DNA of 64,000 nt from Bradyrhizobium sp. CER78 (GTDB lineage: Bacteria; Pseudomonadota; Alphaproteobacteria; Rhizobiales; Xanthobacteraceae), in assembly GCF_029846235.1 (NCBI RefSeq), contig NZ_JARVWP010000008.1, positions 124,001 through 188,000 on the forward strand, given 5' to 3'. A program made the translations under genes and the position numbers. This document shows, piece after piece, positions 1 to 64,000 of the stretch (the stretch's first letter is position 1; each line of letters starts with the position of its first letter). Under the pieces are notes generated by a model. That model was not told the origin of the DNA. It saw nothing but the letters and a program-made list of their open reading frames with translations, and made no database searches.

Positions 1-3000
1 GCGCTGCCCAACGCAGCGTTGATGAAGGCCGTGCTTGCGGTGTCGTATCCGTCGAGCGTCGCCTGGGTGATGGTGCTGCCGCCCGGCAGGTTGTAGGTCC
101 AGAATGCGTTGAGCGCGATACTATGGGCGCCTTTGATATCGAGCGGACCTGACGCGTTGATGGCGATGTCGCCCGAAGTCTCGCCGGTGCGCTGCGCGTT
201 CAGCACCACGTCGCCATAGGCGATGCCGTTCGGCGCGGTGAGATCCATGGTCGCGCCTGACGACAGCGTGAGCACGCCGCCCGCCGCGGTCAGCTCGATA
301 TGACCGCGGTTCCTGGCCTCGATCGGCTGGCCGTAGCTGTCGACCTGCAGCACCCTGCCGCGAACGTCGAGCACCGCGGTCGGCGCAAGCGTAAGCCCGT
401 TGCCGGCCGAAAGCCGGATGGTGCCCGGCGCGGCGCCGGACGCATCGATGGTGCCGGCGACGGACAGGCTGCCATTGTCGACGGCGATCGTGACGCTGCT
501 GGCGCGCACCCCGTCGCCGACGACAAGATCGCCGGTCCTGATATCGAAGCCGCGTGCATCGAAGAAGCCGCCCTGGGTCAAGAGCGCGTTGAGTGCCACG
601 AAATCCGCACTGGACAGCGTGCCGGTGGTGACGCTGAAGTCGCCGCTGGCGTAGCCGTTCGTCGCCGCACCATAGAGCGCACCGTTGAGCACGACCGGCC
701 CATTGGCCGCAGCGATGCTGATCGACCCGGCACCGGCATTGGTCGCGGAGACATCGATCACGGAGCCGGCAAGCTGCGTCAGACCGCCCTGCGCGCTGTT
801 GAAGATCGCCGTGCCGCCGAAGCCGTAGACCGTCGCCCGCTGGATCGTGGACGGCTGGCCGCTGAGATCGATGCGGCTGGCGCCCCCGAGCACGATATCG
901 CCGGTCGCATTGACCACGAGCTTGCCGCTCGGCAGCAAGATCGTGCTGTCGATAGCGACGCTGCCGCCGCTGAGGTCGATCTCCGCGCCGGCCACGGTGG
1001 AGCTCGCCGTATTCGGCGCGATGCCCGCGGGCGCGACGACATTGAGCGCGCCGCCGGCGGCATAGGCCATGATCGATTTCTGCACGCCGGTCAAAAGCGG
1101 CGTCGTCAGCGTCAAATTGCCACCGGTGCCGCTCTGGCCAAATACGGCGGCGGGATCCGAGCTTGGTGACTGGTAGACGAGCAGCTTGCCGTTGCCGGCC
1201 GAAACGATCCGCGAACTTGCGGCGATATTGACGTTGCCAAAGCCGTAGATCACGCGACTCGCAGTCGATGTGTCGAGCGAGGCGAAACGGCCGAAGTCGA
1301 TCTCGTCGGCGACGAGATTGAGCGTGCCGGCTCCGGTGCCCGGCCCGCCTGCGGCGATCGCCGGCGGCGTGGCGCCGCTGATACCGTTCCAGGTGATCTT
1401 GTTGGCCGAAATCGTCGAACTGTCGCCGGCCGTGCCAAAGCCATAGATCGCCGAGGTGTTCAGCACCAGGTTGACGCCGCTGCCGCTGGCATCGAGACCC
1501 GCGCTGCCGAACAGATTGATGGAATTCGCCGCAGCCAGTGTGATGGTCTTCAGCGCCGGGGCACCATGCAGCGGATCGCCGTGCAGCAGCGTGTTGAACA
1601 GCGCCTGGTCGAACAGCAATCCCGCCGGTGCGGCCGCCGCGCTGACCGCCGCCGCGTCGCCGATATTGATGGTGCCGACCGCAAGCGCGATGTTGCTCGA
1701 TCCGAAATGCGCTGTCGGATCGATCGTGGAAGCGCCATTGGTGACGAACGCCAGCGTTCCTTCGGAGTAAAGCGACGAACCGGCGCCGATCGAAATGGAG
1801 CCGCTGCCGATGTTGGAGGGCAGGAAGTTGATGTCTCCGTTGGACAGCGCCAGCACCGTGGCCTGGCCGGCCGCATAGCTCATGCCGGTGGACGCCGAAT
1901 CGAACGGAACCGCGCCTTGTCCGACGGTGCTGAGCGTGACGTTATTGCCGACGGTGATGTTGTTGCCGATCAGGAACATTTCGCCGGCGGAGAGAGCAAC
2001 GCCGTCCCGGATAAAGAGGTCGGTTGCTGTTGGATTGAGGGTCAATGTACCGTCCAAAATCCTGACGGTTCCATTGACCAGCAGACGCGGCGCCCTGAGC
2101 GCGTCGATCTCTGCGGCGCGAACCGAGACGCCGGTGAACCCGGCCGTCGCCGCGTCGGCATAAATCTCGCCGACACCCAGCAGCGCCGCCTGACCGGCGG
2201 TGCCCCCTGGCGCGCCCTGAAACAAGGCGGTCCCGTCGAAGGTCAGCGCCGCACCGATGGTGGTGGAGTTCTGCGTCTCGAACAGCACTTCCAGCGTCTT
2301 GCCGTCGCTCGGCAGCAGCGGACGCACGCCGCCGAATTGGGTGACGTTGGCAATCAGGAAGTCGCTGTAACCCTGCTCGTTGAATTGCGAGTATTTGCGA
2401 ACGGCGGTGCCTGCGGTGATCAGCGCCGTCACCGGGAGGCTCCCCTTGATCGTGGTGTTGGCGGTGCCGGTCGCGACCGAAGCGGCGTAGGTGCCGTTGC
2501 CGATCATGATCGGGCTGCCAACCGGCGTCGTGGTGCTGCCCCCGAGCTCGACGCGGTAGGCACCAGGCAGCAACGCGTAGTTGGACGGCAGCAATGTATA
2601 GGTCCCCGCCGGCAATCCCGGGACACCGGACGGCACCGTGATCTGCTGACCGACCGCAGGATCGCCGGCGCCGTTCTCGGGCGCGATCGGCGCATAGCTG
2701 GAGCCATATCCGGGCAGGATGGCATAGATCTTGTCGGTCGCCTTGCTGACAGGGGTCGCGGGGTTGGCGTTGACGAGTGGCGTGTTGATCACGTTGACCG
2801 AGCCGCCGCGTCCGGAGACGAAACCCGCGCCGGTCAGCGTGCCGCCGCCCGACAAATCCAGGATCGCGCCGCTCGCGACGTTGATCGACTGCCCGTCCAG
2901 GATGATGCCGGTCTGCGGTCCGTTGTTGTTGAAGTTGGTCAGGTCGATCTTGCGGATGCTCGCGCCATTATACGTGTAGGTGACGCCGTCGATCGTGCCG

Positions 3001-6000
3001 CCATAGGGGATGGTCAGGCCAGCCATCGAGACCGAGGTCAGACTGCCCGGAAGCAGATCGACATGCGGCGTGAAGACCGGCCAGCTTAGTCCGAGGGTCA
3101 GGAGACCGAGCGGTGCGCGAACGATGCCGCCCTGCTCGATCACCGGCGCCTGGAAAGCGAGCTGGCCGAACACCGACAGCGGTGCATCCGGAATGTTGTC
3201 GGTGGTGCGTCCGATGGTCAGTGTCGTGGTCGGATCGGAATTTCCGCTGCCGGCGATCACGGTCGCAACCGTGTTGGTTGCGGGATAAATCTGCGCGGCG
3301 AGAAGTTCGAGATTACCGCTGGTGGACAACTGGGTGGTGATCACCCCGGGCATCGACAGGAAGCGGATATCGCCCTGGCTGACCAGCTTCGTGGTCAGGA
3401 ATCCCGCCGCAAACATGTTGTTCGGTGAACGCGCCGAGAATCCGATGAGGCCCTGGACGTCGATTTGGTTTGCGTCGGCCTCGAACCTCGCCGTGGTCGG
3501 CAAGACCGCACCGCCGGGATTGCGGATGCTGCCGCTGATGGTCCCGTCAGGGACGACAGCGGTCGCCTCACGGAACAGGATGTAGGGGGCTGACAGCTTC
3601 ACGCTGCCGGTCGTAGCCGCCATCGAGGAATCGATCGGCCCGGAAACCGGCGCCCCCGATGTGAAAGCCGCCGCCGTCAGCGTCAGGCTGCGCCCCAGCG
3701 TCAGCGACACATCGCCGGAGAACTGCATGTAATCGCCGGACACAAGCGTCAGACTATCGAAGCCGCCGTCGTTGACCATCTTGGCGCTCACCGTGGCCCG
3801 GCCGAACTTCAGCTTCGAAGCATCGGTCCCAGGCGCGATATCTGCTGGCAGCGAGGAATCCGGACGCGCCTGCACCACGGTCATCAGGCTTGGGACGATC
3901 ACGTTGGCCGGCGCCGTGCCGTTGGGCAATGAATTGCCATCGAAGTTCGGCGTGGTGAGCGCGATCGACAAATTGCCGCCGGCAGCGCTTCCGCCACCGG
4001 ACAAGGCGTGGACGGCGCCGTCGAGATAGAGCCCGCTCTGCGACGCCAGGGTGATGGAGCCGCCATTCGTCGTGATCATCTGCGGCCGGCTTGACGACGC
4101 CGCGCCTCCCGCTGCGAGATCGATCGCAAGCTGGGTGCCGTCGGCATTGAGCTCGGCACCCGGGCGCAGGATCACGAAGGCGCCGCCGCCGTTGACGGTG
4201 ATGGAGCCGCCATCGGTCGCCCGCCCGAACGGATGTCCGGTCGTGTCGGTCGCTTGATAGGCCAGCCCAGAGACATCGAGCTTGGCGGCAGCATCGACCC
4301 AGATCGAAACGCCGCGGCCATTGCCGTTGAGGTCGAAGTTAAAACCGCCCTGAACCGGTGAACCGTAGGCGTCATTGACCAGATTGATGCTGCCGCCATG
4401 TGCGGTGATGCTGCCGAACACGCTGATCTGTCCGAAGGCATCGAGCGTGATGCTCTGGCCTGGATCGACGCTGACCGAGGCGCCGTCGCCAACCACGATG
4501 GCACCGCCGTTCACGAGAGCACCGCCTCCCGATTTGATCAGCGAGCGCAGCGTCACACTGACGCCGCCCCGCTGGCTCACCGTGGCCTTGACCGGATCCT
4601 CGGTGAACAGCGGCGGCGTCCACAGCAGCAACGCCGACGACGGATCGCTGCCGGAAGGTGCGGCAAAGCTGTTCGCGGTGAACCGGTAGACCGGCATCGC
4701 GGCCGCGACCACCGTGTTGTTGGCGATCACAACACCCAGCCCGCCATTGATGTCATAGTTCGAGAAGCCGGCAGTGAAGAACGAGGATTGCAGCGCTGGC
4801 GCGGGCTCGATCGCCACGGTCTGCGGCAACGCCGTGCCGACCGGAATAATGCTGCCGATCGGGTAGGTCATCGGCGTGGATTGGATCGTTCCGGCCGCGT
4901 AGGTCACCTGGTAGGGTTTGACCGGAAGACCGTTCGGGAAGACATTTGAGGGAACGATGGTCCCGGCGGGGATGATAGCATTTCCCGCCCAGCTCGTGAT
5001 GGTCGAGAGGGCAGGCACAACCGACGACCCACAGGGCCATCCGCCGTAGCAACCGTTGCTCCCATCACTGGTCGTTGCCCACACCGTCAGCCCGCTCGGA
5101 ACCGGCCAATCGGCGCCGGTCGGACCGCTTGGCAATGTGTCGCTAAGCGGCACGTCGGAGAGCAGCGGCGTATCGAAGGTCATTTTCGTGAGCGTGAGCG
5201 TCAGCGCAGCCGGCAGCGGTTGCCCCGCCGGAATGGTCAACGCCTGCTTCAGCTTCACCGCGGCCGGCGCCGGCGTACCGGCCGGCAAGATGCCGCCCGC
5301 GAGTTCGGCGTTGTCGCCGATCAGGACGTTGCCGGGCGAGGAGATCGTCAGCGTGCCGCCGCCGCTGACGCCCCAGGCGCGGATCGCACCGTCGAGAACA
5401 AGCGTTCCATCGCCCGGCATGCCGGCGTCCTGCTGGGTGTGGCCGGCGAGGATCGCGACGTTGCCGCCCTTGCCGCCTTGCGTCTTGCCGTTGACGAGAA
5501 CGGCGCCGCCGGAGGACACGTCGATCACGCTGCCCGCCGCGAGCGAGACATTCTGGGTCGAATCGAAGGTGACGTTGCCGCCGTCGAGCAGGCCGAGGCC
5601 CGACACGCTGGCCGGATCGGCCTGCGCATTGATCCACAGGCCGCGCGTGTCGATGGTGACGCCGGATTCCAGCGTCAGCGCTGCTCCGCCTGTCGCATTC
5701 GTCAACGTAACCGTGCCGCTTGCGGTGTTGAGGATGTTGCTCACCGTGACGCTGCCGGAGCGCGCCGTGATGTCGGCTGCGATATCGACGGTCGGAGCGG
5801 TCAGCTTGACCTGCGCGCCCGGCGCAAATTGCAGCGGCGCGTTGATCGAGATCTTGTTGGCGGTGTTGATGTTGAAGCCGCCGAGGCCAAAGCTGTTCAG
5901 CGTCGGCGCATCGAACCAGGCCGTGTTGGTGCGGTCGGATGGCAGCGCGGACGTCAGGCCGAGATTGCCCGACACCGGCGCGACATTGCCGAACGTCACA

Positions 6001-8354
6001 TCGGTGTTGTAGGCGCCGGCCAGGCCATAGCGGGTGTACTGCCCGAGCGCCAGCGTGCCGGCGAGCGGCACCGTGTTCTGCGTCAGCTTGTAGCCGTCGC
6101 TGACGCCGGCCGGACGCTTGGCGATCTGCTCCTCGCCGTCGATCACATTGGCGAGGATGGTGCCCTCGAACACCGAGGTCGGGGTCGACAGGACGAGGCT
6201 GCCGGCGTCGCGGCCCATCGTGTAGCCGTTTTCCCAGCGGCTGCTGCCCTTGCCGAACGGGCTGAGATAGACCTCGACCACGCCCCAATGCGCGTGATTG
6301 ACGATGAAGCCGTTCGCCACCGCGACATAGGTCAGATAGGACGGCGCATTGTCGGCACTGTAGATGCGGCCGTCATTGCCGAGCAGCAGCGTCTGCCGCA
6401 CATAGCCGCTCTGATATTGCACGGCGCCGCCGGAGATATTGAAGAGCGCGCCCTGCTGCGCCACCACTTCCGGTGCCGACAGCGTAATGGTGCCGCCGAC
6501 CGCGGTCCATTCGCCGATCTTGTGACCGGTGTTGTTGAGATAGCCCGAGACCTCAAGCAGGCCGCCCGCGGTGTAGTAGCGATCGGTCGCATAGCCGCCG
6601 GTGCCGGCCGGCACCAGCGTCAGATCACGGGCATCGATCCACATGTTGCTGTTGAGCAGCGTGCCGCTGTCGCGGTTCTGCGGACTGTCGCGCAGCTCGT
6701 TGCCCTGGACGTTGACCTTGACCGCGTTGGCCGACACCGGCAGCACGGTGCCGGTGGTGCCGGAGACGTCGATCACCGAGCCGGTTTCGGCGAACACCCG
6801 CTTGCCGGCGGAAGCGGACACCTGGCCGCCCTGCGCCATGGTCAGCGAGCCGTTCCTGAAATCGATCGTGCCGCCGGTGACGATCTCGATCCGCGATTGA
6901 TCGGGGCGGTCCACCAATGTCGAGAGGTTATCGAACTGGCCGGTCGCCAGCAGATTGGGCCCGGCCGACGCGATCAGCGCATCGCGCTGCGAATTGAACG
7001 CGGTCGCGGTCGGATCGATGCCCGAGACCAGCGCGGCCGCGGCATCGGTCTCCGGCAGGATCAGGCTGATGCCGTTATTGGTCAGCGTGACGCTGCCGGT
7101 GGCATCGGACGCCGAGTTGAGCAGATGGATGGTGCCGCGCTGATTGACCGAGGTGGTGGAGACGAGGATGCCGTCCTGGGTGACGGCGTGGCCGGCCAGC
7201 GTGATGTCGCCCTGCTGGGCCAGCACCAGACCGGTATTGGTGACCGTGCCGCTGGTGCTTCCGCTGCGCAGCAGTGGCGCGATCTCGTTACCGCGCGTGG
7301 TCGAGTTCTGGTTGGCGTTGGTGCCGTAGCCGGCGCGCAGGATGAAATCGTCGCCGGCCGCGAACTGGGTCTGGCCCTTCGGCGTGGTGATGGCGCCGGC
7401 ATTGCTGACTTCGGTGCCCATCAGCAGCACGAAGCCGCCGCCCGCCGTCACCGAGGACGGCGCATTGGTGGTGATCAGCGCGCCGCTCTCGATGACGATC
7501 TTGCCGCCGGCACCGGTGAAGTTCGGCGTATAGACGACACTTGCGCCGCCGCCGGTAGTCGATGCGTAGATGCCGTTGCTGAGGAACTGATTGTCGGCGA
7601 TATTGGCGCTGGAGGCGATCAGCGAGCCGACATTGATCTGGCTGGCGCCGCCGAAGATGATGCCGTTCTGGTTGATCACCAGCACCTGACCGGGAGCGGT
7701 GATGCGGCCGAGGATTTGGCTCGGCCCGGTGTTGCCGACGACGCGGTTGAGCGCGGTCCAGCTGCCGGCCTGCTGGTTGAAGTTGAGCGTGGTCTGGCTG
7801 CCGACGTTGAAACTCTGCCAGTTGAGGATCGCCTGCGGCGCGGTTTGATTGACGGTGACCGTGGTCTGACCGCCGCTTGCGCTCTGGCTCGGCAGCGCCG
7901 CGCCTTGCCAGAGGCTCGAGCCGGGCACAGCGCCCGGCGCAACCTGGAGCCCGCCCGCAGCAAGGCCGTTCGGCACCGCCACTTGCGGCAACGTGCTCGA
8001 TCGCTGCGAGGCGGCAGCCGCGCTGCGTGCGGCGGACTGCGCGGCTTGCAGCGCCTGGATCGCCTGGGTTGCGCGCGTCAGCGCACCCTGGCTTTGCCGG
8101 GCGACTTCGGTCGCCTGCTGGGCCGCGGCGGTTGCCGCATCGCTCGCGATCGTCGGCGCCGATGTCGTCGCTCCGAAGTTGCCGAACGGCCGCGCCGATG
8201 CATCCTCCATCCCGGTCAGCAGCAGCGCCAGCGTGCTGGTGCCCGCGAGCAGCATCGAGCGCGACACCAATCCGATCCGCTGGCGCGGAGGAAGCGGCGC
8301 GATCCGGCGCTGATCGAGGCGAGAGCGGCGGGCGGCTTTCCGGCGAGACGGCAT
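1..8354 (-). CDS. Two-partner-secretion adhesin / filamentous haemagglutinin-like exoprotein (partial, C-terminus outside window)
   Basis: One uninterrupted reading frame runs from the ATG at 8354 to the left edge (2784 codons, no stop), so the C-terminus is missing. Residues 1-55 are a basic, extended signal region with a hydrophobic core and an ASA cleavage-like site. Residues 68-120 are Ala/Gln-rich and probably coiled. Residues 160-255 match the TPS (haemagg_act) domain, with 'INQNGIIFGG' followed by 'INVGSLIAS', and would be recognised by an outer-membrane FhaC/TpsB partner. The rest is thousands of Gly/Ser/Thr/Asn-rich residues with repeated 'sGGxitl' strands, as expected for a right-handed beta-helix shaft. 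The only two cysteines I noticed are residues 1102 and 1108. It lies downstream of the sigma/FecR genes on the same strand. No transporter partner is in the window. Family assignment is firm; the ligand is unknown. Confidence 0.9.
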   Translation of the reverse strand, partial: MPSRRKAARRSRLDQRRIAPLPPRQRIGLVSRSMLLAGTSTLALLLTGMEDASARPFGNFGATTSAPTIASDAATAAAQQATEVARQSQGALTRATQAIQALQAAQSAARSAAAASQRSSTLPQVAVPNGLAAGGLQVAPGAVPGSSLWQGAALPSQSASGGQTTVTVNQTAPQAILNWQSFNVGSQTTLNFNQQAGSWTALNRVVGNTGPSQILGRITAPGQVLVINQNGIIFGGASQINVGSLIASSANIADNQFLSNGIYASTTGGGASVVYTPNFTGAGGKIVIESGALITTNAPSSVTAGGGFVLLMGTEVSNAGAITTPKGQTQFAAGDDFILRAGYGTNANQNSTTRGNEIAPLLRSGSTSGTVTNTGLVLAQQGDITLAGHAVTQDGILVSTTSVNQRGTIHLLNSASDATGSVTLTNNGISLILPETDAAAALVSGIDPTATAFNSQRDALIASAGPNLLATGQFDNLSTLVDRPDQSRIEIVTGGTIDFRNGSLTMAQGGQVSASAGKRVFAETGSVIDVSGTTGTVLPVSANAVKVNVQGNELRDSPQNRDSGTLLNSNMWIDARDLTLVPAGTGGYATDRYYTAGGLLEVSGYLNNTGHKIGEWTAVGGTITLSAPEVVAQQGALFNISGGAVQYQSGYVRQTLLLGNDGRIYSADNAPSYLTYVAVANGFIVNHAHWGVVEVYLSPFGKGSSRWENGYTMGRDAGSLVLSTPTSVFEGTILANVIDGEEQIAKRPAGVSDGYKLTQNTVPLAGTLALGQYTRYGLAGAYNTDVTFGNVAPVSGNLGLTSALPSDRTNTAWFDAPTLNSFGLGGFNINTANKISINAPLQFAPGAQVKLTAPTVDIAADITARSGSVTVSNILNTASGTVTLTNATGGAALTLESGVTIDTRGLWINAQADPASVSGLGLLDGGNVTFDSTQNVSLAAGSVIDVSSGGAVLVNGKTQGGKGGNVAILAGHTQQDAGMPGDGTLVLDGAIRAWGVSGGGTLTISSPGNVLIGDNAELAGGILPAGTPAPAAVKLKQALTIPAGQPLPAALTLTLTKMTFDTPLLSDVPLSDTLPSGPTGADWPVPSGLTVWATTSDGSNGCYGGWPCGSSVVPALSTITSWAGNAIIPAGTIVPSNVFPNGLPVKPYQVTYAAGTIQSTPMTYPIGSIIPVGTALPQTVAIEPAPALQSSFFTAGFSNYDINGGLGVVIANNTVVAAAMPVYRFTANSFAAPSGSDPSSALLLWTPPLFTEDPVKATVSQRGGVSVTLRSLIKSGGGALVNGGAIVVGDGASVSVDPGQSITLDAFGQISVFGSITAHGGSINLVNDAYGSPVQGGFNFDLNGNGRGVSIWVDAAAKLDVSGLAYQATDTTGHPFGRATDGGSITVNGGGAFVILRPGAELNADGTQLAIDLAAGGAASSSRPQMITTNGGSITLASQSGLYLDGAVHALSGGGSAAGGNLSIALTTPNFDGNSLPNGTAPANVIVPSLMTVVQARPDSSLPADIAPGTDASKLKFGRATVSAKMVNDGGFDSLTLVSGDYMQFSGDVSLTLGRSLTLTAAAFTSGAPVSGPIDSSMAATTGSVKLSAPYILFREATAVVPDGTISGSIRNPGGAVLPTTARFEADANQIDVQGLIGFSARSPNNMFAAGFLTTKLVSQGDIRFLSMPGVITTQLSTSGNLELLAAQIYPATNTVATVIAGSGNSDPTTTLTIGRTTDNIPDAPLSVFGQLAFQAPVIEQGGIVRAPLGLLTLGLSWPVFTPHVDLLPGSLTSVSMAGLTIPYGGTIDGVTYTYNGASIRKIDLTNFNNNGPQTGIILDGQSINVASGAILDLSGGGTLTGAGFVSGRGGSVNVINTPLVNANPATPVSKATDKIYAILPGYGSSYAPIAPENGAGDPAVGQQITVPSGVPGLPAGTYTLLPSNYALLPGAYRVELGGSTTTPVGSPIMIGNGTYAASVATGTANTTIKGSLPVTALITAGTAVRKYSQFNEQGYSDFLIANVTQFGGVRPLLPSDGKTLEVLFETQNSTTIGAALTFDGTALFQGAPGGTAGQAALLGVGEIYADAATAGFTGVSVRAAEIDALRAPRLLVNGTVRILDGTLTLNPTATDLFIRDGVALSAGEMFLIGNNITVGNNVTLSTVGQGAVPFDSASTGMSYAAGQATVLALSNGDINFLPSNIGSGSISIGAGSSLYSEGTLAFVTNGASTIDPTAHFGSSNIALAVGTINIGDAAAVSAAAAPAGLLFDQALFNTLLHGDPLHGAPALKTITLAAANSINLFGSAGLDASGSGVNLVLNTSAIYGFGTAGDSSTISANKITWNGISGATPPAIAAGGPGTGAGTLNLVADEIDFGRFASLDTSTASRVIYGFGNVNIAASSRIVSAGNGKLLVYQSPSSDPAAVFGQSGTGGNLTLTTPLLTGVQKSIMAYAAGGALNVVAPAGIAPNTASSTVAGAEIDLSGGSVAIDSTILLPSGKLVVNATGDIVLGGASRIDLSGQPSTIQRATVYGFGGTAIFNSAQGGLTQLAGSVIDVSATNAGAGSISIAAANGPVVLNGALYGAATNGYASGDFSVTTGTLSSADFVALNALLTQGGFFDARGFDIRTGDLVVGDGVRASSVTIAVDNGSLSVAGTIDASGAAPGTIRLSAGNGLTLAPTAVLDVRGRVLQVDSYGQPIEARNRGHIELTAAGGVLTLSSGATMDLTAPNGIAYGDVVLNAQRTGETSGDIAINASGPLDIKGAHSIALNAFWTYNLPGGSTITQATLDGYDTASTAFINAALGS

Positions 8355-8803
8355 AAGATGTCCTCTGGAAACGGAATAACTGGGAGGGAGCGGATCAGGA
8401 GCGCACAGGCGGAAGCGCCGGCGCTTCCGCCTGACTGATGCGCGGCCGGTGTGTCTGCTCGCCAGCCATTGCAAGATCCATCCCGCGCATCAGATGGCTC
8501 TGCAACGAACCGAACCACGCGGCAATGCGCAGGGGGCACGAGGGGCGGGAGATCACACGATCGACGAACATTAGGGATCCTGACTAAGCCGAATTGCGAT
8601 CATTGTGATGACCGCTGGCTCACTGTCGTGACACCTCTGGACGCCGGAACCCTCAAAGGAATTTTATGAATGTTTTGTGTCACCGCTGCGGAGGGTCAGA
8701 GCACCTTCGAGCGAAGCAAATACCGTGGAACTAGATTCCCAGGTTCGCACCAGTTCGCGTAAAAGAGATGTCGAGCGAGAAAGCTCTAGGAGAGCAAAAA
8801 GCT
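8355..8803. other. Intergenic leader between fecR-like gene and adhesin gene
   Basis: This 449-base stretch holds no gene that I can support. It should contain the 5' leader of the adhesin message and perhaps its own promoter. Around 8620-8633, read on the minus strand, is the partly palindromic 'TGTCACGACAGTGA', a possible protein-binding site; that reading is a guess. A small tandem repeat lies at its right end (listed separately). Confidence 0.4.
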
Positions 8804-8817
8804 CTAGGAGAGCAAGA
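8782..8817. repeat. 18-bp tandem duplication at the end of the fecR-like gene
   Basis: Two adjacent 18-base units (8782-8799 and 8800-8817) differ at one position. Read on the minus strand each contains 'TTGCTCTCCTAG', so the last codons and stop codon of the FecR-like gene are duplicated in frame, giving a second in-frame TAG six codons downstream. Confidence 0.85.
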
Positions 8818-9790
8818 CGAGCCCGCCGGGCAACGTACGGGCACGAATGCCGAAGGCACGCTCAATCTGCACCAAGGCCTCGTCGGGACGATCTATCCTG
8901 AAACGACCGTTGACGGGATTGCGCCCGAACTCCGCGTTCAGCAGCACGATGCGGCCAGAGCGATATCTGTTCAGCTCCTGAATCAGGTCCGTCAAAGGCA
9001 TCATGTTGCAGATGATCAAGCCCTGCTGCCAGGCGGCCGCAATCGATGGGTCGATCGCAACGACATCGTCAAACCCGCTATCGCTGTAGGTCACACGCTG
9101 CCTGGATTTGAGAACGACCTGTTGCGTCCGATACTCGACACGGGCCTCGTTCGTGAGGCACGTGACGCAGACGCTTGCCCCGTCAACGCGCACATCGAAC
9201 TGTGCGCCCGCCGAAGTGGTCTTCCCACTCGCCGCGATCACGCTGAACGTCTCTGCTCCGCGGTCGGCGACCTTGAAGGAGGCCTCGCCCGCGATCAGCT
9301 CGACCGTGCCGGACGCAGCTCCCGATCCCAGCGCGATGCTGGTGCGCGTATTCATCTGGACCGCGACGCCATCCACCACGGCCACCTCACGTTGCTCGCC
9401 GACGCCGGTGCGGTAGTCAGCCCGCAGTTCGAACAGCGACGGCCACAAATCGAGTGGAGGGCGCACCACCATGATCCCGGTTGCTGCCGCCGCCAGCGCC
9501 CCTCCCACCACCACGCGGCGGCTCATGATCGGGGACCTGCCACCGACGCGCGAACGGCGGCTCGTCGCCCTCTCGTCCTCCAGCAGGCTCTGGCCGGCAG
9601 GGCCGAACGCCTTCCAGAACTGGCTGGCCTCTGAAAAAGCGGCCGCATGTGCCGGGCTTTGACCACACCACCGCTGCAAGGCCGCAGCGTCAGCCGCTCT
9701 CGCCTCGCCGGACGTCAGCCGCCTAATCCAGGCATGGGCTTCGCGCTCCAGCACGGAAAGCTCGTCGTGATGTCGGTCGCTATCAATCAT
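8804..9790 (-). CDS. FecR-family anti-sigma/sigma regulator
   Basis: The 328-residue protein has the FecR layout. A cytoplasmic DUF4880-type N-terminus carries 'EREAHAWIRRLTSGEA' and 'QRWCGQSPAHAAAF'. One membrane segment lies near residues 92-110 ('VVVGGALAAAATGIMVV'). The periplasmic FecR domain follows ('GVGEQREVAVVDGVAVQMNT'), with a C-terminal STN-like segment ending 'FGIRARTLPGGLVLLS'. It should hold or activate the ECF sigma factor encoded just upstream and respond to a periplasmic signal. I chose the ATG at 9790 because the frame upstream of it is low-complexity and not FecR-like, although it stays open into the sigma gene; no strong ribosome site is visible. Its stop lies in an 18-bp tandem duplication. 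Confidence 0.85.
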   Translation of the reverse strand: MIDSDRHHDELSVLEREAHAWIRRLTSGEARAADAAALQRWCGQSPAHAAAFSEASQFWKAFGPAGQSLLEDERATSRRSRVGGRSPIMSRRVVVGGALAAAATGIMVVRPPLDLWPSLFELRADYRTGVGEQREVAVVDGVAVQMNTRTSIALGSGAASGTVELIAGEASFKVADRGAETFSVIAASGKTTSAGAQFDVRVDGASVCVTCLTNEARVEYRTQQVVLKSRQRVTYSDSGFDDVVAIDPSIAAAWQQGLIICNMMPLTDLIQELNRYRSGRIVLLNAEFGRNPVNGRFRIDRPDEALVQIERAFGIRARTLPGGLVLLS

Positions 9791-9903
9791 CAAAATTGTA
9801 TGTTGCCGGTCATGATGAGGACTGCGGTCGCGATCCTCGGCGGGCGAACCAGCGGCCCTCCCGTAACATAGACACTCCCTGACGCCCCGAACCGCACAAT
9901 TTT

Positions 9904-10470
9904 CTACTCCGGACGCCGAATTTTCTTGAAACGGGCGACGCAATGCTCCTGCGCCCTCCGCAATTCCTTCTCCACCAGGCTCACGGAAACGCCGAAGCGC
10001 CCGGCGATCTCCTGCCGGGAGAGCCCTTCCAGCCTGGCGGCCAACAGGATGGCCCGCGGACGCGGCGGCAGTTCGGCCATCACTTGCTTGAGCATTTCGA
10101 GATCGGAACGGCCGGAAATCACGCGCATGGGATCGGGCGCATCGTCCGCGAGATTGAGCAGCGCTTCGACCTCTTCCGCGTTGAGGCGCCGGTTATCGGC
10201 GCGCCGCTGATTCAGTGCGACATGGAACGCAGACCGGAGCAGGTAGGCGGCCGGATTGCGGACGTCGCCAACGATCTCCCGTCCGTTCAGCCGCAGGTAG
10301 GTATCCTGTAGCGCGTCTTCCGCCCACTCCAGGGAACCCAGCCGACGTGCCAGGCGCGACTTCAGGTCCTGATACCGTTCGACGAACAGGGCCCGCAGCG
10401 TTCGCGAGCTCTCATTGTCCCCGGCCGGGTCATGATCCGAGGAGTTGGAGAGCCTCTCGTCCTCACTCAT
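9904..10470 (-). CDS. ECF RNA polymerase sigma factor, FecI-like
   Basis: The 188-residue protein has sigma region 2 ('LFVERYQDLKSRLARRLGS' followed by 'WAEDALQDTYLRL') and region 4 ('LPPRPRAILLAARLEG' followed by 'SRQEIAGRFGVSVSLVEKEL'). Its partner is the FecR-like protein encoded downstream, and its likely target is the adhesin gene. I chose the ATG at 10470, which overlaps the stop of the upstream STN/TonB gene by 8 bases and has 'GAAGG' 12 bases upstream. A GTG at 10512 would add 14 residues but lies deeper in the upstream gene. No iron-uptake receptor is present, so the usual iron role of FecI is not supported here. Confidence 0.88.
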   Translation of the reverse strand: MSEDERLSNSSDHDPAGDNESSRTLRALFVERYQDLKSRLARRLGSLEWAEDALQDTYLRLNGREIVGDVRNPAAYLLRSAFHVALNQRRADNRRLNAEEVEALLNLADDAPDPMRVISGRSDLEMLKQVMAELPPRPRAILLAARLEGLSRQEIAGRFGVSVSLVEKELRRAQEHCVARFKKIRRPE

Positions 10471-11173
10471 CTTGTCGGCCGCCTTCACCCGGCGGACAGT
10501 CGACGGTGCCACCGGACGCTCGGGGCAGGATAACCATGGTGAAGGGTTGCGTCATCTGCGCCGGAGGAGCTTCGCCTGCGGATAGGCGACGCGCCGCCTC
10601 CGCGATCGCTGCATCCCGTTGCGGATCGCCGGTCGTCCCCAAGAGCTTCACCTTCGTCACACTGCCGGACGGCCCGATCCAGAAGCTGATTGCGGCCCGG
10701 TACGTACCGGGCCTTGTCGCTCGCTGGGCGCACAGGGCGTTGTTCAGCCGCTCCTGTAGCAGCGCCGAATATCGCCGTTCAATAGCGCTCTGTTGTGACA
10801 AGGCCGCCTGCGCGATAGCCGATGGCGGCCGCGTCACAAAAGCTTCATCCGGCGCTGGAATGACGACGATGGCATCGGATGCCGTGTAGTCCGCGACCAG
10901 TCCACTGCCCTTCAGAAGAAGCACAATGGCTTGCTGCGGATTGAACTGGCCTTTCACCGGGTTGGAAACCCGCCCGACCGCGAGATTGCCATTATAGGCG
11001 ATGACCACGCCCGTCGTCTTGCTATAGGCGTCGAGCGCCGAAGCGAGCGGCTGCGAGGGAATGTCGAACCACGCCTGGCTCGCCGGCTGAGCGGTTTGTG
11101 CTGATACCCCGCAAGCCCAGAACATGCCCAGGGAGAAAAGGCCGCCGAACCAGAAACGCCACCGAAACAGCAT
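10463..11173 (-). CDS. STN-domain protein with TonB-like C-terminus
   Basis: The 236-residue exported protein begins with a signal peptide (about 1-26, ending 'GVSAQ'). Residues 36-100 form an STN (secretin/TonB N-terminus short) domain ('FDIPSQPLASALDAYSKTTG' followed by the typical 'LLLKGSGL' and 'IVVIP'). Residues 150-225 resemble a TonB C-terminal domain ('YRAAISFWIGPSGSVTKVKL' and 'RDAAIAEAARRL'). In classical FecIRA systems the STN domain sits on the TonB-dependent receptor and signals to FecR; here it is a separate periplasmic protein. It is first in the putative operon and overlaps the sigma gene. Signalling to the FecR-like protein is inferred. Confidence 0.75.
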   Translation of the reverse strand: MLFRWRFWFGGLFSLGMFWACGVSAQTAQPASQAWFDIPSQPLASALDAYSKTTGVVIAYNGNLAVGRVSNPVKGQFNPQQAIVLLLKGSGLVADYTASDAIVVIPAPDEAFVTRPPSAIAQAALSQQSAIERRYSALLQERLNNALCAQRATRPGTYRAAISFWIGPSGSVTKVKLLGTTGDPQRDAAIAEAARRLSAGEAPPAQMTQPFTMVILPRASGGTVDCPPGEGGRQDE

Positions 11174-11551
11174 GAGATGCTGACATCATTATCCCAAGTG
11201 AACTCCGACTATCCCATAGCGTCTGCAAAGCTCTTGAGCCACTCCTCTTCACGTAGGTCTCCCATCATTGCGGCGCACCGACGCCGCGGCCCGGAACCTG
11301 AATCCTCCGGGACCGACTTAGTACCGCGCCAGCGATGCGACACCCAAGACATCGACGACGGTAACCGCGAGGCGATAGCGCATTCCTGCGAAACGAGACT
11401 AACGAGATCGCGATACCAAGCCGCAACTACGCTCACCGCAGACAAATGTGCGGCGGTGAATGCGAAGCGGCAGCGCGCGACTGGAGGATCATCCCCTCTT
11501 ATGTGATTGAATTCGCGATACGATCTTGAGCTGAGCCCAAACTTAGTGCGG
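11174..11551. other. Intergenic region, no gene seen
   Basis: About 380 bases between the start of the STN/TonB gene and the end of the UPF0182 gene. The short open frames here resemble nothing I know and have no ribosome site. The promoter of the sigma/FecR/adhesin operon should lie near 11174-11300. Confidence 0.4.
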
Positions 11552-14338
11552 CTAATGGCCGGTGGAACGTCGGTTCATCTGCTCCAAAAGCTCGCGCATT
11601 GCATCGAACTGTGTGCCAAAGCCCTTCCAGTCGCCGGACCGCAATCGTTCAACGGCCTGATTGTAGCGATCGAGCGCCTCCCTTGCCTGGCTCGTCGACG
11701 GGCCTGTGACAGGCATTTCCTCATTCGTGCTCGAGACCGGTCGCGCCGCGCCAGGCTCGACGAACAGCGCAGACAAGGCCTCGCCGAGCGTCTCCTTCAT
11801 CACCACATGTTCGCCATAGGCCGCGATCACGCGTTTCAGCTCCGGCAGGTGCCCGTACTCCGCACGCAAATAGAGCGGCGACACGTAAAGGATCGAATTC
11901 TCGATCGGTATAGCCAGCAGGTTCGCCCCACGTATCACCCGCGAGCCCATCTGATTCCACAATGTCAGCTGTTGCGATATCTCCGTGTTCTGATTGATCC
12001 GCGCCTCGATCTGGAACGGCCCGTAGACGAGCTTATCCTTCGGGAATTCGTACACGATCAGCCTGCCGTAGTCGGGCGCGTCACAACGCGCCGCCAGCCA
12101 CGCGATCATGTTGTCACGGCGGCTCGGCACCATCGGAACCATGAGGAAGAACTCGGCCCGCGCCTCGCCCGGCAGCCGCATGATAATGTAGTAAGGGCTC
12201 ATCACCGAGGTGCCGCCGCCGCTGCCCGGCTGGCGCGGGAATTGCCAGAGATCCTCGCGATTGTAGAACACTTCGGCGGCCTCCATGTGGTAGGTCTGGA
12301 ACAGCCGCGCCTGGATCAGGAACAGATCCTCCGGATATCGAATGTGCTTCTGCAAATCCGCGGGCATCGCCGCGAACGGCTTGAACAAGTGCGGAAAGAT
12401 GCGCGCGTAGGTCGCGGCAATCGGGTCCTTGGGATCCATCAAATAGAAATCGACGGTCCCGTGATAGGCATCGATGACAACCTTCACCGAATTCCTGATG
12501 TAGTTGAGATCGAAATCCTGCGCAGGCGGCGTCGACGGAAAATAGGAACTCGTCGTATACGCGTCCTGTATCCAGAACATCCGGCCGCCGCTGATAACCA
12601 GATAGGGATCATGATCGAGCCTGAGGAACGGCGCGATCGCGGGTACCCGCTCCCGAATATTGCGCCGGATCATGATCCGGCTCTCCGGCGTGATGTAGCT
12701 GGAGAGCAAGAGGTTCGGGTCGTTGAAGTAGTACGCGAACAGGGTTCGCCACGCCGCTGAGCCGATCGGAATGCCGCCAGCGCCCTCATACTCCGCATAG
12801 ACGTTGTCTTTGCCCTTCGGATAATCAAACTCCGGCGCACTTCCCTTGACGATGACGTAGTCGTCGCTCTCTTCGCCGTAGTAGATGCGCGGCTCGACAA
12901 TCCCGGGGCCTCCGTCCGCAACCGGCGGAATGTCCCGCAAATAGAACAGCGGCAGTCCCTCAGTGCTCTTGCGGGTGACTGGGCTCATCACCGCGCCATT
13001 GCCGTGGGTGAACAGCACGTGGCGGTTGACCCATGTCTGCGCATTTGGCGGCAACAGCGAGGAGCGCAGCTCGCGCGCCGAAAGCATCACGCTCTGGTAG
13101 GAATCGTTGAGCCAGTAGCGATCAACGTCGAGATCATGGAATTTGTAGTAGGTGCGGATCTCCTGCAACTGCGCGTAGGTATCCGACAAGGGCAGCCAGT
13201 CCCACAGCCTGATATTGTCGATTGTCGCCTTGTTGGCGTCGAGCGTCTTGAAGGTAAGCTTCTGCTCGGCGGCAAAGGGCTTGGCTACGATCTTATCGAG
13301 ATCGTACGCCTGCCGGGTGAGAGCGATATTGCGTTCGATGTAGGGCTTCTCCAGCTCCAGCTCGCTTGGTCTGACGAAGAATTGCCGGAACAGCGCGGGG
13401 ATTACGCCGGACAATGCCAGGGTGCCGATGGCAACGAGCACGACCGCCGCCGCCGGAAGCCGGTAGCCGCGCGCCCGCACGTTTGCCCACGCGACGAGCG
13501 CCGCGATGATCGAGAGGGCGATCATGAGCCACAGGGCCGGCAACCCCACATGGACATCGGTGTAGCTTGCGCCTACGACGACGCCGTTGTCGCCGTAGAG
13601 CAGCAGATAGCGGTCGAGAGCGTAGGACCAGGCCTTCACCGCGAAGAGAAGACCGAGCAATGCCGAACCGTGGGCAATCGCCATGGGCGACATCGACCGG
13701 CGATGAACGTCGTATTCGATATCGCCGCGAGCCCAATAGATTGTTGCGGCGAAGACCGCGCACAGAGCCAGGATGACCAGCATCCAGTTCTTGATCAGGA
13801 CATAGGCGGGCAGCGAGAACAGGTAGAAGCCGAGGTCCTTGTTGAAGAGCGGATCCTCTGCGCCATAGGGCGCCTGATAGAGATACCTCAGGAAGATGCC
13901 CCAATAGCCGACTTCGGCCGCCGCGACGAGCAGCGCGAGCAAAGCTGCCCCGCCTGCGACGATCGCGGGCCACGGCAGTCGATCGAACAACTGCGCAAAC
14001 GGATTCGGCGGCGCGCTGCCCGCGACCTGCCAGACGGAAGCCACCGCAACCCGTGTCGACCCCTTGCCGGCTAAACCCAGCGCGAGCCAGCCGTTCATTC
14101 CCAGGATGAGGGCCGTTCCCGTCCAGACCGCTGCAAAGACGGCGGCTTTGGCGCCGATTGTTGTCCAGAACACCTGCAAATAGCCGACCGACGAAAACCA
14201 CAGCCAGTCGACCAGGAAATCGCTCGCGAGCGCGAGCAGGATCAAGCAGATCACAATGACAATGGCCGCAAGGATGAGCCTGACCACGCCACCTTGTCGT
14301 GGTGCCTTCCGTTCGGGTCCGGTAATCCCGATCGTCAT
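11552..14338 (-). CDS. UPF0182 family large integral membrane protein
   Basis: A protein of 928 residues, the normal size for UPF0182 (COG1615). The N-terminal third has about seven membrane segments (first at 'LILAAIVIVICLILLALASD', then 'VDWLWFSSVGYLQVFWT'). It is followed by a large soluble part with the family blocks 'RNIALTRQAYDL', 'YPEDLFLIQARLFQTYHM' and 'SILYVSPLYLRAE'. The C-terminal part carries a short helix rich in Arg/Asp. Molecular function is unknown in the whole family. The ATG at 14338 starts just before 'TIGITGPERKAPRQ'; in-frame ATGs at 14350 and 14455 are alternatives without a better ribosome site. Confidence 0.88.
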   Translation of the reverse strand: MTIGITGPERKAPRQGGVVRLILAAIVIVICLILLALASDFLVDWLWFSSVGYLQVFWTTIGAKAAVFAAVWTGTALILGMNGWLALGLAGKGSTRVAVASVWQVAGSAPPNPFAQLFDRLPWPAIVAGGAALLALLVAAAEVGYWGIFLRYLYQAPYGAEDPLFNKDLGFYLFSLPAYVLIKNWMLVILALCAVFAATIYWARGDIEYDVHRRSMSPMAIAHGSALLGLLFAVKAWSYALDRYLLLYGDNGVVVGASYTDVHVGLPALWLMIALSIIAALVAWANVRARGYRLPAAAVVLVAIGTLALSGVIPALFRQFFVRPSELELEKPYIERNIALTRQAYDLDKIVAKPFAAEQKLTFKTLDANKATIDNIRLWDWLPLSDTYAQLQEIRTYYKFHDLDVDRYWLNDSYQSVMLSARELRSSLLPPNAQTWVNRHVLFTHGNGAVMSPVTRKSTEGLPLFYLRDIPPVADGGPGIVEPRIYYGEESDDYVIVKGSAPEFDYPKGKDNVYAEYEGAGGIPIGSAAWRTLFAYYFNDPNLLLSSYITPESRIMIRRNIRERVPAIAPFLRLDHDPYLVISGGRMFWIQDAYTTSSYFPSTPPAQDFDLNYIRNSVKVVIDAYHGTVDFYLMDPKDPIAATYARIFPHLFKPFAAMPADLQKHIRYPEDLFLIQARLFQTYHMEAAEVFYNREDLWQFPRQPGSGGGTSVMSPYYIIMRLPGEARAEFFLMVPMVPSRRDNMIAWLAARCDAPDYGRLIVYEFPKDKLVYGPFQIEARINQNTEISQQLTLWNQMGSRVIRGANLLAIPIENSILYVSPLYLRAEYGHLPELKRVIAAYGEHVVMKETLGEALSALFVEPGAARPVSSTNEEMPVTGPSTSQAREALDRYNQAVERLRSGDWKGFGTQFDAMRELLEQMNRRSTGH

Positions 14339-14838
14339 GGCCGCAATCATAGCGGAAAGCAGGGGCGTCCGCCCGCCTGATTGGGACCGGGATTCCACGG
14401 AGTGCAAAGCAGCCCGCGCGAAATCACGCTCCCGCGACGAGGCCGCTTCGGACAAGGCTATGGAATGGCGCGGATTTGGCGCGCCGTTCAGAATAGAACT
14501 GCGAACTCTTATGCGATTGAAATTGTTCTCTAATTCCAGACTGCGCCCAAGCCATTGAGTGCAGATGGAGCAAGGCGAGGAAGCCAGGAGCGCGCCATAC
14601 CCTCGATCCGATCGAGCACGTCACGAAGCGCCGGAGCTCACGGACGAGCAGCGCGCCGGCGTCTTTGACCACAACGCGGCCAAGCTGCTCAACATCAGCC
14701 TCAGCTGGCACTGCGGAGACGCTGGCGCCCGGCGGCTCCGGCGTCACAGCTCCCCGTGGCCGTTCGCCGAGCGGAACAGTTCGGCTTCGGATGCGTTTTT
14801 CCGACTGAAGAACGCCATTGGGCGGAACGCATGTGCTG
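14339..14838. other. Divergent intergenic region
   Basis: About 500 bases between the divergent UPF0182 and methyltransferase genes. The frame upstream of 14338 stays open to 14455 but looks non-coding (Ser/Arg rich). I see no further gene; promoters for both flanking genes are expected here. Confidence 0.35.
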
Positions 14839-15726
14839 ATGCGCAACGACCGACCTGCGGTTACGCTTGAATGCCCCGCGTGCAGTCGCGCGACGCTGCA
14901 TCGGCTTCTTTACGTCAAGAACGGTTGCGACATCCTGCAATGTCCTGACTGCGGACTGGGACGCACCGAGACATCGAGCTTCGACCCCCTCGCCTATTAT
15001 GACGACGGCTACTTTTCCGGCCGTCAGTCCGACGGCTACGCCGACTATCTCGGCGCCGAACCCGTGCTACGGCGCGAGTTCGCCCGCACGGTCGAGTTCA
15101 TCCAGCGCCGCAAGGCACAGGGCTTCTTGCTCGAGATCGGCTGCGCCTATGGCTTCTTTCTCGATGAAGCGCGCCGCGCTGGATTTGAGGTGAGCGGCAT
15201 CGAGCCCGCAGAAGCGGCTGCAGCGCATGCTGGCGATCTCGGCTTGAACGTCGTGCGCGGCCCGCTGAGCGAAGCGACTCTCAAGTCGCTTGGCACCCTG
15301 GATGTCATCGTCCTCCTCGATGTCGTCGAGCATCTGCCCGAGCCGAGGGAAGCCCTCGCGCTACTTGCGGACCATCTCCGGCCGGACGGAATCATCGTGC
15401 TGACGACCGGAGACTTCGGTTCCTTGGCAGCGCGATCGACCGGCGCGCACTGGCGCCTGATGACGCCGCCGCAGCACCTCTGGTTCTTCAACCGCGACAG
15501 CATCGCGTCTCTGGCCGATTCGATCGGTCTTCGCATAGAGAGTTCCGATCACCCCTGGAAATTCGTGCCGTTCTCGCTGATCACCTTCCAAATCGGTCGC
15601 ATGCTCGGCCGCAAGATCGCGGCCAGCCCGACCGGCAACCGGTTCGCCATTCCGGTGAACCTGTTCGACGCGATGCGCGTGGTCTTGAGCAAGGCGCCCC
15701 CACGTCCGGATACGAGCTTCCCATGA
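14839..15726 (+). CDS. Class I SAM-dependent methyltransferase with N-terminal zinc ribbon
   Basis: A protein of 295 residues. The N-terminus has two CxxC pairs ('CPAC' and 'CPDCGLG') that would bind zinc, as in Methyltransf_23-type enzymes of cell-surface sugar pathways. The SAM-binding glycine motif is 'LLEIGCAYGFFLDEA', with an acidic residue after the next strand ('VSGIEP') and motif II 'LDVIVLLDVVEHL'. It probably methylates a sugar or lipid-linked glycan. It is first in a tight three-gene operon, its stop overlapping the next gene in an ATGA junction. A TTG at 14818 would extend it by 7 residues; I prefer the ATG at 14839. The substrate is not known. Confidence 0.85.
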   Translation: MRNDRPAVTLECPACSRATLHRLLYVKNGCDILQCPDCGLGRTETSSFDPLAYYDDGYFSGRQSDGYADYLGAEPVLRREFARTVEFIQRRKAQGFLLEIGCAYGFFLDEARRAGFEVSGIEPAEAAAAHAGDLGLNVVRGPLSEATLKSLGTLDVIVLLDVVEHLPEPREALALLADHLRPDGIIVLTTGDFGSLAARSTGAHWRLMTPPQHLWFFNRDSIASLADSIGLRIESSDHPWKFVPFSLITFQIGRMLGRKIAASPTGNRFAIPVNLFDAMRVVLSKAPPRPDTSFP

Positions 15727-16412
15727 CCGGCCGGATTCGCAATCCCTGGGTTGTTGTCGCGGCGTACAATGAAGCACCGGTGGTCGGCAGCGTCGTGTCC
15801 GGCATTCGCCGCGCCGGATACGCGGTCATCGTGGTCGATGACGGCTCCGCCGACCGCACCGGCGACGTCGCGTTGCTCGCAGGTGGGGTCGTGGTCCGGC
15901 ATCCGATCAACCTCGGACAGGGCGCCGCGCTACAGACCGGCATCGACTTCGCCCTTGAGCAGCATGCGGATGCACTCGTCACGTTCGACGCCGATGGTCA
16001 GCATTCCCCCGCGGCCATCGCGGCGCTGCTCGCGGCCATCGAGCAGCCCGGGATCGATTTCGCGCTCGGCAGCCGATTTCTCGCCGGCGCGACGGCAAAT
16101 CTGCCGGTGCTGCGCCGCATCTTGCTCGGCGCCGCGATCCGGTTTACGCGCGCGAGCACCGGACTGCCAGTCACCGATACCCACAATGGCCTACGGGCGA
16201 TGACCGCGCGCGGCGCCCGCGCGATCTCCTTGCGACAGAACCGAATGGCACACGCGTCCGAGATCCTGCACCAGATCGCCCAGAGCCGCCTGCGCTTTGT
16301 CGAGGTGCCGGTGAACATCGAGTACAGCGCCTATTCGTTAGGCAAGGGTCAACGCATCACCGATGCTCTGACCATCCTGATCGATCTGTTCGCGCGGAGA
16401 CTCTACCGATGA
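15723..16412 (+). CDS. Glycosyltransferase family 2 (dolichol-phosphate-mannosyltransferase-like)
   Basis: A protein of 229 residues made only of a GT-A fold. It has 'VVAAYNEAPVVGSVV', 'VIVVDDGSADRT', 'NLGQGAALQTGI' and the metal-binding 'FDADGQH' motif, then 'DTHNGLRAM' near the acceptor site. It lacks the C-terminal membrane segments of some polyprenyl-phosphate transferases; the DUF2304 protein encoded next may anchor it. It overlaps both neighbours by 4 bases, so translational coupling is likely. It likely loads a sugar onto polyprenyl phosphate for the GT-C enzyme encoded nearby (inference). Confidence 0.88.
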   Translation: MTGRIRNPWVVVAAYNEAPVVGSVVSGIRRAGYAVIVVDDGSADRTGDVALLAGGVVVRHPINLGQGAALQTGIDFALEQHADALVTFDADGQHSPAAIAALLAAIEQPGIDFALGSRFLAGATANLPVLRRILLGAAIRFTRASTGLPVTDTHNGLRAMTARGARAISLRQNRMAHASEILHQIAQSRLRFVEVPVNIEYSAYSLGKGQRITDALTILIDLFARRLYR

Positions 16413-16819
16413 TCGCACAGCTCTTTCTGACCGTCCTTCTCGCGTTGGTTCTGGTCTACGCATGGTCAGCGCATCGAACGGTGCCGATTATCGGGCTGTT
16501 CGCGAGCGGCGCCGCGCTCGCCGGCCTCTACTTCGTCTGGGTGCCGGAGCATGCCACGGAGCTTGCCGCCTTCGCGGGAATCGGCCGCGGGTCAGACCTC
16601 ATCGTCTACACCTGGGTCGTGATCAGCCTGCTCATCATGCTCCACTTGCATCTCAAGCTGCGGCTCCAGCTCGACATGATCACGCGGCTGACGCGCGCCG
16701 TGGCGATCGATCGCGCCAAGGAGAGCCGGCGTGAGGCAGGCCGCCCGCGAGAACGTCGCCCGGTCACGTTAGCCCGAAAGGCCGAGGCGCCCCCGATCGA
16801 ATTGCAGGCGAAGAAGTAG
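16409..16819 (+). CDS. DUF2304 small membrane protein
   Basis: A protein of 136 residues with three membrane helices: residues about 4-20, 27-46 and 66-83. They are followed by the amphipathic 'LHLKLRLQLDMITRLTRAVA' and a basic tail. DUF2304 proteins are usually encoded next to GT2 polyprenyl-phosphate glycosyltransferases, as here (4-base overlap). The role is unknown; membrane anchoring of the transferase is a reasonable guess. Confidence 0.8.
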   Translation: MIAQLFLTVLLALVLVYAWSAHRTVPIIGLFASGAALAGLYFVWVPEHATELAAFAGIGRGSDLIVYTWVVISLLIMLHLHLKLRLQLDMITRLTRAVAIDRAKESRREAGRPRERRPVTLARKAEAPPIELQAKK

Positions 16820-16867
16820 ATGCCATTGCCAGGTCGTGCGGGGCAAGTTTGTGCAGGCAGGCGTCAC

Positions 16868-18562
16868 TCACCGAGCCCGCGACGAATTGGCGTAGATCCA
16901 GGCGAAGGGGCGGCCAAATCGTTTGACCTCGTCAACCAGTACGGCCGTCGTGCTATCGGCACAAGGCCAGCGCTCGGTGGCGATCAGGTAGTCGGCCTTA
17001 TCCAGATGTGTTTCGGCAATCCAGTTGCGACGGAACATCACGCCGGCCAGATTCTCGCGCCAGGCCAGGCAGAGCAGCACGCGCGGTGAATCGCCCGCGA
17101 ACCGGCCTTCGGCGTCAATTCGCGCCTCGAGGCGGCGCAGCGCCTCGGGAGCCGCCATGCTCCAATAGTCGAGGTCGAAGCGGCCGTAAGCGCCCGGGAC
17201 GCCGCCTGCCAGACCGTTCATCGCGATATATTCAAGCGGATGCAGGATGATGAGCGTCGCCAGGATGGTGGCCGCGTGCGCGATCCCGAGGGCCACGGGC
17301 ACGATCGGGAGGCGCCGCAAGAAGGGCAAGAGGCTCGCGAGCCCGCGCGCGGCGACGATGGCAAGCATCGGGATCACGAACAATACGTGGCGGACACCGT
17401 CATAGAGCGTCGAACCTTGCAGGACGAGCACCGCGGTAGGCCCGAACGCCGCGACACTAACGACCAGCACCGCGCGCGCTGCTGCGAGCTCGGCCGCGAC
17501 CGGTCGCAGTCCCGCGACGCCGGACCGACGCAGGGCGCTGAAGGTGGCACGGATCCACGACCCTGCAGCACCGATCCAGACCGCCATGCCAAGCAACAGC
17601 AACGCCAGAGAGCCCTCCGGCAGACGCGCCGCGAGCTGTCCCGGGATGTACCAGGCGGGCACGTTATCGGTGAACGTGAGCCGGCCCCAGTTCTGGAATT
17701 CGAACGACGTGTCGAGCGTACCAAAGTGCCGATAGGCCTCGAGGAATTGCGTGAGCGGATTTCCAATCTGCAACCACGGCCAGAGCGCAACCGCCGTCAG
17801 CCAGGCGATGAGGATGACGAGCAGCGTATGCAAGGCGATCTGAAGCAATTGGCCATAGCCCGCGCGGCCATGGCGCAGCACCGCCTCGAGTGCGCACAGG
17901 CTCATGCCGCCGACGAGGTAGACGTGCGTGATTACCCCGCCGGTGCGCGTTGCGATGGCGAGACCGGTGGCAAGGCCTGTCACAAGGGTCAGACGCCAGC
18001 TAGGCGCCGCCTGCCGTACCATCAGGACGATCGCGAGGGTCGACCAGCTCATGGCGAACAGGAACGGCACGTCGATCGGGGCGAAGAACAGGTTGCCGTA
18101 GAGGTAGCCGGTCAGCAGGCACAGGGTGAGCGCCGTCAACCCAGCCCAGGACCCGACCGTGAGCCGTGCGATCGGCACGACAGCGGCGAGCCCAGCGAGA
18201 CCGACCAGAAAGGTCATCGCGTGCCGGACCGTGATCGGGCTCGCGATCGCAAGCGACTGCACCGCCGCGACGAGCATCTGAAACCAGGGTCCATACATCC
18301 ACAGATACTCTTCGACCGTCTCGAACTGAGACCGGTCCGCAAAAGAGCTCGTGTACCAGGCAAGCGCCTTGGGGCCGTACTCGTCGGTGTTGAATTCGTC
18401 GGTCGACAGCCCGTAGTCCGCGGCGGTCGCAAGCCCGATGATTAGGGCCACGCCGAGCACAAGGAGCACGAGCAACGTCTCGGCATGGCGAGCAGCAAAT
18501 GCGAGGCCGAGTTGCGGACTCACAAACCCGGAGCTGTCGCGATCCACCCGTTCAAGCGCCAT
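16868..18562 (-). CDS. GT-C glycosyltransferase (GT39/ArnT-like membrane protein)
   Basis: A protein of 564 residues with about 11-12 predicted membrane helices. The first periplasmic loop after helix 1 carries the acidic 'LSTDEFNTDEYGPKALAWY' motif, which is the usual catalytic-acid region in GT-C enzymes. A long C-terminal soluble part contains 'YWSMAAPEALRRLEARIDAE'. These enzymes move a sugar from a polyprenyl-phosphate donor to a lipid, glycan or protein on the periplasmic side. It is convergent with the GT2/DUF2304 genes, which could make its donor. Acceptor unknown. Confidence 0.82.
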   Translation of the reverse strand: MALERVDRDSSGFVSPQLGLAFAARHAETLLVLLVLGVALIIGLATAADYGLSTDEFNTDEYGPKALAWYTSSFADRSQFETVEEYLWMYGPWFQMLVAAVQSLAIASPITVRHAMTFLVGLAGLAAVVPIARLTVGSWAGLTALTLCLLTGYLYGNLFFAPIDVPFLFAMSWSTLAIVLMVRQAAPSWRLTLVTGLATGLAIATRTGGVITHVYLVGGMSLCALEAVLRHGRAGYGQLLQIALHTLLVILIAWLTAVALWPWLQIGNPLTQFLEAYRHFGTLDTSFEFQNWGRLTFTDNVPAWYIPGQLAARLPEGSLALLLLGMAVWIGAAGSWIRATFSALRRSGVAGLRPVAAELAAARAVLVVSVAAFGPTAVLVLQGSTLYDGVRHVLFVIPMLAIVAARGLASLLPFLRRLPIVPVALGIAHAATILATLIILHPLEYIAMNGLAGGVPGAYGRFDLDYWSMAAPEALRRLEARIDAEGRFAGDSPRVLLCLAWRENLAGVMFRRNWIAETHLDKADYLIATERWPCADSTTAVLVDEVKRFGRPFAWIYANSSRAR

Positions 18563-18770
18563 GCAATGTCCTTAACCGGTTGCATGACCACGCACTGGGG
18601 CCGCCGGGAACGCGGTGGGAACTTGCGTTGCGGAAGCACCCGTCACTTGAAGCTATCATCTCGCTCAACCGCTCAATCGGGAACGACCCCCAGCGCCTCA
18701 AGTGTTGTACTCTGGCTGGACTTCGGTAACACGCCTGACGGGAACTTTGTTCCCGACGGCGCAACAACTT

Positions 18771-19059
18771 ATGTCGAAGACCACTCACCACTACTTTCCC
18801 GGCGGCACGAAAGATCAGTATCCGAAGTCGATTGCCGCGGTACATCCGAGCTCGGGCGGGCTCCCGGCGGGTCAGATCTTCCACACACCGCCGGGCCCGC
18901 GCCGGGTGGTTGGACTGTTATTGCGGTGCACGACACGAAGGCGAGTTGGGAATGGTTGCAAGAAGAGATCTTCATGCCGCGCTTGAAGCAAGGCATCGCA
19001 GGGGGATTGGCGGGCCGCCGCAGGAAACTGTGTTCGAGACACATACGCTCAGCATGTAG
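18771..19059 (+). pseudogene. Small conserved hypothetical gene broken by two frameshifts
   Basis: Three successive reading frames join into one plausible 96-residue protein. From the ATG at 18771 the frame gives 'MSKTTHHYFPGG' to 'LPAGQIFHT'. After a shift at about 18884-18889 (in 'cacaca') it continues as 'AGPAPGGWTVIAVHDTKASW' to 'MPRLKQGIAGG'. After a second shift near 19010-19016 it ends 'GPPQETVFETHTLSM' and a TAG at 19057-19059. I recognise the order of blocks from small uncharacterised proteins of about 95-100 residues found in actinobacteria and rhizobia. The gene is dead unless these are sequencing errors. It sits just upstream of the LimB-like monooxygenase. Confidence 0.7.
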
Positions 19060-19304
19060 TGTCGCCGTCGCTGTCAATCGGGCGGACAATCTAGCACCGG
19101 GCGGCCCAGAGGCTTTGCGCGGCAGATTGGTCTGTAGTCTGGCGAACGGCCCGCGACCGCCGCTTTTGACCCGGATGACAACGCTGCAGGGAGCGGTTAT
19201 CGTGTCGATCCAATCCGCTGTCAGGGAGCGGCGGATCAAGCGGCAGCTTGATTCAGATCAGGAGGCCAACGAAGGCCCCATCATAAAGGCGGAGGAACCT
19301 CTCA

Positions 19305-20480
19305 ATGAGCCAGCGCCTGCGCTTCGGCATTTTTCTCGCGCCCTTCCATAAGCCCGGCATCAACCCAACGCTCGCATTGCAGAGCGATCTCGATCTCATT
19401 CAATGGCTGGATCGCTGCGGCTATGATGAGGCTTGGCTCGGCGAACATCATTCCGCTGGCACGGAGCTCTCCGCCTCTCCGGAAATCATGATAGCGACGG
19501 CGGCAGAGCGCACGCGTCACATCAAACTCGGCACCGGGGTGACCAGCGTCTCGTATCACAACCCGCTGTGGGTCGCTGAGCGCATCGTCCTCCTTGACCA
19601 TTTGACGCGCGGGCGTGCGATGCTCGGCCTCGGCCCTGGCTCGCTTCCCACCGACGGCGCCATGATCGGGCTGCAGCAGAGTCAGACACGTGGGCTGCTC
19701 GAAGATGGCGTTGCCATCATCACCAAGCTTTTGACCAGCGACGAACCGGTCACTTTCAAAAACGAGCGCTGGGACCTGCGCGAGGCGCGGTTGCACCTGC
19801 GGCCTTACTCCAACCCACTCTTCGACGTTGCCGTCGCTGCCGTAGCGTCCCCTACCGGCGCCAAGCTTGCCGGCCGATATGGCCTAGGTATGCTGTCGGT
19901 GGGCGCCACCACCGCCGCCGGCTTTGATGCGCTTGCGCTGCACTGGGATGTGCTGACGGCCGAGGCGAAGGCCCATGGCAAGACCGCTGACCGCAGCAAG
20001 TGGCGACTTGTTGGCTTGTGCCACATGGCGGAAACCAAAGAGCAGGCATATCGCGAGGTGGAATACGGCATCGAGCATTGGTTCCGCTACTTCCAGCAGG
20101 TCGCTGCATTCCCCCAAATGGCGGTGGTCGGCAACTCGGTTGCCGAAATGATCGAGTTCATCAACGGCTCAGGCCTTGGTGCTATCGGGACGCCGGACGC
20201 GTGCGCCGCCCAGATCGAGCGGTTGTGGCAACAATCAAACGGCGGCTTCGGCGCCTATCTCCTGCTGGCGCACAACTGGGCCAATCCTTCAGCAACAATG
20301 CGCAGCTACGAACTGATCGCACGCGAGGTCATGCCGCAGTTCCAGGGCCACGCGCAGGCGACGCTTGATGCAGCGCGCCGCGCCAAGGAGGTCCGCGAAA
20401 GCCTCGCGGCGGCACAGGCGCAGGCCGTCGAAGATGCCCGAGCGCGCTATGGCGCGGAGGTGGCCAAGCGGCCGGCTTGA
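19305..20480 (+). CDS. LLM flavin-dependent monooxygenase, LimB (limonene monooxygenase)-like
   Basis: A protein of 391 residues with a bacterial luciferase-like TIM barrel. Family blocks are 'FGIFLAPFHKPG', 'DLIQWLDRCGYDEAWLGEHH', 'RTRHIKLGTGV' and 'LDHLTRGRAMLGLGPG'. It looks most like the LimB branch, enzymes using reduced FMN and O2. The real substrate is uncertain; the sulfur genes to the right make a thioether or related compound possible, and a terpene is also possible. The ATG at 19305 has a good ribosome site ('GGAGG' 8 bases upstream). It stands alone, with a decayed gene before it and a 1.3-kb gene-poor stretch after it. Confidence 0.88.
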   Translation: MSQRLRFGIFLAPFHKPGINPTLALQSDLDLIQWLDRCGYDEAWLGEHHSAGTELSASPEIMIATAAERTRHIKLGTGVTSVSYHNPLWVAERIVLLDHLTRGRAMLGLGPGSLPTDGAMIGLQQSQTRGLLEDGVAIITKLLTSDEPVTFKNERWDLREARLHLRPYSNPLFDVAVAAVASPTGAKLAGRYGLGMLSVGATTAAGFDALALHWDVLTAEAKAHGKTADRSKWRLVGLCHMAETKEQAYREVEYGIEHWFRYFQQVAAFPQMAVVGNSVAEMIEFINGSGLGAIGTPDACAAQIERLWQQSNGGFGAYLLLAHNWANPSATMRSYELIAREVMPQFQGHAQATLDAARRAKEVRESLAAAQAQAVEDARARYGAEVAKRPA

Positions 20481-21751
20481 GTTGTTCGGCAGCGTTGATT
20501 CCGCGGTCCGACGCACCATCCGCCGGATCTATAGGCCTCCCACACGGTCGGAGTGGGGGTGGTCAGAACTCTAGAATTTGATCTCTGCCGACCGGCTTCT
20601 CTGGTTCACCCGCAAAATCGTGGAATTAAATACAAAAAGCCCACCTCACACTTTGAAGGCCGACGAGGGGTGGGGGTGGGTAATTCCTCAGCGCTATTCA
20701 GTACGCGGACCGGCCTCACTGCCACTCAGAGATTTTTTAAGTCCGGCGCCGTTTTTGGGTCGAGCGATCAGATTACGCTCCTGTGGCTCCTGAAATAAGA
20801 GCGATGTTTCAATCGCTTGCAGGGGACCGACTATCGAAACCGCTAAGTGCTGGTGAGAACTTGAGGTTTTTTTTCAAGACTGGGAGCTGAGGGATCTGGC
20901 CGCTTCCCTGAGATATCTTGCGCTCCCGTGTTCGTGTTCAGCTGCCAAGGTAGGCTTAAGAATGGTTGCGGCCGATCCGGCGGTCCCGTCTGTATGCCGA
21001 ATGCTCGGAGATTGAGGTCCGATCAACAACAACAGACGCCGGTCGCCGCCGAGACGCAGCGATGCGGCATGCGGCTTCGCATGTCGCGCATCAAGTTGTC
21101 ATCGTACGTTCGCAGAGGTGATCCTAAGCAGCGCAATCTGGTGCTTGCGAATACCCGGCGGAACGGGATTGCCGTCAATAACGCCTCGTGCGAACAACAC
21201 CGCCGCTTCCGGTAGCAACGGCGCTTCATCGCAAGATGTGTGTACCGCCGAGGGTCAGCGGATCATTACTGATCACAATCCGGGAGAATGAATTTGCCTC
21301 CCTGTCGACCTCCACGAAACGAGTATTCCGCAAAGCCGATCCCACGCTATCCAATGATTGCAAAGTGGGACTGTCCATCACGGCTTGCGTTCACGTCGAA
21401 CAAAGACGTGATAGGCTTATCTGATCACGGCTGTTTCAAGGAGCTTCCATGCGCTCGCCATTCTCCTGGGCTTACACTCTCAGTCGTATGGCTTGGCGCG
21501 TACGGCGATGGCGCAGACGGGTTGCACGCGCGGCAAACCACGATCAGCGTGACCTCGACGAACTGTTCCTGTTCGGACCGCATGGCTAGCTGCGGCGGAC
21601 GAGCGAGCCTGTTTGGATCGAATCTGTCGCTTCGATCAGCCCAATAACATGCGGACGACCCCGTCGCCGTTGCCGCCTGTCTACCTTTCGTGGCCTTGAT
21701 CCTTGGTGTTGCGCTCGTCTCGTGCAATCGACTGGTCGATGGAGGAGCATC
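20481..21751. other. Gene-poor region of 1.27 kb
   Basis: No open frame here resembles a known protein, and none has a convincing start. The base composition is more AT-rich than the neighbours, with homopolymer runs near 20730-20760 and 20866-20876. It may be the remains of lost genes or an old insertion, but I could not identify any transposase, repeat or RNA in it. Confidence 0.4.
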
Positions 21752-23146
21752 ATGACGGGTCCGGGTGGACGGCATGTCATCATTGTCGGCGGAGGCGCCA
21801 GTGGTGTCTTGCTAACCTATCAGCTGCTGCACCGTTCGTCGTGCAGCCTCCGTGTCACGCTGATTGAGCAACGTCCGGATATCGGCCGCGGTATCGCTTA
21901 CCACACCGGAAATCCGGATCATTTGCTCAATGTCCGAGCTGCCAATATGAGCGCGTTGCCGGATCAGCCGGATCACTTCTGGCGTTGGCTGGTTTCGCGG
22001 CAGGACGGCATACCGATATGTCCTGATCCCTATTGCTTCGTTCCCCGACGGGTCTACGGCGATTACATCGCGAGCCTGCTCGATCGCGGTGCGTCGGATT
22101 GTGCAGACGAGCAACGCCTTACGATCGTTCACAGTAGGTGCATCGATGTGAGTAGTGGCCCGGATGAGGCGGTCGCCGCGCTTGAGGACGGCCGCCGCAT
22201 TGTCGGCGATACCATCGTTCTCGCCACCGGACACGATATGCGCGCCAGCAGTCCAGGGCGCGTGGATCCATGGACGCCGCCATCGGCTGCACCAATCGAC
22301 GTCAACGCCGCCGTCCTGATCCTCGGAACAGGGCTCACAATGGTCGACTATGTCCTGTCCTTGCTACGTGACGGGCACCGTGGGCCGATCATCGCGACGT
22401 CGAGGCGGGGCTTGCTCGCCAGACCGCACCGCCGGGTCGATTCGATGCGCATCGCGGAAGCCGAGGTTCCTTTCGGCGCAAGCATCGCCACCCTGCTGAG
22501 TTGGATCCGCGCGCGTGTTGCTCAGCATGCTGCGCAGGGCGGCGACTGGCGCGGTGTCATTGATGGCCTCCGGCCCTACACGCAGCGGCTTTGGCACGAA
22601 CTCCCGCTCTCATCCAAACGCCGCTTCCTCGAGCATGCGCGCGCCTGGTGGGACGTTCATCGGCACCGGATGGCACCGGAATTGGAGTCCCGCATCACTG
22701 CGGCTCTATTCAGCGGGCAGCTAAACCTTATGGCAGCGAAAGTAATCAAGATCGAGCCTAACCGCGACGGCGCCAAGGTGACCTACCGACGGCGCGGGGC
22801 TGCCGAGACACACCATCTGCAAGTCGGCGCCGTGGTTGATTGCACGGGAATCGTAAAGGATCCTACCGCCACGCCCAATTCGGCGGTACGTAGCCTGTTC
22901 GAACGGGGACTGGCGTGCGTCGATCCGCTCCGCATCGGCATCGAGATTCATCCCAGTTGCGCAATCGTCGACAGTGAAGGCGTCCCCTCCGAGCGCCTGT
23001 TCGCGGTGGGACCGTTGACTCGCGCTACCTTCTGGGAAATCATCGCAATCCCCGACATCCGAAATCAATGTGCCGAGCTCGCTGCCCTGCTCTCCCGAGA
23101 AGAAACAGGGCAGCTCCCTACCCGCCGTGAACTCTCGAATGTCTAG
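21752..23146 (+). CDS. FAD/NAD(P)-binding flavoprotein (NAD_binding_9 / YdhS-like)
   Basis: A protein of 464 residues. It has an N-terminal FAD-binding 'VIIVGGGASGVLLTYQLL' followed by the hallmark of this family, 'GRGIAYHTGNPDHLLNVRAA', and a second dinucleotide site at 'AAVLILGTGLTMVDYVLSL'. The C-terminal part has 'VDCTGIVKDPT'. Members include E. coli YdhS and proteins near siderophore or sulfur genes; the reaction is unknown, perhaps oxygenation or disulfide chemistry. I chose the ATG at 21752 because of the 'GGAGGAG' ribosome site. Its stop and the stop of the convergent metQ-like gene share one CTAG. Confidence 0.8.
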   Translation: MTGPGGRHVIIVGGGASGVLLTYQLLHRSSCSLRVTLIEQRPDIGRGIAYHTGNPDHLLNVRAANMSALPDQPDHFWRWLVSRQDGIPICPDPYCFVPRRVYGDYIASLLDRGASDCADEQRLTIVHSRCIDVSSGPDEAVAALEDGRRIVGDTIVLATGHDMRASSPGRVDPWTPPSAAPIDVNAAVLILGTGLTMVDYVLSLLRDGHRGPIIATSRRGLLARPHRRVDSMRIAEAEVPFGASIATLLSWIRARVAQHAAQGGDWRGVIDGLRPYTQRLWHELPLSSKRRFLEHARAWWDVHRHRMAPELESRITAALFSGQLNLMAAKVIKIEPNRDGAKVTYRRRGAAETHHLQVGAVVDCTGIVKDPTATPNSAVRSLFERGLACVDPLRIGIEIHPSCAIVDSEGVPSERLFAVGPLTRATFWEIIAIPDIRNQCAELAALLSREETGQLPTRRELSNV

Positions 23147-23940
23147 CTGCTGAAGCCAGCGGGAATGAACGCCGGCAGCTTCTCCTCGATAAATTTCTTG
23201 ACCTCGGGCGAATTGAAGACCTGGATGAACGCTTTCAGGCGGGGATCATCCTTCTTGTCCGGCCTCGCCGTGAACCGCAGGACCAACCCGTCGTCCACGG
23301 TGCGGTCGATGACCAGTGCCGATTTCGGATCGCCGCCGGCTGGAATCAGATAGGTGATGTTGACCAGCGCCAACGTCACGTCGTCGAGCGATCGGTAGGT
23401 CTGCGCCGGATCGAGCTCGACGATCTTCAGGTTCTTCGGGTTCTCGATGATGTCGAACCGGCTCACCGAAAAGCCCTTGCCCGGCGCCAGCTTGATCAGC
23501 CCGGCGCGTTCGAGCAGGATCAGGCCCCGCGCGCCGTTCAGCGGCTCGTTCGGGATCGCAACGCTGTCGCCGGACTTGATCTCGTCGAGCGACTTGATCT
23601 TCTTCGAAAACAGCCCGACCGGCGCGATCACGCCGACCTTGTCGACCTGGACCAGGTTGAAGCCGCGCTGCTTGTTCTGGATCGCGAGATACGTTCCGTG
23701 CTGGAACAGATTGGCGTCGACGTCACCGCTGTTCACCACCTCATTCAGCGCGACCCAATCCGACAGCTCGACGATCTTGACGTCCTGGCCCTTGTCCTTG
23801 GCGATCTTGGCGGCAAACGCTGCTAGCTGACCGACCGGTCCGGCGCTGGTCGCGATCTTGAGAGGCTCGTCGGCAACAGCGACCGCAGTCATGGCAAGCA
23901 GCACGCCGGCCGCCTGCACTAGGCGCAACAATGTCTTCAT
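23143..23940 (-). CDS. metQ: MetQ/NlpA-family substrate-binding protein (copy 1)
   Basis: A protein of 265 residues. It has a cleavable signal peptide (about 1-23, 'AVAVADEP') without a lipobox cysteine, then the NlpA fold: 'LKIATSAGPVGQL', 'VNSGDVDANLFQHGTYLAIQ', 'VAIPNEPLNGARGLILLERA'. The family binds D- or L-methionine or related compounds for a MetNI transporter. It lies 33 bases downstream of metY on the same strand and probably shares its message; there are no permease or ATPase genes beside it, so it may use the MetNI encoded at 28.8-30.6 kb. It is more divergent from copies 2 and 3 than they are from each other. Confidence 0.85.
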   Translation of the reverse strand: MKTLLRLVQAAGVLLAMTAVAVADEPLKIATSAGPVGQLAAFAAKIAKDKGQDVKIVELSDWVALNEVVNSGDVDANLFQHGTYLAIQNKQRGFNLVQVDKVGVIAPVGLFSKKIKSLDEIKSGDSVAIPNEPLNGARGLILLERAGLIKLAPGKGFSVSRFDIIENPKNLKIVELDPAQTYRSLDDVTLALVNITYLIPAGGDPKSALVIDRTVDDGLVLRFTARPDKKDDPRLKAFIQVFNSPEVKKFIEEKLPAFIPAGFSS

Positions 23941-23973
23941 GGTCTCGGTTTCAACTCCGTCTTCGGGGATCGA

Positions 23974-25299
23974 TCAGGCCGCCTTGCGGCTGCTGCCGCC
24001 GGCCTCCGCCTGGGCCAATGCCTGGGTGAGGTCGGCGAGGATGTCGTCGGGATGCTCGATGCCGACCGAAAGCCTGATGTAACCGGGCGTCACGCCCGCC
24101 GCGAGCTGCTCCTCGGCGCTGAGTTGCTGATGGGTGGTCGACGCCGGGTGGATCGCCAGCGACCGCGCATCGCCGATATTGGCGACGTGATAGAACAGTT
24201 TCAGCGCATCGATGAAGCGACGGCCGGCCTCGACGCCGTCCTTCAGCTCGAAACCGACCAGCGCCCCATAGCCACCCTTGAGGTAGAGATCCGCACGGCG
24301 CCGGTTTTCCCCGCTTTGCTGACCGGGGAAGATCACATGCGAGATGGAGGGATGCCGTGCCAGGAAGTTCGCGACCTTGATCGCGTTCTCATTGTGCTGG
24401 CGCAGCCGCAGCGGCAGGGTCTCCAGCCCCTGGATGAACTGGAACGCGTTTTGCGGAGCGATCGCGGCGCCGAGATCGCGCAGCAGCTTGACGCGTGCAC
24501 GCAGGATGTAGGCGATCGGGCCCAGCGGCTTGGCGGCTTCGGTCCAGATCGCGCCATGATACGCATCGTCCGGCTGCGTCAGCAGCGGGAACCGCTCGGC
24601 ATGCGCCGCCCAATCGAAATTGCCACCGTCGATGATCGCACCGCCGATCGAGGTGCCATGGCCGCCGATATATTTCGTAGTGGAATAGACCACGATCGCC
24701 GCGCCATGATCGAACGGGCGCGCGATCAGCGGCACTGCCGTGTTGTCGAGAATGAGCGGCACGCCGAGTGAACGCCCGATATCCGCAACCTCTCGGATCG
24801 GGAACACGTTGAGCTTGGGGTTCGGCAAGGTCTCGGCGAAGTAAGCTCGGGTCTTCGCGTCGGTGGCACGGCGGAAATTCTCCGGATCGGCCGGATCGAC
24901 GAAGCGGACCTCGATGCCGAACTGCTTCAGCGTCTGCGACAGCAGCGTCCAGGTGCCGCCATAGAGATCGGTCGACGAGACGATGTTGTCGCCGGCCTGC
25001 GCGATGTTGAAGATCGCGTAAGCCGTCGCCGACTGGCCCGACGCTACTGCCAGCGCCGCCACGCCGCCCTCCAGCGCAGCCAGGCGCTCCTCGAACGCGT
25101 CGGCCGTCGGGTTCTTGATCCTGGTATAGATCTGGCCGAGCGCCTCCAACGCGAACAGCCGTGATGCGTGATCGGTGCTCTCGAATTGATAGGATGTCGT
25201 CTGATAGATCGGAACCGCCACGGCTCCCGTCGCCGGGTCCGACCGATATGAACCGCCGTGCAAGGCGAGCGTCTCGACATTCTTGGTTTCGATCGGCAT
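23974..25299 (-). CDS. metY: O-acetylhomoserine aminocarboxypropyltransferase / sulfhydrylase
   Basis: A 441-residue PLP enzyme of the Cys/Met metabolism family. The sequence includes 'YTRIKNPTADAFEERLAALE', 'SSTDLYGGTWTLL', the aspartate in 'LILDNT', and the PLP lysine K209 in 'YSTTKYIGGHG'. It makes homocysteine from O-acetylhomoserine and sulfide, or methionine when methanethiol is used, so it can capture sulfur released by the monooxygenases nearby. The ATG at 25299 is preceded by 'AGGAG' at good spacing. It is followed by a metQ-like gene. I looked for a SAM-II riboswitch upstream and did not see one. Confidence 0.93.
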   Translation of the reverse strand: MPIETKNVETLALHGGSYRSDPATGAVAVPIYQTTSYQFESTDHASRLFALEALGQIYTRIKNPTADAFEERLAALEGGVAALAVASGQSATAYAIFNIAQAGDNIVSSTDLYGGTWTLLSQTLKQFGIEVRFVDPADPENFRRATDAKTRAYFAETLPNPKLNVFPIREVADIGRSLGVPLILDNTAVPLIARPFDHGAAIVVYSTTKYIGGHGTSIGGAIIDGGNFDWAAHAERFPLLTQPDDAYHGAIWTEAAKPLGPIAYILRARVKLLRDLGAAIAPQNAFQFIQGLETLPLRLRQHNENAIKVANFLARHPSISHVIFPGQQSGENRRRADLYLKGGYGALVGFELKDGVEAGRRFIDALKLFYHVANIGDARSLAIHPASTTHQQLSAEEQLAAGVTPGYIRLSVGIEHPDDILADLTQALAQAEAGGSSRKAA

Positions 25300-25712
25300 T
25301 TCCAAATCTCCTGCAATCCGGTGATCAGCATCAAACGCAACGAATGATGCGCAGCAGCGCTTGCGGCTGTCGAGGCGTCGGAGAAAATAGCGATGCGCGT
25401 GCTGGCGGCACGTCTGATCACGTCGCGAATTTTTCAGCGCGTGCCCCGCTCGCGTTGCATTTGTTTCGCTGCGCCCTGCGCTCGGCGGATCCGCCGCACG
25501 TTATTGCTCCGGCCGATCGCATTCGCAAATCAGCGCGCGATGCCGGACATGCCGACCATTGTGGACGATGCGGCAATGTCGAACAAACCAATCCCTGCTG
25601 CGCCGGACGAGAGACGGAGCACGATCTTGATCCAGCCACGCATAATAGAAAATAAAGCCGCACAGGTGGCGTGCTAAATGACTTGCAGTCCCCAACTGCC
25701 GGAAATCGCGCG
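25300..25712. other. Divergent promoter region, metY / NtaA-type monooxygenase
   Basis: About 410 bases between two divergent sulfur genes. Short open frames inside look non-coding. Promoters for both genes must be here; no clear -35/-10 pair, riboswitch or long inverted repeat could be assigned. Confidence 0.4.
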
Positions 25713-27113
25713 ATGACCAGACCGAAAGAGCTTCGTTTCAACGCGTTCAACATGATGGCGCCGAGCCACAACTGGGCGGGCCTGTGGTCGCATCCGCGCG
25801 ACACCTCACTCGACTACAACACGCTCGACTATTGGGTGAACTATGCCCGGACGGCCGAACGCGGCCTGCTCGACGGCATCTTCCTGGCTGACGTGTTCGG
25901 CATCTATGACGTCTACGGCGACAGCCCCGAAACCGCGCTGCGTCACGCCGTTCAACTGCCAAACGCCGAGCCGACCCTGCTCGTCTCCGCCATGGCACAC
26001 GCGACAAAGCATCTCGGCTTCGGCATCACGTCCAACCTTACCTACGAACATCCTTACCAGCTCGCCCGCCGTTTCTCGACCCTCGATCACCTCTCGCGTG
26101 GCCGGATCGGCTGGAACATCGTCACCGGCTATCTCGACAGCGGTGCCCGCGGCATGGGCCTTGCCGCCAATCGCGCGCATGATGAGCGCTATGAGGCGGC
26201 GGAAGAGTTTCTCACGGCGAGCTACAAGCTGTGGGAAGGCAGCTGGGAGGACGGCGCCGTCCGCCGCGATCGCGCGGCGCGGATCTTCACCGATCCGGCC
26301 AGAATCCATCCCGTGCGGCATCAGGGACGTCACTACCAGATCGACGGCATCCACCTCGCCGAGCCGTCGCCACAGCGCACGCCGCTGCTCTATCAGGCAG
26401 GAACCTCAAAGCGGGGCCGCGCCTTCGCGGCCCGGCATGCGGAGGCGATCTTCCTTAACGGCCAGACCAAACCGATCCTGGCCCGCGCCGTGCGCGAGAT
26501 CAGGGAGGCTGCCCGGGAATTCGGACGCGATCCCTATGACATCCGCCTGTTCGCCGGCGCGACCGTGGTCGTCGCACCGACGCGTGCCGAGGCCAACGAT
26601 TTGCTCGTGGAGTACGCAGAGCATGTCGATCAGGCCGGCCAGCTTGCCTTGCTCTCGGGATGGACCGGCATCGATTTCTCGAAATATCGCCCGGACCAGG
26701 CGGTGCAATATGTCGAGAGCAACGCGATCCAGTCGATGGTGGAGAATTTCACGTTGCGCAGCGACCGGCCGGTCAAGGTCGGCGATCTCGCGACCCTGAG
26801 CCGGGTCGGCGCGCGCTCCCCGTTCGTGGTCGGCTCGCCGCAGGATGTGGCGGACGAGCTGATCACCTGGGTCGATGAAACCGATGTCGATGGCTTCAAC
26901 CTGTTCCGCCTGGTTGCGCCGGAATCGCTGACGTCGTTCGTCGACCTGGTCGTGCCGGAACTGCAGTCACGCGGGGTCTACAAGACGGCCTATCGCGAAG
27001 GCACGCTGCGCGAAAAGCTGTTTCCCGGACGCGGGCCCTATCTCGACGCCACGCATCCCGGCGCCGGTTTCCGCCGCGTCCCCTCGACAACGCATGCTGA
27101 CGCCGCCGAATAG
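25713..27113 (+). CDS. NtaA/SnaA/DszA-family FMNH2-dependent monooxygenase (1)
   Basis: A protein of 466 residues with the luciferase-like barrel of the NtaA/DmoA/DszA branch. Blocks are 'NMMAPSHNWAGLWSHPRDTS', 'ARTAERGLLDGIFLADVFG', 'FSTLDHLSRGRIGWNIVTGY' and 'PLLYQAGTSKRGRAFAARHA'. Family members cleave C-S or C-N bonds using reduced FMN from a separate reductase; known substrates include dimethyl sulfide, DBT sulfone and nitrilotriacetate. The ATG at 25713 follows 'GGAAATCGCGCG'. It is divergent from metY and convergent with the MetQ operon. The substrate is uncertain; sulfur context argues for a thioether or sulfone. Confidence 0.9.
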   Translation: MTRPKELRFNAFNMMAPSHNWAGLWSHPRDTSLDYNTLDYWVNYARTAERGLLDGIFLADVFGIYDVYGDSPETALRHAVQLPNAEPTLLVSAMAHATKHLGFGITSNLTYEHPYQLARRFSTLDHLSRGRIGWNIVTGYLDSGARGMGLAANRAHDERYEAAEEFLTASYKLWEGSWEDGAVRRDRAARIFTDPARIHPVRHQGRHYQIDGIHLAEPSPQRTPLLYQAGTSKRGRAFAARHAEAIFLNGQTKPILARAVREIREAAREFGRDPYDIRLFAGATVVVAPTRAEANDLLVEYAEHVDQAGQLALLSGWTGIDFSKYRPDQAVQYVESNAIQSMVENFTLRSDRPVKVGDLATLSRVGARSPFVVGSPQDVADELITWVDETDVDGFNLFRLVAPESLTSFVDLVVPELQSRGVYKTAYREGTLREKLFPGRGPYLDATHPGAGFRRVPSTTHADAAE

Positions 27114-27154
27114 AATAGCTTGCGATCCCTCGCGGTATGGACGCGCAGCGCCCA

Positions 27155-27931
27155 TCACCAGGTCGCGATATAGGTGCCTTTGAAGCGCTTCTCGAGGAAC
27201 GCCTTCACCTCGTCGGAGTGATAGGCGTCGATCAACTGCTTGACCCAGGGCTTGTCCTTGTCTTCGTCGCGGACGGCAAGGATGTTGACCCACGGGCCAT
27301 CGGCCGCCTCACGGGCAATCGCGTCGGTGGCAGGATTGAGCCCAGCCTGAACCGCATAATTGTTGTTGATCGAGACCAGATCGACGTCCTGCAGCGACCG
27401 TGGCAGCTGCGCGGCATCGAGCTCGACGAAGCGCAGATGCTTCGGATTGTCGGTGATATCGGCGATGGTCGAGGCGACGTTGTTCGGATCCTTCAGCTTG
27501 ATCACGCCGTGCAGCGCCAGGATCATCAGCCCGCGCGCACCGTTGGACGGATCGTTGGCGATCGCCACCCGTGCGCCGTCCGGAAGATCGGCCAGCTTCT
27601 TGTACTTCAGGGAGTAGACGCCCTGCGGCGAGGCAATCGTATTGGCGACCTTGGCGATCTTCCAGCCGGTCTTGGACAGCTGGTTCTTCAGATAGGGCTC
27701 GTGCTGGAACGAATTGGACTCGAGATCCCCGAGCGCGAGCGCCTGATTCGGGATCACGTAGTCGGTGAATTCGACCACCTTGACGTCGAGCCCGTGGCCG
27801 GCGGCCACCTTCTTCACGACGTCAAGGATCTCGGCATGGGGCCCGGCCGTGACGCCGACCCGGATGGTGTCGGCCGTTGCCGCGCCGGTCAAGAGCGCTG
27901 CGACGGCAAGTGCGGTCATCAGGATACGCAT
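27155..27931 (-). CDS. metQ: MetQ/NlpA-family substrate-binding protein (copy 2)
   Basis: A protein of 258 residues. It has a signal peptide (about 1-21, 'TGAATADT') with no lipobox cysteine, so it is likely a free periplasmic protein. NlpA blocks are 'RVGVTAGPHAEILDVVKKVA', 'FQHEPYLKNQ', 'VAIANDPSNGARGLMILALH' and 'VSINNNYAVQAGL'. It is the last gene of a six-gene operon with the AprA-like flavoprotein, ferredoxin, metN, metI and another metQ (29 bases after copy 3). ATG at 27931 with 'GAGG' upstream; a TTG directly before it is not needed. Confidence 0.9.
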   Translation of the reverse strand: MRILMTALAVAALLTGAATADTIRVGVTAGPHAEILDVVKKVAAGHGLDVKVVEFTDYVIPNQALALGDLESNSFQHEPYLKNQLSKTGWKIAKVANTIASPQGVYSLKYKKLADLPDGARVAIANDPSNGARGLMILALHGVIKLKDPNNVASTIADITDNPKHLRFVELDAAQLPRSLQDVDLVSINNNYAVQAGLNPATDAIAREAADGPWVNILAVRDEDKDKPWVKQLIDAYHSDEVKAFLEKRFKGTYIATW

Positions 27932-27960
27932 CAATCTATCCTCGATAGTTGGATCGGCGA

Positions 27961-28755
27961 TTACCAGCTCGGCAACACCGCGCCCTTGAACTTCGTGAGG
28001 ACGAATTCCTTGACCTCGGGCGTGTGGTAGCTATCGACCAGGATCTTGACCCACGGCTTGTCCTTGTCGGCGGAGCGAACCGCGATCAGATTGACGTACG
28101 GCCCCTTCGGATCTTCGCGCAGGATCGGATCCTTGACCGGATCGAGGCCGGCCTGCGTCGCGTAGTTCGTGTTGATGACCGCCGCATCGACATCGTCGAG
28201 CGCGCGGGGGGCCTGGGCGGCGTCGACCTCGACGAATTTCAGCCTCTTGGGGTTGTCAGTGATGTCGATGACGGTCGGCTTGAACCCAACATCGTTCTTC
28301 AGCTTGATCGCTCCCTTGTCGCGCAGCAGGAGCAGCGCCCGGCCGCCGTTGGTGGGATCGTTCGGAATCGAGACCTTGGCTCCCTCAGGCAGGTCGGCCC
28401 AACTCTTGTGCTTGCGTGAATAGATGCCGATCGGAAAATTGACCGTCAGCCCCACCTGCTCGATCTTGTAGCCGCGATCGGCCTTCTGGTTGTCCAAATA
28501 GGGCTGGTTCTGAAACGAATTGGCCTGGATGTCGCCGGCGTCGAGCGCGGCGTTGGGCACGACATAGTCCGAGAACTCGATGAGCTGGAGATCGAGCCCG
28601 CTCTTGGCCGCGATCGGCTTCACGGCCTCGAGGATCTGCGCATGCGGCCCGGGCGTCACGCCGATCTTGATCGTTTCAGCCGCAGCAGCGGTCGACCAGA
28701 CCGCAACAATGCTCGTGAGCGCGACAAAGGATCGAAACAACATCTTGGTCTCCAT
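27961..28755 (-). CDS. metQ: MetQ/NlpA-family substrate-binding protein (copy 3)
   Basis: A protein of 264 residues, closely related to copy 2 ('IGVTPGPHAQILEAVKPIAA', 'FQNQPYLDNQ', 'VSIPNDPTNGGRALLLLRDK', 'VINTNYATQAGL'). The signal peptide ends near 'TAAAAET' and lacks a lipobox cysteine. It lies 21 bases downstream of metI, as the binding protein of a MetNIQ importer normally does. Two binding proteins in one operon suggest two ligands for one permease. Confidence 0.92.
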   Translation of the reverse strand: METKMLFRSFVALTSIVAVWSTAAAAETIKIGVTPGPHAQILEAVKPIAAKSGLDLQLIEFSDYVVPNAALDAGDIQANSFQNQPYLDNQKADRGYKIEQVGLTVNFPIGIYSRKHKSWADLPEGAKVSIPNDPTNGGRALLLLRDKGAIKLKNDVGFKPTVIDITDNPKRLKFVEVDAAQAPRALDDVDAAVINTNYATQAGLDPVKDPILREDPKGPYVNLIAVRSADKDKPWVKILVDSYHTPEVKEFVLTKFKGAVLPSW

Positions 28756-28776
28756 GGAATAGAAATGGCTTTGGGA

Positions 28777-29442
28777 TCAGCGATTGCGCAAGCGACGATT
28801 GACGCGGCGCGCCAGATAGTCACCGGCGGTCTGCACGGTCTGCACCAGCGCGATCAGAACGACGACGACGGCCAGCATCATCTCAGGCATGAAACGCTGA
28901 TAGCCGTAGCGGATGCCGAGATCGCCGAGACCTCCCCCGCCGACCGCCCCGACCATCGCGGAGTAACCGAGCAAGCTGACGACCGCGAGCGTCAAGGCGA
29001 GCACCAGGCCCGGCAATGCCTCCGGGATCAGGACCTTGAACACGATCTGCAGCGGGCTCGCGCCGAACGAGGATGCCGTCTCGATCAGGCCGGCATCGAC
29101 CTCGCGGATCGCCGCCTCGACCAGGCGGGCGATGAATGGCGTCGCGGCGATGGTGAGCGGCACGATCGCCGCGCCCGAACCGATCGAGGTGCCGGCGATC
29201 AGGCGCGTAAAGGGGATGATCGCGACCACGAGGATGATGAACGGCGTCGAGCGCGCGGCATTGACGATCACGCCGAGAATGCCGTTGGCCGGCGGCGCAG
29301 CGAACAACTCGCCTTTCCGGCTGGTGGCAAGGAAGATTCCGAGCGGCAGGCCCAATATAGTCGCGACCAGGGCCGCGACAGAGACCATGAACAGGCTCTG
29401 GCCGGTGGCCTGAACGATCAGGTTGATGAGTTCACGCGACAT
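28777..29442 (-). CDS. metI: Methionine ABC transporter permease
   Basis: A protein of 221 residues, the normal MetI length, with five membrane helices. The ATPase-contact (EAA) loop is 'AIREVDAGLIETASSFGASP' followed by 'PEALPG'. The ATG at 29442 overlaps the end of metN by 11 bases and has 'GGAG' at good spacing; an ATG at 29469 is possible but lies deeper in metN. It forms the membrane part of an importer for methionine or related sulfur compounds. Confidence 0.93.
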   Translation of the reverse strand: MSRELINLIVQATGQSLFMVSVAALVATILGLPLGIFLATSRKGELFAAPPANGILGVIVNAARSTPFIILVVAIIPFTRLIAGTSIGSGAAIVPLTIAATPFIARLVEAAIREVDAGLIETASSFGASPLQIVFKVLIPEALPGLVLALTLAVVSLLGYSAMVGAVGGGGLGDLGIRYGYQRFMPEMMLAVVVVLIALVQTVQTAGDYLARRVNRRLRNR

Positions 29443-30556
29443 AGCCGAGACGCTCCACCAGAATGTCATGCTGAGAAAGATAGGCCAGGGCCTGTTTCGC
29501 CGCAGCTTCGCCGCCGGGAATGCCCAGGATCAAGGAGCCGACATGCTGGCCGCCGATCTCGTCGATCCGGGCCGACAGCAGCGCCACGTCATGGGACAGC
29601 TCGCGCGACACCCGCGCCACCACTGTGTCGCCGGCCTCGGTGCCTCGCACCTGGACGCGGAGCACCGCCTTGCCGCCGGCAACCGGCTGTGGCGACAGCC
29701 GGCTCGCCAGCGACACCGGAACGCTGTCGCCGATCGCCTCGGATAGGAACGCCTGCGTGACCGGATGCCGGGGATGCGTGAAGATGTCGGCGACACGGCC
29801 GCGTTCGACGACATGGCCGCCGTCGATCACCGCAACCTCCTTGGCGAGCTGGCGGACCACCGACATCTCATGTGTGATCAATACGATCGTGACACCGAGC
29901 TCGCGATTGATGTTGGCCAAAAGATCCAGGATCGCGCGCGTGGTCTGCGGATCGAGTGCCGAGGTCGCCTCATCGGACAGCAGCACGTTCGGCCGCGTCG
30001 CGAGCGCGCGCGCAATGCCGATGCGCTGCTTCTGGCCGCCGGACAGCTCGGAGGGATAGCGGTCGGACTTGTCGGCGATGCCGACGAGCGCGAGCAATTC
30101 CTCCACGCGAACCGCAATGTCGGCCCTGGACCAGCCAGCGATCTCGAGCGGCAGCGCGATATTGTCCGCCGCCGTCCGCGACGACAGCAGGTTGAAATGC
30201 TGGAAGATCATGCCGATCGAGCGCTGCGCCAGGCGCAGCTCGCGGCCGGCCAGCGCTGAGATCTCGCGGCCGTCGACGACGACGCGGCCGGTCGACGGCT
30301 TCTCGAGCCCGTTGATGAGGCGGACCAGGCTCGACTTGCCGGCACCGGAACGTCCGATCACACCGGTGATCGAGCCGCGCGCGATCGCGAAATCGATCGC
30401 CTGCAAGGCATGCACGCTCGGCTTGTCACGATAGGCCGGATAGACCTTCGAGACGCCCTCGAAGCGGATCATGGCATCGCTTGCATCCGATGCGAGCGAT
30501 ATCGACGGCAGCGGCGCGATAGGCTGCGCCGTCGTCAGGGATTGATGTACGTTCAT
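29432..30556 (-). CDS. metN: Methionine ABC transporter ATP-binding protein
   Basis: A protein of 374 residues. Walker A is 'GRSGAGKSS', the signature is 'LSGGQKQR', Walker B is 'VLLSDEATSAL' and the H-loop is 'LITHEMS'. The C-terminal 90 residues form the NIL regulatory domain that senses methionine ('VLRVQVRGTEAGDT' to 'SLILGIPGG'). The ATG at 30556 starts about 27 residues before the first ABC strand. The frame is open far upstream, but that part overlaps the ferredoxin gene and is a shadow. It is third in the operon, 50 bases after the ferredoxin gene. Confidence 0.93.
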   Translation of the reverse strand: MNVHQSLTTAQPIAPLPSISLASDASDAMIRFEGVSKVYPAYRDKPSVHALQAIDFAIARGSITGVIGRSGAGKSSLVRLINGLEKPSTGRVVVDGREISALAGRELRLAQRSIGMIFQHFNLLSSRTAADNIALPLEIAGWSRADIAVRVEELLALVGIADKSDRYPSELSGGQKQRIGIARALATRPNVLLSDEATSALDPQTTRAILDLLANINRELGVTIVLITHEMSVVRQLAKEVAVIDGGHVVERGRVADIFTHPRHPVTQAFLSEAIGDSVPVSLASRLSPQPVAGGKAVLRVQVRGTEAGDTVVARVSRELSHDVALLSARIDEIGGQHVGSLILGIPGGEAAAKQALAYLSQHDILVERLGYVA

Positions 30557-30606
30557 TCGGTCGGTCCAATTGGGAAATGGCTTCGGTCGCCGGGTACAGC
30601 CCGGAC

Positions 30607-30927
30607 TCAATGACCAAAGAGCAGATAGCTGCGGTCGATGCCGCGGAGATCGCGCGTCTCGTCGGTCCAGCCGACCGCGCGGCGGTAGCTGCCCAATACG
30701 GCGGTCTGCCGTAGCGCGACTATGTCGGTCGGACAAGGGGTATCTGCATGGGGCGAGACGTAAAGCGCATCCTCGGGACAATAGAGCTCGCAAAGAAAGC
30801 AGGTCTGGCAATCGCTCTGGCGGGCGATCACTGGAATTCCATCCGTCTTGTCGAAGACATTGGTCGGGCAGACATTCACGCAGATGTCGCAGGACGTGCA
30901 GCGTTCGGCATCGATCACCTCGATCAT
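30607..30927 (-). CDS. Two-[4Fe-4S] ferredoxin (AprB-like partner)
   Basis: A protein of 106 residues. It has two classical cluster motifs, 'CTSCDICVNVCP' (Cys 10, 13, 16, 20) and 'CQTCFLCELYCP' (Cys 40, 43, 46, 50), followed by a 55-residue tail. The spacing and the tail recall the beta subunit of APS reductase (AprB). The ATG overlaps the stop of the flavoprotein gene in an ATGA junction, so the two products very probably form one complex that passes electrons between the FAD protein and an unknown carrier. It is upstream of metN in the same operon. Confidence 0.9.
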   Translation of the reverse strand: MIEVIDAERCTSCDICVNVCPTNVFDKTDGIPVIARQSDCQTCFLCELYCPEDALYVSPHADTPCPTDIVALRQTAVLGSYRRAVGWTDETRDLRGIDRSYLLFGH

Positions 30928-32549
30928 TCCGCAGCCTCGGCGTAGCTGATGTCGGCATGCGGCCGGACCGCAGTCCAGACCTCGTCCAGGCCACCGCTCG
31001 TCAAATAATGGCGCAGCCGGTCGTCCTGATCGGGATGATCGTCGCGGCGATGCATGCCGCGGCTCTCGTGACGCGCCAGCGCGCTGCGATACATCCAGCG
31101 CGACGTCGCCAGCATGGCCGCGCTCTCGCGGGCGCGCAGCACATCGTCCTTGCTCGCTGCGTCGGCCGCCGATGCATCCGTCCACGCCGCATCGAGCCGC
31201 GCCAGTGCGCCCTCGAGGCGCGACGCGTGCCGGAAGTAATTCAGCTCATACGGATAGACCTCGTCCTGAACCGCCTTCGCCAGCGCGGCCGGCTCAAACG
31301 GGCGGCGCGACCGGCTTCGGAAGGCGACCGTCCCGGCGGAGGCCAGGTGTCGTCGCCGTGCCGGGCCAAGCTGCCGGGCATAGCCCGCCGCGCCCCAACC
31401 GGCCCAGGTCCCCGATGACATCGCCCAGGCGGCGTTGTGGCTGCCACCGCCGGTGAAGCCGCCGCAGATCAATTCGCGCGTAGCCGCATCGCCGGCGGCG
31501 TAGAGCCCCGGCACACTGGTGGCGCAGCTGTCGTCGACAATGCGAAGGCCTCCGGTGCCGCGCACGGTGCCTTCGAGTCGCAAGGTGACGGGGAAGCGCT
31601 CGCTGAAGGGATCAATGCCGGTGCGATCGAACGGCAGGAAGAAATTCGGCTGCGACGCGCGCATGTGCCGCTGAACGTCGACATCGGCTTTGTCGAGACG
31701 GGCATAGACCGGACCTTGCAGCAATGCGCGCGCGATCGCCGATCGCCCGCCCTTGGATGCCGCACCGGGAACCACGCTGCCGTCCTCGTAACTGAAGGTC
31801 GCCCAGCCATAGAACAGCGTCTTGGTCACCGAGCCGAATGCCGGCGAGATCGCATAGGGATTGGAGAACTCCATGCTGCTGAATTCGGCGCCGACCTCCG
31901 CGGCCATCAGATAGCCATCGCCGGTCAGCACGTTCGAGCCCAGCGTCTTGCTCAGGAAAGCGCAGCCGCCAGTCGCGATCACGACAGCGCTGGCTCGCAC
32001 GGTCCAGCCATCGTGCTTCTGGCGGCGCACGCCGCTGGCGCCCGCAACCGCGCCATCGTCGTCCACCAGCAGCTCCAACGCGGGGCTGTGATCCAGAATG
32101 GTGACGCCGGCCTGCTTGGTGCGCTTGCGCATCAGGCGCATATATTCCGGCCCTTGCAGCGAATTGCGCTGCGACTTGCCGCTGTCGTCGACGGGGTATG
32201 GGTAGCCCCAGGCCGCTAACCGATTGCTGTCCTCAAAGGTCTGGTCGAGCACGCGCGCCATCCAGCGGCGATCCTGCAGGTACCCGCCCATCTTTTCGCG
32301 ATTGGCCATCGCGGCCTCGCGCAGTGCCGGGTCGGGATCGACATACCAGACGCCCGTGCCTGCGGCTGCGGTGGCGCCCGACGTGCCGCAAAATCCCTTG
32401 TCGGCGAGTACAACGCGCGCGCCGCGCTCCGCGGCGCTCACCGCCGCCCAGGTGCCCGCCGGTCCGCCGCCGATCACCAGGACGTCAGCGTCGAATTCGA
32501 CCGCGCCATCCGGCGAGGTTCGCAGTTCGGCGCGTCCGTGGATTGTCAT
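30924..32549 (-). CDS. FAD-dependent oxidoreductase of the fumarate reductase / APS reductase alpha family
   Basis: A protein of 541 residues. It has 'VLVIGGGPAGTWAAVSAAER' at the N-terminus, 'FCGTSGATAAAGTGVW', a capping domain in the middle, and the second FAD block 'VPGLYAAGDAATRELICGG'. The C-terminal helical region has 'YELNYFRHASRLEGALARL', as in succinate dehydrogenase/fumarate reductase and AprA flavoproteins. It is not AprA of dissimilatory sulfate metabolism by context (no sat, dsr or aprM). It is first in an operon with a ferredoxin and MetNIQQ, so a redox step on an imported sulfur compound, or on sulfite, is a fair inference. The ATG at 32549 has 'GGAG' 10 bases upstream. Confidence 0.85.
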   Translation of the reverse strand: MTIHGRAELRTSPDGAVEFDADVLVIGGGPAGTWAAVSAAERGARVVLADKGFCGTSGATAAAGTGVWYVDPDPALREAAMANREKMGGYLQDRRWMARVLDQTFEDSNRLAAWGYPYPVDDSGKSQRNSLQGPEYMRLMRKRTKQAGVTILDHSPALELLVDDDGAVAGASGVRRQKHDGWTVRASAVVIATGGCAFLSKTLGSNVLTGDGYLMAAEVGAEFSSMEFSNPYAISPAFGSVTKTLFYGWATFSYEDGSVVPGAASKGGRSAIARALLQGPVYARLDKADVDVQRHMRASQPNFFLPFDRTGIDPFSERFPVTLRLEGTVRGTGGLRIVDDSCATSVPGLYAAGDAATRELICGGFTGGGSHNAAWAMSSGTWAGWGAAGYARQLGPARRRHLASAGTVAFRSRSRRPFEPAALAKAVQDEVYPYELNYFRHASRLEGALARLDAAWTDASAADAASKDDVLRARESAAMLATSRWMYRSALARHESRGMHRRDDHPDQDDRLRHYLTSGGLDEVWTAVRPHADISYAEAAE

Positions 32550-32864
32550 CGTTCTAGTCTCCAGGCGACACCGATCGCTCACAACGCGCCGCAGCAACAT
32601 CGTTACGCGTGCGTGCGCCTCTGGCAATTTCAGATATTTGCATGGACTTGGACGAAGCTTCCCCTGCCGCGGTCAGAAGAAGAATAATCATGCACCGGCG
32701 CGGAGGACGTTTCGTTTAACGCCGGAGAGGCACACGTGTTTTGTCCGACGAACCGCGCAGCGGAGGCGGGTATTTCTTTTTGTCTGCACGTGCCAGCCGT
32801 TCGTTCCCTTCTCGCGCGACAGGCGATATTTCGAAAAGACATCTCATCTCACTGCGTGGCAGCC
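32550..32864. other. Divergent promoter region, AprA-like operon / DszA-type monooxygenase
   Basis: 315 bases between two divergent sulfur genes, with no gene inside. The block 'TATTTCTTTTTGTCTGCA' at 32771-32788 resembles 'TATTTCTGTCTGCA' at 35450-35463 in the next divergent region, which may point to a shared promoter or operator. This is weak evidence. Confidence 0.35.
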
Positions 32865-34202
32865 ATGTCCGACCGTCAGCTTCATCTCAACGTCAATCTG
32901 CTGCATTCCGGCGTCTATGCGTCGGCCTGGCGGCTACCGGAAAGCGATCCGCGCGCCTGCTTCGACGTCGGCCACTACGTGCGGGTCGCGCAGATCGCCG
33001 AGCGCGGCAAGCTCGATGCAATCTTCCTGGCCGATACGCCTGCGATCACCGACCGAATCGACTACCGCTCGTTCATGTCGATGGAGCCGACGATCGTGCT
33101 GGCCAGCATCGCCGCGGCAACGACTCATATCGGCCTGATCGCAACCGCGTCGACGACCTATAACGAGCCCTACAATATCGCCCGCCGCTTCGCGACGCTC
33201 GATCTGGCAAGCGGCGGCCGTGCCGGCTGGAATGCGGTGACCACCGCCGACGCCACCGCCAGCCGTAATTTCGGTCTCGCCAACGTGCTCGAGCACAAGG
33301 CGCGCTACGACCGCGCCCAGGAGTTCGCCGAGGTCGTGCATGCGCTGTGGGACAGCTGGGAGGATGACGCCTTTGTCGGTGATAAGGCGACCGCGCGATT
33401 TGTCGACACATCGAAGGTGCATCCGATCGCGCACCGCGGCACGCACTACAGCGTCGCCGGCCCGCTCAACGTCCCGCGCTCGCCGCAGGGACGCCCGGTG
33501 ACGGTCCAGGCCGGCGGCTCCAGCGATGGCCGCGACCTCGCCGCCGCGCAGGCCGAAGCCGTGTTCACGCTGGCGCAGACCATCGACGAAGGCGCGGCCT
33601 ATGCACGCGATCTGCGCACGCGCGCCGCCGCCTATGGTCGGCCCGCCGATTCCATCGTCATCCTCCCTGGGCTTGCCACGGTCATTGGCAGCACCGAGAC
33701 TGAGGCCAAGCGGCGGCAGGATGAGCTCTGGGAGCTGGTTCCGATCGAATACAGCCTTGCCCGACTTGCCGGCACTTTGCAGGTCGATCCAGCCATCCTC
33801 GAGCTTGACAAGCCCCTGCCCGATCTCCCGCTGCCGGCCAATGCGAACCACACCATGTTCAAAGGCACGGTGGCGCTTGCCCGTCGCGGCAATCTCACCG
33901 TCCGACAATTGCTGCACGCGCTCGGCGGCGGTGTCGGCCATCGCATCATTGTCGGCACGCCGGAACTGATCGCCGACGACATCGAGGCCTGGTTCAACGC
34001 CGGCGCCGCCGACGGTTTCAACCTGATGCCGGACGTGCTGCCGACGGGACTGGAAGTCTTCGTCGACAACGTGGTGCCGATCCTGCAGCGGCGCGGACTC
34101 TTCCGCCGGGACTACGCCGGCACCACCCTGCGCGACCATCTTGGATTGCCGCGCCCGGCCAGCCGGTTTGCGCAGCGAGCGGCAGCGTGGGCGAGCGCCT
34201 GA
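32865..34202 (+). CDS. NtaA/SnaA/DszA-family FMNH2-dependent monooxygenase (2)
   Basis: A protein of 445 residues, close in layout to DszA (DBT-sulfone monooxygenase). Blocks are 'AQIAERGKLDAIFLADTPAI', 'FATLDLASGGRAGWNAVTTA', 'VHALWDSWEDDAF', 'GPLNVPRSPQGRPVTVQAGG' and the C-terminal 'GLFRRDYAGTTLRDHLGLPR', which matches the DszA ending very well. It needs reduced FMN from a separate reductase, possibly the one at 39.5 kb. The ATG at 32865 precedes the family start; the ribosome site is weak. It is a paralogue of the gene at 47.6 kb. Substrate unknown, likely a sulfone or thioether. Confidence 0.9.
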   Translation: MSDRQLHLNVNLLHSGVYASAWRLPESDPRACFDVGHYVRVAQIAERGKLDAIFLADTPAITDRIDYRSFMSMEPTIVLASIAAATTHIGLIATASTTYNEPYNIARRFATLDLASGGRAGWNAVTTADATASRNFGLANVLEHKARYDRAQEFAEVVHALWDSWEDDAFVGDKATARFVDTSKVHPIAHRGTHYSVAGPLNVPRSPQGRPVTVQAGGSSDGRDLAAAQAEAVFTLAQTIDEGAAYARDLRTRAAAYGRPADSIVILPGLATVIGSTETEAKRRQDELWELVPIEYSLARLAGTLQVDPAILELDKPLPDLPLPANANHTMFKGTVALARRGNLTVRQLLHALGGGVGHRIIVGTPELIADDIEAWFNAGAADGFNLMPDVLPTGLEVFVDNVVPILQRRGLFRRDYAGTTLRDHLGLPRPASRFAQRAAAWASA

Positions 34203-34207
34203 CGCCG

Positions 34208-35299
34208 TCAGCGCACGCCGGCCCGCACCGGCGTGTCGTTGGCGGCAACCGGCGCTGATGCGCGCACGCGCGGGATGACCTCCCTCGCAAAGCGCTCCAT
34301 CTCTGCCTCGAAAGGCTGAAACTGCAGCATGAACAACTCGATGCCGGCGGCATGAAAGGCTTGGATGCGGGCCGCCACCTCGTCGTAGCTGCCGACCAGC
34401 CCCGCGGCGGTTCCGCCATTGCTGCCGACCCGCGCCGATTTCTGCATGGTCTGCATCATCACGACCTTCGGATCGGTGTTCTGCTTCTGGATCGCCTTGA
34501 TCGGTGCATCCTTCTTCGACAGCTCGAGCAGTCGGTCATACGCCGCCTGAGCCTCGGCTTGTATCTCGCGCGCGATGACGAAGGCGGACAGACCGAAGCG
34601 CAGTGGCGTGGTGGCCCGTGACCGGGCCGCGACATCGGCGATCAGGCCAGCGACATCGTCCAGCGGCTGGCCGTTGATGAACCAGACGTCGCCGTGGTCC
34701 GCGACCAGCGCACGCGCCGGCTCCGATTCACCACCAACGTAAATCAACGGCCGAGACCGGTAGAGGCTCGCCGGACGCAGCGCATAATCGCGGACGTCGA
34801 AATGTTCGCCTTTATAGGTTAATCGCTCACCCTGCATCAGACGTGACACCACGGTGATCCACTCGCGCCCATAAGCATAGCGGGCATCGTGCTCGGCAAA
34901 ACCGATGCCGGCCTTGTCGAGCTCCGGCTTATTCCAGGCGTTGACCAGGTTGATGGCAAAACGACCGCGGCTGATGTTCTCGATGCCAAGTGCGAGCTTT
35001 GCGAGCACGACCGGATGATAAAGATAGGGCTTGATCGCAGCGATGATCTCGATCCGGCTGGTCAGCGCCGCAAGCGCCGCCGATGCGCTCCACGCTTCGA
35101 GCTGGTCGAGATCCTCCTGGTGCGGATTGATCGTGTGCTGCGCAATCAACGTTGAATCATAGCCGAGCCGCTCGGCGGCCAGCACGAGATCGCGATTGCG
35201 TTCCCAGGACGCATCATAAGGCTCGTCGGGATCCTGATAGGCGGCGCGCGAACCGTGCACCAGCGCCCAGATGCCAAAGCGGAGCGGTCGTGTCGTCAT
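34208..35299 (-). CDS. SsuD-like LLM flavin-dependent monooxygenase
   Basis: A protein of 363 residues of the alkanesulfonate-monooxygenase-like branch. Blocks are 'FGIWALVHGSR', 'AAERLGYDSTLIAQHTINPH', 'GIENISRGRFAINLVNAWNK', 'YGREWITVVSRLMQGE' and 'LIYVGGESEPARALVADHGD'. These enzymes desulfonate alkanesulfonates or alkanesulfinates to an aldehyde and sulfite with FMNH2 and O2. It is divergent from an SsuCBA transporter operon that also carries a flavin reductase, a natural supply of substrate and FMNH2. The ATG at 35299 has an 'AGGAGAG' ribosome site. It differs from true SsuD in several blocks, so the substrate may not be a simple alkanesulfonate. Confidence 0.88.
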   Translation of the reverse strand: MTTRPLRFGIWALVHGSRAAYQDPDEPYDASWERNRDLVLAAERLGYDSTLIAQHTINPHQEDLDQLEAWSASAALAALTSRIEIIAAIKPYLYHPVVLAKLALGIENISRGRFAINLVNAWNKPELDKAGIGFAEHDARYAYGREWITVVSRLMQGERLTYKGEHFDVRDYALRPASLYRSRPLIYVGGESEPARALVADHGDVWFINGQPLDDVAGLIADVAARSRATTPLRFGLSAFVIAREIQAEAQAAYDRLLELSKKDAPIKAIQKQNTDPKVVMMQTMQKSARVGSNGGTAAGLVGSYDEVAARIQAFHAAGIELFMLQFQPFEAEMERFAREVIPRVRASAPVAANDTPVRAGVR

Positions 35300-35591
35300 T
35301 TGTTGTCTCTCCTGCGTCCTGTCGCGTTGTTTTCGCGCCAGCAACCACAAGAGATCAAGCGAGCGTGCATCAAAAGATATTCCTTGCCGTGTCCCACGCT
35401 CGGGTAACCGAGAAACACTCCGGAGCGTACGACAATTGAAAAACCGCTCTATTTCTGTCTGCAGAAAATCGTGGGACAGTTTGCGGCATGTAGACAACAC
35501 GTCACGCAACGCGATGCGACAGCGTCCGTCGCGCGAGCGAAGAACTGCGTGACAACAGAAGAGCACGCAGGATGACGCAGGACAGATTACC
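35300..35591. other. Divergent promoter region, SsuD-like gene / SsuCBA operon
   Basis: About 290 bases with no gene. It contains a perfect 6-bp inverted repeat (listed separately) that could be an operator controlling both directions. Confidence 0.4.
35452..35467. promoter_or_regulatory. Candidate operator: perfect inverted repeat
   Basis: 'TTTCTG' (35452-35457), four bases, then 'CAGAAA' (35462-35467) form a perfect inverted repeat in the middle of a divergent sulfur-gene promoter region. It has the size of a dimeric regulator site. No regulator gene is nearby, and the assignment is only by position and symmetry. Confidence 0.3.
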
Positions 35592-36458
35592 TTGAGCAAT
35601 CTCGAGCAGACGGCGTCACCAGTTGCGTTCGACGCCGCACCGCGCGGCGACACGACCGCCGCACATATTCCAAGGCGCAGGCTCGAGATTGGTCGGCGCG
35701 GCTTGCAGCTTCTGTCGTGGCTGGCGCCGGCCATCCTGCTTGTGGTCTGGGAACTCCTGGCACGGGGCGGATGGCTGTCACCGCAGGTGCTGCCGGCGCC
35801 GAGCAAGGTCATCGGGACGGCATTCAGGCTGACGACCTCGGGAAGCCTGCTGAACGATCTCGGCGTCAGCCTGCTGCGTGCCGTCGCCGGTTTCGCGATC
35901 GGTGGCGGCGTCGGTTTCGTGCTCGGCACCCTGGTCGGCTTCTCGCGGATCGCCGAGGCCGCGATCGACCGCAGCGTCCAGATGATCCGCGCCATTCCGT
36001 TCCTCGCCGCACTGCCGCTGGTGATCGTCTGGCTCGGCGTCGGTGAGGCCGAAAAGATCTTTCTCGTGGCGCTCGGCGTCACCTTTCCGATCTACATCAA
36101 CACCACGCTGGGAATCCGGCAGGTCGATCCGAAGCTGGTCGAGCTCGGCCGGGTCCAGGGCCTCGGCACGCTGGAGTTGATCCGCCGGATCGTCCTGCCG
36201 GGCGCATTGCCCTCGATCCTGACCGGCGTGCGCTATGCGCTCGCTACTGCGTGGCTGGCACTGGTGGTCGCTGAAACCATCGGCGCCCAATCCGGGATCG
36301 GTTTCCTTGCGATGGATGCGCGCGAGTTCCTGCGCACCGATGTAATCGTGCTAACGATCGTGATCTACGCGCTGATCGGTGTTGCGGCGGACGGCATCGC
36401 GCGCAGCCTCGAGCGACGGCTGTTGGCCTGGCATCCGAACTACGGGAGCGCGCGATGA
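35592..36458 (+). CDS. SsuC/TauC-type ABC transporter permease
   Basis: A protein of 288 residues with about six membrane helices. The coupling motif is 'ELGRVQGLGTLELIRRIVLP' followed by 'GALPSILTGVRYALATAWL', typical of sulfonate and taurine permeases. It starts with TTG at 35592; the next in-frame ATG lies well inside the protein, so TTG is the best start. It overlaps the ATPase gene by 4 bases and opens a six-gene operon ending with cysE. Confidence 0.9.
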   Translation: MSNLEQTASPVAFDAAPRGDTTAAHIPRRRLEIGRRGLQLLSWLAPAILLVVWELLARGGWLSPQVLPAPSKVIGTAFRLTTSGSLLNDLGVSLLRAVAGFAIGGGVGFVLGTLVGFSRIAEAAIDRSVQMIRAIPFLAALPLVIVWLGVGEAEKIFLVALGVTFPIYINTTLGIRQVDPKLVELGRVQGLGTLELIRRIVLPGALPSILTGVRYALATAWLALVVAETIGAQSGIGFLAMDAREFLRTDVIVLTIVIYALIGVAADGIARSLERRLLAWHPNYGSAR

Positions 36459-37183
36459 CCCTGCACGTCGTCCCCGCCCTTACCGCGGTCTCGCCCGCAG
36501 TGATGGTGACCAACCTCCGGCGCGCCTATGGCAATCGCGTCGTGATCGAAAACCTCAATCTGCGCATCGAGCGCGGCGAGTTCGTCGCCCTGCTCGGCGA
36601 GAGCGGTTGCGGCAAGACCACGCTGCTGCGCGCGCTCGCCGGGCTCGACCCGGTCGACGGCGGACGCATCGCAGCGCCCCGGCGGCCCGCGGTCGTGTTC
36701 CAGGAACATCGCCTGCTGCCATGGGACAGCCTGTGGCGCAACGTCTCGCTTGGCTTGCAGGTCGGCAATCCGCGTGATCGCGCCGCAACGGCACTCGCTG
36801 AAGTCGGCCTCGGCGACCGGCTCGACGACTGGCCACGGAACCTGTCCGGAGGGCAGGCACAGCGCGTGGCCCTGGCGCGCGCGCTGGTGCAGGAGCCTGA
36901 ACTCCTGCTGCTCGACGAACCCTTCGCCGCGCTCGACGCGCTGACACGCATCCGCATGCACGACCTCGTCCGCGAGCTCGTCGCCACCCATCGGCCCGGC
37001 GTGTTCCTGGTCACCCATGATGTCGACGAGGCGATCGCGCTGGCCGACCGCATCCTGGTGATGCGCGACGGCCGGATCGCCTTCGAGCATCGCACGCGTG
37101 GTCGCGGCGGAGCATCGATCGCCCGTACCGAGCTGCTCGCCGAGCTCGGCGTCGGCGCCACGCATCCCGCTCCTGCTGCCTGA
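36455..37183 (+). CDS. SsuB/TauB-type ABC transporter ATP-binding protein
   Basis: A protein of 242 residues. Walker A is 'GESGCGKTT', the signature is 'LSGGQAQR', Walker B is 'LLLLDEPFAALD' and the H-loop is 'LVTHDVDEAI'. The Q-loop is 'VVFQEHRLLPWDS', as in SsuB. It energises import of a sulfonate-like sulfur source together with the permease before it and the binding protein after it. ATGA overlap with the permease. Confidence 0.92.
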   Translation: MTLHVVPALTAVSPAVMVTNLRRAYGNRVVIENLNLRIERGEFVALLGESGCGKTTLLRALAGLDPVDGGRIAAPRRPAVVFQEHRLLPWDSLWRNVSLGLQVGNPRDRAATALAEVGLGDRLDDWPRNLSGGQAQRVALARALVQEPELLLLDEPFAALDALTRIRMHDLVRELVATHRPGVFLVTHDVDEAIALADRILVMRDGRIAFEHRTRGRGGASIARTELLAELGVGATHPAPAA

Positions 37184-37203
37184 TAATTTCAAGGACAAGC
37201 TTC

Positions 37204-38205
37204 ATGTCTCGTTCAATCGCAAAACCCTCCCGCCGCGGCTTCCTCGGCGGCGCCGCGTTCGGCATCGGCGCCATCGCTGGCTTCAACTTCCCGGACATCG
37301 CGCAGTCGGCAACCGACCGCGTTACCGATACCGTCCGCCTCACCTGGGGCCTCAGTGGCCTCAATCTGATCGCCAAGGAGCGCGGAGCATTCGAGAAGCT
37401 GCTGGCCAAGGACGACATCAAGGTCGAATGGCTGGGTCCGTTTCCCAACCATGCCCCGACATTGCAGGCGGTGACCGGCGGCAGCGCCGATTTCAGCTTC
37501 GGCGGCAGCACGACGCCGGCGCTCGCGGCGATCATCGCAGGCTCGCCGCTCGTCTTTACCCAATTCGTGGTCTACGAACCGCGCACCACGGCGATCATCG
37601 CCAAGGACGATTCCGGCATCACCAGGATCGAGGACCTCGTCGGCAAATCGGTTGCGGTGAACCGCTCCGGCCTCGGCGAGTTCCTGCTCGTTGCCGCGCT
37701 CGAGAAGCACAAGGTCGACCGCTCCGCGGTGAAGTTCGTCTACCTCAATCCGCCGGATGCCGCGCCGGCGCTGGCGTCCGGCAAGGTCGACGCCTGGTCG
37801 ATGTGGAGCCCCGGCGTCGACATCGCCCGGCTCGACTACAAGGCGCACGACATCTTTCTCGAGGGTCGCGATCTGGATTTCCAGATCGACTACACGTCGT
37901 ATTTGACCACGAGGAAGTTCGCGACCGAGAATCCCGCGCTGGTGCGCGCCGTCAACGACGCTTTCCGCGCCGAGGGAAAGTGGATTTCAGAGAACGGCAA
38001 GGACGCTGAATACATCGCGCAGAAGGCCGGCAAATACAGCGACCAGGTGCGCGACCAGTTCATCGCACTGGACCGCAAGTATCGTTACTTCCCGGTCAAT
38101 GACGAGAACTTCCTGTCCGAGCTGCAGAAGGCGGCCGATTGGCTGGAGGCTCGCAAGGTGCTGCCCGAGCCGATCAAGGTTACCGACCATCTCGCGCAGC
38201 TCTGA
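37204..38205 (+). CDS. SsuA/TauA-type substrate-binding protein with Tat signal
   Basis: A protein of 333 residues. The N-terminus carries a twin-arginine signal ('PSRRGFLGGAAFGIGAIAG'), unusual but known in this family. The binding fold follows: 'LTWGLSGLNLIAKERGAFEK', 'GSADFSFGGSTTPALAAIIA', 'VGKSVAVNRSGLGEFLLVAA', 'AWSMWSPGVDIARLDY'. It captures the ligand in the periplasm. A cytoplasmic DszB-type desulfinase, which shares this fold, is excluded by the export signal. The gene is 20 bases after the ATPase. Confidence 0.9.
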   Translation: MSRSIAKPSRRGFLGGAAFGIGAIAGFNFPDIAQSATDRVTDTVRLTWGLSGLNLIAKERGAFEKLLAKDDIKVEWLGPFPNHAPTLQAVTGGSADFSFGGSTTPALAAIIAGSPLVFTQFVVYEPRTTAIIAKDDSGITRIEDLVGKSVAVNRSGLGEFLLVAALEKHKVDRSAVKFVYLNPPDAAPALASGKVDAWSMWSPGVDIARLDYKAHDIFLEGRDLDFQIDYTSYLTTRKFATENPALVRAVNDAFRAEGKWISENGKDAEYIAQKAGKYSDQVRDQFIALDRKYRYFPVNDENFLSELQKAADWLEARKVLPEPIKVTDHLAQL

Positions 38206-38228
38206 TCAACCAACTCCGGGTGAAACCA

Positions 38229-39458
38229 ATGAACAAGCCTGTCCCAGCCACCGCGCTGGCCTCGTCCGATCCTCTTCACAGCCAATCGCCTGACATCGAC
38301 GCACTGTTGAACCGCATTGCTGAGGGGGCCAGCGATCGCGAGCGCGAGCGCGTTTTGCCCTTTGCTGAGATCGATCTCATCCGCAAGGCGCGGCTCGGCG
38401 CGCTGCGGCTTCCGACCGAGGTCGGAGGCGGAGGCGCATCGATCCGCGCGCTGTTCGAACTCGTGATCCGTCTCGGCGAGGCCGATGCGAATGTCGCGCA
38501 CATCCTGCGCAACCACTTCAGCGTCGTGGAGCGGCTGGTGCGTCGGCCGCAGGACGCCCAGCACTGGCAATGGCAAGAGGCCGTCGCAGCCGGCGCCATC
38601 ATCGGCCTTGCGGCCACCGAGCTCGATACGCCGAAGGTCGGCAACGTCACGCCGAACACGACGCTGACGGCCGACGGCGACGACTATCTGCTCAACGGCA
38701 CCAAATATTACAGCACCGGCACGCTCTACTCCGACTATGTGCTGGTGCGGACAGCAGATGCCTCGGCCACCAATGCGGCTGTCCTGATTCCCGTCAATCG
38801 CGAAGGCATCGAGCTGGTCGACGACTGGGACGGCCTCGGCCAGCGCCTGACCGCGACCGGCACCAGCCATTTCCGCAATGTCCGCGTCAAGCGCCAGGAG
38901 GTGGTGTTCGACGCACCCGACGCCGGCTACGGCATCCCCTACTCCAACACGTTTGCGCAACTGTTCCTCACCGCCATCAACGCCGGCATATCTCGCGCGA
39001 TCCTGCGTGACGCAACGGCGCTGGTCCGATCCCGCAAGCGGACCTTCTACTACGCCCCGAGCGAGATTCCTGCCGACGACCCGCTGCTGCAACAGACCGT
39101 CGGCCAGATCGCGAGCGGCGCATTCGCAGCCGAAACGGTGGTGCTGGCGGCGGCCGATGCCCTCGACATTGCGACCGATGCGTTCGACGCCGGCGATGCC
39201 AGCGCCGCCGACGCCGCGCACCGGGCGGCGTTGCTGTCCGCAAAGGCCAAGATCGTCGCTGACGAGTTCGCGATCCGGAGCGGCAGCCTACTATTCGACG
39301 TCGGCGGCGCCTCCGCCACCAAGAAGGCGACCAACTTCGACCGTCACTGGCGCAATGCGCGCACCCTGGCCTCGCACAATCCGAACGTCTTCAAGACGCG
39401 CTCGATCGGGCAATACGAGATCAGCGGCACGCCGCTACCGGCGAAGGGCTTCTTCTGA
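38229..39458 (+). CDS. Acyl-CoA-dehydrogenase-fold monooxygenase, DszC/SfnB-like
   Basis: A protein of 409 residues of the acyl-CoA dehydrogenase fold, in the branch of flavin-dependent oxygenases such as DszC (DBT monooxygenase) and SfnB. Blocks are 'LGALRLPTEVGGGGASIRAL', 'HFSVVERLVRRP', 'LTADGDDYLLNGTKYYSTGT', 'LFDVGGASATKKATNFDRHW' and 'RTLASHNPN'. The last block is typical of DszC-like oxygenases, which lack the acyl-CoA catalytic base. It would S-oxidise a thioether using FMNH2 from the reductase encoded 43 bases downstream. ATG at 38229. Confidence 0.88.
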   Translation: MNKPVPATALASSDPLHSQSPDIDALLNRIAEGASDRERERVLPFAEIDLIRKARLGALRLPTEVGGGGASIRALFELVIRLGEADANVAHILRNHFSVVERLVRRPQDAQHWQWQEAVAAGAIIGLAATELDTPKVGNVTPNTTLTADGDDYLLNGTKYYSTGTLYSDYVLVRTADASATNAAVLIPVNREGIELVDDWDGLGQRLTATGTSHFRNVRVKRQEVVFDAPDAGYGIPYSNTFAQLFLTAINAGISRAILRDATALVRSRKRTFYYAPSEIPADDPLLQQTVGQIASGAFAAETVVLAAADALDIATDAFDAGDASAADAAHRAALLSAKAKIVADEFAIRSGSLLFDVGGASATKKATNFDRHWRNARTLASHNPNVFKTRSIGQYEISGTPLPAKGFF

Positions 39459-39501
39459 TCGAAGCATCTGGTCCGGCGAGGCAGGAAGAGGGAGACACTC
39501 G

Positions 39502-40074
39502 ATGAGCAAGCCGGATATCCATCTCGTCGATGCAAATGACGAGATCGAGCGCCAGTTCCGTCTCGTCATGCGCCGCCTCGCCGGCGGCGTCTGCGTGATC
39601 ACCGCGGGCCTGGGCGAAGACATCACCGGCATGACGGTGACCTCGCTGACGTCACTCAGCGCCGCACCGCCGCGGGTCCTGGTCAACATCAATCGGCAGG
39701 CGTCGTCCTTTGCCCAGATCGCCCGCCACCGGGTGTTCGGCGTCAATATCCTCGGCTCCGACCAGCAGGCGCTGGCGGAGCGCTTCAGCAATGGCCGCCT
39801 GAAGGGCCGCGAGCGCTTCGAGGGCATCGCCTGGACCCGTGGCTCGTCGGGCGTGCCGTTGCTCGAACGCTCGCTGGCAATGGTCGAATGCCAGGTCGAG
39901 GAAATCATCGAGCGGCATTCCCACGCCATCATCGTGGGCCGCCTCGCCAGCATGGAGCTGTCGCACCGGCTGTCCGGCCTCACCTACTGGAACGGACAGT
40001 ATGTCCAGATCGATCACGAGACCGATCTCGATCTTCTGGCCGAGGTCAGCATCCCCCTTGCGCACGTCCGATAG
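39502..40074 (+). CDS. Flavin reductase family protein (FMN reductase for monooxygenases)
   Basis: A protein of 190 residues of the flavin_reduct (DszD/HpaC-like) family. It has 'FRLVMRRLAGGVCVITAG', 'GMTVTSLTSLSAAPPRVLVN', 'FGVNILGSDQQALAERFS' and 'HAIIVGRL'. It reduces free FMN with NAD(P)H and hands FMNH2 to monooxygenases. Lying right behind the DszC-like gene, it probably serves that enzyme and perhaps the five LLM monooxygenases of the region, since it is the only such reductase seen. The ATG at 39502 has a strong 'AGGGAGA' ribosome site. Confidence 0.92.
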   Translation: MSKPDIHLVDANDEIERQFRLVMRRLAGGVCVITAGLGEDITGMTVTSLTSLSAAPPRVLVNINRQASSFAQIARHRVFGVNILGSDQQALAERFSNGRLKGRERFEGIAWTRGSSGVPLLERSLAMVECQVEEIIERHSHAIIVGRLASMELSHRLSGLTYWNGQYVQIDHETDLDLLAEVSIPLAHVR

Positions 40075-40089
40075 GACCGGGAGCAGCCC

Positions 40090-41043
40090 ATGAAACGCGA
40101 AACGCCGCCACAATCGCCCGCATCATCGGTCGGCACGGCAGGAAGGCCGCCCGGCCGCTGGCAGCTCGACCGCATCGTTGCCGAACTGCGGGTCTCCCGG
40201 GAAGAGACCCACAGCATCCGGCAGGACGGCGAGGCCCGGCGCGCGCCATCGCGCGATACGCTCGATGCGATCCTCGACGGCCTCACCGAGGCGCTATTTC
40301 CGCGGCACTACGGGCAGTCGGACCTCGACGGCGAGAACATCGACTATTTCGTCGGCAACAGGCTGAGCATCGCGCTGGATTCGCTCAGCGCCCAGATTCA
40401 CCGCGGAGCGCTGTTCGTCGGCGATGAGCTCGAGCCCGGCTTCGAACGAGAGGAGGCGGTCGAGCTGACGCGTGCATTCGCCTCCCAGCTGCCGTCAGTC
40501 CGCGGGCTTCTCATCAGTGATTTGCGGGCGGCCTTCGTCGGTGATCCCGCCGCACGGAACTTTCCTGAAATCCTGATCGGCTATCCCGGCATGACCGCGG
40601 TCATCCATCATCGCCTCGCGCATCTCCTGTATCGTCTCGGCGCCCGGCTGATCGCCCGCCTGATGTCCGAGATCGCTCATGCGCGAACCGGAATCGACAT
40701 CCATCCAGGCGCCAGCGTCGGCTCCGGCTTCTTCATCGATCATGGCACCGGCGTCGTGATCGGGGAAACCGCCATCATCGGCAACCATGTCCGGATCTAT
40801 CAGGCCGTCACGCTCGGCGCGCGGCATTTTCCGACCGACGACGAAGGCAGCGTCATCAAGGGCGACGCCCGCCATCCGATCGTGGAGGATGACGTCGTCA
40901 TCTACGCCGGCGCCACCATCCTCGGCCGCATCACGATCGGCCGAGGCTCCACCATCGGCGGCAATGTCTGGCTGACCAAGGACGTGCCGCCGAACAGTGT
41001 GGTCACTCAGGCCAGCGTCCGGAATACGCCGGCGGGAGCCTAG
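40090..41043 (+). CDS. cysE: Serine O-acetyltransferase (long EpsC-type)
   Basis: A protein of 317 residues. An N-terminal helical domain ('YPGMTAVIHHRLAHLLYRLG') is followed by left-handed beta-helix hexapeptides with 'GIDIHPGASVGSGFFIDHGT', 'GVVIGETAIIGNHVRIYQAV' and 'RHPIVEDDVVIYAGATILGR'. The insert 'GSVIKGDARHP' is typical of the EpsC-like branch. It makes O-acetylserine, the acceptor for sulfide in cysteine synthesis. Its place at the end of a sulfonate transporter and oxygenase operon couples sulfur release with sulfur capture. 15 bases after the flavin reductase. Confidence 0.92.
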   Translation: MKRETPPQSPASSVGTAGRPPGRWQLDRIVAELRVSREETHSIRQDGEARRAPSRDTLDAILDGLTEALFPRHYGQSDLDGENIDYFVGNRLSIALDSLSAQIHRGALFVGDELEPGFEREEAVELTRAFASQLPSVRGLLISDLRAAFVGDPAARNFPEILIGYPGMTAVIHHRLAHLLYRLGARLIARLMSEIAHARTGIDIHPGASVGSGFFIDHGTGVVIGETAIIGNHVRIYQAVTLGARHFPTDDEGSVIKGDARHPIVEDDVVIYAGATILGRITIGRGSTIGGNVWLTKDVPPNSVVTQASVRNTPAGA

Positions 41044-41064
41044 GCCGGCGTTTACGCCGCCGGC
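41044..41064. terminator. Candidate hairpin between convergent operons
   Basis: 'GCCGGCG' (41044-41050) and 'CGCCGGC' (41058-41064) form a 7-bp perfect stem with a 7-base loop exactly where the cysE operon and the opposite-strand permease gene end. There is no clear T-run, so a bidirectional terminator is only probable. Confidence 0.45.
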
Positions 41065-41918
41065 TTCCATCGCATGAAACGCCGCTCCAGCGCCTCGAGC
41101 ACGGCGTTGAACACGAGGCCGATCACGGTGATCCCGAGGATGCCGAAATACATCTGCGGGATCAGGAAGCTGTACTGGCTGTTGATGATGAGATAGCCAA
41201 GACCCGCCTTGGCGCCGACCATTTCGGACGCAACCAGCACCAGCATCGCCGAAGCGCTGGCGAGACGAATGCCGACGAAGATGGTGGGAAGCGCCGCCGG
41301 CAGGATCACCTTGCGAAACAATTGTTGCGGTGTCGCACCCATCGTTCGCGCCGACTTGATCAGGAGCGGATCGACCTGCTTCACCGCCGCGATGGTGTTG
41401 AGCAGCAGCGGCCACGCACAGCTGTAGATCACCATCGTGATCTTGGAGAGCTCGCCGATCCCGAGCAGCAGGATGAACACCGGCAGCAGCGCCAGCGGCG
41501 CGGTATTGCGGCAAATCTCGATGAACTGGTTCAGCAGATCACCCAACCGGGCATACCACCCGACCGCGAGGCCGAGCGGGACGATCACGACAACCGAGAC
41601 CAGAAACCCGCTCAGCGCGCGCAGCAGGCTGGCCGATACGTCGTCATAGAGCTCGCCGGTCTGTGCGAGCTGCCAGCCGGCGGAGATCACCTCCGAGAAC
41701 GGGGGCAGGAATACCGGATCGATCAGCCCGAGCCTCGGCGCCGCCTCCCACAGTGCAAGCAATGCAACCACCAGCAGCGAGCGGCGGCCGAAGCCAGCCA
41801 ATCCCCGTAGCGTGGCGCGGAGCCCATCCAGAGCCGGCGCGGGTCTCCCCGCACCGGATCGCGGCTCGCGCCGCTCACGCGCCGGCCCCAGCAATGGCGA
41901 TATCTCAAGGCTAGACAT
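41052..41918 (-). CDS. SsuC/TauC-type ABC transporter permease (second system)
   Basis: A protein of 288 residues with about six membrane helices. The coupling loop is 'LIKSARTMGATPQQLFRKVI' followed by 'LPAALPTIFVGIRLASASAM'. It is the last gene of a five-gene operon; its start overlaps the ATPase gene by 8 bases. Ligand unknown, likely a sulfonate or taurine-like compound because a TauD enzyme is in the same operon. Confidence 0.9.
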   Translation of the reverse strand: MSSLEISPLLGPARERREPRSGAGRPAPALDGLRATLRGLAGFGRRSLLVVALLALWEAAPRLGLIDPVFLPPFSEVISAGWQLAQTGELYDDVSASLLRALSGFLVSVVVIVPLGLAVGWYARLGDLLNQFIEICRNTAPLALLPVFILLLGIGELSKITMVIYSCAWPLLLNTIAAVKQVDPLLIKSARTMGATPQQLFRKVILPAALPTIFVGIRLASASAMLVLVASEMVGAKAGLGYLIINSQYSFLIPQMYFGILGITVIGLVFNAVLEALERRFMRWKPAA

Positions 41919-42771
41919 GGGCCACCTCTTTTACTTCACGGTCGAGGCGACGCGCGGCGACGCCGCCCGCCAGTTGTTGCGCCTTCTGCACCTCTTCGCG
42001 CAGCAGGCTCCAGACCTCGTGGCGCACCTCGCCGAATTCCGGCAACGCCCTGATGTCCTCGGCCTCGCTGCGCAGCACTCCGGGGATATCGATGACCTGC
42101 TTGATCCGGCCGGGGCGCGACGTCATCACCGCGACCCGCTGCCCCAGCACGACCGCCTCGTCGATGCCGTGGGTGATGAAGACGATGGTCTTGCCGGTCG
42201 CGCGCCAGATCCGCAGCAGTTCGCCCTGCAGCGTCTCGCGCGTCTGGGCGTCGAGCGCCGCGAACGGCTCGTCCATCAGCAGCACTTCCGGATCGTAGGC
42301 GAGGCTGCGCGCGATCGCGACGCGCTGCTTCATGCCGCCGGAGAGTTCGTGCGGATAGCGATCTGAAAAGCCGGACAGGCCGACCAGGTCGAGGAAGTGC
42401 TCCGCAATCTCGCGCCGCTGCCCGGCCTTAAGGCCAGCGATGTCGAGCCCGAACTCGACATTCTGCGCAGCGGTGCGCCAGGGAAACAGCGCATATTGCT
42501 GGAACACGATTCCGCGATCGCGACCTGGCCTGGAGATCGGGCGACCATCGAGCAGGATGCGGCCGCTGGTCGGTGTCGTCAGGCCGCCGAGCAGATCGAG
42601 CAGGGTCGATTTTCCGCAGCCGCTTGGGCCGACCAGCGCCAGGAACTCGCCGGAACGAACGTCGAGCGTGATGTCCTCGAGCGCCGTGAAGCGCCCCGCC
42701 GGACGGCCGCCCTCACCGCGCGTGATGAACTCCTTGCGGACCTGCTCGAAGCGGATCTTGACCGCGCTCAT
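41911..42771 (-). CDS. SsuB/TauB-type ABC transporter ATP-binding protein (second system)
   Basis: A protein of 286 residues. Walker A is 'GPSGCGKST', the Q-loop is 'IVFQQYALFPWRT', the signature is 'LSGGMKQR', Walker B is 'VLLMDEPFAALD' and the H-loop is 'FITHGIDEAV'. The ATG at 42771 overlaps the stop of the binding-protein gene in an ATGA junction; the longer open frame upstream is a shadow of that gene. It powers the second sulfonate/taurine-type importer. Confidence 0.92.
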   Translation of the reverse strand: MSAVKIRFEQVRKEFITRGEGGRPAGRFTALEDITLDVRSGEFLALVGPSGCGKSTLLDLLGGLTTPTSGRILLDGRPISRPGRDRGIVFQQYALFPWRTAAQNVEFGLDIAGLKAGQRREIAEHFLDLVGLSGFSDRYPHELSGGMKQRVAIARSLAYDPEVLLMDEPFAALDAQTRETLQGELLRIWRATGKTIVFITHGIDEAVVLGQRVAVMTSRPGRIKQVIDIPGVLRSEAEDIRALPEFGEVRHEVWSLLREEVQKAQQLAGGVAARRLDREVKEVAHV

Positions 42772-43823
42772 CGTGCCTCCGCAGTCTTGCCGGGACGGAA
42801 ATAGTTGAATTCGTTGGTGTAGGCGTCCGCGGCCTTGATCTGACCCGGCTTGAGCAAACCGTCCTTCACCAGCCAGTCGATCCAGACCTGCAGTTCGGCA
42901 TCCGAAATCACCCCGCCCTTGGACGCAACGCCGGTGCTCTTCCAATATTTGATGGAGGACGCATCCTCGTTGCGCTTGCGCTCGGCGATGATCTTGTCAA
43001 AGCGCGCCCGCACTTCTTCCGGCGGTGTGGTCTGCGCCCACTGGATTGCGCGCGAGATGCCCTCGACCAGCCTGCGCGCGGCATTGGGATTGTCCTTGAT
43101 AAACCTGTCCCGCAGCACATACGCGCCGCCGGTGAACTGGCCGAACAGATCGGTATCGTTGAACAGCGAACGGATCCCGCCGCGTTCCAGCGCCTTGTCG
43201 CGCAGCACGCCGCTGAGTGCGCTGACCTCGACCTGGCCCTGCCGCAACGCCTGCTCGCCCGAGACCGGCGGGATCGCCACCAGCGTCACCTGCCTGGCCT
43301 CGCCGGCGCTGAGCCCGTTGCGCGCGAGATATTCGCGCAGCACGAATTCCAGATGGGCGCCGAGCGTGTTCACGGCGACCTTCTTGCCCATCAGGTCGCG
43401 CGCGCCCTTGATCGGGCTATCGTCCTTCACAAAGTAGCCGTAATAGGTGTTGGCGTCGGAACCGTAGTAGCCGACCACGGCCTTGATCGGCGCCCTCGCC
43501 GCGATCAGCTTGAGGATCGCGCCGTAAAAGGCGCCGCCGATATCGGTATCACCGGTGACCACAGTCTGGATGTCCTGCGGACCGCTGATGGTGTTGCCGA
43601 CCCATTTGAGCTTGAGCGGCGCGAGATAGCCGAGGTCTTCCGCGAGCTCGGTGAACGTCACCTGCCCGGCCCAGCCCTGATAGCGGATCTCAGTCTTCTC
43701 GAGCGGGGGCTCGGCGACGGCGGGCGCGACGAGGCCCAACGCGAAGGCTCCTGCGAGCAGGAGGCGCGCAGCCCGGCGCGCGGCGGCGCGCCGCGCGCGA
43801 ACAAATCGAATGATGGCGTTCAT
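42768..43823 (-). CDS. Sulfonate/taurine-type ABC transporter substrate-binding protein (second system)
   Basis: A protein of 351 residues. A very basic N-terminus and hydrophobic stretch end at 'APAVAEP', a cleavable signal peptide. It is followed by 'IRYQGWAGQVTFTELAEDLG', 'VVTGDTDIGGAFYGAILKLI', 'GKKVAVNTLGAHLEFVLREY' and a tail of 'AADAYTNEFNYFRPG'. It belongs to the SsuA/TauA/ThiY-like class. The ATG at 43823 has 'GGAG' 7 bases upstream; a TTG at 43835 is not needed. It lies 24 bases after the TauD gene. Confidence 0.9.
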   Translation of the reverse strand: MNAIIRFVRARRAAARRAARLLLAGAFALGLVAPAVAEPPLEKTEIRYQGWAGQVTFTELAEDLGYLAPLKLKWVGNTISGPQDIQTVVTGDTDIGGAFYGAILKLIAARAPIKAVVGYYGSDANTYYGYFVKDDSPIKGARDLMGKKVAVNTLGAHLEFVLREYLARNGLSAGEARQVTLVAIPPVSGEQALRQGQVEVSALSGVLRDKALERGGIRSLFNDTDLFGQFTGGAYVLRDRFIKDNPNAARRLVEGISRAIQWAQTTPPEEVRARFDKIIAERKRNEDASSIKYWKSTGVASKGGVISDAELQVWIDWLVKDGLLKPGQIKAADAYTNEFNYFRPGKTAEAR

Positions 43824-43847
43824 CTGTTGCTCCAATCGCTGAAATGC

Positions 43848-44777
43848 TCAGGCGGCCTTCGCGGCCTGCGGTTTCGGCGACTTGATCCGCGTCACGCTGT
43901 GCCGGCCGTCGATGCTGACCGGCACCTCGCCGCCGATGGTGGCGCGGCGCACCACGCGATGCTGGTCGCCATAGTCGTTGACGGCGTAATGCTGGGTGGC
44001 GCGATTGTCCCAGATCGCGACGTCCCCGGTCTGCCAGTTCCAGCGCACGGTGTTCTCGGGTGCGGCAATGTGCGACTGGAACAGGTCGAACAGCTTTTGG
44101 CCGTCATACTTTGGCAAGCCGACGAAACGCTGCACGAAATTGCCGAGCACCAGCGTACGCTCGCCGGTCTCGGGATGGACCCGCACCACCGGATGCTCGG
44201 TCTCGTAGATCGTGCCGGTGAACACCTCGTCGAAATGCTTCCTGTCCGCCTCGGTCGCGCGCGACTTCACGGCGTAGTCATAGGCGTTGCTATGCACCGC
44301 CCAGAGCTCGTCAGCGAGCTTGCGCAGTGGCGACGGCAGATCCAGATAGGCGGCCGCCGTGTTCGACCACACGGTATCGCCGCCATAGGGCGGAATCACC
44401 ACGCCACGCAGCACTGAGATTTTCGGATAGGCGTCGACGAACGTCACGTCGGTGTGCCACTGGTCGGCCCGGCCACCGCCGCGGCCCGAATCCAGTTCCA
44501 GGATCGACGACGTTCCCTTGATCGCGGCGATCGTCGGATGCGGCACGAGCTTGCCGAGCCGCACCGCAAAGCGCTCCTGCTCGGCGTCGTCGAGATGCTG
44601 CTGGCCGCGGAAGAAGATCACCTTGTGCTCGAGCAGCACCTGGTTGATGGCGCGAATGACTTCATCTGAGAGGTCACCCGATAGTTTGACGTTCCTGATC
44701 TCGGCACCAAGCCGGGCCGCGCGCTTGACGATGTCTGCGCGCGGAATGACGTTGTCGATCGTCGTGGTGTTGCTCAT
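43848..44777 (-). CDS. TauD/TfdA-family 2-oxoglutarate-dependent dioxygenase
   Basis: A protein of 309 residues. The iron triad is visible as H108 and D110 in 'QWHTDVTF' and H263 in 'NRATQHYAV', with R278 before 'ATIGG' for 2-oxoglutarate binding. The spacing agrees with E. coli TauD (H99, D101, H255, R270). Such enzymes hydroxylate the carbon next to the sulfonate, releasing sulfite and an aldehyde. It is in the same operon as a sulfonate-type importer. Other members act on alkyl sulfates or herbicides, so taurine is not certain. ATG at 44777; an in-frame ATG at 44822 is an alternative. Confidence 0.9.
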   Translation of the reverse strand: MSNTTTIDNVIPRADIVKRAARLGAEIRNVKLSGDLSDEVIRAINQVLLEHKVIFFRGQQHLDDAEQERFAVRLGKLVPHPTIAAIKGTSSILELDSGRGGGRADQWHTDVTFVDAYPKISVLRGVVIPPYGGDTVWSNTAAAYLDLPSPLRKLADELWAVHSNAYDYAVKSRATEADRKHFDEVFTGTIYETEHPVVRVHPETGERTLVLGNFVQRFVGLPKYDGQKLFDLFQSHIAAPENTVRWNWQTGDVAIWDNRATQHYAVNDYGDQHRVVRRATIGGEVPVSIDGRHSVTRIKSPKPQAAKAA

Positions 44778-44878
44778 GGTCCTGTTCTCACCCTTGCGAT
44801 CCCCTGGACAAGGCTCCGCCATGCGCCGGTCGCGTGAACGACGGCGGAGGTTGATGACATTATTCCTGTGCGTGCGCC

Positions 44879-46315
44879 CTACTCGGCCGCAACATGCTCC
44901 GGCGGTCGCCAGATCGCCGATGCGTACAGCTCCGGCGCAAAATCCTCCGCAATCGCTCCGTTGATGCGCGCTTCATGGGAGGCGAGATCCGCCAGGAACA
45001 GATCGCGGCTGATCCGCGCCACGATCGCCGGAATATCGCGCTTGAAGCTCGGCACGTCTCCGACCGGCAGGCCAAAGCTGACGAAGGCCGCCGGATTGAA
45101 GACGTGGATATCCCTGAGATACGGCGCGCGGCCCGGCACCTTCTCCAGATATTCATGCCCCGACCCGAGATACGGATAGGCCGCCAGCGTCTCGTCGCGC
45201 TGGTCCGCGGGCGGCGCAAAACGATCCCGCCACAACAGGATTTCGTCTGCAAAATCCCGCAGCTCGGCCTGCGCGCCGAGGCTCACGGCATAGCCGGTGC
45301 CCGCGATCGCAAAGTCGAAGCCGAATTCGCCATGCGGCGTTTCCGCGACCGGACGTACGCCCTGCAATCGTGCCGAGGTCCAGGGCGCCCCGAGGTGCAG
45401 ATGGAAATTGGGGAAGGACACCGCGCGCGAGATCGCATCCGGCGGCGGGGTCGAGCCGGCTAGCCGGAAGCGGATTGCCTGCTGCCAACGCACCGCGTCC
45501 GGGAGCGCGCCGTAATTGTCATAGGCACCCGGATAGCCGCGGATCCGGATCACCGGCAATGCGGCCAAGGACTCGCGCCGCGCGAACAGATGGACATCGC
45601 GCGCGCCGGCCTCGAGCGCGACCGCCGCGGCATCGAACGCCGATGCGGCGCTCCCGATCACGGCGACGGAGCGGCCGCGCAGGCTCCTGAAGTCGATTGC
45701 CTCGGAAGTATGCACATAGAACCGCTTCGGCAGGCCTTGCAAGACCTCCGGCACCGACGCGCCGCCGCTTCCGGCAAAGCCGGTGGCGAGCACCAGCTTC
45801 CGCGTGGTCTCGATAACAGCCTTGCCGTTCCGCTCCAGATGCAGTCGCAAATGCCCGTCCGCCGGTTCGATGCGGACCAATCGCGTGCTGTAGCGAACGG
45901 CAAGGCCCGTGACCTTGCGATACCAGTCGAGATAGGCCGCCCAATCGAGCCGCGGGATGCGATCGAGCGCGTCATAGGCGGCCGCGCCATGGCGCGCTTC
46001 ATACCAGGCCTGGAAGCCGAGCCCCGGCAAGCCGAGCTCCGGTCCCGGCAACCCCTTCGGCGTCCGCAGCTTGTGCATCCGCGCGCTGGTCAACCACACA
46101 CCCGCTTTGGCGCCGTCAGCCGCGGCATCGATCACCGAGACCTTGCCGATCCCGGCGCGCCGAAGCGCAAAGGCAAAGGCGGAGCCGGATTGCCCGCCGC
46201 CAACCACGACCACGTTGTGATCGATCCCTGCGCGCTCGGGGACCCAGTTTTGTGGATCGGGACCGATCAGGCGAAGCGCCTCGCGGGCAACGCCGTCGGG
46301 TTCGGATTGCGGCAT
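44879..46315 (-). CDS. FAD/NAD(P)-dependent flavoprotein (flavin-monooxygenase-like)
   Basis: A protein of 478 residues with two dinucleotide-binding motifs, 'VVVVGGGQSGSAFAFALRRA' for FAD and 'SVAVIGSAASAFDAAAVALE' for NAD(P)H, spaced as in class B flavin monooxygenases. It also has 'LVLATGFAGSGG' and 'FAIAGTGYAV'. Class B enzymes do N- or S-oxidation or Baeyer-Villiger reactions. The typical FMO fingerprint is not complete, so 'FMO-like' is as far as I go. First gene of the operon with TauD and the second importer; 101 bases separate it from TauD, so a second promoter is possible. A role in thioether S-oxidation is an inference. Confidence 0.78.
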   Translation of the reverse strand: MPQSEPDGVAREALRLIGPDPQNWVPERAGIDHNVVVVGGGQSGSAFAFALRRAGIGKVSVIDAAADGAKAGVWLTSARMHKLRTPKGLPGPELGLPGLGFQAWYEARHGAAAYDALDRIPRLDWAAYLDWYRKVTGLAVRYSTRLVRIEPADGHLRLHLERNGKAVIETTRKLVLATGFAGSGGASVPEVLQGLPKRFYVHTSEAIDFRSLRGRSVAVIGSAASAFDAAAVALEAGARDVHLFARRESLAALPVIRIRGYPGAYDNYGALPDAVRWQQAIRFRLAGSTPPPDAISRAVSFPNFHLHLGAPWTSARLQGVRPVAETPHGEFGFDFAIAGTGYAVSLGAQAELRDFADEILLWRDRFAPPADQRDETLAAYPYLGSGHEYLEKVPGRAPYLRDIHVFNPAAFVSFGLPVGDVPSFKRDIPAIVARISRDLFLADLASHEARINGAIAEDFAPELYASAIWRPPEHVAAE

Positions 46316-46703
46316 GGTGCAGAACCTCGTTTTGACGTTGCAAATCGTAAAAGCGATCGACGTTCAGTCAATGAAACGAATCCAGCTTTGTTTTCGACGG
46401 CGAGCAATGTTCGCTTCGTCGGCGGCACACCTGCGGGAAAATTTGCGATGATCGTGATCCGCTCGACCATCTCGCGCGCTTTGCAACGCGCAAAATCGAG
46501 CAATCAACATGCGAAGCGGCCTCACGCCCCGGCTTTGGCCGTCATCGCGAGCGCACTCGTCTCCGATCGGCAACCTCCCCATAAGGTTCATGCTCGGCGT
46601 TCGCGCAACAACGCAAATTCATTTCACCGGCGCCGACGTAGAGTTCTTGGCAATGCTCGCGTCGAAGGTCGGCGCGTTGCCGTGAAGCAAATGGACGGAT
46701 CGA
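46316..46703. other. Divergent promoter region, flavoprotein operon / methyltransferase-monooxygenase operon
   Basis: About 390 bases without a gene, between two divergent operons. The region is AT-richer than its neighbours and contains a near-palindrome listed separately. Confidence 0.4.
46396..46420. promoter_or_regulatory. Candidate operator: near-perfect palindrome
   Basis: 'GCGAGCA' (46400-46406) and 'TGTTCGC' (46408-46414) are inverted around a single A with one mismatch, and flanking 'GAC'/'GTC' extend the symmetry to about 25 bases. It lies between two divergent sulfur operons, where a regulator could control both. Only position and symmetry support it. Confidence 0.3.
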
Positions 46704-47528
46704 ATGCCGCAATCCGCAGGCGCCATCAGCCTTGAGCACGACACGCCGGAGCTCGCCCGCTCTTATGACGAAGCAGGACTGGTTCAGTTCCGGCACGGCA
46801 AGTTCCTGATCGGGCCGCTGGCGATCCGGTCCGGCGAGCATGTGCTCGATATCGGAACCGGCACCGGAAGGCTCGCGGAATTCGTCGCCGGCCTGGTCGG
46901 CCCGGACGGCCGCGTGATCGGCATCGATCCGCTTGCCGGCCGCATCGAGATCGCGCGGCTGCGGCAGGCGGACAATCTCCAGTTCGACACCGGCCGTGCG
47001 GAGGATCTCTCGCGCTTCGCCGACGCCCAGTTCGACGCGGTCTATCTCAACAGCGTGTTTCACTGGATTGCCGACAAGGACGGCGCCCTGCGGGAAATTC
47101 ACCGGGTGCTCAAGCCGGGCGGCCGCCTTGGACTGAACGTGCAGGATCCATCCCGGCCGCATCAATCCCGCGTGCTGCTCAGCCAGGCAATCGCCGAAGC
47201 AGGTCTTGGCGATCGCCGTCAGGATTCCAATCCCGTGCTCGGATCGACCGACGAAGAGCTTGCGGCACTGTTCGCAGCCAACGGCTTCACTGGTTACCGC
47301 AGCGAGCTGCGCGCGCTGGTCGACATCCATGACGATGCCGATTCGCTGCTGCGCTGGTCGGAAGCAAGCGCCTTCGGAAACTTTCTCGAAGCCTTCCCTC
47401 CAGCCGAGCGCAGCCTGGTGCGCCAGGCCTTCGCCCGGCTCGTCGAGGACAAGCGGACGCCCGAGGGCCTGTCGCTCGAGCGGTATCTTCGCTTCGCGTT
47501 CGCGCGCAAGGCGCCGGCCGCCAACTGA
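46704..47528 (+). CDS. Class I SAM-dependent methyltransferase
   Basis: A protein of 274 residues. The SAM site is 'HVLDIGTGTGRLAEFVAGLV', the acidic residue is in 'VIGIDPLAGRIEIA', and motif 'DAVYLNSVFHWIADKDGALR' is followed by 'VLKPGGRLGLNV', as in Methyltransf_11 enzymes. The C-terminal region has a SAM-independent 'FGNFLEAFP' helix block. It is 27 bases upstream of a DszA-type monooxygenase and probably co-transcribed. S-methylation of a thiol product, or activation of a sulfur substrate, is possible but not shown. Confidence 0.82.
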   Translation: MPQSAGAISLEHDTPELARSYDEAGLVQFRHGKFLIGPLAIRSGEHVLDIGTGTGRLAEFVAGLVGPDGRVIGIDPLAGRIEIARLRQADNLQFDTGRAEDLSRFADAQFDAVYLNSVFHWIADKDGALREIHRVLKPGGRLGLNVQDPSRPHQSRVLLSQAIAEAGLGDRRQDSNPVLGSTDEELAALFAANGFTGYRSELRALVDIHDDADSLLRWSEASAFGNFLEAFPPAERSLVRQAFARLVEDKRTPEGLSLERYLRFAFARKAPAAN

Positions 47529-47555
47529 TCCGATCCATTTTCGCAAGGTCCAGCC

Positions 47556-48896
47556 ATGAGCAAGCGGCAGCTATCCCTCAATTTCTTCATCTACCCGGAC
47601 GGCCATCATGAGGCTGCCTGGCGCTACAAGCACTCAACTCCCGATCGCCTGCTCGATGTTACGTACTATCAGGAGCTGGCGCAGCGCGCCGAGGCGCACA
47701 AGTTCGACGCGATCTTCTTCGCCGACGGCCCTGCGTTGGCCGACAATGTCCGGCACGCCGCGCGGTTTCGGCTCGAGCCGATCACCCTGCTCACCGCGAT
47801 CGCATCCGCCACCAAGCGCATCGGCCTGATCGCGACGGCATCGACGACCTATACTGAACCCTACAATCTGGCGCGCCTGTTCGCCTCGCTGGATCACCTC
47901 AGCCGCGGCCGCGCCGGCTGGAACATCGTGACGACGAGCTCGCCGCAGGCGGCGCAGAATTTTGGCCTGCCCGAACACCCGCCGCATCACGAGCGCTACG
48001 AGCGGGCGCGCGAATATCTCGATGTCATCACGCGGCTGTGGGACAGTTGGGAAGACGATGCGCTGGTCAATGATCCCGCATCGGGCGTCTTCGCCGACAC
48101 CGCCAGGATCCATGCCATCAACCACGTCGGAAAGCACTTCCGCGTCCGCGGCCCGCTCAACGTCTCGCGAACGCCGCAGGGACGCCCGGTCTATGTGCAG
48201 GCCGGCTCGTCCGACGACGGACGCGCCTTCGCGGCGCGCTTCGCGGAAGCGATCTTCACCGCCCACCAGACACTGTCGAGCGCCCAGGAGTTCTACACCG
48301 ACATCAAGCGTCAGGCCCGCGCGTTCGACCGCGGTCCCGATCAGATCAAGATCCTGCCCGGCATCAGCCCGTTCATCGCCAGTTCGCAGCTCGAGGCAGA
48401 TCGGCTGCAGGAGGAGTTCAACGAACTGATCCAGCCGGAATATTCGCTGGCCCAGCTCCGTCAGATGATCGGCCTCGACCTCTCCGGTTTCGACCTCGAC
48501 GGCCCCTTCCCGCGCCATCTGATCGACACCGACAGCGCGCGCGGCGTCGCCAGCCGGTTCAAGCTCGTCGTCGACATCGTCGATCGCGAGAAGCCAACTA
48601 TTCGTCAGCTGGTGCAACGCCTCGCCGGCGCGCGCGGCCATTGGGTGATCGCCGGCCCGCCGGAGAAGATCGCCGACAACATTCAGACCTGGTTCGAGAA
48701 CGGCGCCGCCGACGGCTTCAACGTCATGCCGCCCTGGCTGCCCGGCGGCTTCGATTTGTTCGCCGACCAGGTCGTGCCGATCCTGCGGAAACGCGGTCTG
48801 TTCCGCCACGACTACGACGGCACGACGCTGCGCGATCATTACGGGCTGAAACGCCCGGCAAGCAGCTATTCTAATGCGATCCACGCCATCGCGTGA
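47556..48896 (+). CDS. NtaA/SnaA/DszA-family FMNH2-dependent monooxygenase (3)
   Basis: A protein of 446 residues, DszA-like and paralogous to the gene at 32.9 kb. It has 'LNFFIYPDGHHEAAWRY', 'AQRAEAHKFDAIFFADGPAL', 'FASLDHLSRGRAGWNIVTTS', 'ITRLWDSWEDDALV', 'GPLNVSRTPQGRPVYVQAGS' and 'GLFRHDYDGTTLRDHYGLKR'. It needs reduced FMN from a partner reductase and likely opens a C-S bond. ATG at 47556. The integrase remnant begins directly at its stop codon, so this gene marks the right-hand limit of the sulfur region. Confidence 0.9.
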   Translation: MSKRQLSLNFFIYPDGHHEAAWRYKHSTPDRLLDVTYYQELAQRAEAHKFDAIFFADGPALADNVRHAARFRLEPITLLTAIASATKRIGLIATASTTYTEPYNLARLFASLDHLSRGRAGWNIVTTSSPQAAQNFGLPEHPPHHERYERAREYLDVITRLWDSWEDDALVNDPASGVFADTARIHAINHVGKHFRVRGPLNVSRTPQGRPVYVQAGSSDDGRAFAARFAEAIFTAHQTLSSAQEFYTDIKRQARAFDRGPDQIKILPGISPFIASSQLEADRLQEEFNELIQPEYSLAQLRQMIGLDLSGFDLDGPFPRHLIDTDSARGVASRFKLVVDIVDREKPTIRQLVQRLAGARGHWVIAGPPEKIADNIQTWFENGAADGFNVMPPWLPGGFDLFADQVVPILRKRGLFRHDYDGTTLRDHYGLKRPASSYSNAIHAIA

Positions 48897-49180
48897 ACGC
48901 CAGGCAAGCGGGGATCTTCGACCTATCCTGCCGGCCGCACGGCTTGCGCAAGACACTCGGACGTCGGATGGCCGACGCCGGATGTACCGCGCACGAGATC
49001 ATGGCGGTGCTTGGCCATCTAACGTTGGCTGAAGCCGAGCGCTACACACGTGAAGCTGACCGCCGGCGCGGCGGTCGCCGCGCGATCCTGAAGCTTGAAG
49101 ATCACAAGGCGAACAGAATTCCCCAAACCTCTTCTGACAGTTTGGGGAAACTGCCAAAAATCGAAAGGAAATCAAGATGA
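48893..49180 (+). pseudogene. C-terminal remnant of a phage-type tyrosine integrase
   Basis: About 95 residues keep the C-terminal catalytic part of a tyrosine recombinase: the arginine in 'PHGLRKTLGRRMADAG', the 'LGHLT' histidine box, and the nucleophile tyrosine in 'AEAERYTREADRRRGG'. The N-terminal two thirds, including the first catalytic arginine, are gone. The open frame starts at a GTG inside the last codons of the monooxygenase gene, so the break point lies within a few bases of 48897. The 3' end is 12 bases from tRNA-Glu, the usual position of an integrase beside its attachment site. Not functional. Confidence 0.85.
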
Positions 49181-49192
49181 AGGGAAGATCGC

Positions 49193-49267
49193 TGGCGCTC
49201 CCTAGGGGAATCGAACCCCTGTTTCAGCCTTGAGAGGGCCGCGTCCTAACCGCTAGACGAAGGGAGC
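49193..49267 (-). tRNA. tRNA-Glu (anticodon CTC)
   Basis: A 75-base cloverleaf reads on the minus strand. The acceptor stem is GCTCCCT (49267-49261) with AGGGAGC (49203-49197), a G discriminator and an encoded CCA (49195-49193). The anticodon stem CGGCC/GGCTG encloses the loop CTCTCAA, giving anticodon CTC (Glu, GAG codons). The T loop GGTTCGATTCC is standard. It is the probable attachment site of the integrase remnant next to its 3' end. Confidence 0.95.
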
Positions 49268-49886
49268 GTTGAGGGACAGGCAATAGCCTTGAAATCCCCC
49301 CGCCGCAAGGTGCCTTGTGCATTGCGGCGGGGATTTTGTCATCCATGCTTTACGAAAGTCGCCTCAAAAGGCCCGCCGTCGTAACCACCTGTCATTCCGG
49401 GGCGCGCGAAGCGCGAACCCGGAATCTCGCGCCATTACCTCTGGATTCCGGGTTCATCGCTGCGCGATGCCCCGGAATGACGATGTCGGACGGATGCCGC
49501 CTTCCTTGCGCGCATAAGCAGCGATGCGGCCGCGCCGATTGCATGACGGCCACCTCCGGATGTCATGTCTGCGTCGCACACGGCCCTGCTTTTGACAAAC
49601 CGCAAATGCAAAACGGCTGCCTCTAGAACACCTGCCTGTGAAGTCACTCGCCGCCTTGCTCTGCTAACATCGCAGCCCTTCACCATGCTGCGCCGGGCAA
49701 GGCGCTCGAGAAGCAAAGAGGAGTGCTTGGAACAAAGCGCAGAACCTTGGCGCACGACAATTTGGCTCACCAACGTCTTCACAAACATCTTGGCAAAACA
49801 AACATCAGCGCGGCCGCAGGCGATGGAAGACGTTCCGCACCTCGCGCCGCAACCGGTCAATAGCTTAGGCAGAGCGAGGACAGACC
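49268..49886. other. Intergenic region with a palindromic repeat
   Basis: About 620 bases between tRNA-Glu and the molybdenum hydroxylase genes. Apart from the palindromic repeat at 49391-49481, I see no gene. The short open frames look non-coding. The promoter of the hydroxylase operon should lie in the last 200 bases. Confidence 0.45.
49391..49481. repeat. REP-like palindromic repeat
   Basis: The outer arms 'GTCATTCCGGGG' (49391-49402) and 'CCCCGGAATGAC' (49470-49481) are exact inverses. The inner arms 'GAACCCGGAAT' (49415-49425) and 'ATTCCGGGTTC' (49445-49455) also pair exactly. This nested form is a repeat I associate with Bradyrhizobium-type intergenic regions. Confidence 0.85.
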
Positions 49887-50339
49887 ATGATCAAACTAAA
49901 AATCAACGGCCAGGAACAGAATTGGGACGGCGACCCGGATCTTTCGCTGCTCTGGTATCTGCGTGACGAAGCCGGGCTCACCGGCACCAAGTTCGGCTGC
50001 GGCCAGGCGCTGTGCGGCGCCTGCACCGTGATCATCGACAAGGAGGCGGTGCGCGCCTGCATCACCTCGGTGTCCGACGCAGCCGGCCGCGAGGTCACCA
50101 CCATCGAGGGGCTGCATCCGACCGGCGACCATCCGGTGCAGAAGGCGTGGCGCCAGGTCAATGTTCCGCAGTGCGGCTATTGCCAGGCCGGCCAGATCAT
50201 GCAGGCCGCGGCGCTCTTGGACCAGAACCCGAAGCCCAATCACGACCAGATCCGCGAAGCCATGTCGGGCAACATCTGCCGCTGCGGCTGCTACCAGCGG
50301 ATCGAGAATGCCGTGCATCTCGCATCGACGGGGGTGTGA
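49887..50339 (+). CDS. (2Fe-2S)-binding subunit of a molybdenum hydroxylase (IorA-like)
   Basis: A protein of 150 residues with a plant-type [2Fe-2S] cluster (Cys 38, 43, 46, 58; 'FGCGQALCGACTV') and the second helical cluster (Cys 96, 99, 131, 133; 'CGYCQAG' and 'NICRCGCYQRI'). This is the small subunit of isoquinoline-1-oxidoreductase-type enzymes. It transfers electrons from the molybdenum site of the large subunit encoded directly after it. The ATG at 49887 has a 'GCGAGGA' ribosome site. It has no signal and is likely co-exported with the Tat-targeted large subunit. Confidence 0.92.
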   Translation: MIKLKINGQEQNWDGDPDLSLLWYLRDEAGLTGTKFGCGQALCGACTVIIDKEAVRACITSVSDAAGREVTTIEGLHPTGDHPVQKAWRQVNVPQCGYCQAGQIMQAAALLDQNPKPNHDQIREAMSGNICRCGCYQRIENAVHLASTGV

Positions 50340-50340
50340 C

Positions 50341-52668
50341 ATGAATATCCGCACCAATATCCCCACAAATTCTCGCAGACTTCGCGGCTTCGAGAAGCAA
50401 TTGAAGGTCGAGAATCTTTCTCGCCGCAGCATCCTGAAAGGGCTCGGCATCGCCGGCTCCTTCGTGCTCGCCGCCCCCGTGATGACGCGCCAGGCGTTCG
50501 CCTATGAAACCGGTGCCGGCAAGATGCCGCATGGCGTCGTGGTCGACCCGCGCGTGTTCGTCGCGATCGCGCCCGACGGCATCGTCACCATCCTGGCGCA
50601 CCGCTCCGAGATGGGCACCGGGGTGCGCACCAGCCTGCCCCTGATCGTCGCCGAGGAGATGGAGGCCGACTGGTCGCGCGTCCATGTCCAGCAGGCGCAT
50701 GGCGACGAGGTCAAGTTCGGCAACCAGGACACCGACGGCTCGCGCTCAACGCGGCACTATCTGATCCCGATGCGCCAGATCGGCGCCGCCGCGCGCGCGA
50801 TGCTGGAAGCCGCCGCCGCCAAGAAATGGGGCGTGCCGGTCACTGAAGTGAAGGCGCAGAACCACGAGGTCGTGCATTCCGCGAGCGGACGCAAGATCGG
50901 CTTCGGCGATCTCGCCGCCGATGCCGCCAAGGAACAGGTGCCCGATATCAAGGACCTCAAACTGAAGGAGGCGAAGGACTTCCGCTATCTCGGCAAGGGC
51001 CAGGTCTCGATCGTCGATCTGCACGACATCACCACCGGCAAGGCGCATTACGGCGCCGATACCCGCCTGCCCGGCCTGAAATACGCCGTCATCGCCCGCC
51101 CGCCGGTCACCGGCGGCAAGGTCAAGTCGTTTGACGACAGCGCGGCGATGAAGGTGCCGGGCGTCGAGAAGGTGATGGAGGTCAAGGGCTGGCCGTGGCC
51201 GTCCAAGTTCCAGCCGCTCGGCGGCGTCGCCGTGATCGCGCGCAACACGGGTGCCGCGATCAAGGGCCGCGACCAGCTGAAGATCGTCTGGGATGACGGC
51301 GCCAATGCCAAATACGACTCCGTGACCTATCGTGCGTCCCTCGAAGAGGCTGCGCGCAAACCCGGCCTCGTGGTGCGGAAGGAAGGCGATGTCGATGCGG
51401 CGCTGAAGAGCGCCGACAAGGTCATCACCGGCGAATACTATCTGCCGCATCTCGCCCATGTCAGCATGGAGCCGCCGGTCGCGGTTGCCAATGTGACGGG
51501 CGACAAGGCCGAGATCTGGGCGCCGGTGCAGAGCCCCGGCGGCACCCGCGAGGATGTCGCCAAGACGCTCGGGATCCCCGAGGACAATGTCACCGTCAAC
51601 GTGACGCTGCTCGGCGGCGGCTTCGGCCGCAAGTCGAAGTGCGACTTCGCGCTGGAGGCGGCTTTGCTGTCGAAGGAACTCGGCGCGCCGGTCAAGGTGC
51701 AGTGGACCCGTGAGGACGACGTCCATCACGACTTCCTGCACACGGTCTCCGTGGAACGGATCGAGGCCGGTCTCGACAAGAGCGGCAAGGTGATCGCGTG
51801 GCGGCACCGCAGCGTGGCGCCGACCATCGCCTCGACCTTCGCCGCCGGTGCCAACCACGAAGCGCCGTTCGAGCTCGGCATGGGCCTGATCGACAACCCG
51901 TTCGAGATCGCCAACCTGCAGTGCGAGAATCCGGAAGCGGCCGCGATGACGCGGATCGGCTGGTTCCGCTCGGTCTCCAACATCCCGCGCGCCTTCGCGG
52001 TGCAATCCATGGCCGGGGAGATCGCGCATGCGACGAACCGCGACCAGAAGGACATGCTGCTGGAGCTGATCGGATCGCCCCGGATCGTCAACCTGTCCTC
52101 GGTGAAGGATCCCTGGAACTACGGCGAGCCCTATGAGAGCTACCCGATCGACACCGCGCGGCTGCGCAAGGTGGTCGAACTGGTCGCCGAAAAGGGCGAG
52201 TGGGGCCGCACGGTGCCGAAAGGCCACGGCCTCGGCATCGCGGTGCACCGCTCTTTCGTCAGCTACATCGCGACCATCGTCGAGGTGGCGGTCGACGACA
52301 AGGGCAAGTTCACCGTGCCGCGGGTCGATACCGCGATCGATTGCGGCACTTACGTCAATCCGGAGCGCATCCATTCGCAGATCGAAGGTGCTGCGATCAT
52401 GGGGCTGAGCCTCGCCAAATACGGCGAGATCAGCTTCAAGGACGGCAAGGTCCAGCAGAGCAATTTCGACGACTTCCCGGTGATCCGGATGGACGAGTCG
52501 CCTGGCATCACCAACGTCTACATCGTGCCGCCCGGCGCGGACACGCCGCCCAGCGGCGTCGGCGAACCCGGCGTGCCGCCGTTTGCTCCGGCGCTGATCA
52601 ACGCGATCTTCGCCGCCACCGGAAAGCGCATCCGCGCATTGCCGATCGGCAAGCAGCTGGAGACGTGA
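50341..52668 (+). CDS. Molybdopterin-binding subunit of an isoquinoline-1-oxidoreductase-type hydroxylase (IorB-like)
   Basis: A protein of 775 residues. A twin-arginine signal ('[20 protein letters not shown]') points to the periplasm. The body has the molybdenum hydroxylase blocks '[20 protein letters not shown]', '[20 protein letters not shown]', '[20 protein letters not shown]' and the C-terminal '[20 protein letters not shown]' with the catalytic glutamate. The family oxidises N-heterocycles or aldehydes with water as the oxygen source. No cytochrome c subunit is encoded next to it, so its electron acceptor is unknown. It starts one base after the small-subunit stop codon. Confidence 0.9.
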
Positions 52669-52773
52669 GTCTGGTCGACCGCTAGACGAAAAGATCGGAC
52701 GCCCGCGACGCTTTGTTCGCGGGCGTCTTGCTTGCAAGGCAGGATGATTTTGGATCGTCGCGGAATCGCACAC

Positions 52774-52860
52774 CGTCATTGCGAGCGAAGCGAAGCAATC
52801 CATCGCTCCGCATATGCGGAATGATGGATTGCTTCGTCGCTGTCGCTCCTCGCAATGACG
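52774..52860. repeat. Palindromic repeat between convergent genes
   Basis: The arm 'CGTCATTGCGAGCGAAGC' with 'GAAGCAATCCAT' is matched by 'ATGGATTGCTTCGTCGC' and 'CTCCTCGCAATGACG' on the other side. This is a well-known kind of rhizobial dispersed palindrome. It fills the gap between the convergent IorB-like and PQQ-dehydrogenase genes and may act as a transcription end for both. Confidence 0.85.
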
Positions 52861-52945
52861 CAAGCGCGGACCGGGAAGCGGCCGGTCTCCCCAACCGCCG
52901 CTCCCCGATCGCATCGCCCCCTGTCGGAACGTCGCGCGTCTCTTT

Positions 52946-54676
52946 CTACTTCTTATCGAGCGCGAACACCCAGATCACGCCGCCTTGCGGGACGTTGTTC
53001 TCGAAGCCCTTGACCTTGCCGGCCAGCGCATCCTGGATGCGCTGCGCGTCGACGCCCCAGCCCGACTGGACCGCGATGTACTGCGTTCCATCGACCTCAT
53101 AGGACATCGGCATCGCCATGATGCCGGAGTTGGTCTTCTGCTCCCACAACAGCTCGCCGGTCTTGGCGTTGAAGATGCGGAAGGCGCGATCGTTGGTGCC
53201 GCCGGCGAGAACCAGATCGCCTGCGGTCGCCGTCACCGCGCCGAACAGCTGCGACGTCTTGTAGTCGTGCTGCCAGACCTTCTTGCCGGTGACCGGATCC
53301 CACGCCTGCAACTCGCCGAAATGATCGGCATTCGGCGCCGGGATCAACCCGATGTCCTCCGGCTTGGTGCCGAGCCAGAGCTGGCCCGGAACCAGCGGCT
53401 GCTTCTCGCCGGTGAAGCCGCCGCAGAAGTTTTCGTTGGCGGGCACATAGACGAGCTTGGTGTTCGGGCTATAGGCCGCGGACGGCCAGTCCTTGCCGCC
53501 CCACAGTGACGGGCAGAACTCGACCCGCTTGCCGAGCACCGGCTTGTGCTCGGGATCGACGATCGGCCGGCCGGTCTCGGCCTCGATGCCCTTCCAGACG
53601 TTGGTCTTCACGAACGGCCAGCCGGCGACATAGTTGATCTTGTCCGGCTTGCGCTCCAGCACCCAGAAGATCGCGTCGCGTCCCGGATGGACCAGGCTCT
53701 TGAACGACCGTCCGTCGCGCTGCATGTCGATCAGCATCGGCGCATCGACCTCGTCCCAGTCCCAGGAATCGTTCTGGTGATACTGGAAATGGGTCTTGAT
53801 CTTGCCGGTGTCGGGATCGAGCGCGAGCACCGAGCTGGTGTAGAGGTTGTCGCCGGCATGCATCGAGCCGGGCCACGGCGCGGCGTTGCCGACGCCCCAA
53901 TAGACCGTCTTGGTGTCCTTGTCGTAGGTGCCGGTCATCCAGGCCGATCCGCCGCCCGACTTCCAGTCGTCGCCGCTCCAGGTCTCGTGACCGGGCTCGC
54001 CTTCGCCGGGGATGGTGAAGGTGCGCCACAGCTCCTTGCCGCCGTTCGCGTCGAACGCGGCGACATAGCCGCGCACGCCGAACTCACCGCCGGAGCCGCC
54101 GACGATCACCTTGCCGTCGACGGTGAGCGGCATCAGGGTCATGTACTGGCCCTTCTTGTAGTCCTGGACCTTGGTGTCCCAGACCACCTTGCCGGTCTTG
54201 GCGTCGAGCGCGACCACGTGGTCGTCGGTCGTCGCGAGATAGAGCTTGTCCTCCCACAGGCCGACGCCGCGGCTGGTCGGATGCAACTGGAACAGATCGT
54301 CGGGAAGCTGCCGCTTGTAGCGCCAGTACTCCTCGCCGGTCTTCGCGTTGAGCGCGATCACCTGCCCCATCGGGGTCGCGACGAACATCACGCCGTTGTT
54401 GACGATCGGCGGCGCCTCATGGCCCTCGATCACACCGGTCGAGAAAGTCCAGGCCGGCTTGAGGTCCTTGACGTTGGATGTGTTGATCTGGTTGAGCGGA
54501 CTGAAACCCTGTCCGTCATAGGTCCGGCGATAGAGCATCCAGTTGCCGGGTTCGGGATTTTCGAGACGCTGAGACGTCACCGGACTGTAGTTTTCGATCG
54601 GCCCCGCGACGGCGTAAGTCGAAATGAGGCACGTGAACGCGACACAACTCGACAGTAACCACTGCTTGCTTGTCAT
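52946..54676 (-). CDS. PQQ-dependent methanol/ethanol-type dehydrogenase
   Basis: A 576-residue protein with signal peptide (about 1-24, 'AVAGP') and an eight-bladed propeller with tryptophan-docking repeats ('TGKVVWDTKVQD', 'GGKELWRTF', 'GKKVWQHDY', 'GELLWEQ'). The metal ligands match E198 ('GGEFGVRG'), N264 ('GVGNAAPW') and the catalytic D306. The residue two after it is D308 ('WDWDEVD'), the extra aspartate found in lanthanide-dependent enzymes such as XoxF. The vicinal Cys-Cys usual near residue 130 is absent ('LFQLHPTSRGVG'). Acts in the periplasm; the substrate alcohol or aldehyde is unknown. Confidence 0.9.
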   Translation of the reverse strand: MTSKQWLLSSCVAFTCLISTYAVAGPIENYSPVTSQRLENPEPGNWMLYRRTYDGQGFSPLNQINTSNVKDLKPAWTFSTGVIEGHEAPPIVNNGVMFVATPMGQVIALNAKTGEEYWRYKRQLPDDLFQLHPTSRGVGLWEDKLYLATTDDHVVALDAKTGKVVWDTKVQDYKKGQYMTLMPLTVDGKVIVGGSGGEFGVRGYVAAFDANGGKELWRTFTIPGEGEPGHETWSGDDWKSGGGSAWMTGTYDKDTKTVYWGVGNAAPWPGSMHAGDNLYTSSVLALDPDTGKIKTHFQYHQNDSWDWDEVDAPMLIDMQRDGRSFKSLVHPGRDAIFWVLERKPDKINYVAGWPFVKTNVWKGIEAETGRPIVDPEHKPVLGKRVEFCPSLWGGKDWPSAAYSPNTKLVYVPANENFCGGFTGEKQPLVPGQLWLGTKPEDIGLIPAPNADHFGELQAWDPVTGKKVWQHDYKTSQLFGAVTATAGDLVLAGGTNDRAFRIFNAKTGELLWEQKTNSGIMAMPMSYEVDGTQYIAVQSGWGVDAQRIQDALAGKVKGFENNVPQGGVIWVFALDKK

Positions 54677-54742
54677 GAGATGCTACCTCCCTGCTCTGTT
54701 TTTTCAGTTTTATTTAGGTCATGCAGATATCCCGATGTGGCC

Positions 54743-55390
54743 TCATCCTCCCTGCTGAGCACCCACCTTCCCGACGAATGGCGCTGCGACCGTGATCGCG
54801 CCGTCCGCAACCGTCAGCGGCAATGCCGCGAGGCGACGTGGCGCCGGCCCGAACACGACCTGCGCATTCTGCCGCGGATCGTATTCGGAGTTGTGACAGA
54901 GACATTTCAGAACGTTCTTGTCGCCCTGCTCTTGCTTCACCCAGGCGGTGATCGGACATCCGGCGTGCGAGCAGATCACGGAGTAGCAGACGATGCCGTC
55001 AGGCGCGCGGGCGCGCGTCGCATCGTCGAGCTCGTTCGGGTCGAGCTTGACCAGCACGACCTCGTTGAGCCGCGAACCTTTGCGGACGACCGAGGTCTTC
55101 GGGTCCTGCGGCCAGGCGCGAATGGGCGGCCCGCCCAAGATCAGATCATCCGACTTGATGACCTGGCCGGCCTTGTCGCCTTCGGCGCGCACAAGCACAT
55201 CGGCTTTTTGCGGTCGCTCACTGGCGCCGGGCTGATCTTCATCGTCGGCGGCCGCGGGCTCGATTGCGGCAAGACAGGCGCAGCCCGCGAGCGCAGTCAA
55301 CACCGCGCGGCGCGTCGGATCGGTGCACGACCCCACTGCATCGGATTCACCGGACTGTTCGATGGAAGCGTTGGGGTTGGGTTGCGACAT
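54743..55390 (-). CDS. Rieske [2Fe-2S] protein, exported
   Basis: A protein of 215 residues. A Tat-like signal ('PTRRAVLTALAGCACLAA') precedes a Rieske domain with 'CSHAGC' and 'CLCHNSEYD', which supply the two Cys and two His ligands. It ends with a beta strand region and 'ITVAAPFVG'. It resembles small Rieske subunits of periplasmic oxidoreductases. It lies upstream of the PQQ dehydrogenase on the same strand (66 bases apart) and may be an electron carrier for it or for the molybdenum hydroxylase. ATG at 55390. Confidence 0.85.
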   Translation of the reverse strand: MSQPNPNASIEQSGESDAVGSCTDPTRRAVLTALAGCACLAAIEPAAADDEDQPGASERPQKADVLVRAEGDKAGQVIKSDDLILGGPPIRAWPQDPKTSVVRKGSRLNEVVLVKLDPNELDDATRARAPDGIVCYSVICSHAGCPITAWVKQEQGDKNVLKCLCHNSEYDPRQNAQVVFGPAPRRLAALPLTVADGAITVAAPFVGKVGAQQGG

Positions 55391-55516
55391 GGCGCAAGCT
55401 GAACGTGCAACTCGGCCGAAAAGATGGCGGCACATCTTCTCGATGCGCGAACGCATGCGCAAAAAATACACTGCAGCTTTTGGTTGATCGCGTGCGCGGC
55501 TTCGCGATTGCGAAGG

Positions 55517-55852
55517 TCAGGGCTCGTTGACGAAGCTCAGCCTGCCGACAGGTTTCAGCGTCTTTGCATCAAATGTGCGGATCTCTGTTGCACCGCCTAT
55601 ATCGAGCGTGAGCACCAGCCGCTCGCCGGCGACGCCGGTTGCGACGATGCGGGCGCCTTTCGGCAGCGCAGCAGTGACGTCGGATACCGAAACGGGGCTT
55701 CCCTCGCTGCGATAAAGGCGGTAGCCGATGGCAATCAACACGACGGCCACGGCCAGTGCCGAGGTCAGGCCCGCGATCAGCATCATGCGCCGCACCCGCG
55801 CGATCAGCGCGGCCTGGTCGGGGGTCGGTTCGGTCACAGCGGTGTCGGTCAT
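55517..55852 (-). CDS. Small membrane protein, DUF6476-like
   Basis: A protein of 111 residues. A short cytoplasmic N-terminus ('QAALIARVRRMM') is followed by one membrane helix ('LIAGLTSALAVAVVLIAIGY') and a periplasmic beta domain ('VTAALPKGARIVATGVAGER', 'LDIGGATEIRTFDAKTL'). Such proteins are often encoded divergently from rluD in Bradyrhizobium relatives. Function unknown. The ATG at 55852 is directly preceded by a GTG that could also start it. Confidence 0.75.
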   Translation of the reverse strand: MTDTAVTEPTPDQAALIARVRRMMLIAGLTSALAVAVVLIAIGYRLYRSEGSPVSVSDVTAALPKGARIVATGVAGERLVLTLDIGGATEIRTFDAKTLKPVGRLSFVNEP

Positions 55853-55863
55853 CACAAGGCTCT

Positions 55864-56883
55864 ATGTCTTTGCAACAAGTCTCTTCGAATGGCGGTCGGA
55901 AGCTGGAGGTCATCGTCGCGGGCGACGAGGGCTCGGCCCGGCTTGACCGCGTGCTCGCACAGCGCACTCCGGAGCTGTCGCGGTCCCGGCTGAAGGCGCT
56001 GATCCTCGCCGGTTCCGTGACCGTCAAGGACGCCGTCGTCCGCGACCCCGCTTATCATGTCGCTAGCGGCGATACGATCATAATCGACGTGCCCGAGGCC
56101 GCCCCCGCGGAGCCGAAGGGTGAGGACATCGCGCTCGATATCGTGTTCGAGGACGACGACATCATCGTCATCGACAAGCCCAGGGGCCTGGTCGTGCATC
56201 CGGCTGCCGGGCACGCCACGGGAACGCTGGTCAACGCGCTGATCGCCCATTGCGGCTCGAGCCTGTCCGGCATCGGCGGGGTCAAGCGGCCGGGCATCGT
56301 GCACCGGCTCGACAAGGACACCACCGGGCTGATGGTAGTCGCCAAGAACGACCAAGCCCACCAGTCGCTGACGGCGCAATTCGCCGACCATGGCCGCACC
56401 GGCCCGATGGAGCGCGGCTACATGGCGTTCGCCTGGGGCGTGCCGAACCGGCCGCACGGCACGATCGACGCGCCGATCGACCGCCACCCGCATGCCCGCG
56501 AGAAGATGGCCGTGCGCCAGGGCGGTCGCGAGGCGATCACCCATTTCGAGGTGCTCTCGAGCTTTGCCGGCCGCGACGGCAAGCCGGTCGCCTCGCTACT
56601 GGCCTGCCAGCTCGAGACCGGGCGGACCCATCAGATCCGGGTCCACCTCGCCCATCTCGGCCATCCCCTGATGGGTGACAGCGTTTACGGCGCCCACTTC
56701 AAGACCAAGGCCGGACAGCTCAGCGCGGAAGGTAAGCACGCACTTACCGCCCTCGACCGGCAGGCCCTGCACGCCTATCTGCTGGCTTTGGAGCACCCCC
56801 GCACGGGGGAACTTTTACGCTGGGAGTCGCCCTTGCCGGAGGATTTGCTTCTCCTGGAACGGGCGCTGGCAGCGGCGGTATGA
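55864..56883 (+). CDS. rluD: Ribosomal large-subunit pseudouridine synthase, RluD-type
   Basis: A protein of 339 residues. The N-terminal S4 RNA-binding domain ('RLDRVLAQRTPELSRSRLKA') is followed by the RluA-family catalytic domain. The catalytic aspartate D150 is in 'HRLDKDTTGLMVV', and the C-terminal blocks are 'ETGRTHQIRVHLAHLGHPLM'. It would isomerise uridines in helix 69 of 23S rRNA. It starts 11 bases from the divergent membrane-protein gene. It lies upstream of rpoH, as in many Rhizobiales. Confidence 0.93.
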   Translation: MSLQQVSSNGGRKLEVIVAGDEGSARLDRVLAQRTPELSRSRLKALILAGSVTVKDAVVRDPAYHVASGDTIIIDVPEAAPAEPKGEDIALDIVFEDDDIIVIDKPRGLVVHPAAGHATGTLVNALIAHCGSSLSGIGGVKRPGIVHRLDKDTTGLMVVAKNDQAHQSLTAQFADHGRTGPMERGYMAFAWGVPNRPHGTIDAPIDRHPHAREKMAVRQGGREAITHFEVLSSFAGRDGKPVASLLACQLETGRTHQIRVHLAHLGHPLMGDSVYGAHFKTKAGQLSAEGKHALTALDRQALHAYLLALEHPRTGELLRWESPLPEDLLLLERALAAAV

Positions 56884-57099
56884 CGCACCCCTCCTGGAAA
56901 AGTCCTGTCATGACAACAGGTTATACCTGCCACACGGGGACGTGACGTCAGCAATCCTTCCCTATCACGGACAGTTTGGTGTATGTTGCACCTGCGCTGA
57001 ATATCCAGCGCGGAACATCGCAGCATGGCCGGCTTTAACCCAGCGGCCACCTGCCGGGCCCGCCGCTATCGGGGGTCTGAACCACTGGAGGGCGCTCGA

Positions 57100-57996
57100 A
57101 TGGCCCGTACAGCTACGCTGCCGGTTCTCAATGGAGAATCCGGCCTTTCACGATACCTCGCCGAGATCCGCAAGTTCCCCATGCTGGAGCCCCAGCAGGA
57201 GTACATGCTCGCCAAGCGTTGGCGCGAGCATGACGATCGCGACGCGGCGCATAAGCTTGTCACCAGCCATCTCAGGCTCGTGGCCAAGATCGCCATGGGC
57301 TATCGCGGCTACGGCTTGCCGATCTCCGAGGTCGTCTCGGAAGGCAATGTCGGCCTGATGCAGGCGGTGAAGCGATTCGAGCCCGAGAAGGGCTTCCGTC
57401 TCGCCACTTACGCCATGTGGTGGATCAAGGCGTCAATACAAGAGTACATCCTGCGTTCCTGGTCGCTCGTGAAGATGGGCACCACCGCGAACCAGAAGAA
57501 GCTGTTCTTCAACCTGCGCAAGGCGAAGAGCAAGATCTCCGCGCTGGAAGAGGGTGATCTCCACCCCGACCAGGTGAAGCTGATTGCCAAGCGCCTCGGC
57601 GTGACCGATCAGGACGTGGTCGACATGAACCGCCGCCTCGGCGGTGACGCGTCGCTCAACGCCCCGATCCGCGACGACGGCGAAGCCGGCGAATGGCAGG
57701 ACTGGCTGGTCGACAACTCGCCCAACGCCGAAGCCCTGATGGCCGAAAGCGAGGAGTTCGATCATCGCCGCCAGGCCCTGAACGGTGCGATCGGCGTGCT
57801 CAACCCGCGCGAACGCCGCATCTTCGAGGCGCGGCGTCTGGCGGATGAGCCGATGACGCTGGAAGACCTCGCCGCCGAGTTCGGCGTGTCGCGCGAGCGC
57901 GTGCGGCAGATCGAGGTCCGCGCGTTCGAGAAGGTGCAGTCGGCCGTCAAGGGCACGATCGCCCGTCAGGAAGCAGCTCTCGAAGCCGCGCATTGA
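57100..57996 (+). CDS. rpoH: Heat-shock RNA polymerase sigma factor RpoH (sigma-32)
   Basis: A protein of 298 residues. Regions 2.1-2.4 include 'LVTSHLRLVAKIAMGYRGYG', 'EGNVGLMQAVKRFEPEKGFR' and 'ATYAMWWIKASIQEYILRSW'. The RpoH box 'ANQKKLFFNLRKAKSK' distinguishes it from other sigma-70 proteins. Region 4 is 'LNPRERRIFEARRLADEPMT' with the helix-turn-helix 'LEDLAAEFGVSRERVRQIEV'. It directs heat-shock transcription. The ATG at 57100 has 'TGGAGGG' upstream; the frame is open further up without family similarity. A strong terminator follows. Confidence 0.95.
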   Translation: MARTATLPVLNGESGLSRYLAEIRKFPMLEPQQEYMLAKRWREHDDRDAAHKLVTSHLRLVAKIAMGYRGYGLPISEVVSEGNVGLMQAVKRFEPEKGFRLATYAMWWIKASIQEYILRSWSLVKMGTTANQKKLFFNLRKAKSKISALEEGDLHPDQVKLIAKRLGVTDQDVVDMNRRLGGDASLNAPIRDDGEAGEWQDWLVDNSPNAEALMAESEEFDHRRQALNGAIGVLNPRERRIFEARRLADEPMTLEDLAAEFGVSRERVRQIEVRAFEKVQSAVKGTIARQEAALEAAH

Positions 57997-58024
57997 TTGC
58001 GCGGCACTGAGCCAACAGACACGA

Positions 58025-58051
58025 AAGCCGGCAGCAACGCCGGCTTTTTTG
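58025..58051 (+). terminator. Rho-independent terminator after rpoH
   Basis: 'AAGCCGGC' and 'GCCGGCTT' form a perfect 8-bp stem around the loop 'AGCAAC', followed by a run of T. It lies about 30 bases after the rpoH stop codon. Confidence 0.92.
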
Positions 58052-58330
58052 TTTTTGTCCGTAGGATTGGTGGAGCTCGCATCCATTGAGCTTGGTACAG
58101 CCAAATTCGGCAGTCTTGGTCCTGTTCTTATGACCAGGCGCAACGCATCTATGCTGGCGCCAGCGACCGGAGGGATCCATCAGATCTGGTGCTCCGGCCA
58201 ATGCGGACAGTGCAGATCGCGAGCGCGGAGCCTGGAGTTCCGCACTGCCTGGCGTTTGTTGATAGGCGGCGCTTTCGTGCTCGCTGCAACATCTCCACCC
58301 ATGAGACAAATGATCGAGGAGACAGTTCCT

Positions 58331-59248
58331 ATGAAAGCGATCGTTGTAACGAACCAGGCCGCGGGAACGGCCGGGATGAAGTTAGTGGACCGGCCCGAGC
58401 CGAAAGCAGCGATAAACGACGTCGTCGTTCGGGTTCATGCGTCGGGATTTGCCCCGACCGAGCTGACGTGGCCGTCGACCTGGACCGATCGCCTCGATCG
58501 AGACCGGACACCGTCGATCCCTGGGCACGAGCTCGCCGGAGTGGTCACCGCGCTTGGATACGGCACGACGGGACTGTCAGTGGGCCAGCGGGTGTTCGGC
58601 CTCGCGGACTGGTATCGCGACGGCACGCTGGCCGAGTATGTGGCGATCGAGGCACGAAACCTCGCACCGCTGCCGGGCGACGTCGAGTTCACGGTGGGCG
58701 CCAGCCTGCCGATCTCGGGTCTGACTGCATGGCAAGGGCTGTTCCAGCACGGCCGCCTTCGGGCGGGGCAGAGCGTCCTCGCACATGGCGCGGCCGGTGC
58801 AGTTGGATCGATGGTGACGCAACTCGCACGCGAGGCCGGCGCCTACGTGATCGGCACGGGACGCTCCGCCGACCGTCAGACCGCGCTCGACCTGGGCGCG
58901 AAGGAGTTCGTCGACCTGGACCATGACGTCCTGGAAGACGTCGGCAAAGTCGATCTCGTGTTTGATATCATCGGCGGTGACATTCAGAAGCGGTCCGCAG
59001 GACTTATTCGAGCCGGAGGAACGCTGGTGACCATCGTCGGGCCGGCCGAAGCACGGCCCTCCGGCGGACTTGCGGTCGACTTCGTCGTTGAGGCCGATCG
59101 TGTCCAACTGAGTGAGATCGTCCAGCGGGTGCGCGACGGACGACTTCGGACGCACATCGGCAAGGTCTCATTCCTCGACGATGCCGTCGCCGCCCTAAAT
59201 CCGACCGAGCGACGCAAGGGGAGCACCATCATTTGCATTCGTCGCTGA
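58331..59248 (+). CDS. MDR-family NADP-dependent oxidoreductase (quinone-reductase-like)
   Basis: A protein of 305 residues of the medium-chain dehydrogenase/reductase superfamily. The N-terminal GroES-like domain has 'TPSIPGHELAGVVTALGYGT'; the nucleotide motif is 'SVLAHGAAGAVGSMVTQLAR' followed by 'VIGTGRSADR'. The catalytic zinc cysteine of alcohol dehydrogenases is absent, so it is of the zinc-independent quinone/enone reductase type. The ATG at 58331 has 'GAGGAG' at good spacing; an in-frame ATG at 58301 is less likely. It stands alone. Confidence 0.88.
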   Translation: MKAIVVTNQAAGTAGMKLVDRPEPKAAINDVVVRVHASGFAPTELTWPSTWTDRLDRDRTPSIPGHELAGVVTALGYGTTGLSVGQRVFGLADWYRDGTLAEYVAIEARNLAPLPGDVEFTVGASLPISGLTAWQGLFQHGRLRAGQSVLAHGAAGAVGSMVTQLAREAGAYVIGTGRSADRQTALDLGAKEFVDLDHDVLEDVGKVDLVFDIIGGDIQKRSAGLIRAGGTLVTIVGPAEARPSGGLAVDFVVEADRVQLSEIVQRVRDGRLRTHIGKVSFLDDAVAALNPTERRKGSTIICIRR

Positions 59249-59272
59249 GCGACGCGCCGATTGATGCAGCCT

Positions 59273-59310
59273 CAGTCTGCGTAGGATGGGATGGGTCGAG
59301 CCAACGGGGA
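59273..59310. repeat. Partial copy of dispersed repeat (copy 1)
   Basis: Begins with 'CAGTCTGC' and continues 'GTAGGATGGGATGGGTCGAG' and 'CCAACGGGG', the left arm of the repeat also present at 59734 and 60461. The right half is missing. Confidence 0.65.
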
Positions 59311-59453
59311 TGGCTTTTGGCATGGGCTCAGAAGCAAAGACGCGCTCTTGGCCATGCCCGCCAATGACCATGCGCTCATTCAAGCCAGTCGAGAACGAAA
59401 TTAGCTTGCCTTGCTTGGAGTCCTTTAGCACTCTCAGGCAAGGAGGCCGATGC

Positions 59454-59732
59454 ATGAAAATAATGACCGTCGCGTGCGCTCTCGGAGCGGCCTTGGTGCT
59501 GTGCAACCTCGGGACGTCTGGTGCTGAAGCCCGAACGCGGAAGGCACAGGTCGTGCATGAACCGAGAAGGGTTATTATCCCGGGGCCCGTGATAAGGCCA
59601 ACTCCATGGGATTATTATATTGTTCCACGATATCGTTATCGCCCTGAAGACGACCGGGTCGATCCAAACGGCCCGCCCGTGGTGTCGTTGTGGCGCCTCT
59701 ATGAGGGGTGGCGGTGGCCGTACTGGTGGTGA
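59454..59732 (+). CDS. Small secreted protein of unknown function
   Basis: A protein of 92 residues. It has a signal peptide (about 1-26, 'ACALGAALVLCNLGTSGAEA') and a mature part rich in Arg, Pro, Tyr and Trp ('RPTPWDYYIVPRYRYRPEDD', ending 'EGWRWPYWW'). The ATG at 59454 has a perfect 'AAGGAGG' ribosome site, which supports a real gene. I do not recognise the family. Its stop is followed almost directly by a dispersed repeat. Confidence 0.7.
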   Translation: MKIMTVACALGAALVLCNLGTSGAEARTRKAQVVHEPRRVIIPGPVIRPTPWDYYIVPRYRYRPEDDRVDPNGPPVVSLWRLYEGWRWPYWW

Positions 59733-59733
59733 A

Positions 59734-59861
59734 CAGTCTGCAAGATGGGCGGAGCCAACGGGTCCGCGCAACGCGCGGCCCGATGATAAACTCCGCGATA
59801 CCCATCATCCCACCGCGCGGCACGAGGTTGATGGGTATCGCTTCGCTCCACCCATCCTGCG
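59734..59861. repeat. Dispersed palindromic repeat (copy 2)
   Basis: Starts with 'CAGTCTGC' and carries the core 'GCGATACCCATCATCC' to 'GATGGGTATCGCTTCGCTCC', ending 'ACCCATCCTGCG'. The left and right parts can pair. The same core is found at 60461-60550. Confidence 0.8.
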
Positions 59862-59891
59862 CGGCTATTCTGGAACGCCTTCGCGTCAGAC

Positions 59892-60431
59892 TTAGGTACC
59901 GATTTTAGGATGGATGCGACGAACGTCTATCTCTTCCCACCGCGTCATGACCTTCTCGTTGAAGCGCGCCCGATCAAACGTGACCTGGCCATCGTCCTCC
60001 ACCAGAAAAATGTCATCTTGGGACGCGACGGCTTCCAGGAAACGTGGTGATCGGACGCCGAGATCGACGCGCTCACGAAAGCGGGAATGCATGTGCAACT
60101 CGTCAAAGGAGAACATCGCAACGCAATAATTGTCGAAAGTTTCGAATCTTGAGAAATCGGCTACTGCGCATTCGTCCAAGCTCATTACAGGGTAGAAATG
60201 CGGCCCCCACCGATGCCGACTTGGTTGGAGAGCTTTTAGAACACCAACTTCCTCAAGCGTACCGCTCGGCCACTCCCAACAACTCATGAATTCATGGAAG
60301 AAGGCCTCACGCGAAGTGCCGTTTTCATCGGGAAGGGACCGGATCCGCCCTCCCTTTCGGTCGTGATCCATCTTCCGATAAACCTCAAACAGAAGCTCGT
60401 ACACGAGCGCTGCCACTGGCGCGTTTTGCAT
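59892..60431 (-). CDS. Hypothetical protein
   Basis: A protein of 179 residues that looks like real coding sequence (balanced composition, no low-complexity). It has blocks such as 'ALVYELLFEVYRKMDHDRKG', 'FFHEFMSCWEWPSGTLEEVG' and 'FYPVMSLDECAVADF'. No signal or membrane helix. The ATG at 60431 has 'GAGAGG' upstream. I do not recognise the family. It is framed on both sides by copies of the same dispersed repeat, which may hint at later acquisition. Confidence 0.65.
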   Translation of the reverse strand: MQNAPVAALVYELLFEVYRKMDHDRKGGRIRSLPDENGTSREAFFHEFMSCWEWPSGTLEEVGVLKALQPSRHRWGPHFYPVMSLDECAVADFSRFETFDNYCVAMFSFDELHMHSRFRERVDLGVRSPRFLEAVASQDDIFLVEDDGQVTFDRARFNEKVMTRWEEIDVRRIHPKIGT

Positions 60432-60460
60432 TCTTCGACCTCTCGATGCCGCTCAGGGCT

Positions 60461-60550
60461 CAGTCTGCAGGATCGGTGGAGCGAAGCGATACCCATCATC
60501 CCCCGCGCAGCACGAGGCCGATGGGATCGCTGCGCTCCACCGATCCTACG
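60461..60550. repeat. Dispersed palindromic repeat (copy 3)
   Basis: 'CAGTCTGC' then 'AGGATCGGTGGAGCGAAGCG', the core 'ATACCCATCATCC', and on the far side 'GATGGGATCGCTGCGCTCC' and 'ACCGATCCTACG'. The two ends are inverted copies of each other, and the core matches copy 2. Confidence 0.85.
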
Positions 60551-60557
60551 AAGCTGG

Positions 60558-60824
60558 CTAGTGTGCAGACCCTTTGCGCCGTGAGGCCTCCTCATGGAGG
60601 TAGCTTTCGGCAAAGACGCCGACAAACCAACCTGCCGCGAAAGCGCCAACAAGCATGATGAAATGGATCGTGGCGGAGGGGACAAAGTCTTGTTTGTCCT
60701 GAACATGATCAAATCCGATCAGTCCCAGCGCAAGTACTCCCGCGCAGAGCGACGGCCAAATCGCGGCGAGTCGCCCCCGAAAGCTTCGTGATTGAAGCCT
60801 GGATCGACGAAACGAGATCACCAC
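60558..60824 (-). CDS. Small membrane protein of unknown function
   Basis: A protein of 88 residues with two hydrophobic segments ('LAAIWPSLCAGVLALGLIGF' and 'IHFIMLVGAFAAGWFVGVF') joined by a polar loop, and a charged C-terminus 'LHEEASRRKGSAH'. The start would be a GTG at 60824; no ATG is available and the ribosome site is weak, so the start and even the gene are uncertain. No family recognised. Confidence 0.5.
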   Translation of the reverse strand: MVISFRRSRLQSRSFRGRLAAIWPSLCAGVLALGLIGFDHVQDKQDFVPSATIHFIMLVGAFAAGWFVGVFAESYLHEEASRRKGSAH

Positions 60825-61243
60825 TCAAGACCATCGCAATCAAACAAGCAGCGAGGAACATCAGACTTCATCCTTGGCGCGCCGGCCGTGGGCATCTTGA
60901 CATCAAGCGGAGCCAATAGCGTGAGTTGATTGTTTCAACCTTAAGGAGACAGCTAAAACACCCGCGACATTCGAGCGCGCCAGGCCGTGTACCGATAAAT
61001 CCAGCGGCGTGATGCGATGGCGATGTCCGTTTTGCCCTGATGGCGGCTGGAGTTGTACGGCAGCGCAAAATGTCGCGATGGGCCAGAACGAACCGGACTA
61101 GTCCCAAACCGCGCGTCGCTGCGCGATTGTGGCAAACGCCGCGGCGGGGGACAAGCCATGATCATGGCTGGCAGCCGAGATCGCGGAAGCGTTCTCTTTT
61201 GGCGGCCGCCGGTGTTTGGTTGCGACCGGCGGGAGGACGGGCG
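60825..61243. other. Intergenic region, no gene seen
   Basis: About 420 bases before the phosphotransferase gene. The open frame of that gene continues upstream here but shows no family similarity before 61244. No repeat or RNA was identified. Confidence 0.35.
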
Positions 61244-62065
61244 ATGCGGGGATCCCTCGGGGAGAAGATCAACCAGGGCGGCACGGCGGATATCCACGCC
61301 TGGGCGCCAGGTCAGGTCGTCAAACTGTTCAAGGAAGGTTTCCCGCCGCGACTCGGCCAGCAAGAGGTGCGGATGACCCGGGCGGTCTTCGCCGCCGGCG
61401 TGCCTGCGCCGGAGGTGTTCGGCGAGGTGACGATCGACGGACGCTTCGGCATCGTGCTCGCCCGCCTCGACGGACCGACGCTGCTGCAGCTCACGCGCAG
61501 CGGCGGCGTGACGTTCGCCCAGGCAGGCGCGATCCTCGCGTCCCTCGCTCTGTCGGTTCACAGGATATCACCGCCGCCGGAAGCCTTCGGTCTGCGCCGC
61601 TGGATGGACGCCGCCTTCAGGCACTCGGGCGACATCGTGCCCAGGCACATCGCCTCCGGCATCCTCGCGCTGATCGACCGCCTGCAGCAGCCGGGGGACG
61701 GGCTGTGCCATGGCGACATCCACCCTAACAACGTGATCATGACGACGGACGGTCCGCGGCTGATCGATTGGACCTTTTCGATCCGCGCGCCTGCGGCCTT
61801 CGATCATGCACACTTTCAAATCAACCTGACCGAGCTCGCCCTCGACGTCACCGACAATCCGCAGCGGCCGCTTGCGGTCCATGCGGCCGCGCAAGCCGAA
61901 TACGCGCGGCTGTCCGGCACACCGATAGCGGCGCTGAGGCAAGCGATGGAGACCTGGCTGCCGATCGCGATCGTCCGCTGCTTCCTGCTGATGGACGGGC
62001 CGACAAGCGAGCGATGGCGGCGGATGATGCAGCGCGCCGAGGCGGCCCTGCGTCCGCAGGATTGA
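61244..62065 (+). CDS. Aminoglycoside-phosphotransferase-fold kinase (APH family)
   Basis: A protein of 273 residues with the APH/choline-kinase fold. The catalytic loop is 'CHGDIHPNN' (residues 155-163) and the metal motif is 'LIDW' (173-176). The N-lobe has 'INQGGTADIHAWAPGQVVKL' with the ATP lysine in 'VVKLF'. The substrate cannot be read from the sequence; relatives phosphorylate small amines, sugars or lipids, and there is no sign that it is a resistance enzyme. The ATG at 61244 has 'GGGAGGA' upstream. Confidence 0.82.
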   Translation: MRGSLGEKINQGGTADIHAWAPGQVVKLFKEGFPPRLGQQEVRMTRAVFAAGVPAPEVFGEVTIDGRFGIVLARLDGPTLLQLTRSGGVTFAQAGAILASLALSVHRISPPPEAFGLRRWMDAAFRHSGDIVPRHIASGILALIDRLQQPGDGLCHGDIHPNNVIMTTDGPRLIDWTFSIRAPAAFDHAHFQINLTELALDVTDNPQRPLAVHAAAQAEYARLSGTPIAALRQAMETWLPIAIVRCFLLMDGPTSERWRRMMQRAEAALRPQD

Positions 62066-62115
62066 ACATTTGTCGCGCGTGCGTGGCCGTCGATGCGGCT
62101 GCTTAATGCCCGCCC

Positions 62116-62745
62116 CTATTTGCCCCACTCTCGCGCCATGGTCGCGAGCGCGCAGCCCTCGCAATAGCGGGCGTCCTTGAAGTCGATCCAGTTGTGGGCA
62201 TAGACGCGGTCGAGCGGAATGCCGTAGCGCGCGCGCAGCACATTGAGCAGCACCCGCCAGGCCGCGATCTGCGCGTCGGTCGGCCCCTTGGTGACGTCGG
62301 GGTAATTGCCGGCGAACTCGACGCCGATCGAGGTGTCCTTGTTGACCTGGTGATAGGTCTTGCCGTTGTCGATGTATTTGCTGTCGTTGCGATCGGCGCC
62401 GTCGGTGTGGGTCGGAACGAGGTTGTCGGCGACCGCCCAGTAGACCGTGCCGTCGGTTTCGACCCAGACCATGACGCCGCGCCTTGTCGGGTTCTTGTGC
62501 TGAGCCTGCGCGCCGTAGCGTGCAGAGCCCTGCGGCCCCTCGGTCTGGTGCACGATGATGTTGCGCCAGGGGTGCGCCTTGGTGACGTCGCCCCAGGGCG
62601 ACAGCCACACCATCTTCAGTCCGGGAATCTCGGGCGTCCCCTGCGCTCGCGCGATTGCCGCGAGATCGGCGGTTTCGGCGAGGGCTGCAGAGGAGATCAC
62701 GAGCGCAAGGAGCGCGGTGAGCAGGCGAGGCATGATGACAGACAT
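62116..62745 (-). CDS. N-acetylmuramoyl-L-alanine amidase (Amidase_2 type), exported
   Basis: A protein of 209 residues. It has a signal peptide (about 1-23, 'SSAALAET') and an Amidase_2/PGRP fold with zinc-ligand histidines in 'WRNIIVHQTEG' and 'DRVYAHNWIDFKDARYCEGC', plus 'SIGVEFAGNYPDV'. It would cut the amide between MurNAc and L-Ala in peptidoglycan. The ATG at 62745 is used; a second in-frame ATG at 62733 leaves a shorter signal peptide and is also possible. Confidence 0.85.
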   Translation of the reverse strand: MSVIMPRLLTALLALVISSAALAETADLAAIARAQGTPEIPGLKMVWLSPWGDVTKAHPWRNIIVHQTEGPQGSARYGAQAQHKNPTRRGVMVWVETDGTVYWAVADNLVPTHTDGADRNDSKYIDNGKTYHQVNKDTSIGVEFAGNYPDVTKGPTDAQIAAWRVLLNVLRARYGIPLDRVYAHNWIDFKDARYCEGCALATMAREWGK

Positions 62746-62782
62746 TCCGGTGTCGCGCTTCGGTTCTGCAACGGCTTCGTTT

Positions 62783-62906
62783 CACCTCGCCCCAGCGGGG
62801 AGAGGTCGATTTGCGGAGCAAATCGGGTGAGGGGCCGCGGCGCTAACGAGAGACCGTAAGCCCTCACCCGGCGCTGCGCGCCGACCTCTCCCAAGGGAGA
62901 GGTGAG
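62783..62906. repeat. Intergenic inverted repeat
   Basis: The left arm 'CACCTCGCCCCAGCGGGGAG' with 'AGGTCG' and the right arm 'CGACCTCTCCCAAGGGAGAG' with 'GTGAG' are inverted copies. The middle carries 'GGGTGAGGGG' and 'CCCTCACCC'. This is a common intergenic repeat type in rhizobia. It lies between the amidase and diguanylate cyclase genes. Confidence 0.8.
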
Positions 62907-62955
62907 GTCCCGCCGCCGTTCCAACTCAACTTGATCTCATCATGCTCTAGCACGC

Positions 62956-63999
62956 TCAGGCGCGCTTGCGCAGGGTCGCCTCCAGCGCATCGACCATCTC
63001 GGGCGGCAGCCTGGGCTCGTAGGTCGCAAAGCCGTTCTTGCCGCCCTTCTTGGCATCGTAGAGCGCGTGGTCGGCGGCGGCGATCAGGCGGTCGGGATGC
63101 ATCCCGATCTCGCGGGTCCATTGCGCAATGCCGATCGAGACCGCGATCGGAATGTCGTTGCCGGTGCACTGCTCGGCATCGGCGCGGCAGACCTCCAGCA
63201 CGCGGCGGGCGATCATCGCGCCCTCGCGCAGCGTCGAGGACGGCAGCACGATGCAGAACTCGTCGCCGCCGGTGCGGGCCAGCATGTCGCCCGGGCGGAG
63301 CCTCGTCTGCGCCATCAGCGTGAAGTGCTGCAGGCAGGCGTCGCCGGCGGCGTGGCCATGGGTGTCGTTGATGCCCTTGAAGCCGTCGAGGTCGATCACC
63401 AGCAGCGCGAACGCCTCGCCGTTGCGGTCGGACCGCGCGCATTCCTCGGTCAGGCGCTGCAGGAGGTGGCGGCGGTTGCCGACGCCGGTGAGATCGTCGA
63501 GCAGCGCGAGGTCGGCGACCTCGTTGCGCAGCCGGTCGATCGCCATCAGCAGGAAGCCGAAATTGAGCGCCATCGACAGGAAGACCATCAGCAGGATCAC
63601 CAGCGACTGACCCGCATTGAAGCGAACGAAGGAGTACTCGCCGGGCTGCAGCAAGGCGCCGACGAGGCGCAGCGCATAGATGCCGATCAGCACGGAGGCG
63701 ACGATGCCGGCGAGCCGCGCGCCGGGGCTGACGCGCCCGTTCTCGGGCGACAGCAACAGCTTCAGCGTCAGCGCGAACGGCATGACCTGGGCGACGGTGT
63801 AGACCAGGATGCGCATCGGCATGCTGTCATAGGCAAAGATGAAGACGCCGAGGCCGACGAACGCGAACGCGGTGAACAGCGCGGTGCTGCGCCAGCCCAC
63901 CGGCTTGCCGTAGAAGCGCTCGATGCCCATCGCGGCAAGGCCGGCGGCGAACACCATCAGCGTCCCCGCCGCCAGCAGCGGCAATAGCGAGTCCGTCAT
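62956..63999 (-). CDS. Membrane-bound diguanylate cyclase (GGDEF)
   Basis: A protein of 347 residues. About six membrane helices (residues 5-155) are followed by a GGDEF domain. The active site is 'GGDEF' at 244-248, the start of the domain is 'LLDDLTGVGNRRHLLQRL', and the inhibitory site RxxD is R235-D238, five residues before GGDEF. It should make cyclic di-GMP and be product-inhibited. The membrane part is of the 6TM sensor kind with unknown ligand. The ATG at 63999 is almost at the window edge, so upstream context cannot be seen. Confidence 0.93.
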   Translation of the reverse strand: MTDSLLPLLAAGTLMVFAAGLAAMGIERFYGKPVGWRSTALFTAFAFVGLGVFIFAYDSMPMRILVYTVAQVMPFALTLKLLLSPENGRVSPGARLAGIVASVLIGIYALRLVGALLQPGEYSFVRFNAGQSLVILLMVFLSMALNFGFLLMAIDRLRNEVADLALLDDLTGVGNRRHLLQRLTEECARSDRNGEAFALLVIDLDGFKGINDTHGHAAGDACLQHFTLMAQTRLRPGDMLARTGGDEFCIVLPSSTLREGAMIARRVLEVCRADAEQCTGNDIPIAVSIGIAQWTREIGMHPDRLIAAADHALYDAKKGGKNGFATYEPRLPPEMVDALEATLRKRA

Positions 64000-64000
64000 C

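Follow-up and report, generated by a model that had tools for sequence, protein, structure and literature searches.

Layout of the operon and its surroundings

Six genes on the minus strand occupy positions 27155-32549 of the window, i.e. of the 64,000-nucleotide stretch of Bradyrhizobium sp. CER78 DNA analysed here, and comprise an FAD protein gene, a ferredoxin gene and four genes of a methionine-type importer (Table 1). Their number, strand and spacings of -4, 50, -11, 21 and 29 bases, as given in a preliminary description of the locus, are borne out by open frames and coordinates, with an ATG start (at 27931) taken for the last gene, the frame of which begins with TTG; the first spacing corresponds to a 4-base overlap of the FAD gene with the ferredoxin gene.

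Table 1. Genes of the operon and of the surrounding sulfur island
Feature	Position	Strand	Basis
AsfA-like FAD protein, 541 aa, FrdA/AprA/NadB superfamily	30924..32549	-	FAD_binding_2 + Succ_DH_flav_C (Pfam/NCBIfam)
AsfB-like ferredoxin, 106 aa, 4Fe-4S dicluster	30607..30927	-	Pfam/NCBIfam
MetN-type ABC ATPase with NIL domain	29432..30556	-	Pfam/NCBIfam
MetI permease	28777..29442	-	score above NCBIfam cut-off
MetQ 1, methionine-type binding protein (NlpA/MetQ)	27961..28755	-	Pfam/NCBIfam, contact residues
MetQ 2, methionine-type binding protein (NlpA/MetQ)	27155..27934	-	Pfam/NCBIfam, contact residues
LLM flavin monooxygenase, NtaA/DmoA family, converging on operon	25671..27113	+	NCBIfam
MetY-type O-acetylhomoserine sulfhydrylase	23974..25305	-	
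Third MetQ, altered ligand pocket	23143..23940	-	Pfam/NCBIfam, contact residues
LLM flavin monooxygenase, NtaA/DmoA family, divergent from operon	32736..34202	+	
LLM monooxygenase, SfnG-like, score below equivalog cut-off	34208..35245	-	
SsuC, SsuB, SsuA-type importer genes	35592..38205	+	
SfnB/DszC-like protein, score below both cut-offs	38229..39458	+	

The MetN-type protein, which contains the NIL domain, scores 386 bits with TIGR02314 and thus remains below the equivalog cut-off of 499.7. Seven methionine-contact residues of MetQ are defined in the consulted part of PMC6739813; MetQ 2 keeps all seven and MetQ 1 keeps six, with Asn replacing His in the thioether pocket, and both proteins retain the residues gripping the amino-acid part of methionine. 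Inspection of their N-termini revealed no lipobox cysteine in either. MetI is the sole match at E<=1e-10 in the CER78 genome, and hence the importer of the operon may be the general methionine importer. A sulfonate-type ABC transporter is absent from the operon itself, an SsuABC-type importer beginning 3 kb away on the opposite strand. Likewise, a one-seed profile recognised no LysR-type asfR gene in the window; neither this profile nor inspection by eye recognised one within 9 kb of the corresponding pair of C. metallidurans CH34, where asfR is reported. For Rhodococcus qingshengii IGTS8 on dibenzothiophene, the excerpt of PMC8557817 lists the MetQ, MetN, MetY, NtaA-type monooxygenase, SfnG and TauD proteins all as up.

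Family membership of the FAD protein and its ferredoxin

The best NCBIfam matches of the FAD protein are the CoM/CoB fumarate reductase subunit, L-aspartate oxidase and SdhA/FrdA, none of which comes near its cut-off, while AprA is weaker still: the adenylyl-sulfate reductase model NF005331 yields 58 bits, its cut-off being 557. Searches of the PDB return fumarate reductase/succinate dehydrogenase first, with PAPS reductase high and AprA lower. The initial designation as AprA-like is therefore loose, AprA being outranked by other models and structures of the superfamily. The one match to a nucleotide-reductase family, Pyr_redox_2, covers profile positions 2-119 of 291; since it is partial and overlaps the N-terminal FAD-domain stretch, no NAD(P)H-binding part is seen in the protein.

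A much closer relative is encoded in C. metallidurans CH34, the identity amounting to 65.6% over 97% of the length. It is the only match to the FAD protein at E<=1e-20 on the second replicon of that strain, and a ferredoxin gene adjoins it. AsfA/AsfB of CH34 are Rmet_4334/5 on the second replicon, the paper writing asfRAB (PMC2864759, in part); the CH34 record bears no annotation at the matching place, so that the match is equated with Rmet_4334 by elimination. The assignment to AsfA passes via the CH34 protein, whereas the reported asfA genetics concern AsfA of Pseudomonas putida S-313.

In a quick tree, for which SH-aLRT support only, with warnings for long branches and composition, was obtained after five near-duplicate rows had been dropped, the AsfA-like proteins form a single group (28 rows, SH-aLRT 100) separate from AprA, SdhA and NadB. 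Within it the window protein joins the CH34, Azospirillum and Paracoccus proteins (7 rows, SH-aLRT 98), and proteins of Variovorax and Pandoraea also lie inside. The proposed tree comparison thus sets the FAD protein apart from ordinary succinate dehydrogenase and aspartate oxidase proteins. Identities of AsfA-like proteins to the window protein range from 42 to 94%, and judged by such distances they need not share one job.

The residues agree with this separation. Two His that are invariant in ten SdhA rows are replaced in AsfA-like rows by Tyr (27/28) and by Glu or Asp (28/28), and the Arg that SdhA has in column 529 of the alignment is without an equivalent in them; we take these positions to be catalytic residues of SdhA. 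The conserved FAD-site His of SdhA, presumably FAD-linking, is Gly in the window protein. Several His, Trp and Arg that are invariant in ten AprA rows have likewise given way, among the AsfA-like rows, to gaps or to different residues. Conversely, E/D326, R330, R358, E359, N372 and W375 are kept in AsfA-like rows and not in those of AprA or SdhA.

The ferredoxin carries the CxxCxxCxxxCP motif twice, which provides for two [4Fe-4S] clusters. All eight Cys are kept in each of 153 aligned rows, namely 152 from loci (the window's own included) plus the query again, sequences of at least 80 bits having been taken. Its gene adjoins the FAD gene in 139 of 144 distinct loci. By sequence kinship, the two proteins are close relatives of AsfA/AsfB, a known enzyme kind and not a new enzyme.

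Dissimilatory APS reductase is ruled out by the sub-cut-off AprA scores, the lack of an AprA match in the genome and the separate tree group. The absence of dissimilatory sulfate genes, noted for the window from the outset, extends to the CER78 genome for two markers, where AprA has no match at E<=1e-100 and DsrA one weak match (43 bits, the cut-off being 393).

Conservation of the arrangement across loci

Gene order was scored in tight runs, in which successive labelled genes lie no more than 300 bases apart and which an unlabelled gene in between breaks. Among 48 distinct Bradyrhizobium orthologues, 28 have ferredoxin, MetN and MetI behind the FAD gene in one tight run and seven, the window included, have the exact six-gene run; on these counts the run is more than chance. 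Of the 31 closest orthologues, 28 retain MetNI beside the pair. On the other hand, TauD-SsuABC replaces MetNIQ in two orthologues at 86% identity, and none of 17 orthologues at 75-80% identity has MetNI in the run, one of them having it within 9 kb. Such exchange of the transporter among close orthologues argues against a tight link of importer and AsfAB.

In other genera, none of 72 loci contains MetNI or MetQ in a tight run with AsfAB, three have both MetN and MetI up to 9 kb away on either strand, and 35 have at least two SsuABC-type subunits in the same run. Hence the six-gene order is conserved, in part, within Bradyrhizobium only, and one of the two results named beforehand as refuting the tie of the redox pair to metNIQ, their standing mostly apart in other genomes, was obtained for the other genera; a six-gene unit conserved as a rule beyond Bradyrhizobium is ruled out by these counts and the orthologue exchange.

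A second group of Bradyrhizobium proteins, paralogues at 44-45% identity, provides an argument for the link, since five of 24 have MetN, MetI and MetQ upstream of the AsfAB-like pair on the same strand (L191-L195). The MetQ of such a locus keeps 7/7 contact residues, and in the one paralogue locus scanned MetI and MetQ are separated by an aldolase-family gene. These five loci escape the tight-run count because unlabelled genes break their runs, for which reason 9-kb counts are given alongside.

The survey covers 57 of 66 matching genus genomes, the window's included (G452, G453, G489, G528, G577, G582, G603, G620 and G639 being excluded), and eight of 59 plasmid records with a match, two further plasmid regions lying outside the counts. 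FAD pieces shorter than 1200 bases (broken, frameshifted or cut genes) were dropped before counting, which leaves 9 of 135 loci without a row (L030, L049, L050, L096-L099, L104 and L178). L141, a duplicate genome of L088, was removed, and L107-L130 of the contig scan (24 of 80 loci) were excluded as other flavoproteins or short pieces. AsfAB-like pairs were found also in Bradyrhizobium, Nostoc and Paenibacillus, beyond the genera named in the excerpts of PMC4267179 and PMC9694294.

Functional interpretation and relation to known systems

The observed basis for an interpretation is gene order, family identity, tree position, the lost fumarate-reductase residues, transporter exchange and the methionine-contact residues. 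In the reading that we consider probable, AsfAB and a methionine-type importer reside together in a sulfur-scavenging island, AsfAB serving a sulfonate-type source and the importer methionine or an analogue. The FAD protein and the ferredoxin would constitute the AsfA/AsfB redox pair, associated with sulfur acquisition from sulfonates, which in Bradyrhizobium appears to be built into an organosulfur-scavenging island in one operon with MetNI and one or two MetQ. Electrons would flow from AsfB to the FAD of AsfA, and the operon genes are presumably co-regulated. While the importer probably takes up methionine or a close amino-acid analogue, AsfAB would act on another, sulfonate-type source, either unaided or in concert with the LLM monooxygenases encoded nearby; the genes would stand together because both serve sulfur scavenging. 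Confidence in this reading is lowered by the Bradyrhizobium paralogue group with MetNIQ upstream, which, like the presence of MetNI in 28 of the 31 orthologues nearest to the window protein, might reflect a functional link of the importer with AsfAB.

According to the published view of Asf, which is compatible with the foregoing and to which we give slightly less than an even chance, AsfA and AsfB only supply electrons to a separate C-S-cleaving oxygenase. Among the Bradyrhizobium loci with full flanks, 43 of 45 orthologue loci and 7 of 10 paralogue loci indeed have LLM, TauD or SfnB-type genes no more than 9 kb away. In other genera, however, such an oxygenase gene occurs at that distance in only 21 of the 51 fully flanked loci, and 20 of the 51 combine SsuABC in the run with none of these oxygenases, although a lack in the neighbourhood carries little weight, given that SsuD-type enzymes can be effective when encoded at another place in the genome. 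Moreover, electron supply fits poorly with the AsfA-like protein, in which no NAD(P)H-binding part is seen, and with its solved relatives, which convert the substrate themselves.

The fumarate reductase/succinate dehydrogenase, PAPS reductase and AprA families all turn over a substrate of their own. Modelled on these, AsfA might itself be the catalytic enzyme, electrons from AsfB passing to FAD for direct reduction of a sulfonate or another oxidised sulfur compound in a new pocket of the fold, which the residues kept only in the AsfA-like rows (E/D326 to W375) would form. We regard this possibility as tentative and rather less likely than electron supply; in Bradyrhizobium, where two different AsfA groups adjoin MetNIQ, such an enzyme may have acquired an imported sulfur amino acid as its new substrate.

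It seems unlikely that AsfAB acts on the very compound imported by MetNIQ, e.g. methionine sulfoxide, a sulfone or another sulfur amino acid, in one dedicated pathway. The single operon, the retention of MetNI in the closest orthologues and the five paralogue loci speak for such a pathway, and the His to Asn change in MetQ 1 might suit an altered side chain; yet the other-genus counts, the TauD-SsuABC replacement at 86% identity, the 0/17 at 75-80% and a possible general role of the genome's one MetI weigh against it. An ordinary fumarate reductase/succinate dehydrogenase flavoprotein with a ferredoxin, suggested by the best Foldseek and profile matches in the PDB, is highly improbable and rejected on the lost residues and the separate tree group, the genome's own SdhA moreover being encoded elsewhere.

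The redox role in sulfur metabolism proposed at first is thus well supported by gene context, but it is not a new use of the pair. On the best reading, AsfAB with a methionine-type in place of the usual sulfonate importer constitutes an unusual arrangement, a variant of a known system. It is not described, among the matches listed, in titles and abstract openings on asfA with Bradyrhizobium or MetQ/MetNIQ, and no AsfA biochemistry was found in the asfA literature covered. A large part of the organic sulfur in soils takes the form of sulfonates, and asfA serves as a marker for bacteria freeing sulfur from aromatic sulfonates (PMC4267179, PMC9694294, both in part). In this respect, the survey shows that the transporter beside AsfAB is exchangeable, and loci combining transporter and AsfAB with no nearby oxygenase make the question of a direct reductase worth pursuing.

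Among known systems, asfRABC is needed for aromatic sulfonates (excerpt of PMC10441942), and an asfA insertion in P. putida S-313 abolishes aromatic and spares aliphatic sulfonate use (PMC4267179, in part, a review citing Vermeij et al. 1999). The window shares with asfRABC of S-313 and asfAB of CH34 a flavoprotein gene followed by a dicluster ferredoxin gene in an organosulfur locus, and with CH34 AsfA 66% identity and a common tree group. It differs in the transporter of the operon, where MetNI and two MetQ take the place of an SsuABC/AsfC type; no asfR-like gene was recognised in the operon.

AprA likewise has a two-cluster ferredoxin-like partner, AprB, and belongs to the same superfamily as the window FAD protein, which differs in its tree group, in the AprA-invariant residues and in its sulfur-scavenging context. 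Among solved structures, Foldseek ranks the PAPS reductase alpha subunit of Methanothermococcus thermolithotrophicus (PDB 8a8o) third and VIA-align ranks it ninth; by its name this protein acts on an oxidised sulfur compound too, but it is archaeal and only about 19-20% identical. Finally, the importer resembles MetNIQ in the MetI score and the MetQ contact residues (6/7 and 7/7), and departs from it in the sub-cut-off MetN, the MetQ proteins devoid of the lipobox cysteine and the placement of its genes in one operon with a redox pair.

Operon and genomic surroundings

In the host genome (7.97 Mb, 39 contigs), gene content and spacings of the six-gene run agree with the preliminary description, and family scans identify the six products as a protein with FAD_binding_2 and Succ_DH_flav_C domains, a dicluster 4Fe-4S ferredoxin, MetN with an NIL domain, MetI and two MetQ proteins. 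The same scans place a MetY-type sulfhydrylase with a third MetQ, three LLM flavin monooxygenases, an SsuCBA-type importer and an SfnB/DszC-like protein around the operon, as well as a taurine-dioxygenase-type gene with its own importer further out. The operon is one component of an organosulfur-scavenging island. In Azospirillum (L031; L numbers denote surveyed AsfA-like loci), an annotated FAD/NAD(P)-binding protein is encoded close to asfAB and may be compared with the 474-aa protein of the table.

Positions of the operon and of selected neighbours in the window
Feature	Position	Strand	Remarks
Six-gene operon	27155-32549	minus	FAD protein, ferredoxin, MetN, MetI, MetQ 1, MetQ 2
LLM-class monooxygenase gene	19305-20480		same region
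474-aa protein	21722-23146		glycine-rich nucleotide-binding motif at start; no NCBIfam match at E<=1e-20
Third MetQ	23143-23940	minus	adjoins the MetY gene
LLM-class monooxygenase gene	47556-48896		strong NtaA/DmoA-family match

Identity and relationships of the flavoprotein-ferredoxin pair

AsfA and AsfB of Pseudomonas putida S-313, which we took to resemble the window pair, constituted a lead that was then tested. For C. metallidurans CH34, the consulted part of the literature source equates AsfA/AsfB with Rmet_4334/5 and locates asfRAB on the second chromosome (PMC2864759). On the second replicon of this strain, the FAD protein of the window has one match at E<=1e-20 (65.6% identity over 97%), which is directly followed downstream by a ferredoxin gene and was called AsfA by elimination, since the replicon record carries no gene annotation at that place. 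At odds with the designation asfRAB, no LysR-type gene was recognised within 9 kb of this match, either by eye or with a one-seed profile. The pair is of an already known kind and not the new use that had been envisaged for the two enzymes.

In a tree of 54 flavoproteins, which was a quick tree given with long-branch and composition warnings, all 28 AsfA-like rows group together (SH-aLRT 100), separately from AprA (8 rows), SdhA (7) and NadB (2). The window protein clusters with those of CH34, Azospirillum and Paracoccus (7-row set, SH-aLRT 98), nested in a 13-row set that includes Variovorax and Pandoraea (SH-aLRT 95). A separate alignment covered SdhA positions which we take to be catalytic or FAD-linking. 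Of two histidines invariant in 10 SdhA rows, the first is replaced by Tyr in 27 of the 28 AsfA-like rows and the second by Glu or Asp in all 28, whereas the AprA rows show Tyr at the first and Pro at the second. One arginine invariant in SdhA is devoid of a counterpart, and the histidine at the FAD-attachment position is Gly. Residues common to the AsfA-like rows, including R330, R358, E359, N372 and W375 (28/28 each), are missing from AprA and SdhA. The predicted structure (mean pLDDT 85.7, pTM 0.90) matches fumarate reductase best, with a Methanothermococcus PAPS reductase ranking third by Foldseek and ninth by VIA-align, and AprA 35th and about 40th, respectively. All eight cysteines of the ferredoxin are kept in 153/153 aligned rows.

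Association of the pair with MetNIQ

Matches to the FAD protein at E<=1e-60 occur in 66 of 243 genomes of the genus Bradyrhizobium and 12 of 397 genomes spread across the phylum, the window's own included in both. Genes were labelled in 135 loci with profiles made from annotated neighbours, and the counts cover 144 distinct full-length FAD genes, which comprise Bradyrhizobium orthologues, Bradyrhizobium paralogues (<52% identity) and loci of other genera. A ferredoxin gene adjoins the FAD gene in 48/48, 24/24 and 67/72 of these, respectively. MetN together with MetI lies in the tight run (gaps <=300 bases) in 28/48, 0/24 and 0/72, and within 9 kb on any strand in 29/48, 5/24 and 3/72. At least two SsuABC-type subunits are in the run in 2/48, 1/24 and 35/72. 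Hence, outside the genus the pair lies mostly away from metNIQ, one of the two outcomes named beforehand as speaking against the preliminary interpretation. Among the orthologues, MetNI is in the run in 28 of 31 at >=82% identity and in none of 17 at 75-80%; two of the three exceptions (86% identity) have TauD-SsuABC upstream instead. Taken together, these tallies and this replacement identify the transporter as an exchangeable module. The exact six-gene run is present in 7/48 orthologues, window included. The AsfAB-MetNIQ arrangement is a Bradyrhizobium variant, of which the literature search gave no description among the listed titles and abstract starts.

In five paralogue loci (L191-L195; 44-45% identity), the pair is preceded on its own strand by MetN, MetI and MetQ, and an LLM gene follows the ferredoxin. 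They are absent from the tight-run counts because intervening genes broke the gap rule, as seen in L191, where a class II aldolase-family gene separates MetI from MetQ, which is in turn kept apart from the FAD gene by a 482-aa open frame that has no Pfam match. Thus, MetNIQ is found with two different AsfA groups in Bradyrhizobium.

Many Bradyrhizobium genomes hold a second AsfA-like paralogue (<52% identity; L041, L045-L047, L164, L166-L170, L172-L175), in many cases no more than some 20 kb away from the first and with its own ferredoxin in 24/24 rows counted. AsfA genes are broken into pieces in several genomes of the genus (L030, L049, L050), and the AsfA match is split in three in each of seven Bradyrhizobium plasmid records from peanut. 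In Paenibacillus and some actinobacteria, two AsfAB-like pairs flank an SsuA-type gene with SsuC/SsuB adjoining (L034, L067, L068, L073, L074), which might reflect a duplication of the pair to serve two steps or two substrates.

Proposed ligands, chemistry and working

Seven residues surround methionine in N. meningitidis MetQ according to the consulted part of PMC6739813. MetQ 2 of the operon and the MetQ proteins of L191-L195 keep all seven; MetQ 1 keeps six, with Asn for His on the thioether side, and neither operon protein has lost any of the three residues that bind the amino-acid part. Moreover, the host genome shows no MetI match at E<=1e-10 besides that of the operon. Judged from these sequence features, an amino acid such as methionine is therefore a more likely substrate than an aryl- or alkylsulfonate. 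The third MetQ keeps five residues, with Trp for the conserved Tyr and Leu for the key Asn; because 37/99 MetQ-type proteins of the surveyed loci share this Leu, it looks like a separate class, presumably with another ligand.

The chemistry of AsfA itself is the question of genuine interest. That AsfA only hands electrons to an oxygenase, as proposed in the consulted part of a review, has a little less than an even chance: LLM, TauD or SfnB genes are near in 43/45 orthologue, 7/10 paralogue and 21/51 other-genera loci (those with full flanks), the 9-kb counts being blind to oxygenases encoded elsewhere in the genome. Direct reduction of the substrate by AsfA is less likely; in its favour, the superfamily of AsfA is one of terminal oxidoreductases, the lone nucleotide-reductase family match covers the 291-position profile only up to position 119, and 20/51 other-genera loci (full flanks) combine SsuABC in the run with a 9-kb neighbourhood free of LLM, TauD and SfnB genes. 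That AsfAB acts on the compound imported by MetNIQ, as first supposed, is improbable in view of the other genera, even if its occurrence with two AsfA groups keeps the link alive within Bradyrhizobium and makes it slightly more, and the preferred reading slightly less, likely.

This preferred reading, which we hold to be likely, assigns MetNIQ to methionine-type amino acids and AsfAB to a sulfonate route within one scavenging island. Upon sulfur limitation, the whole island would probably be switched on as a set, MetNIQ would import methionine-type amino acids and AsfAB would work in the sulfonate route. A precedent for such a joint response is Rhodococcus qingshengii IGTS8, for which the consulted part of the report lists MetQ, MetN and MetY, along with an NtaA-type monooxygenase, SfnG and TauD proteins, as raised on dibenzothiophene (PMC8557817).
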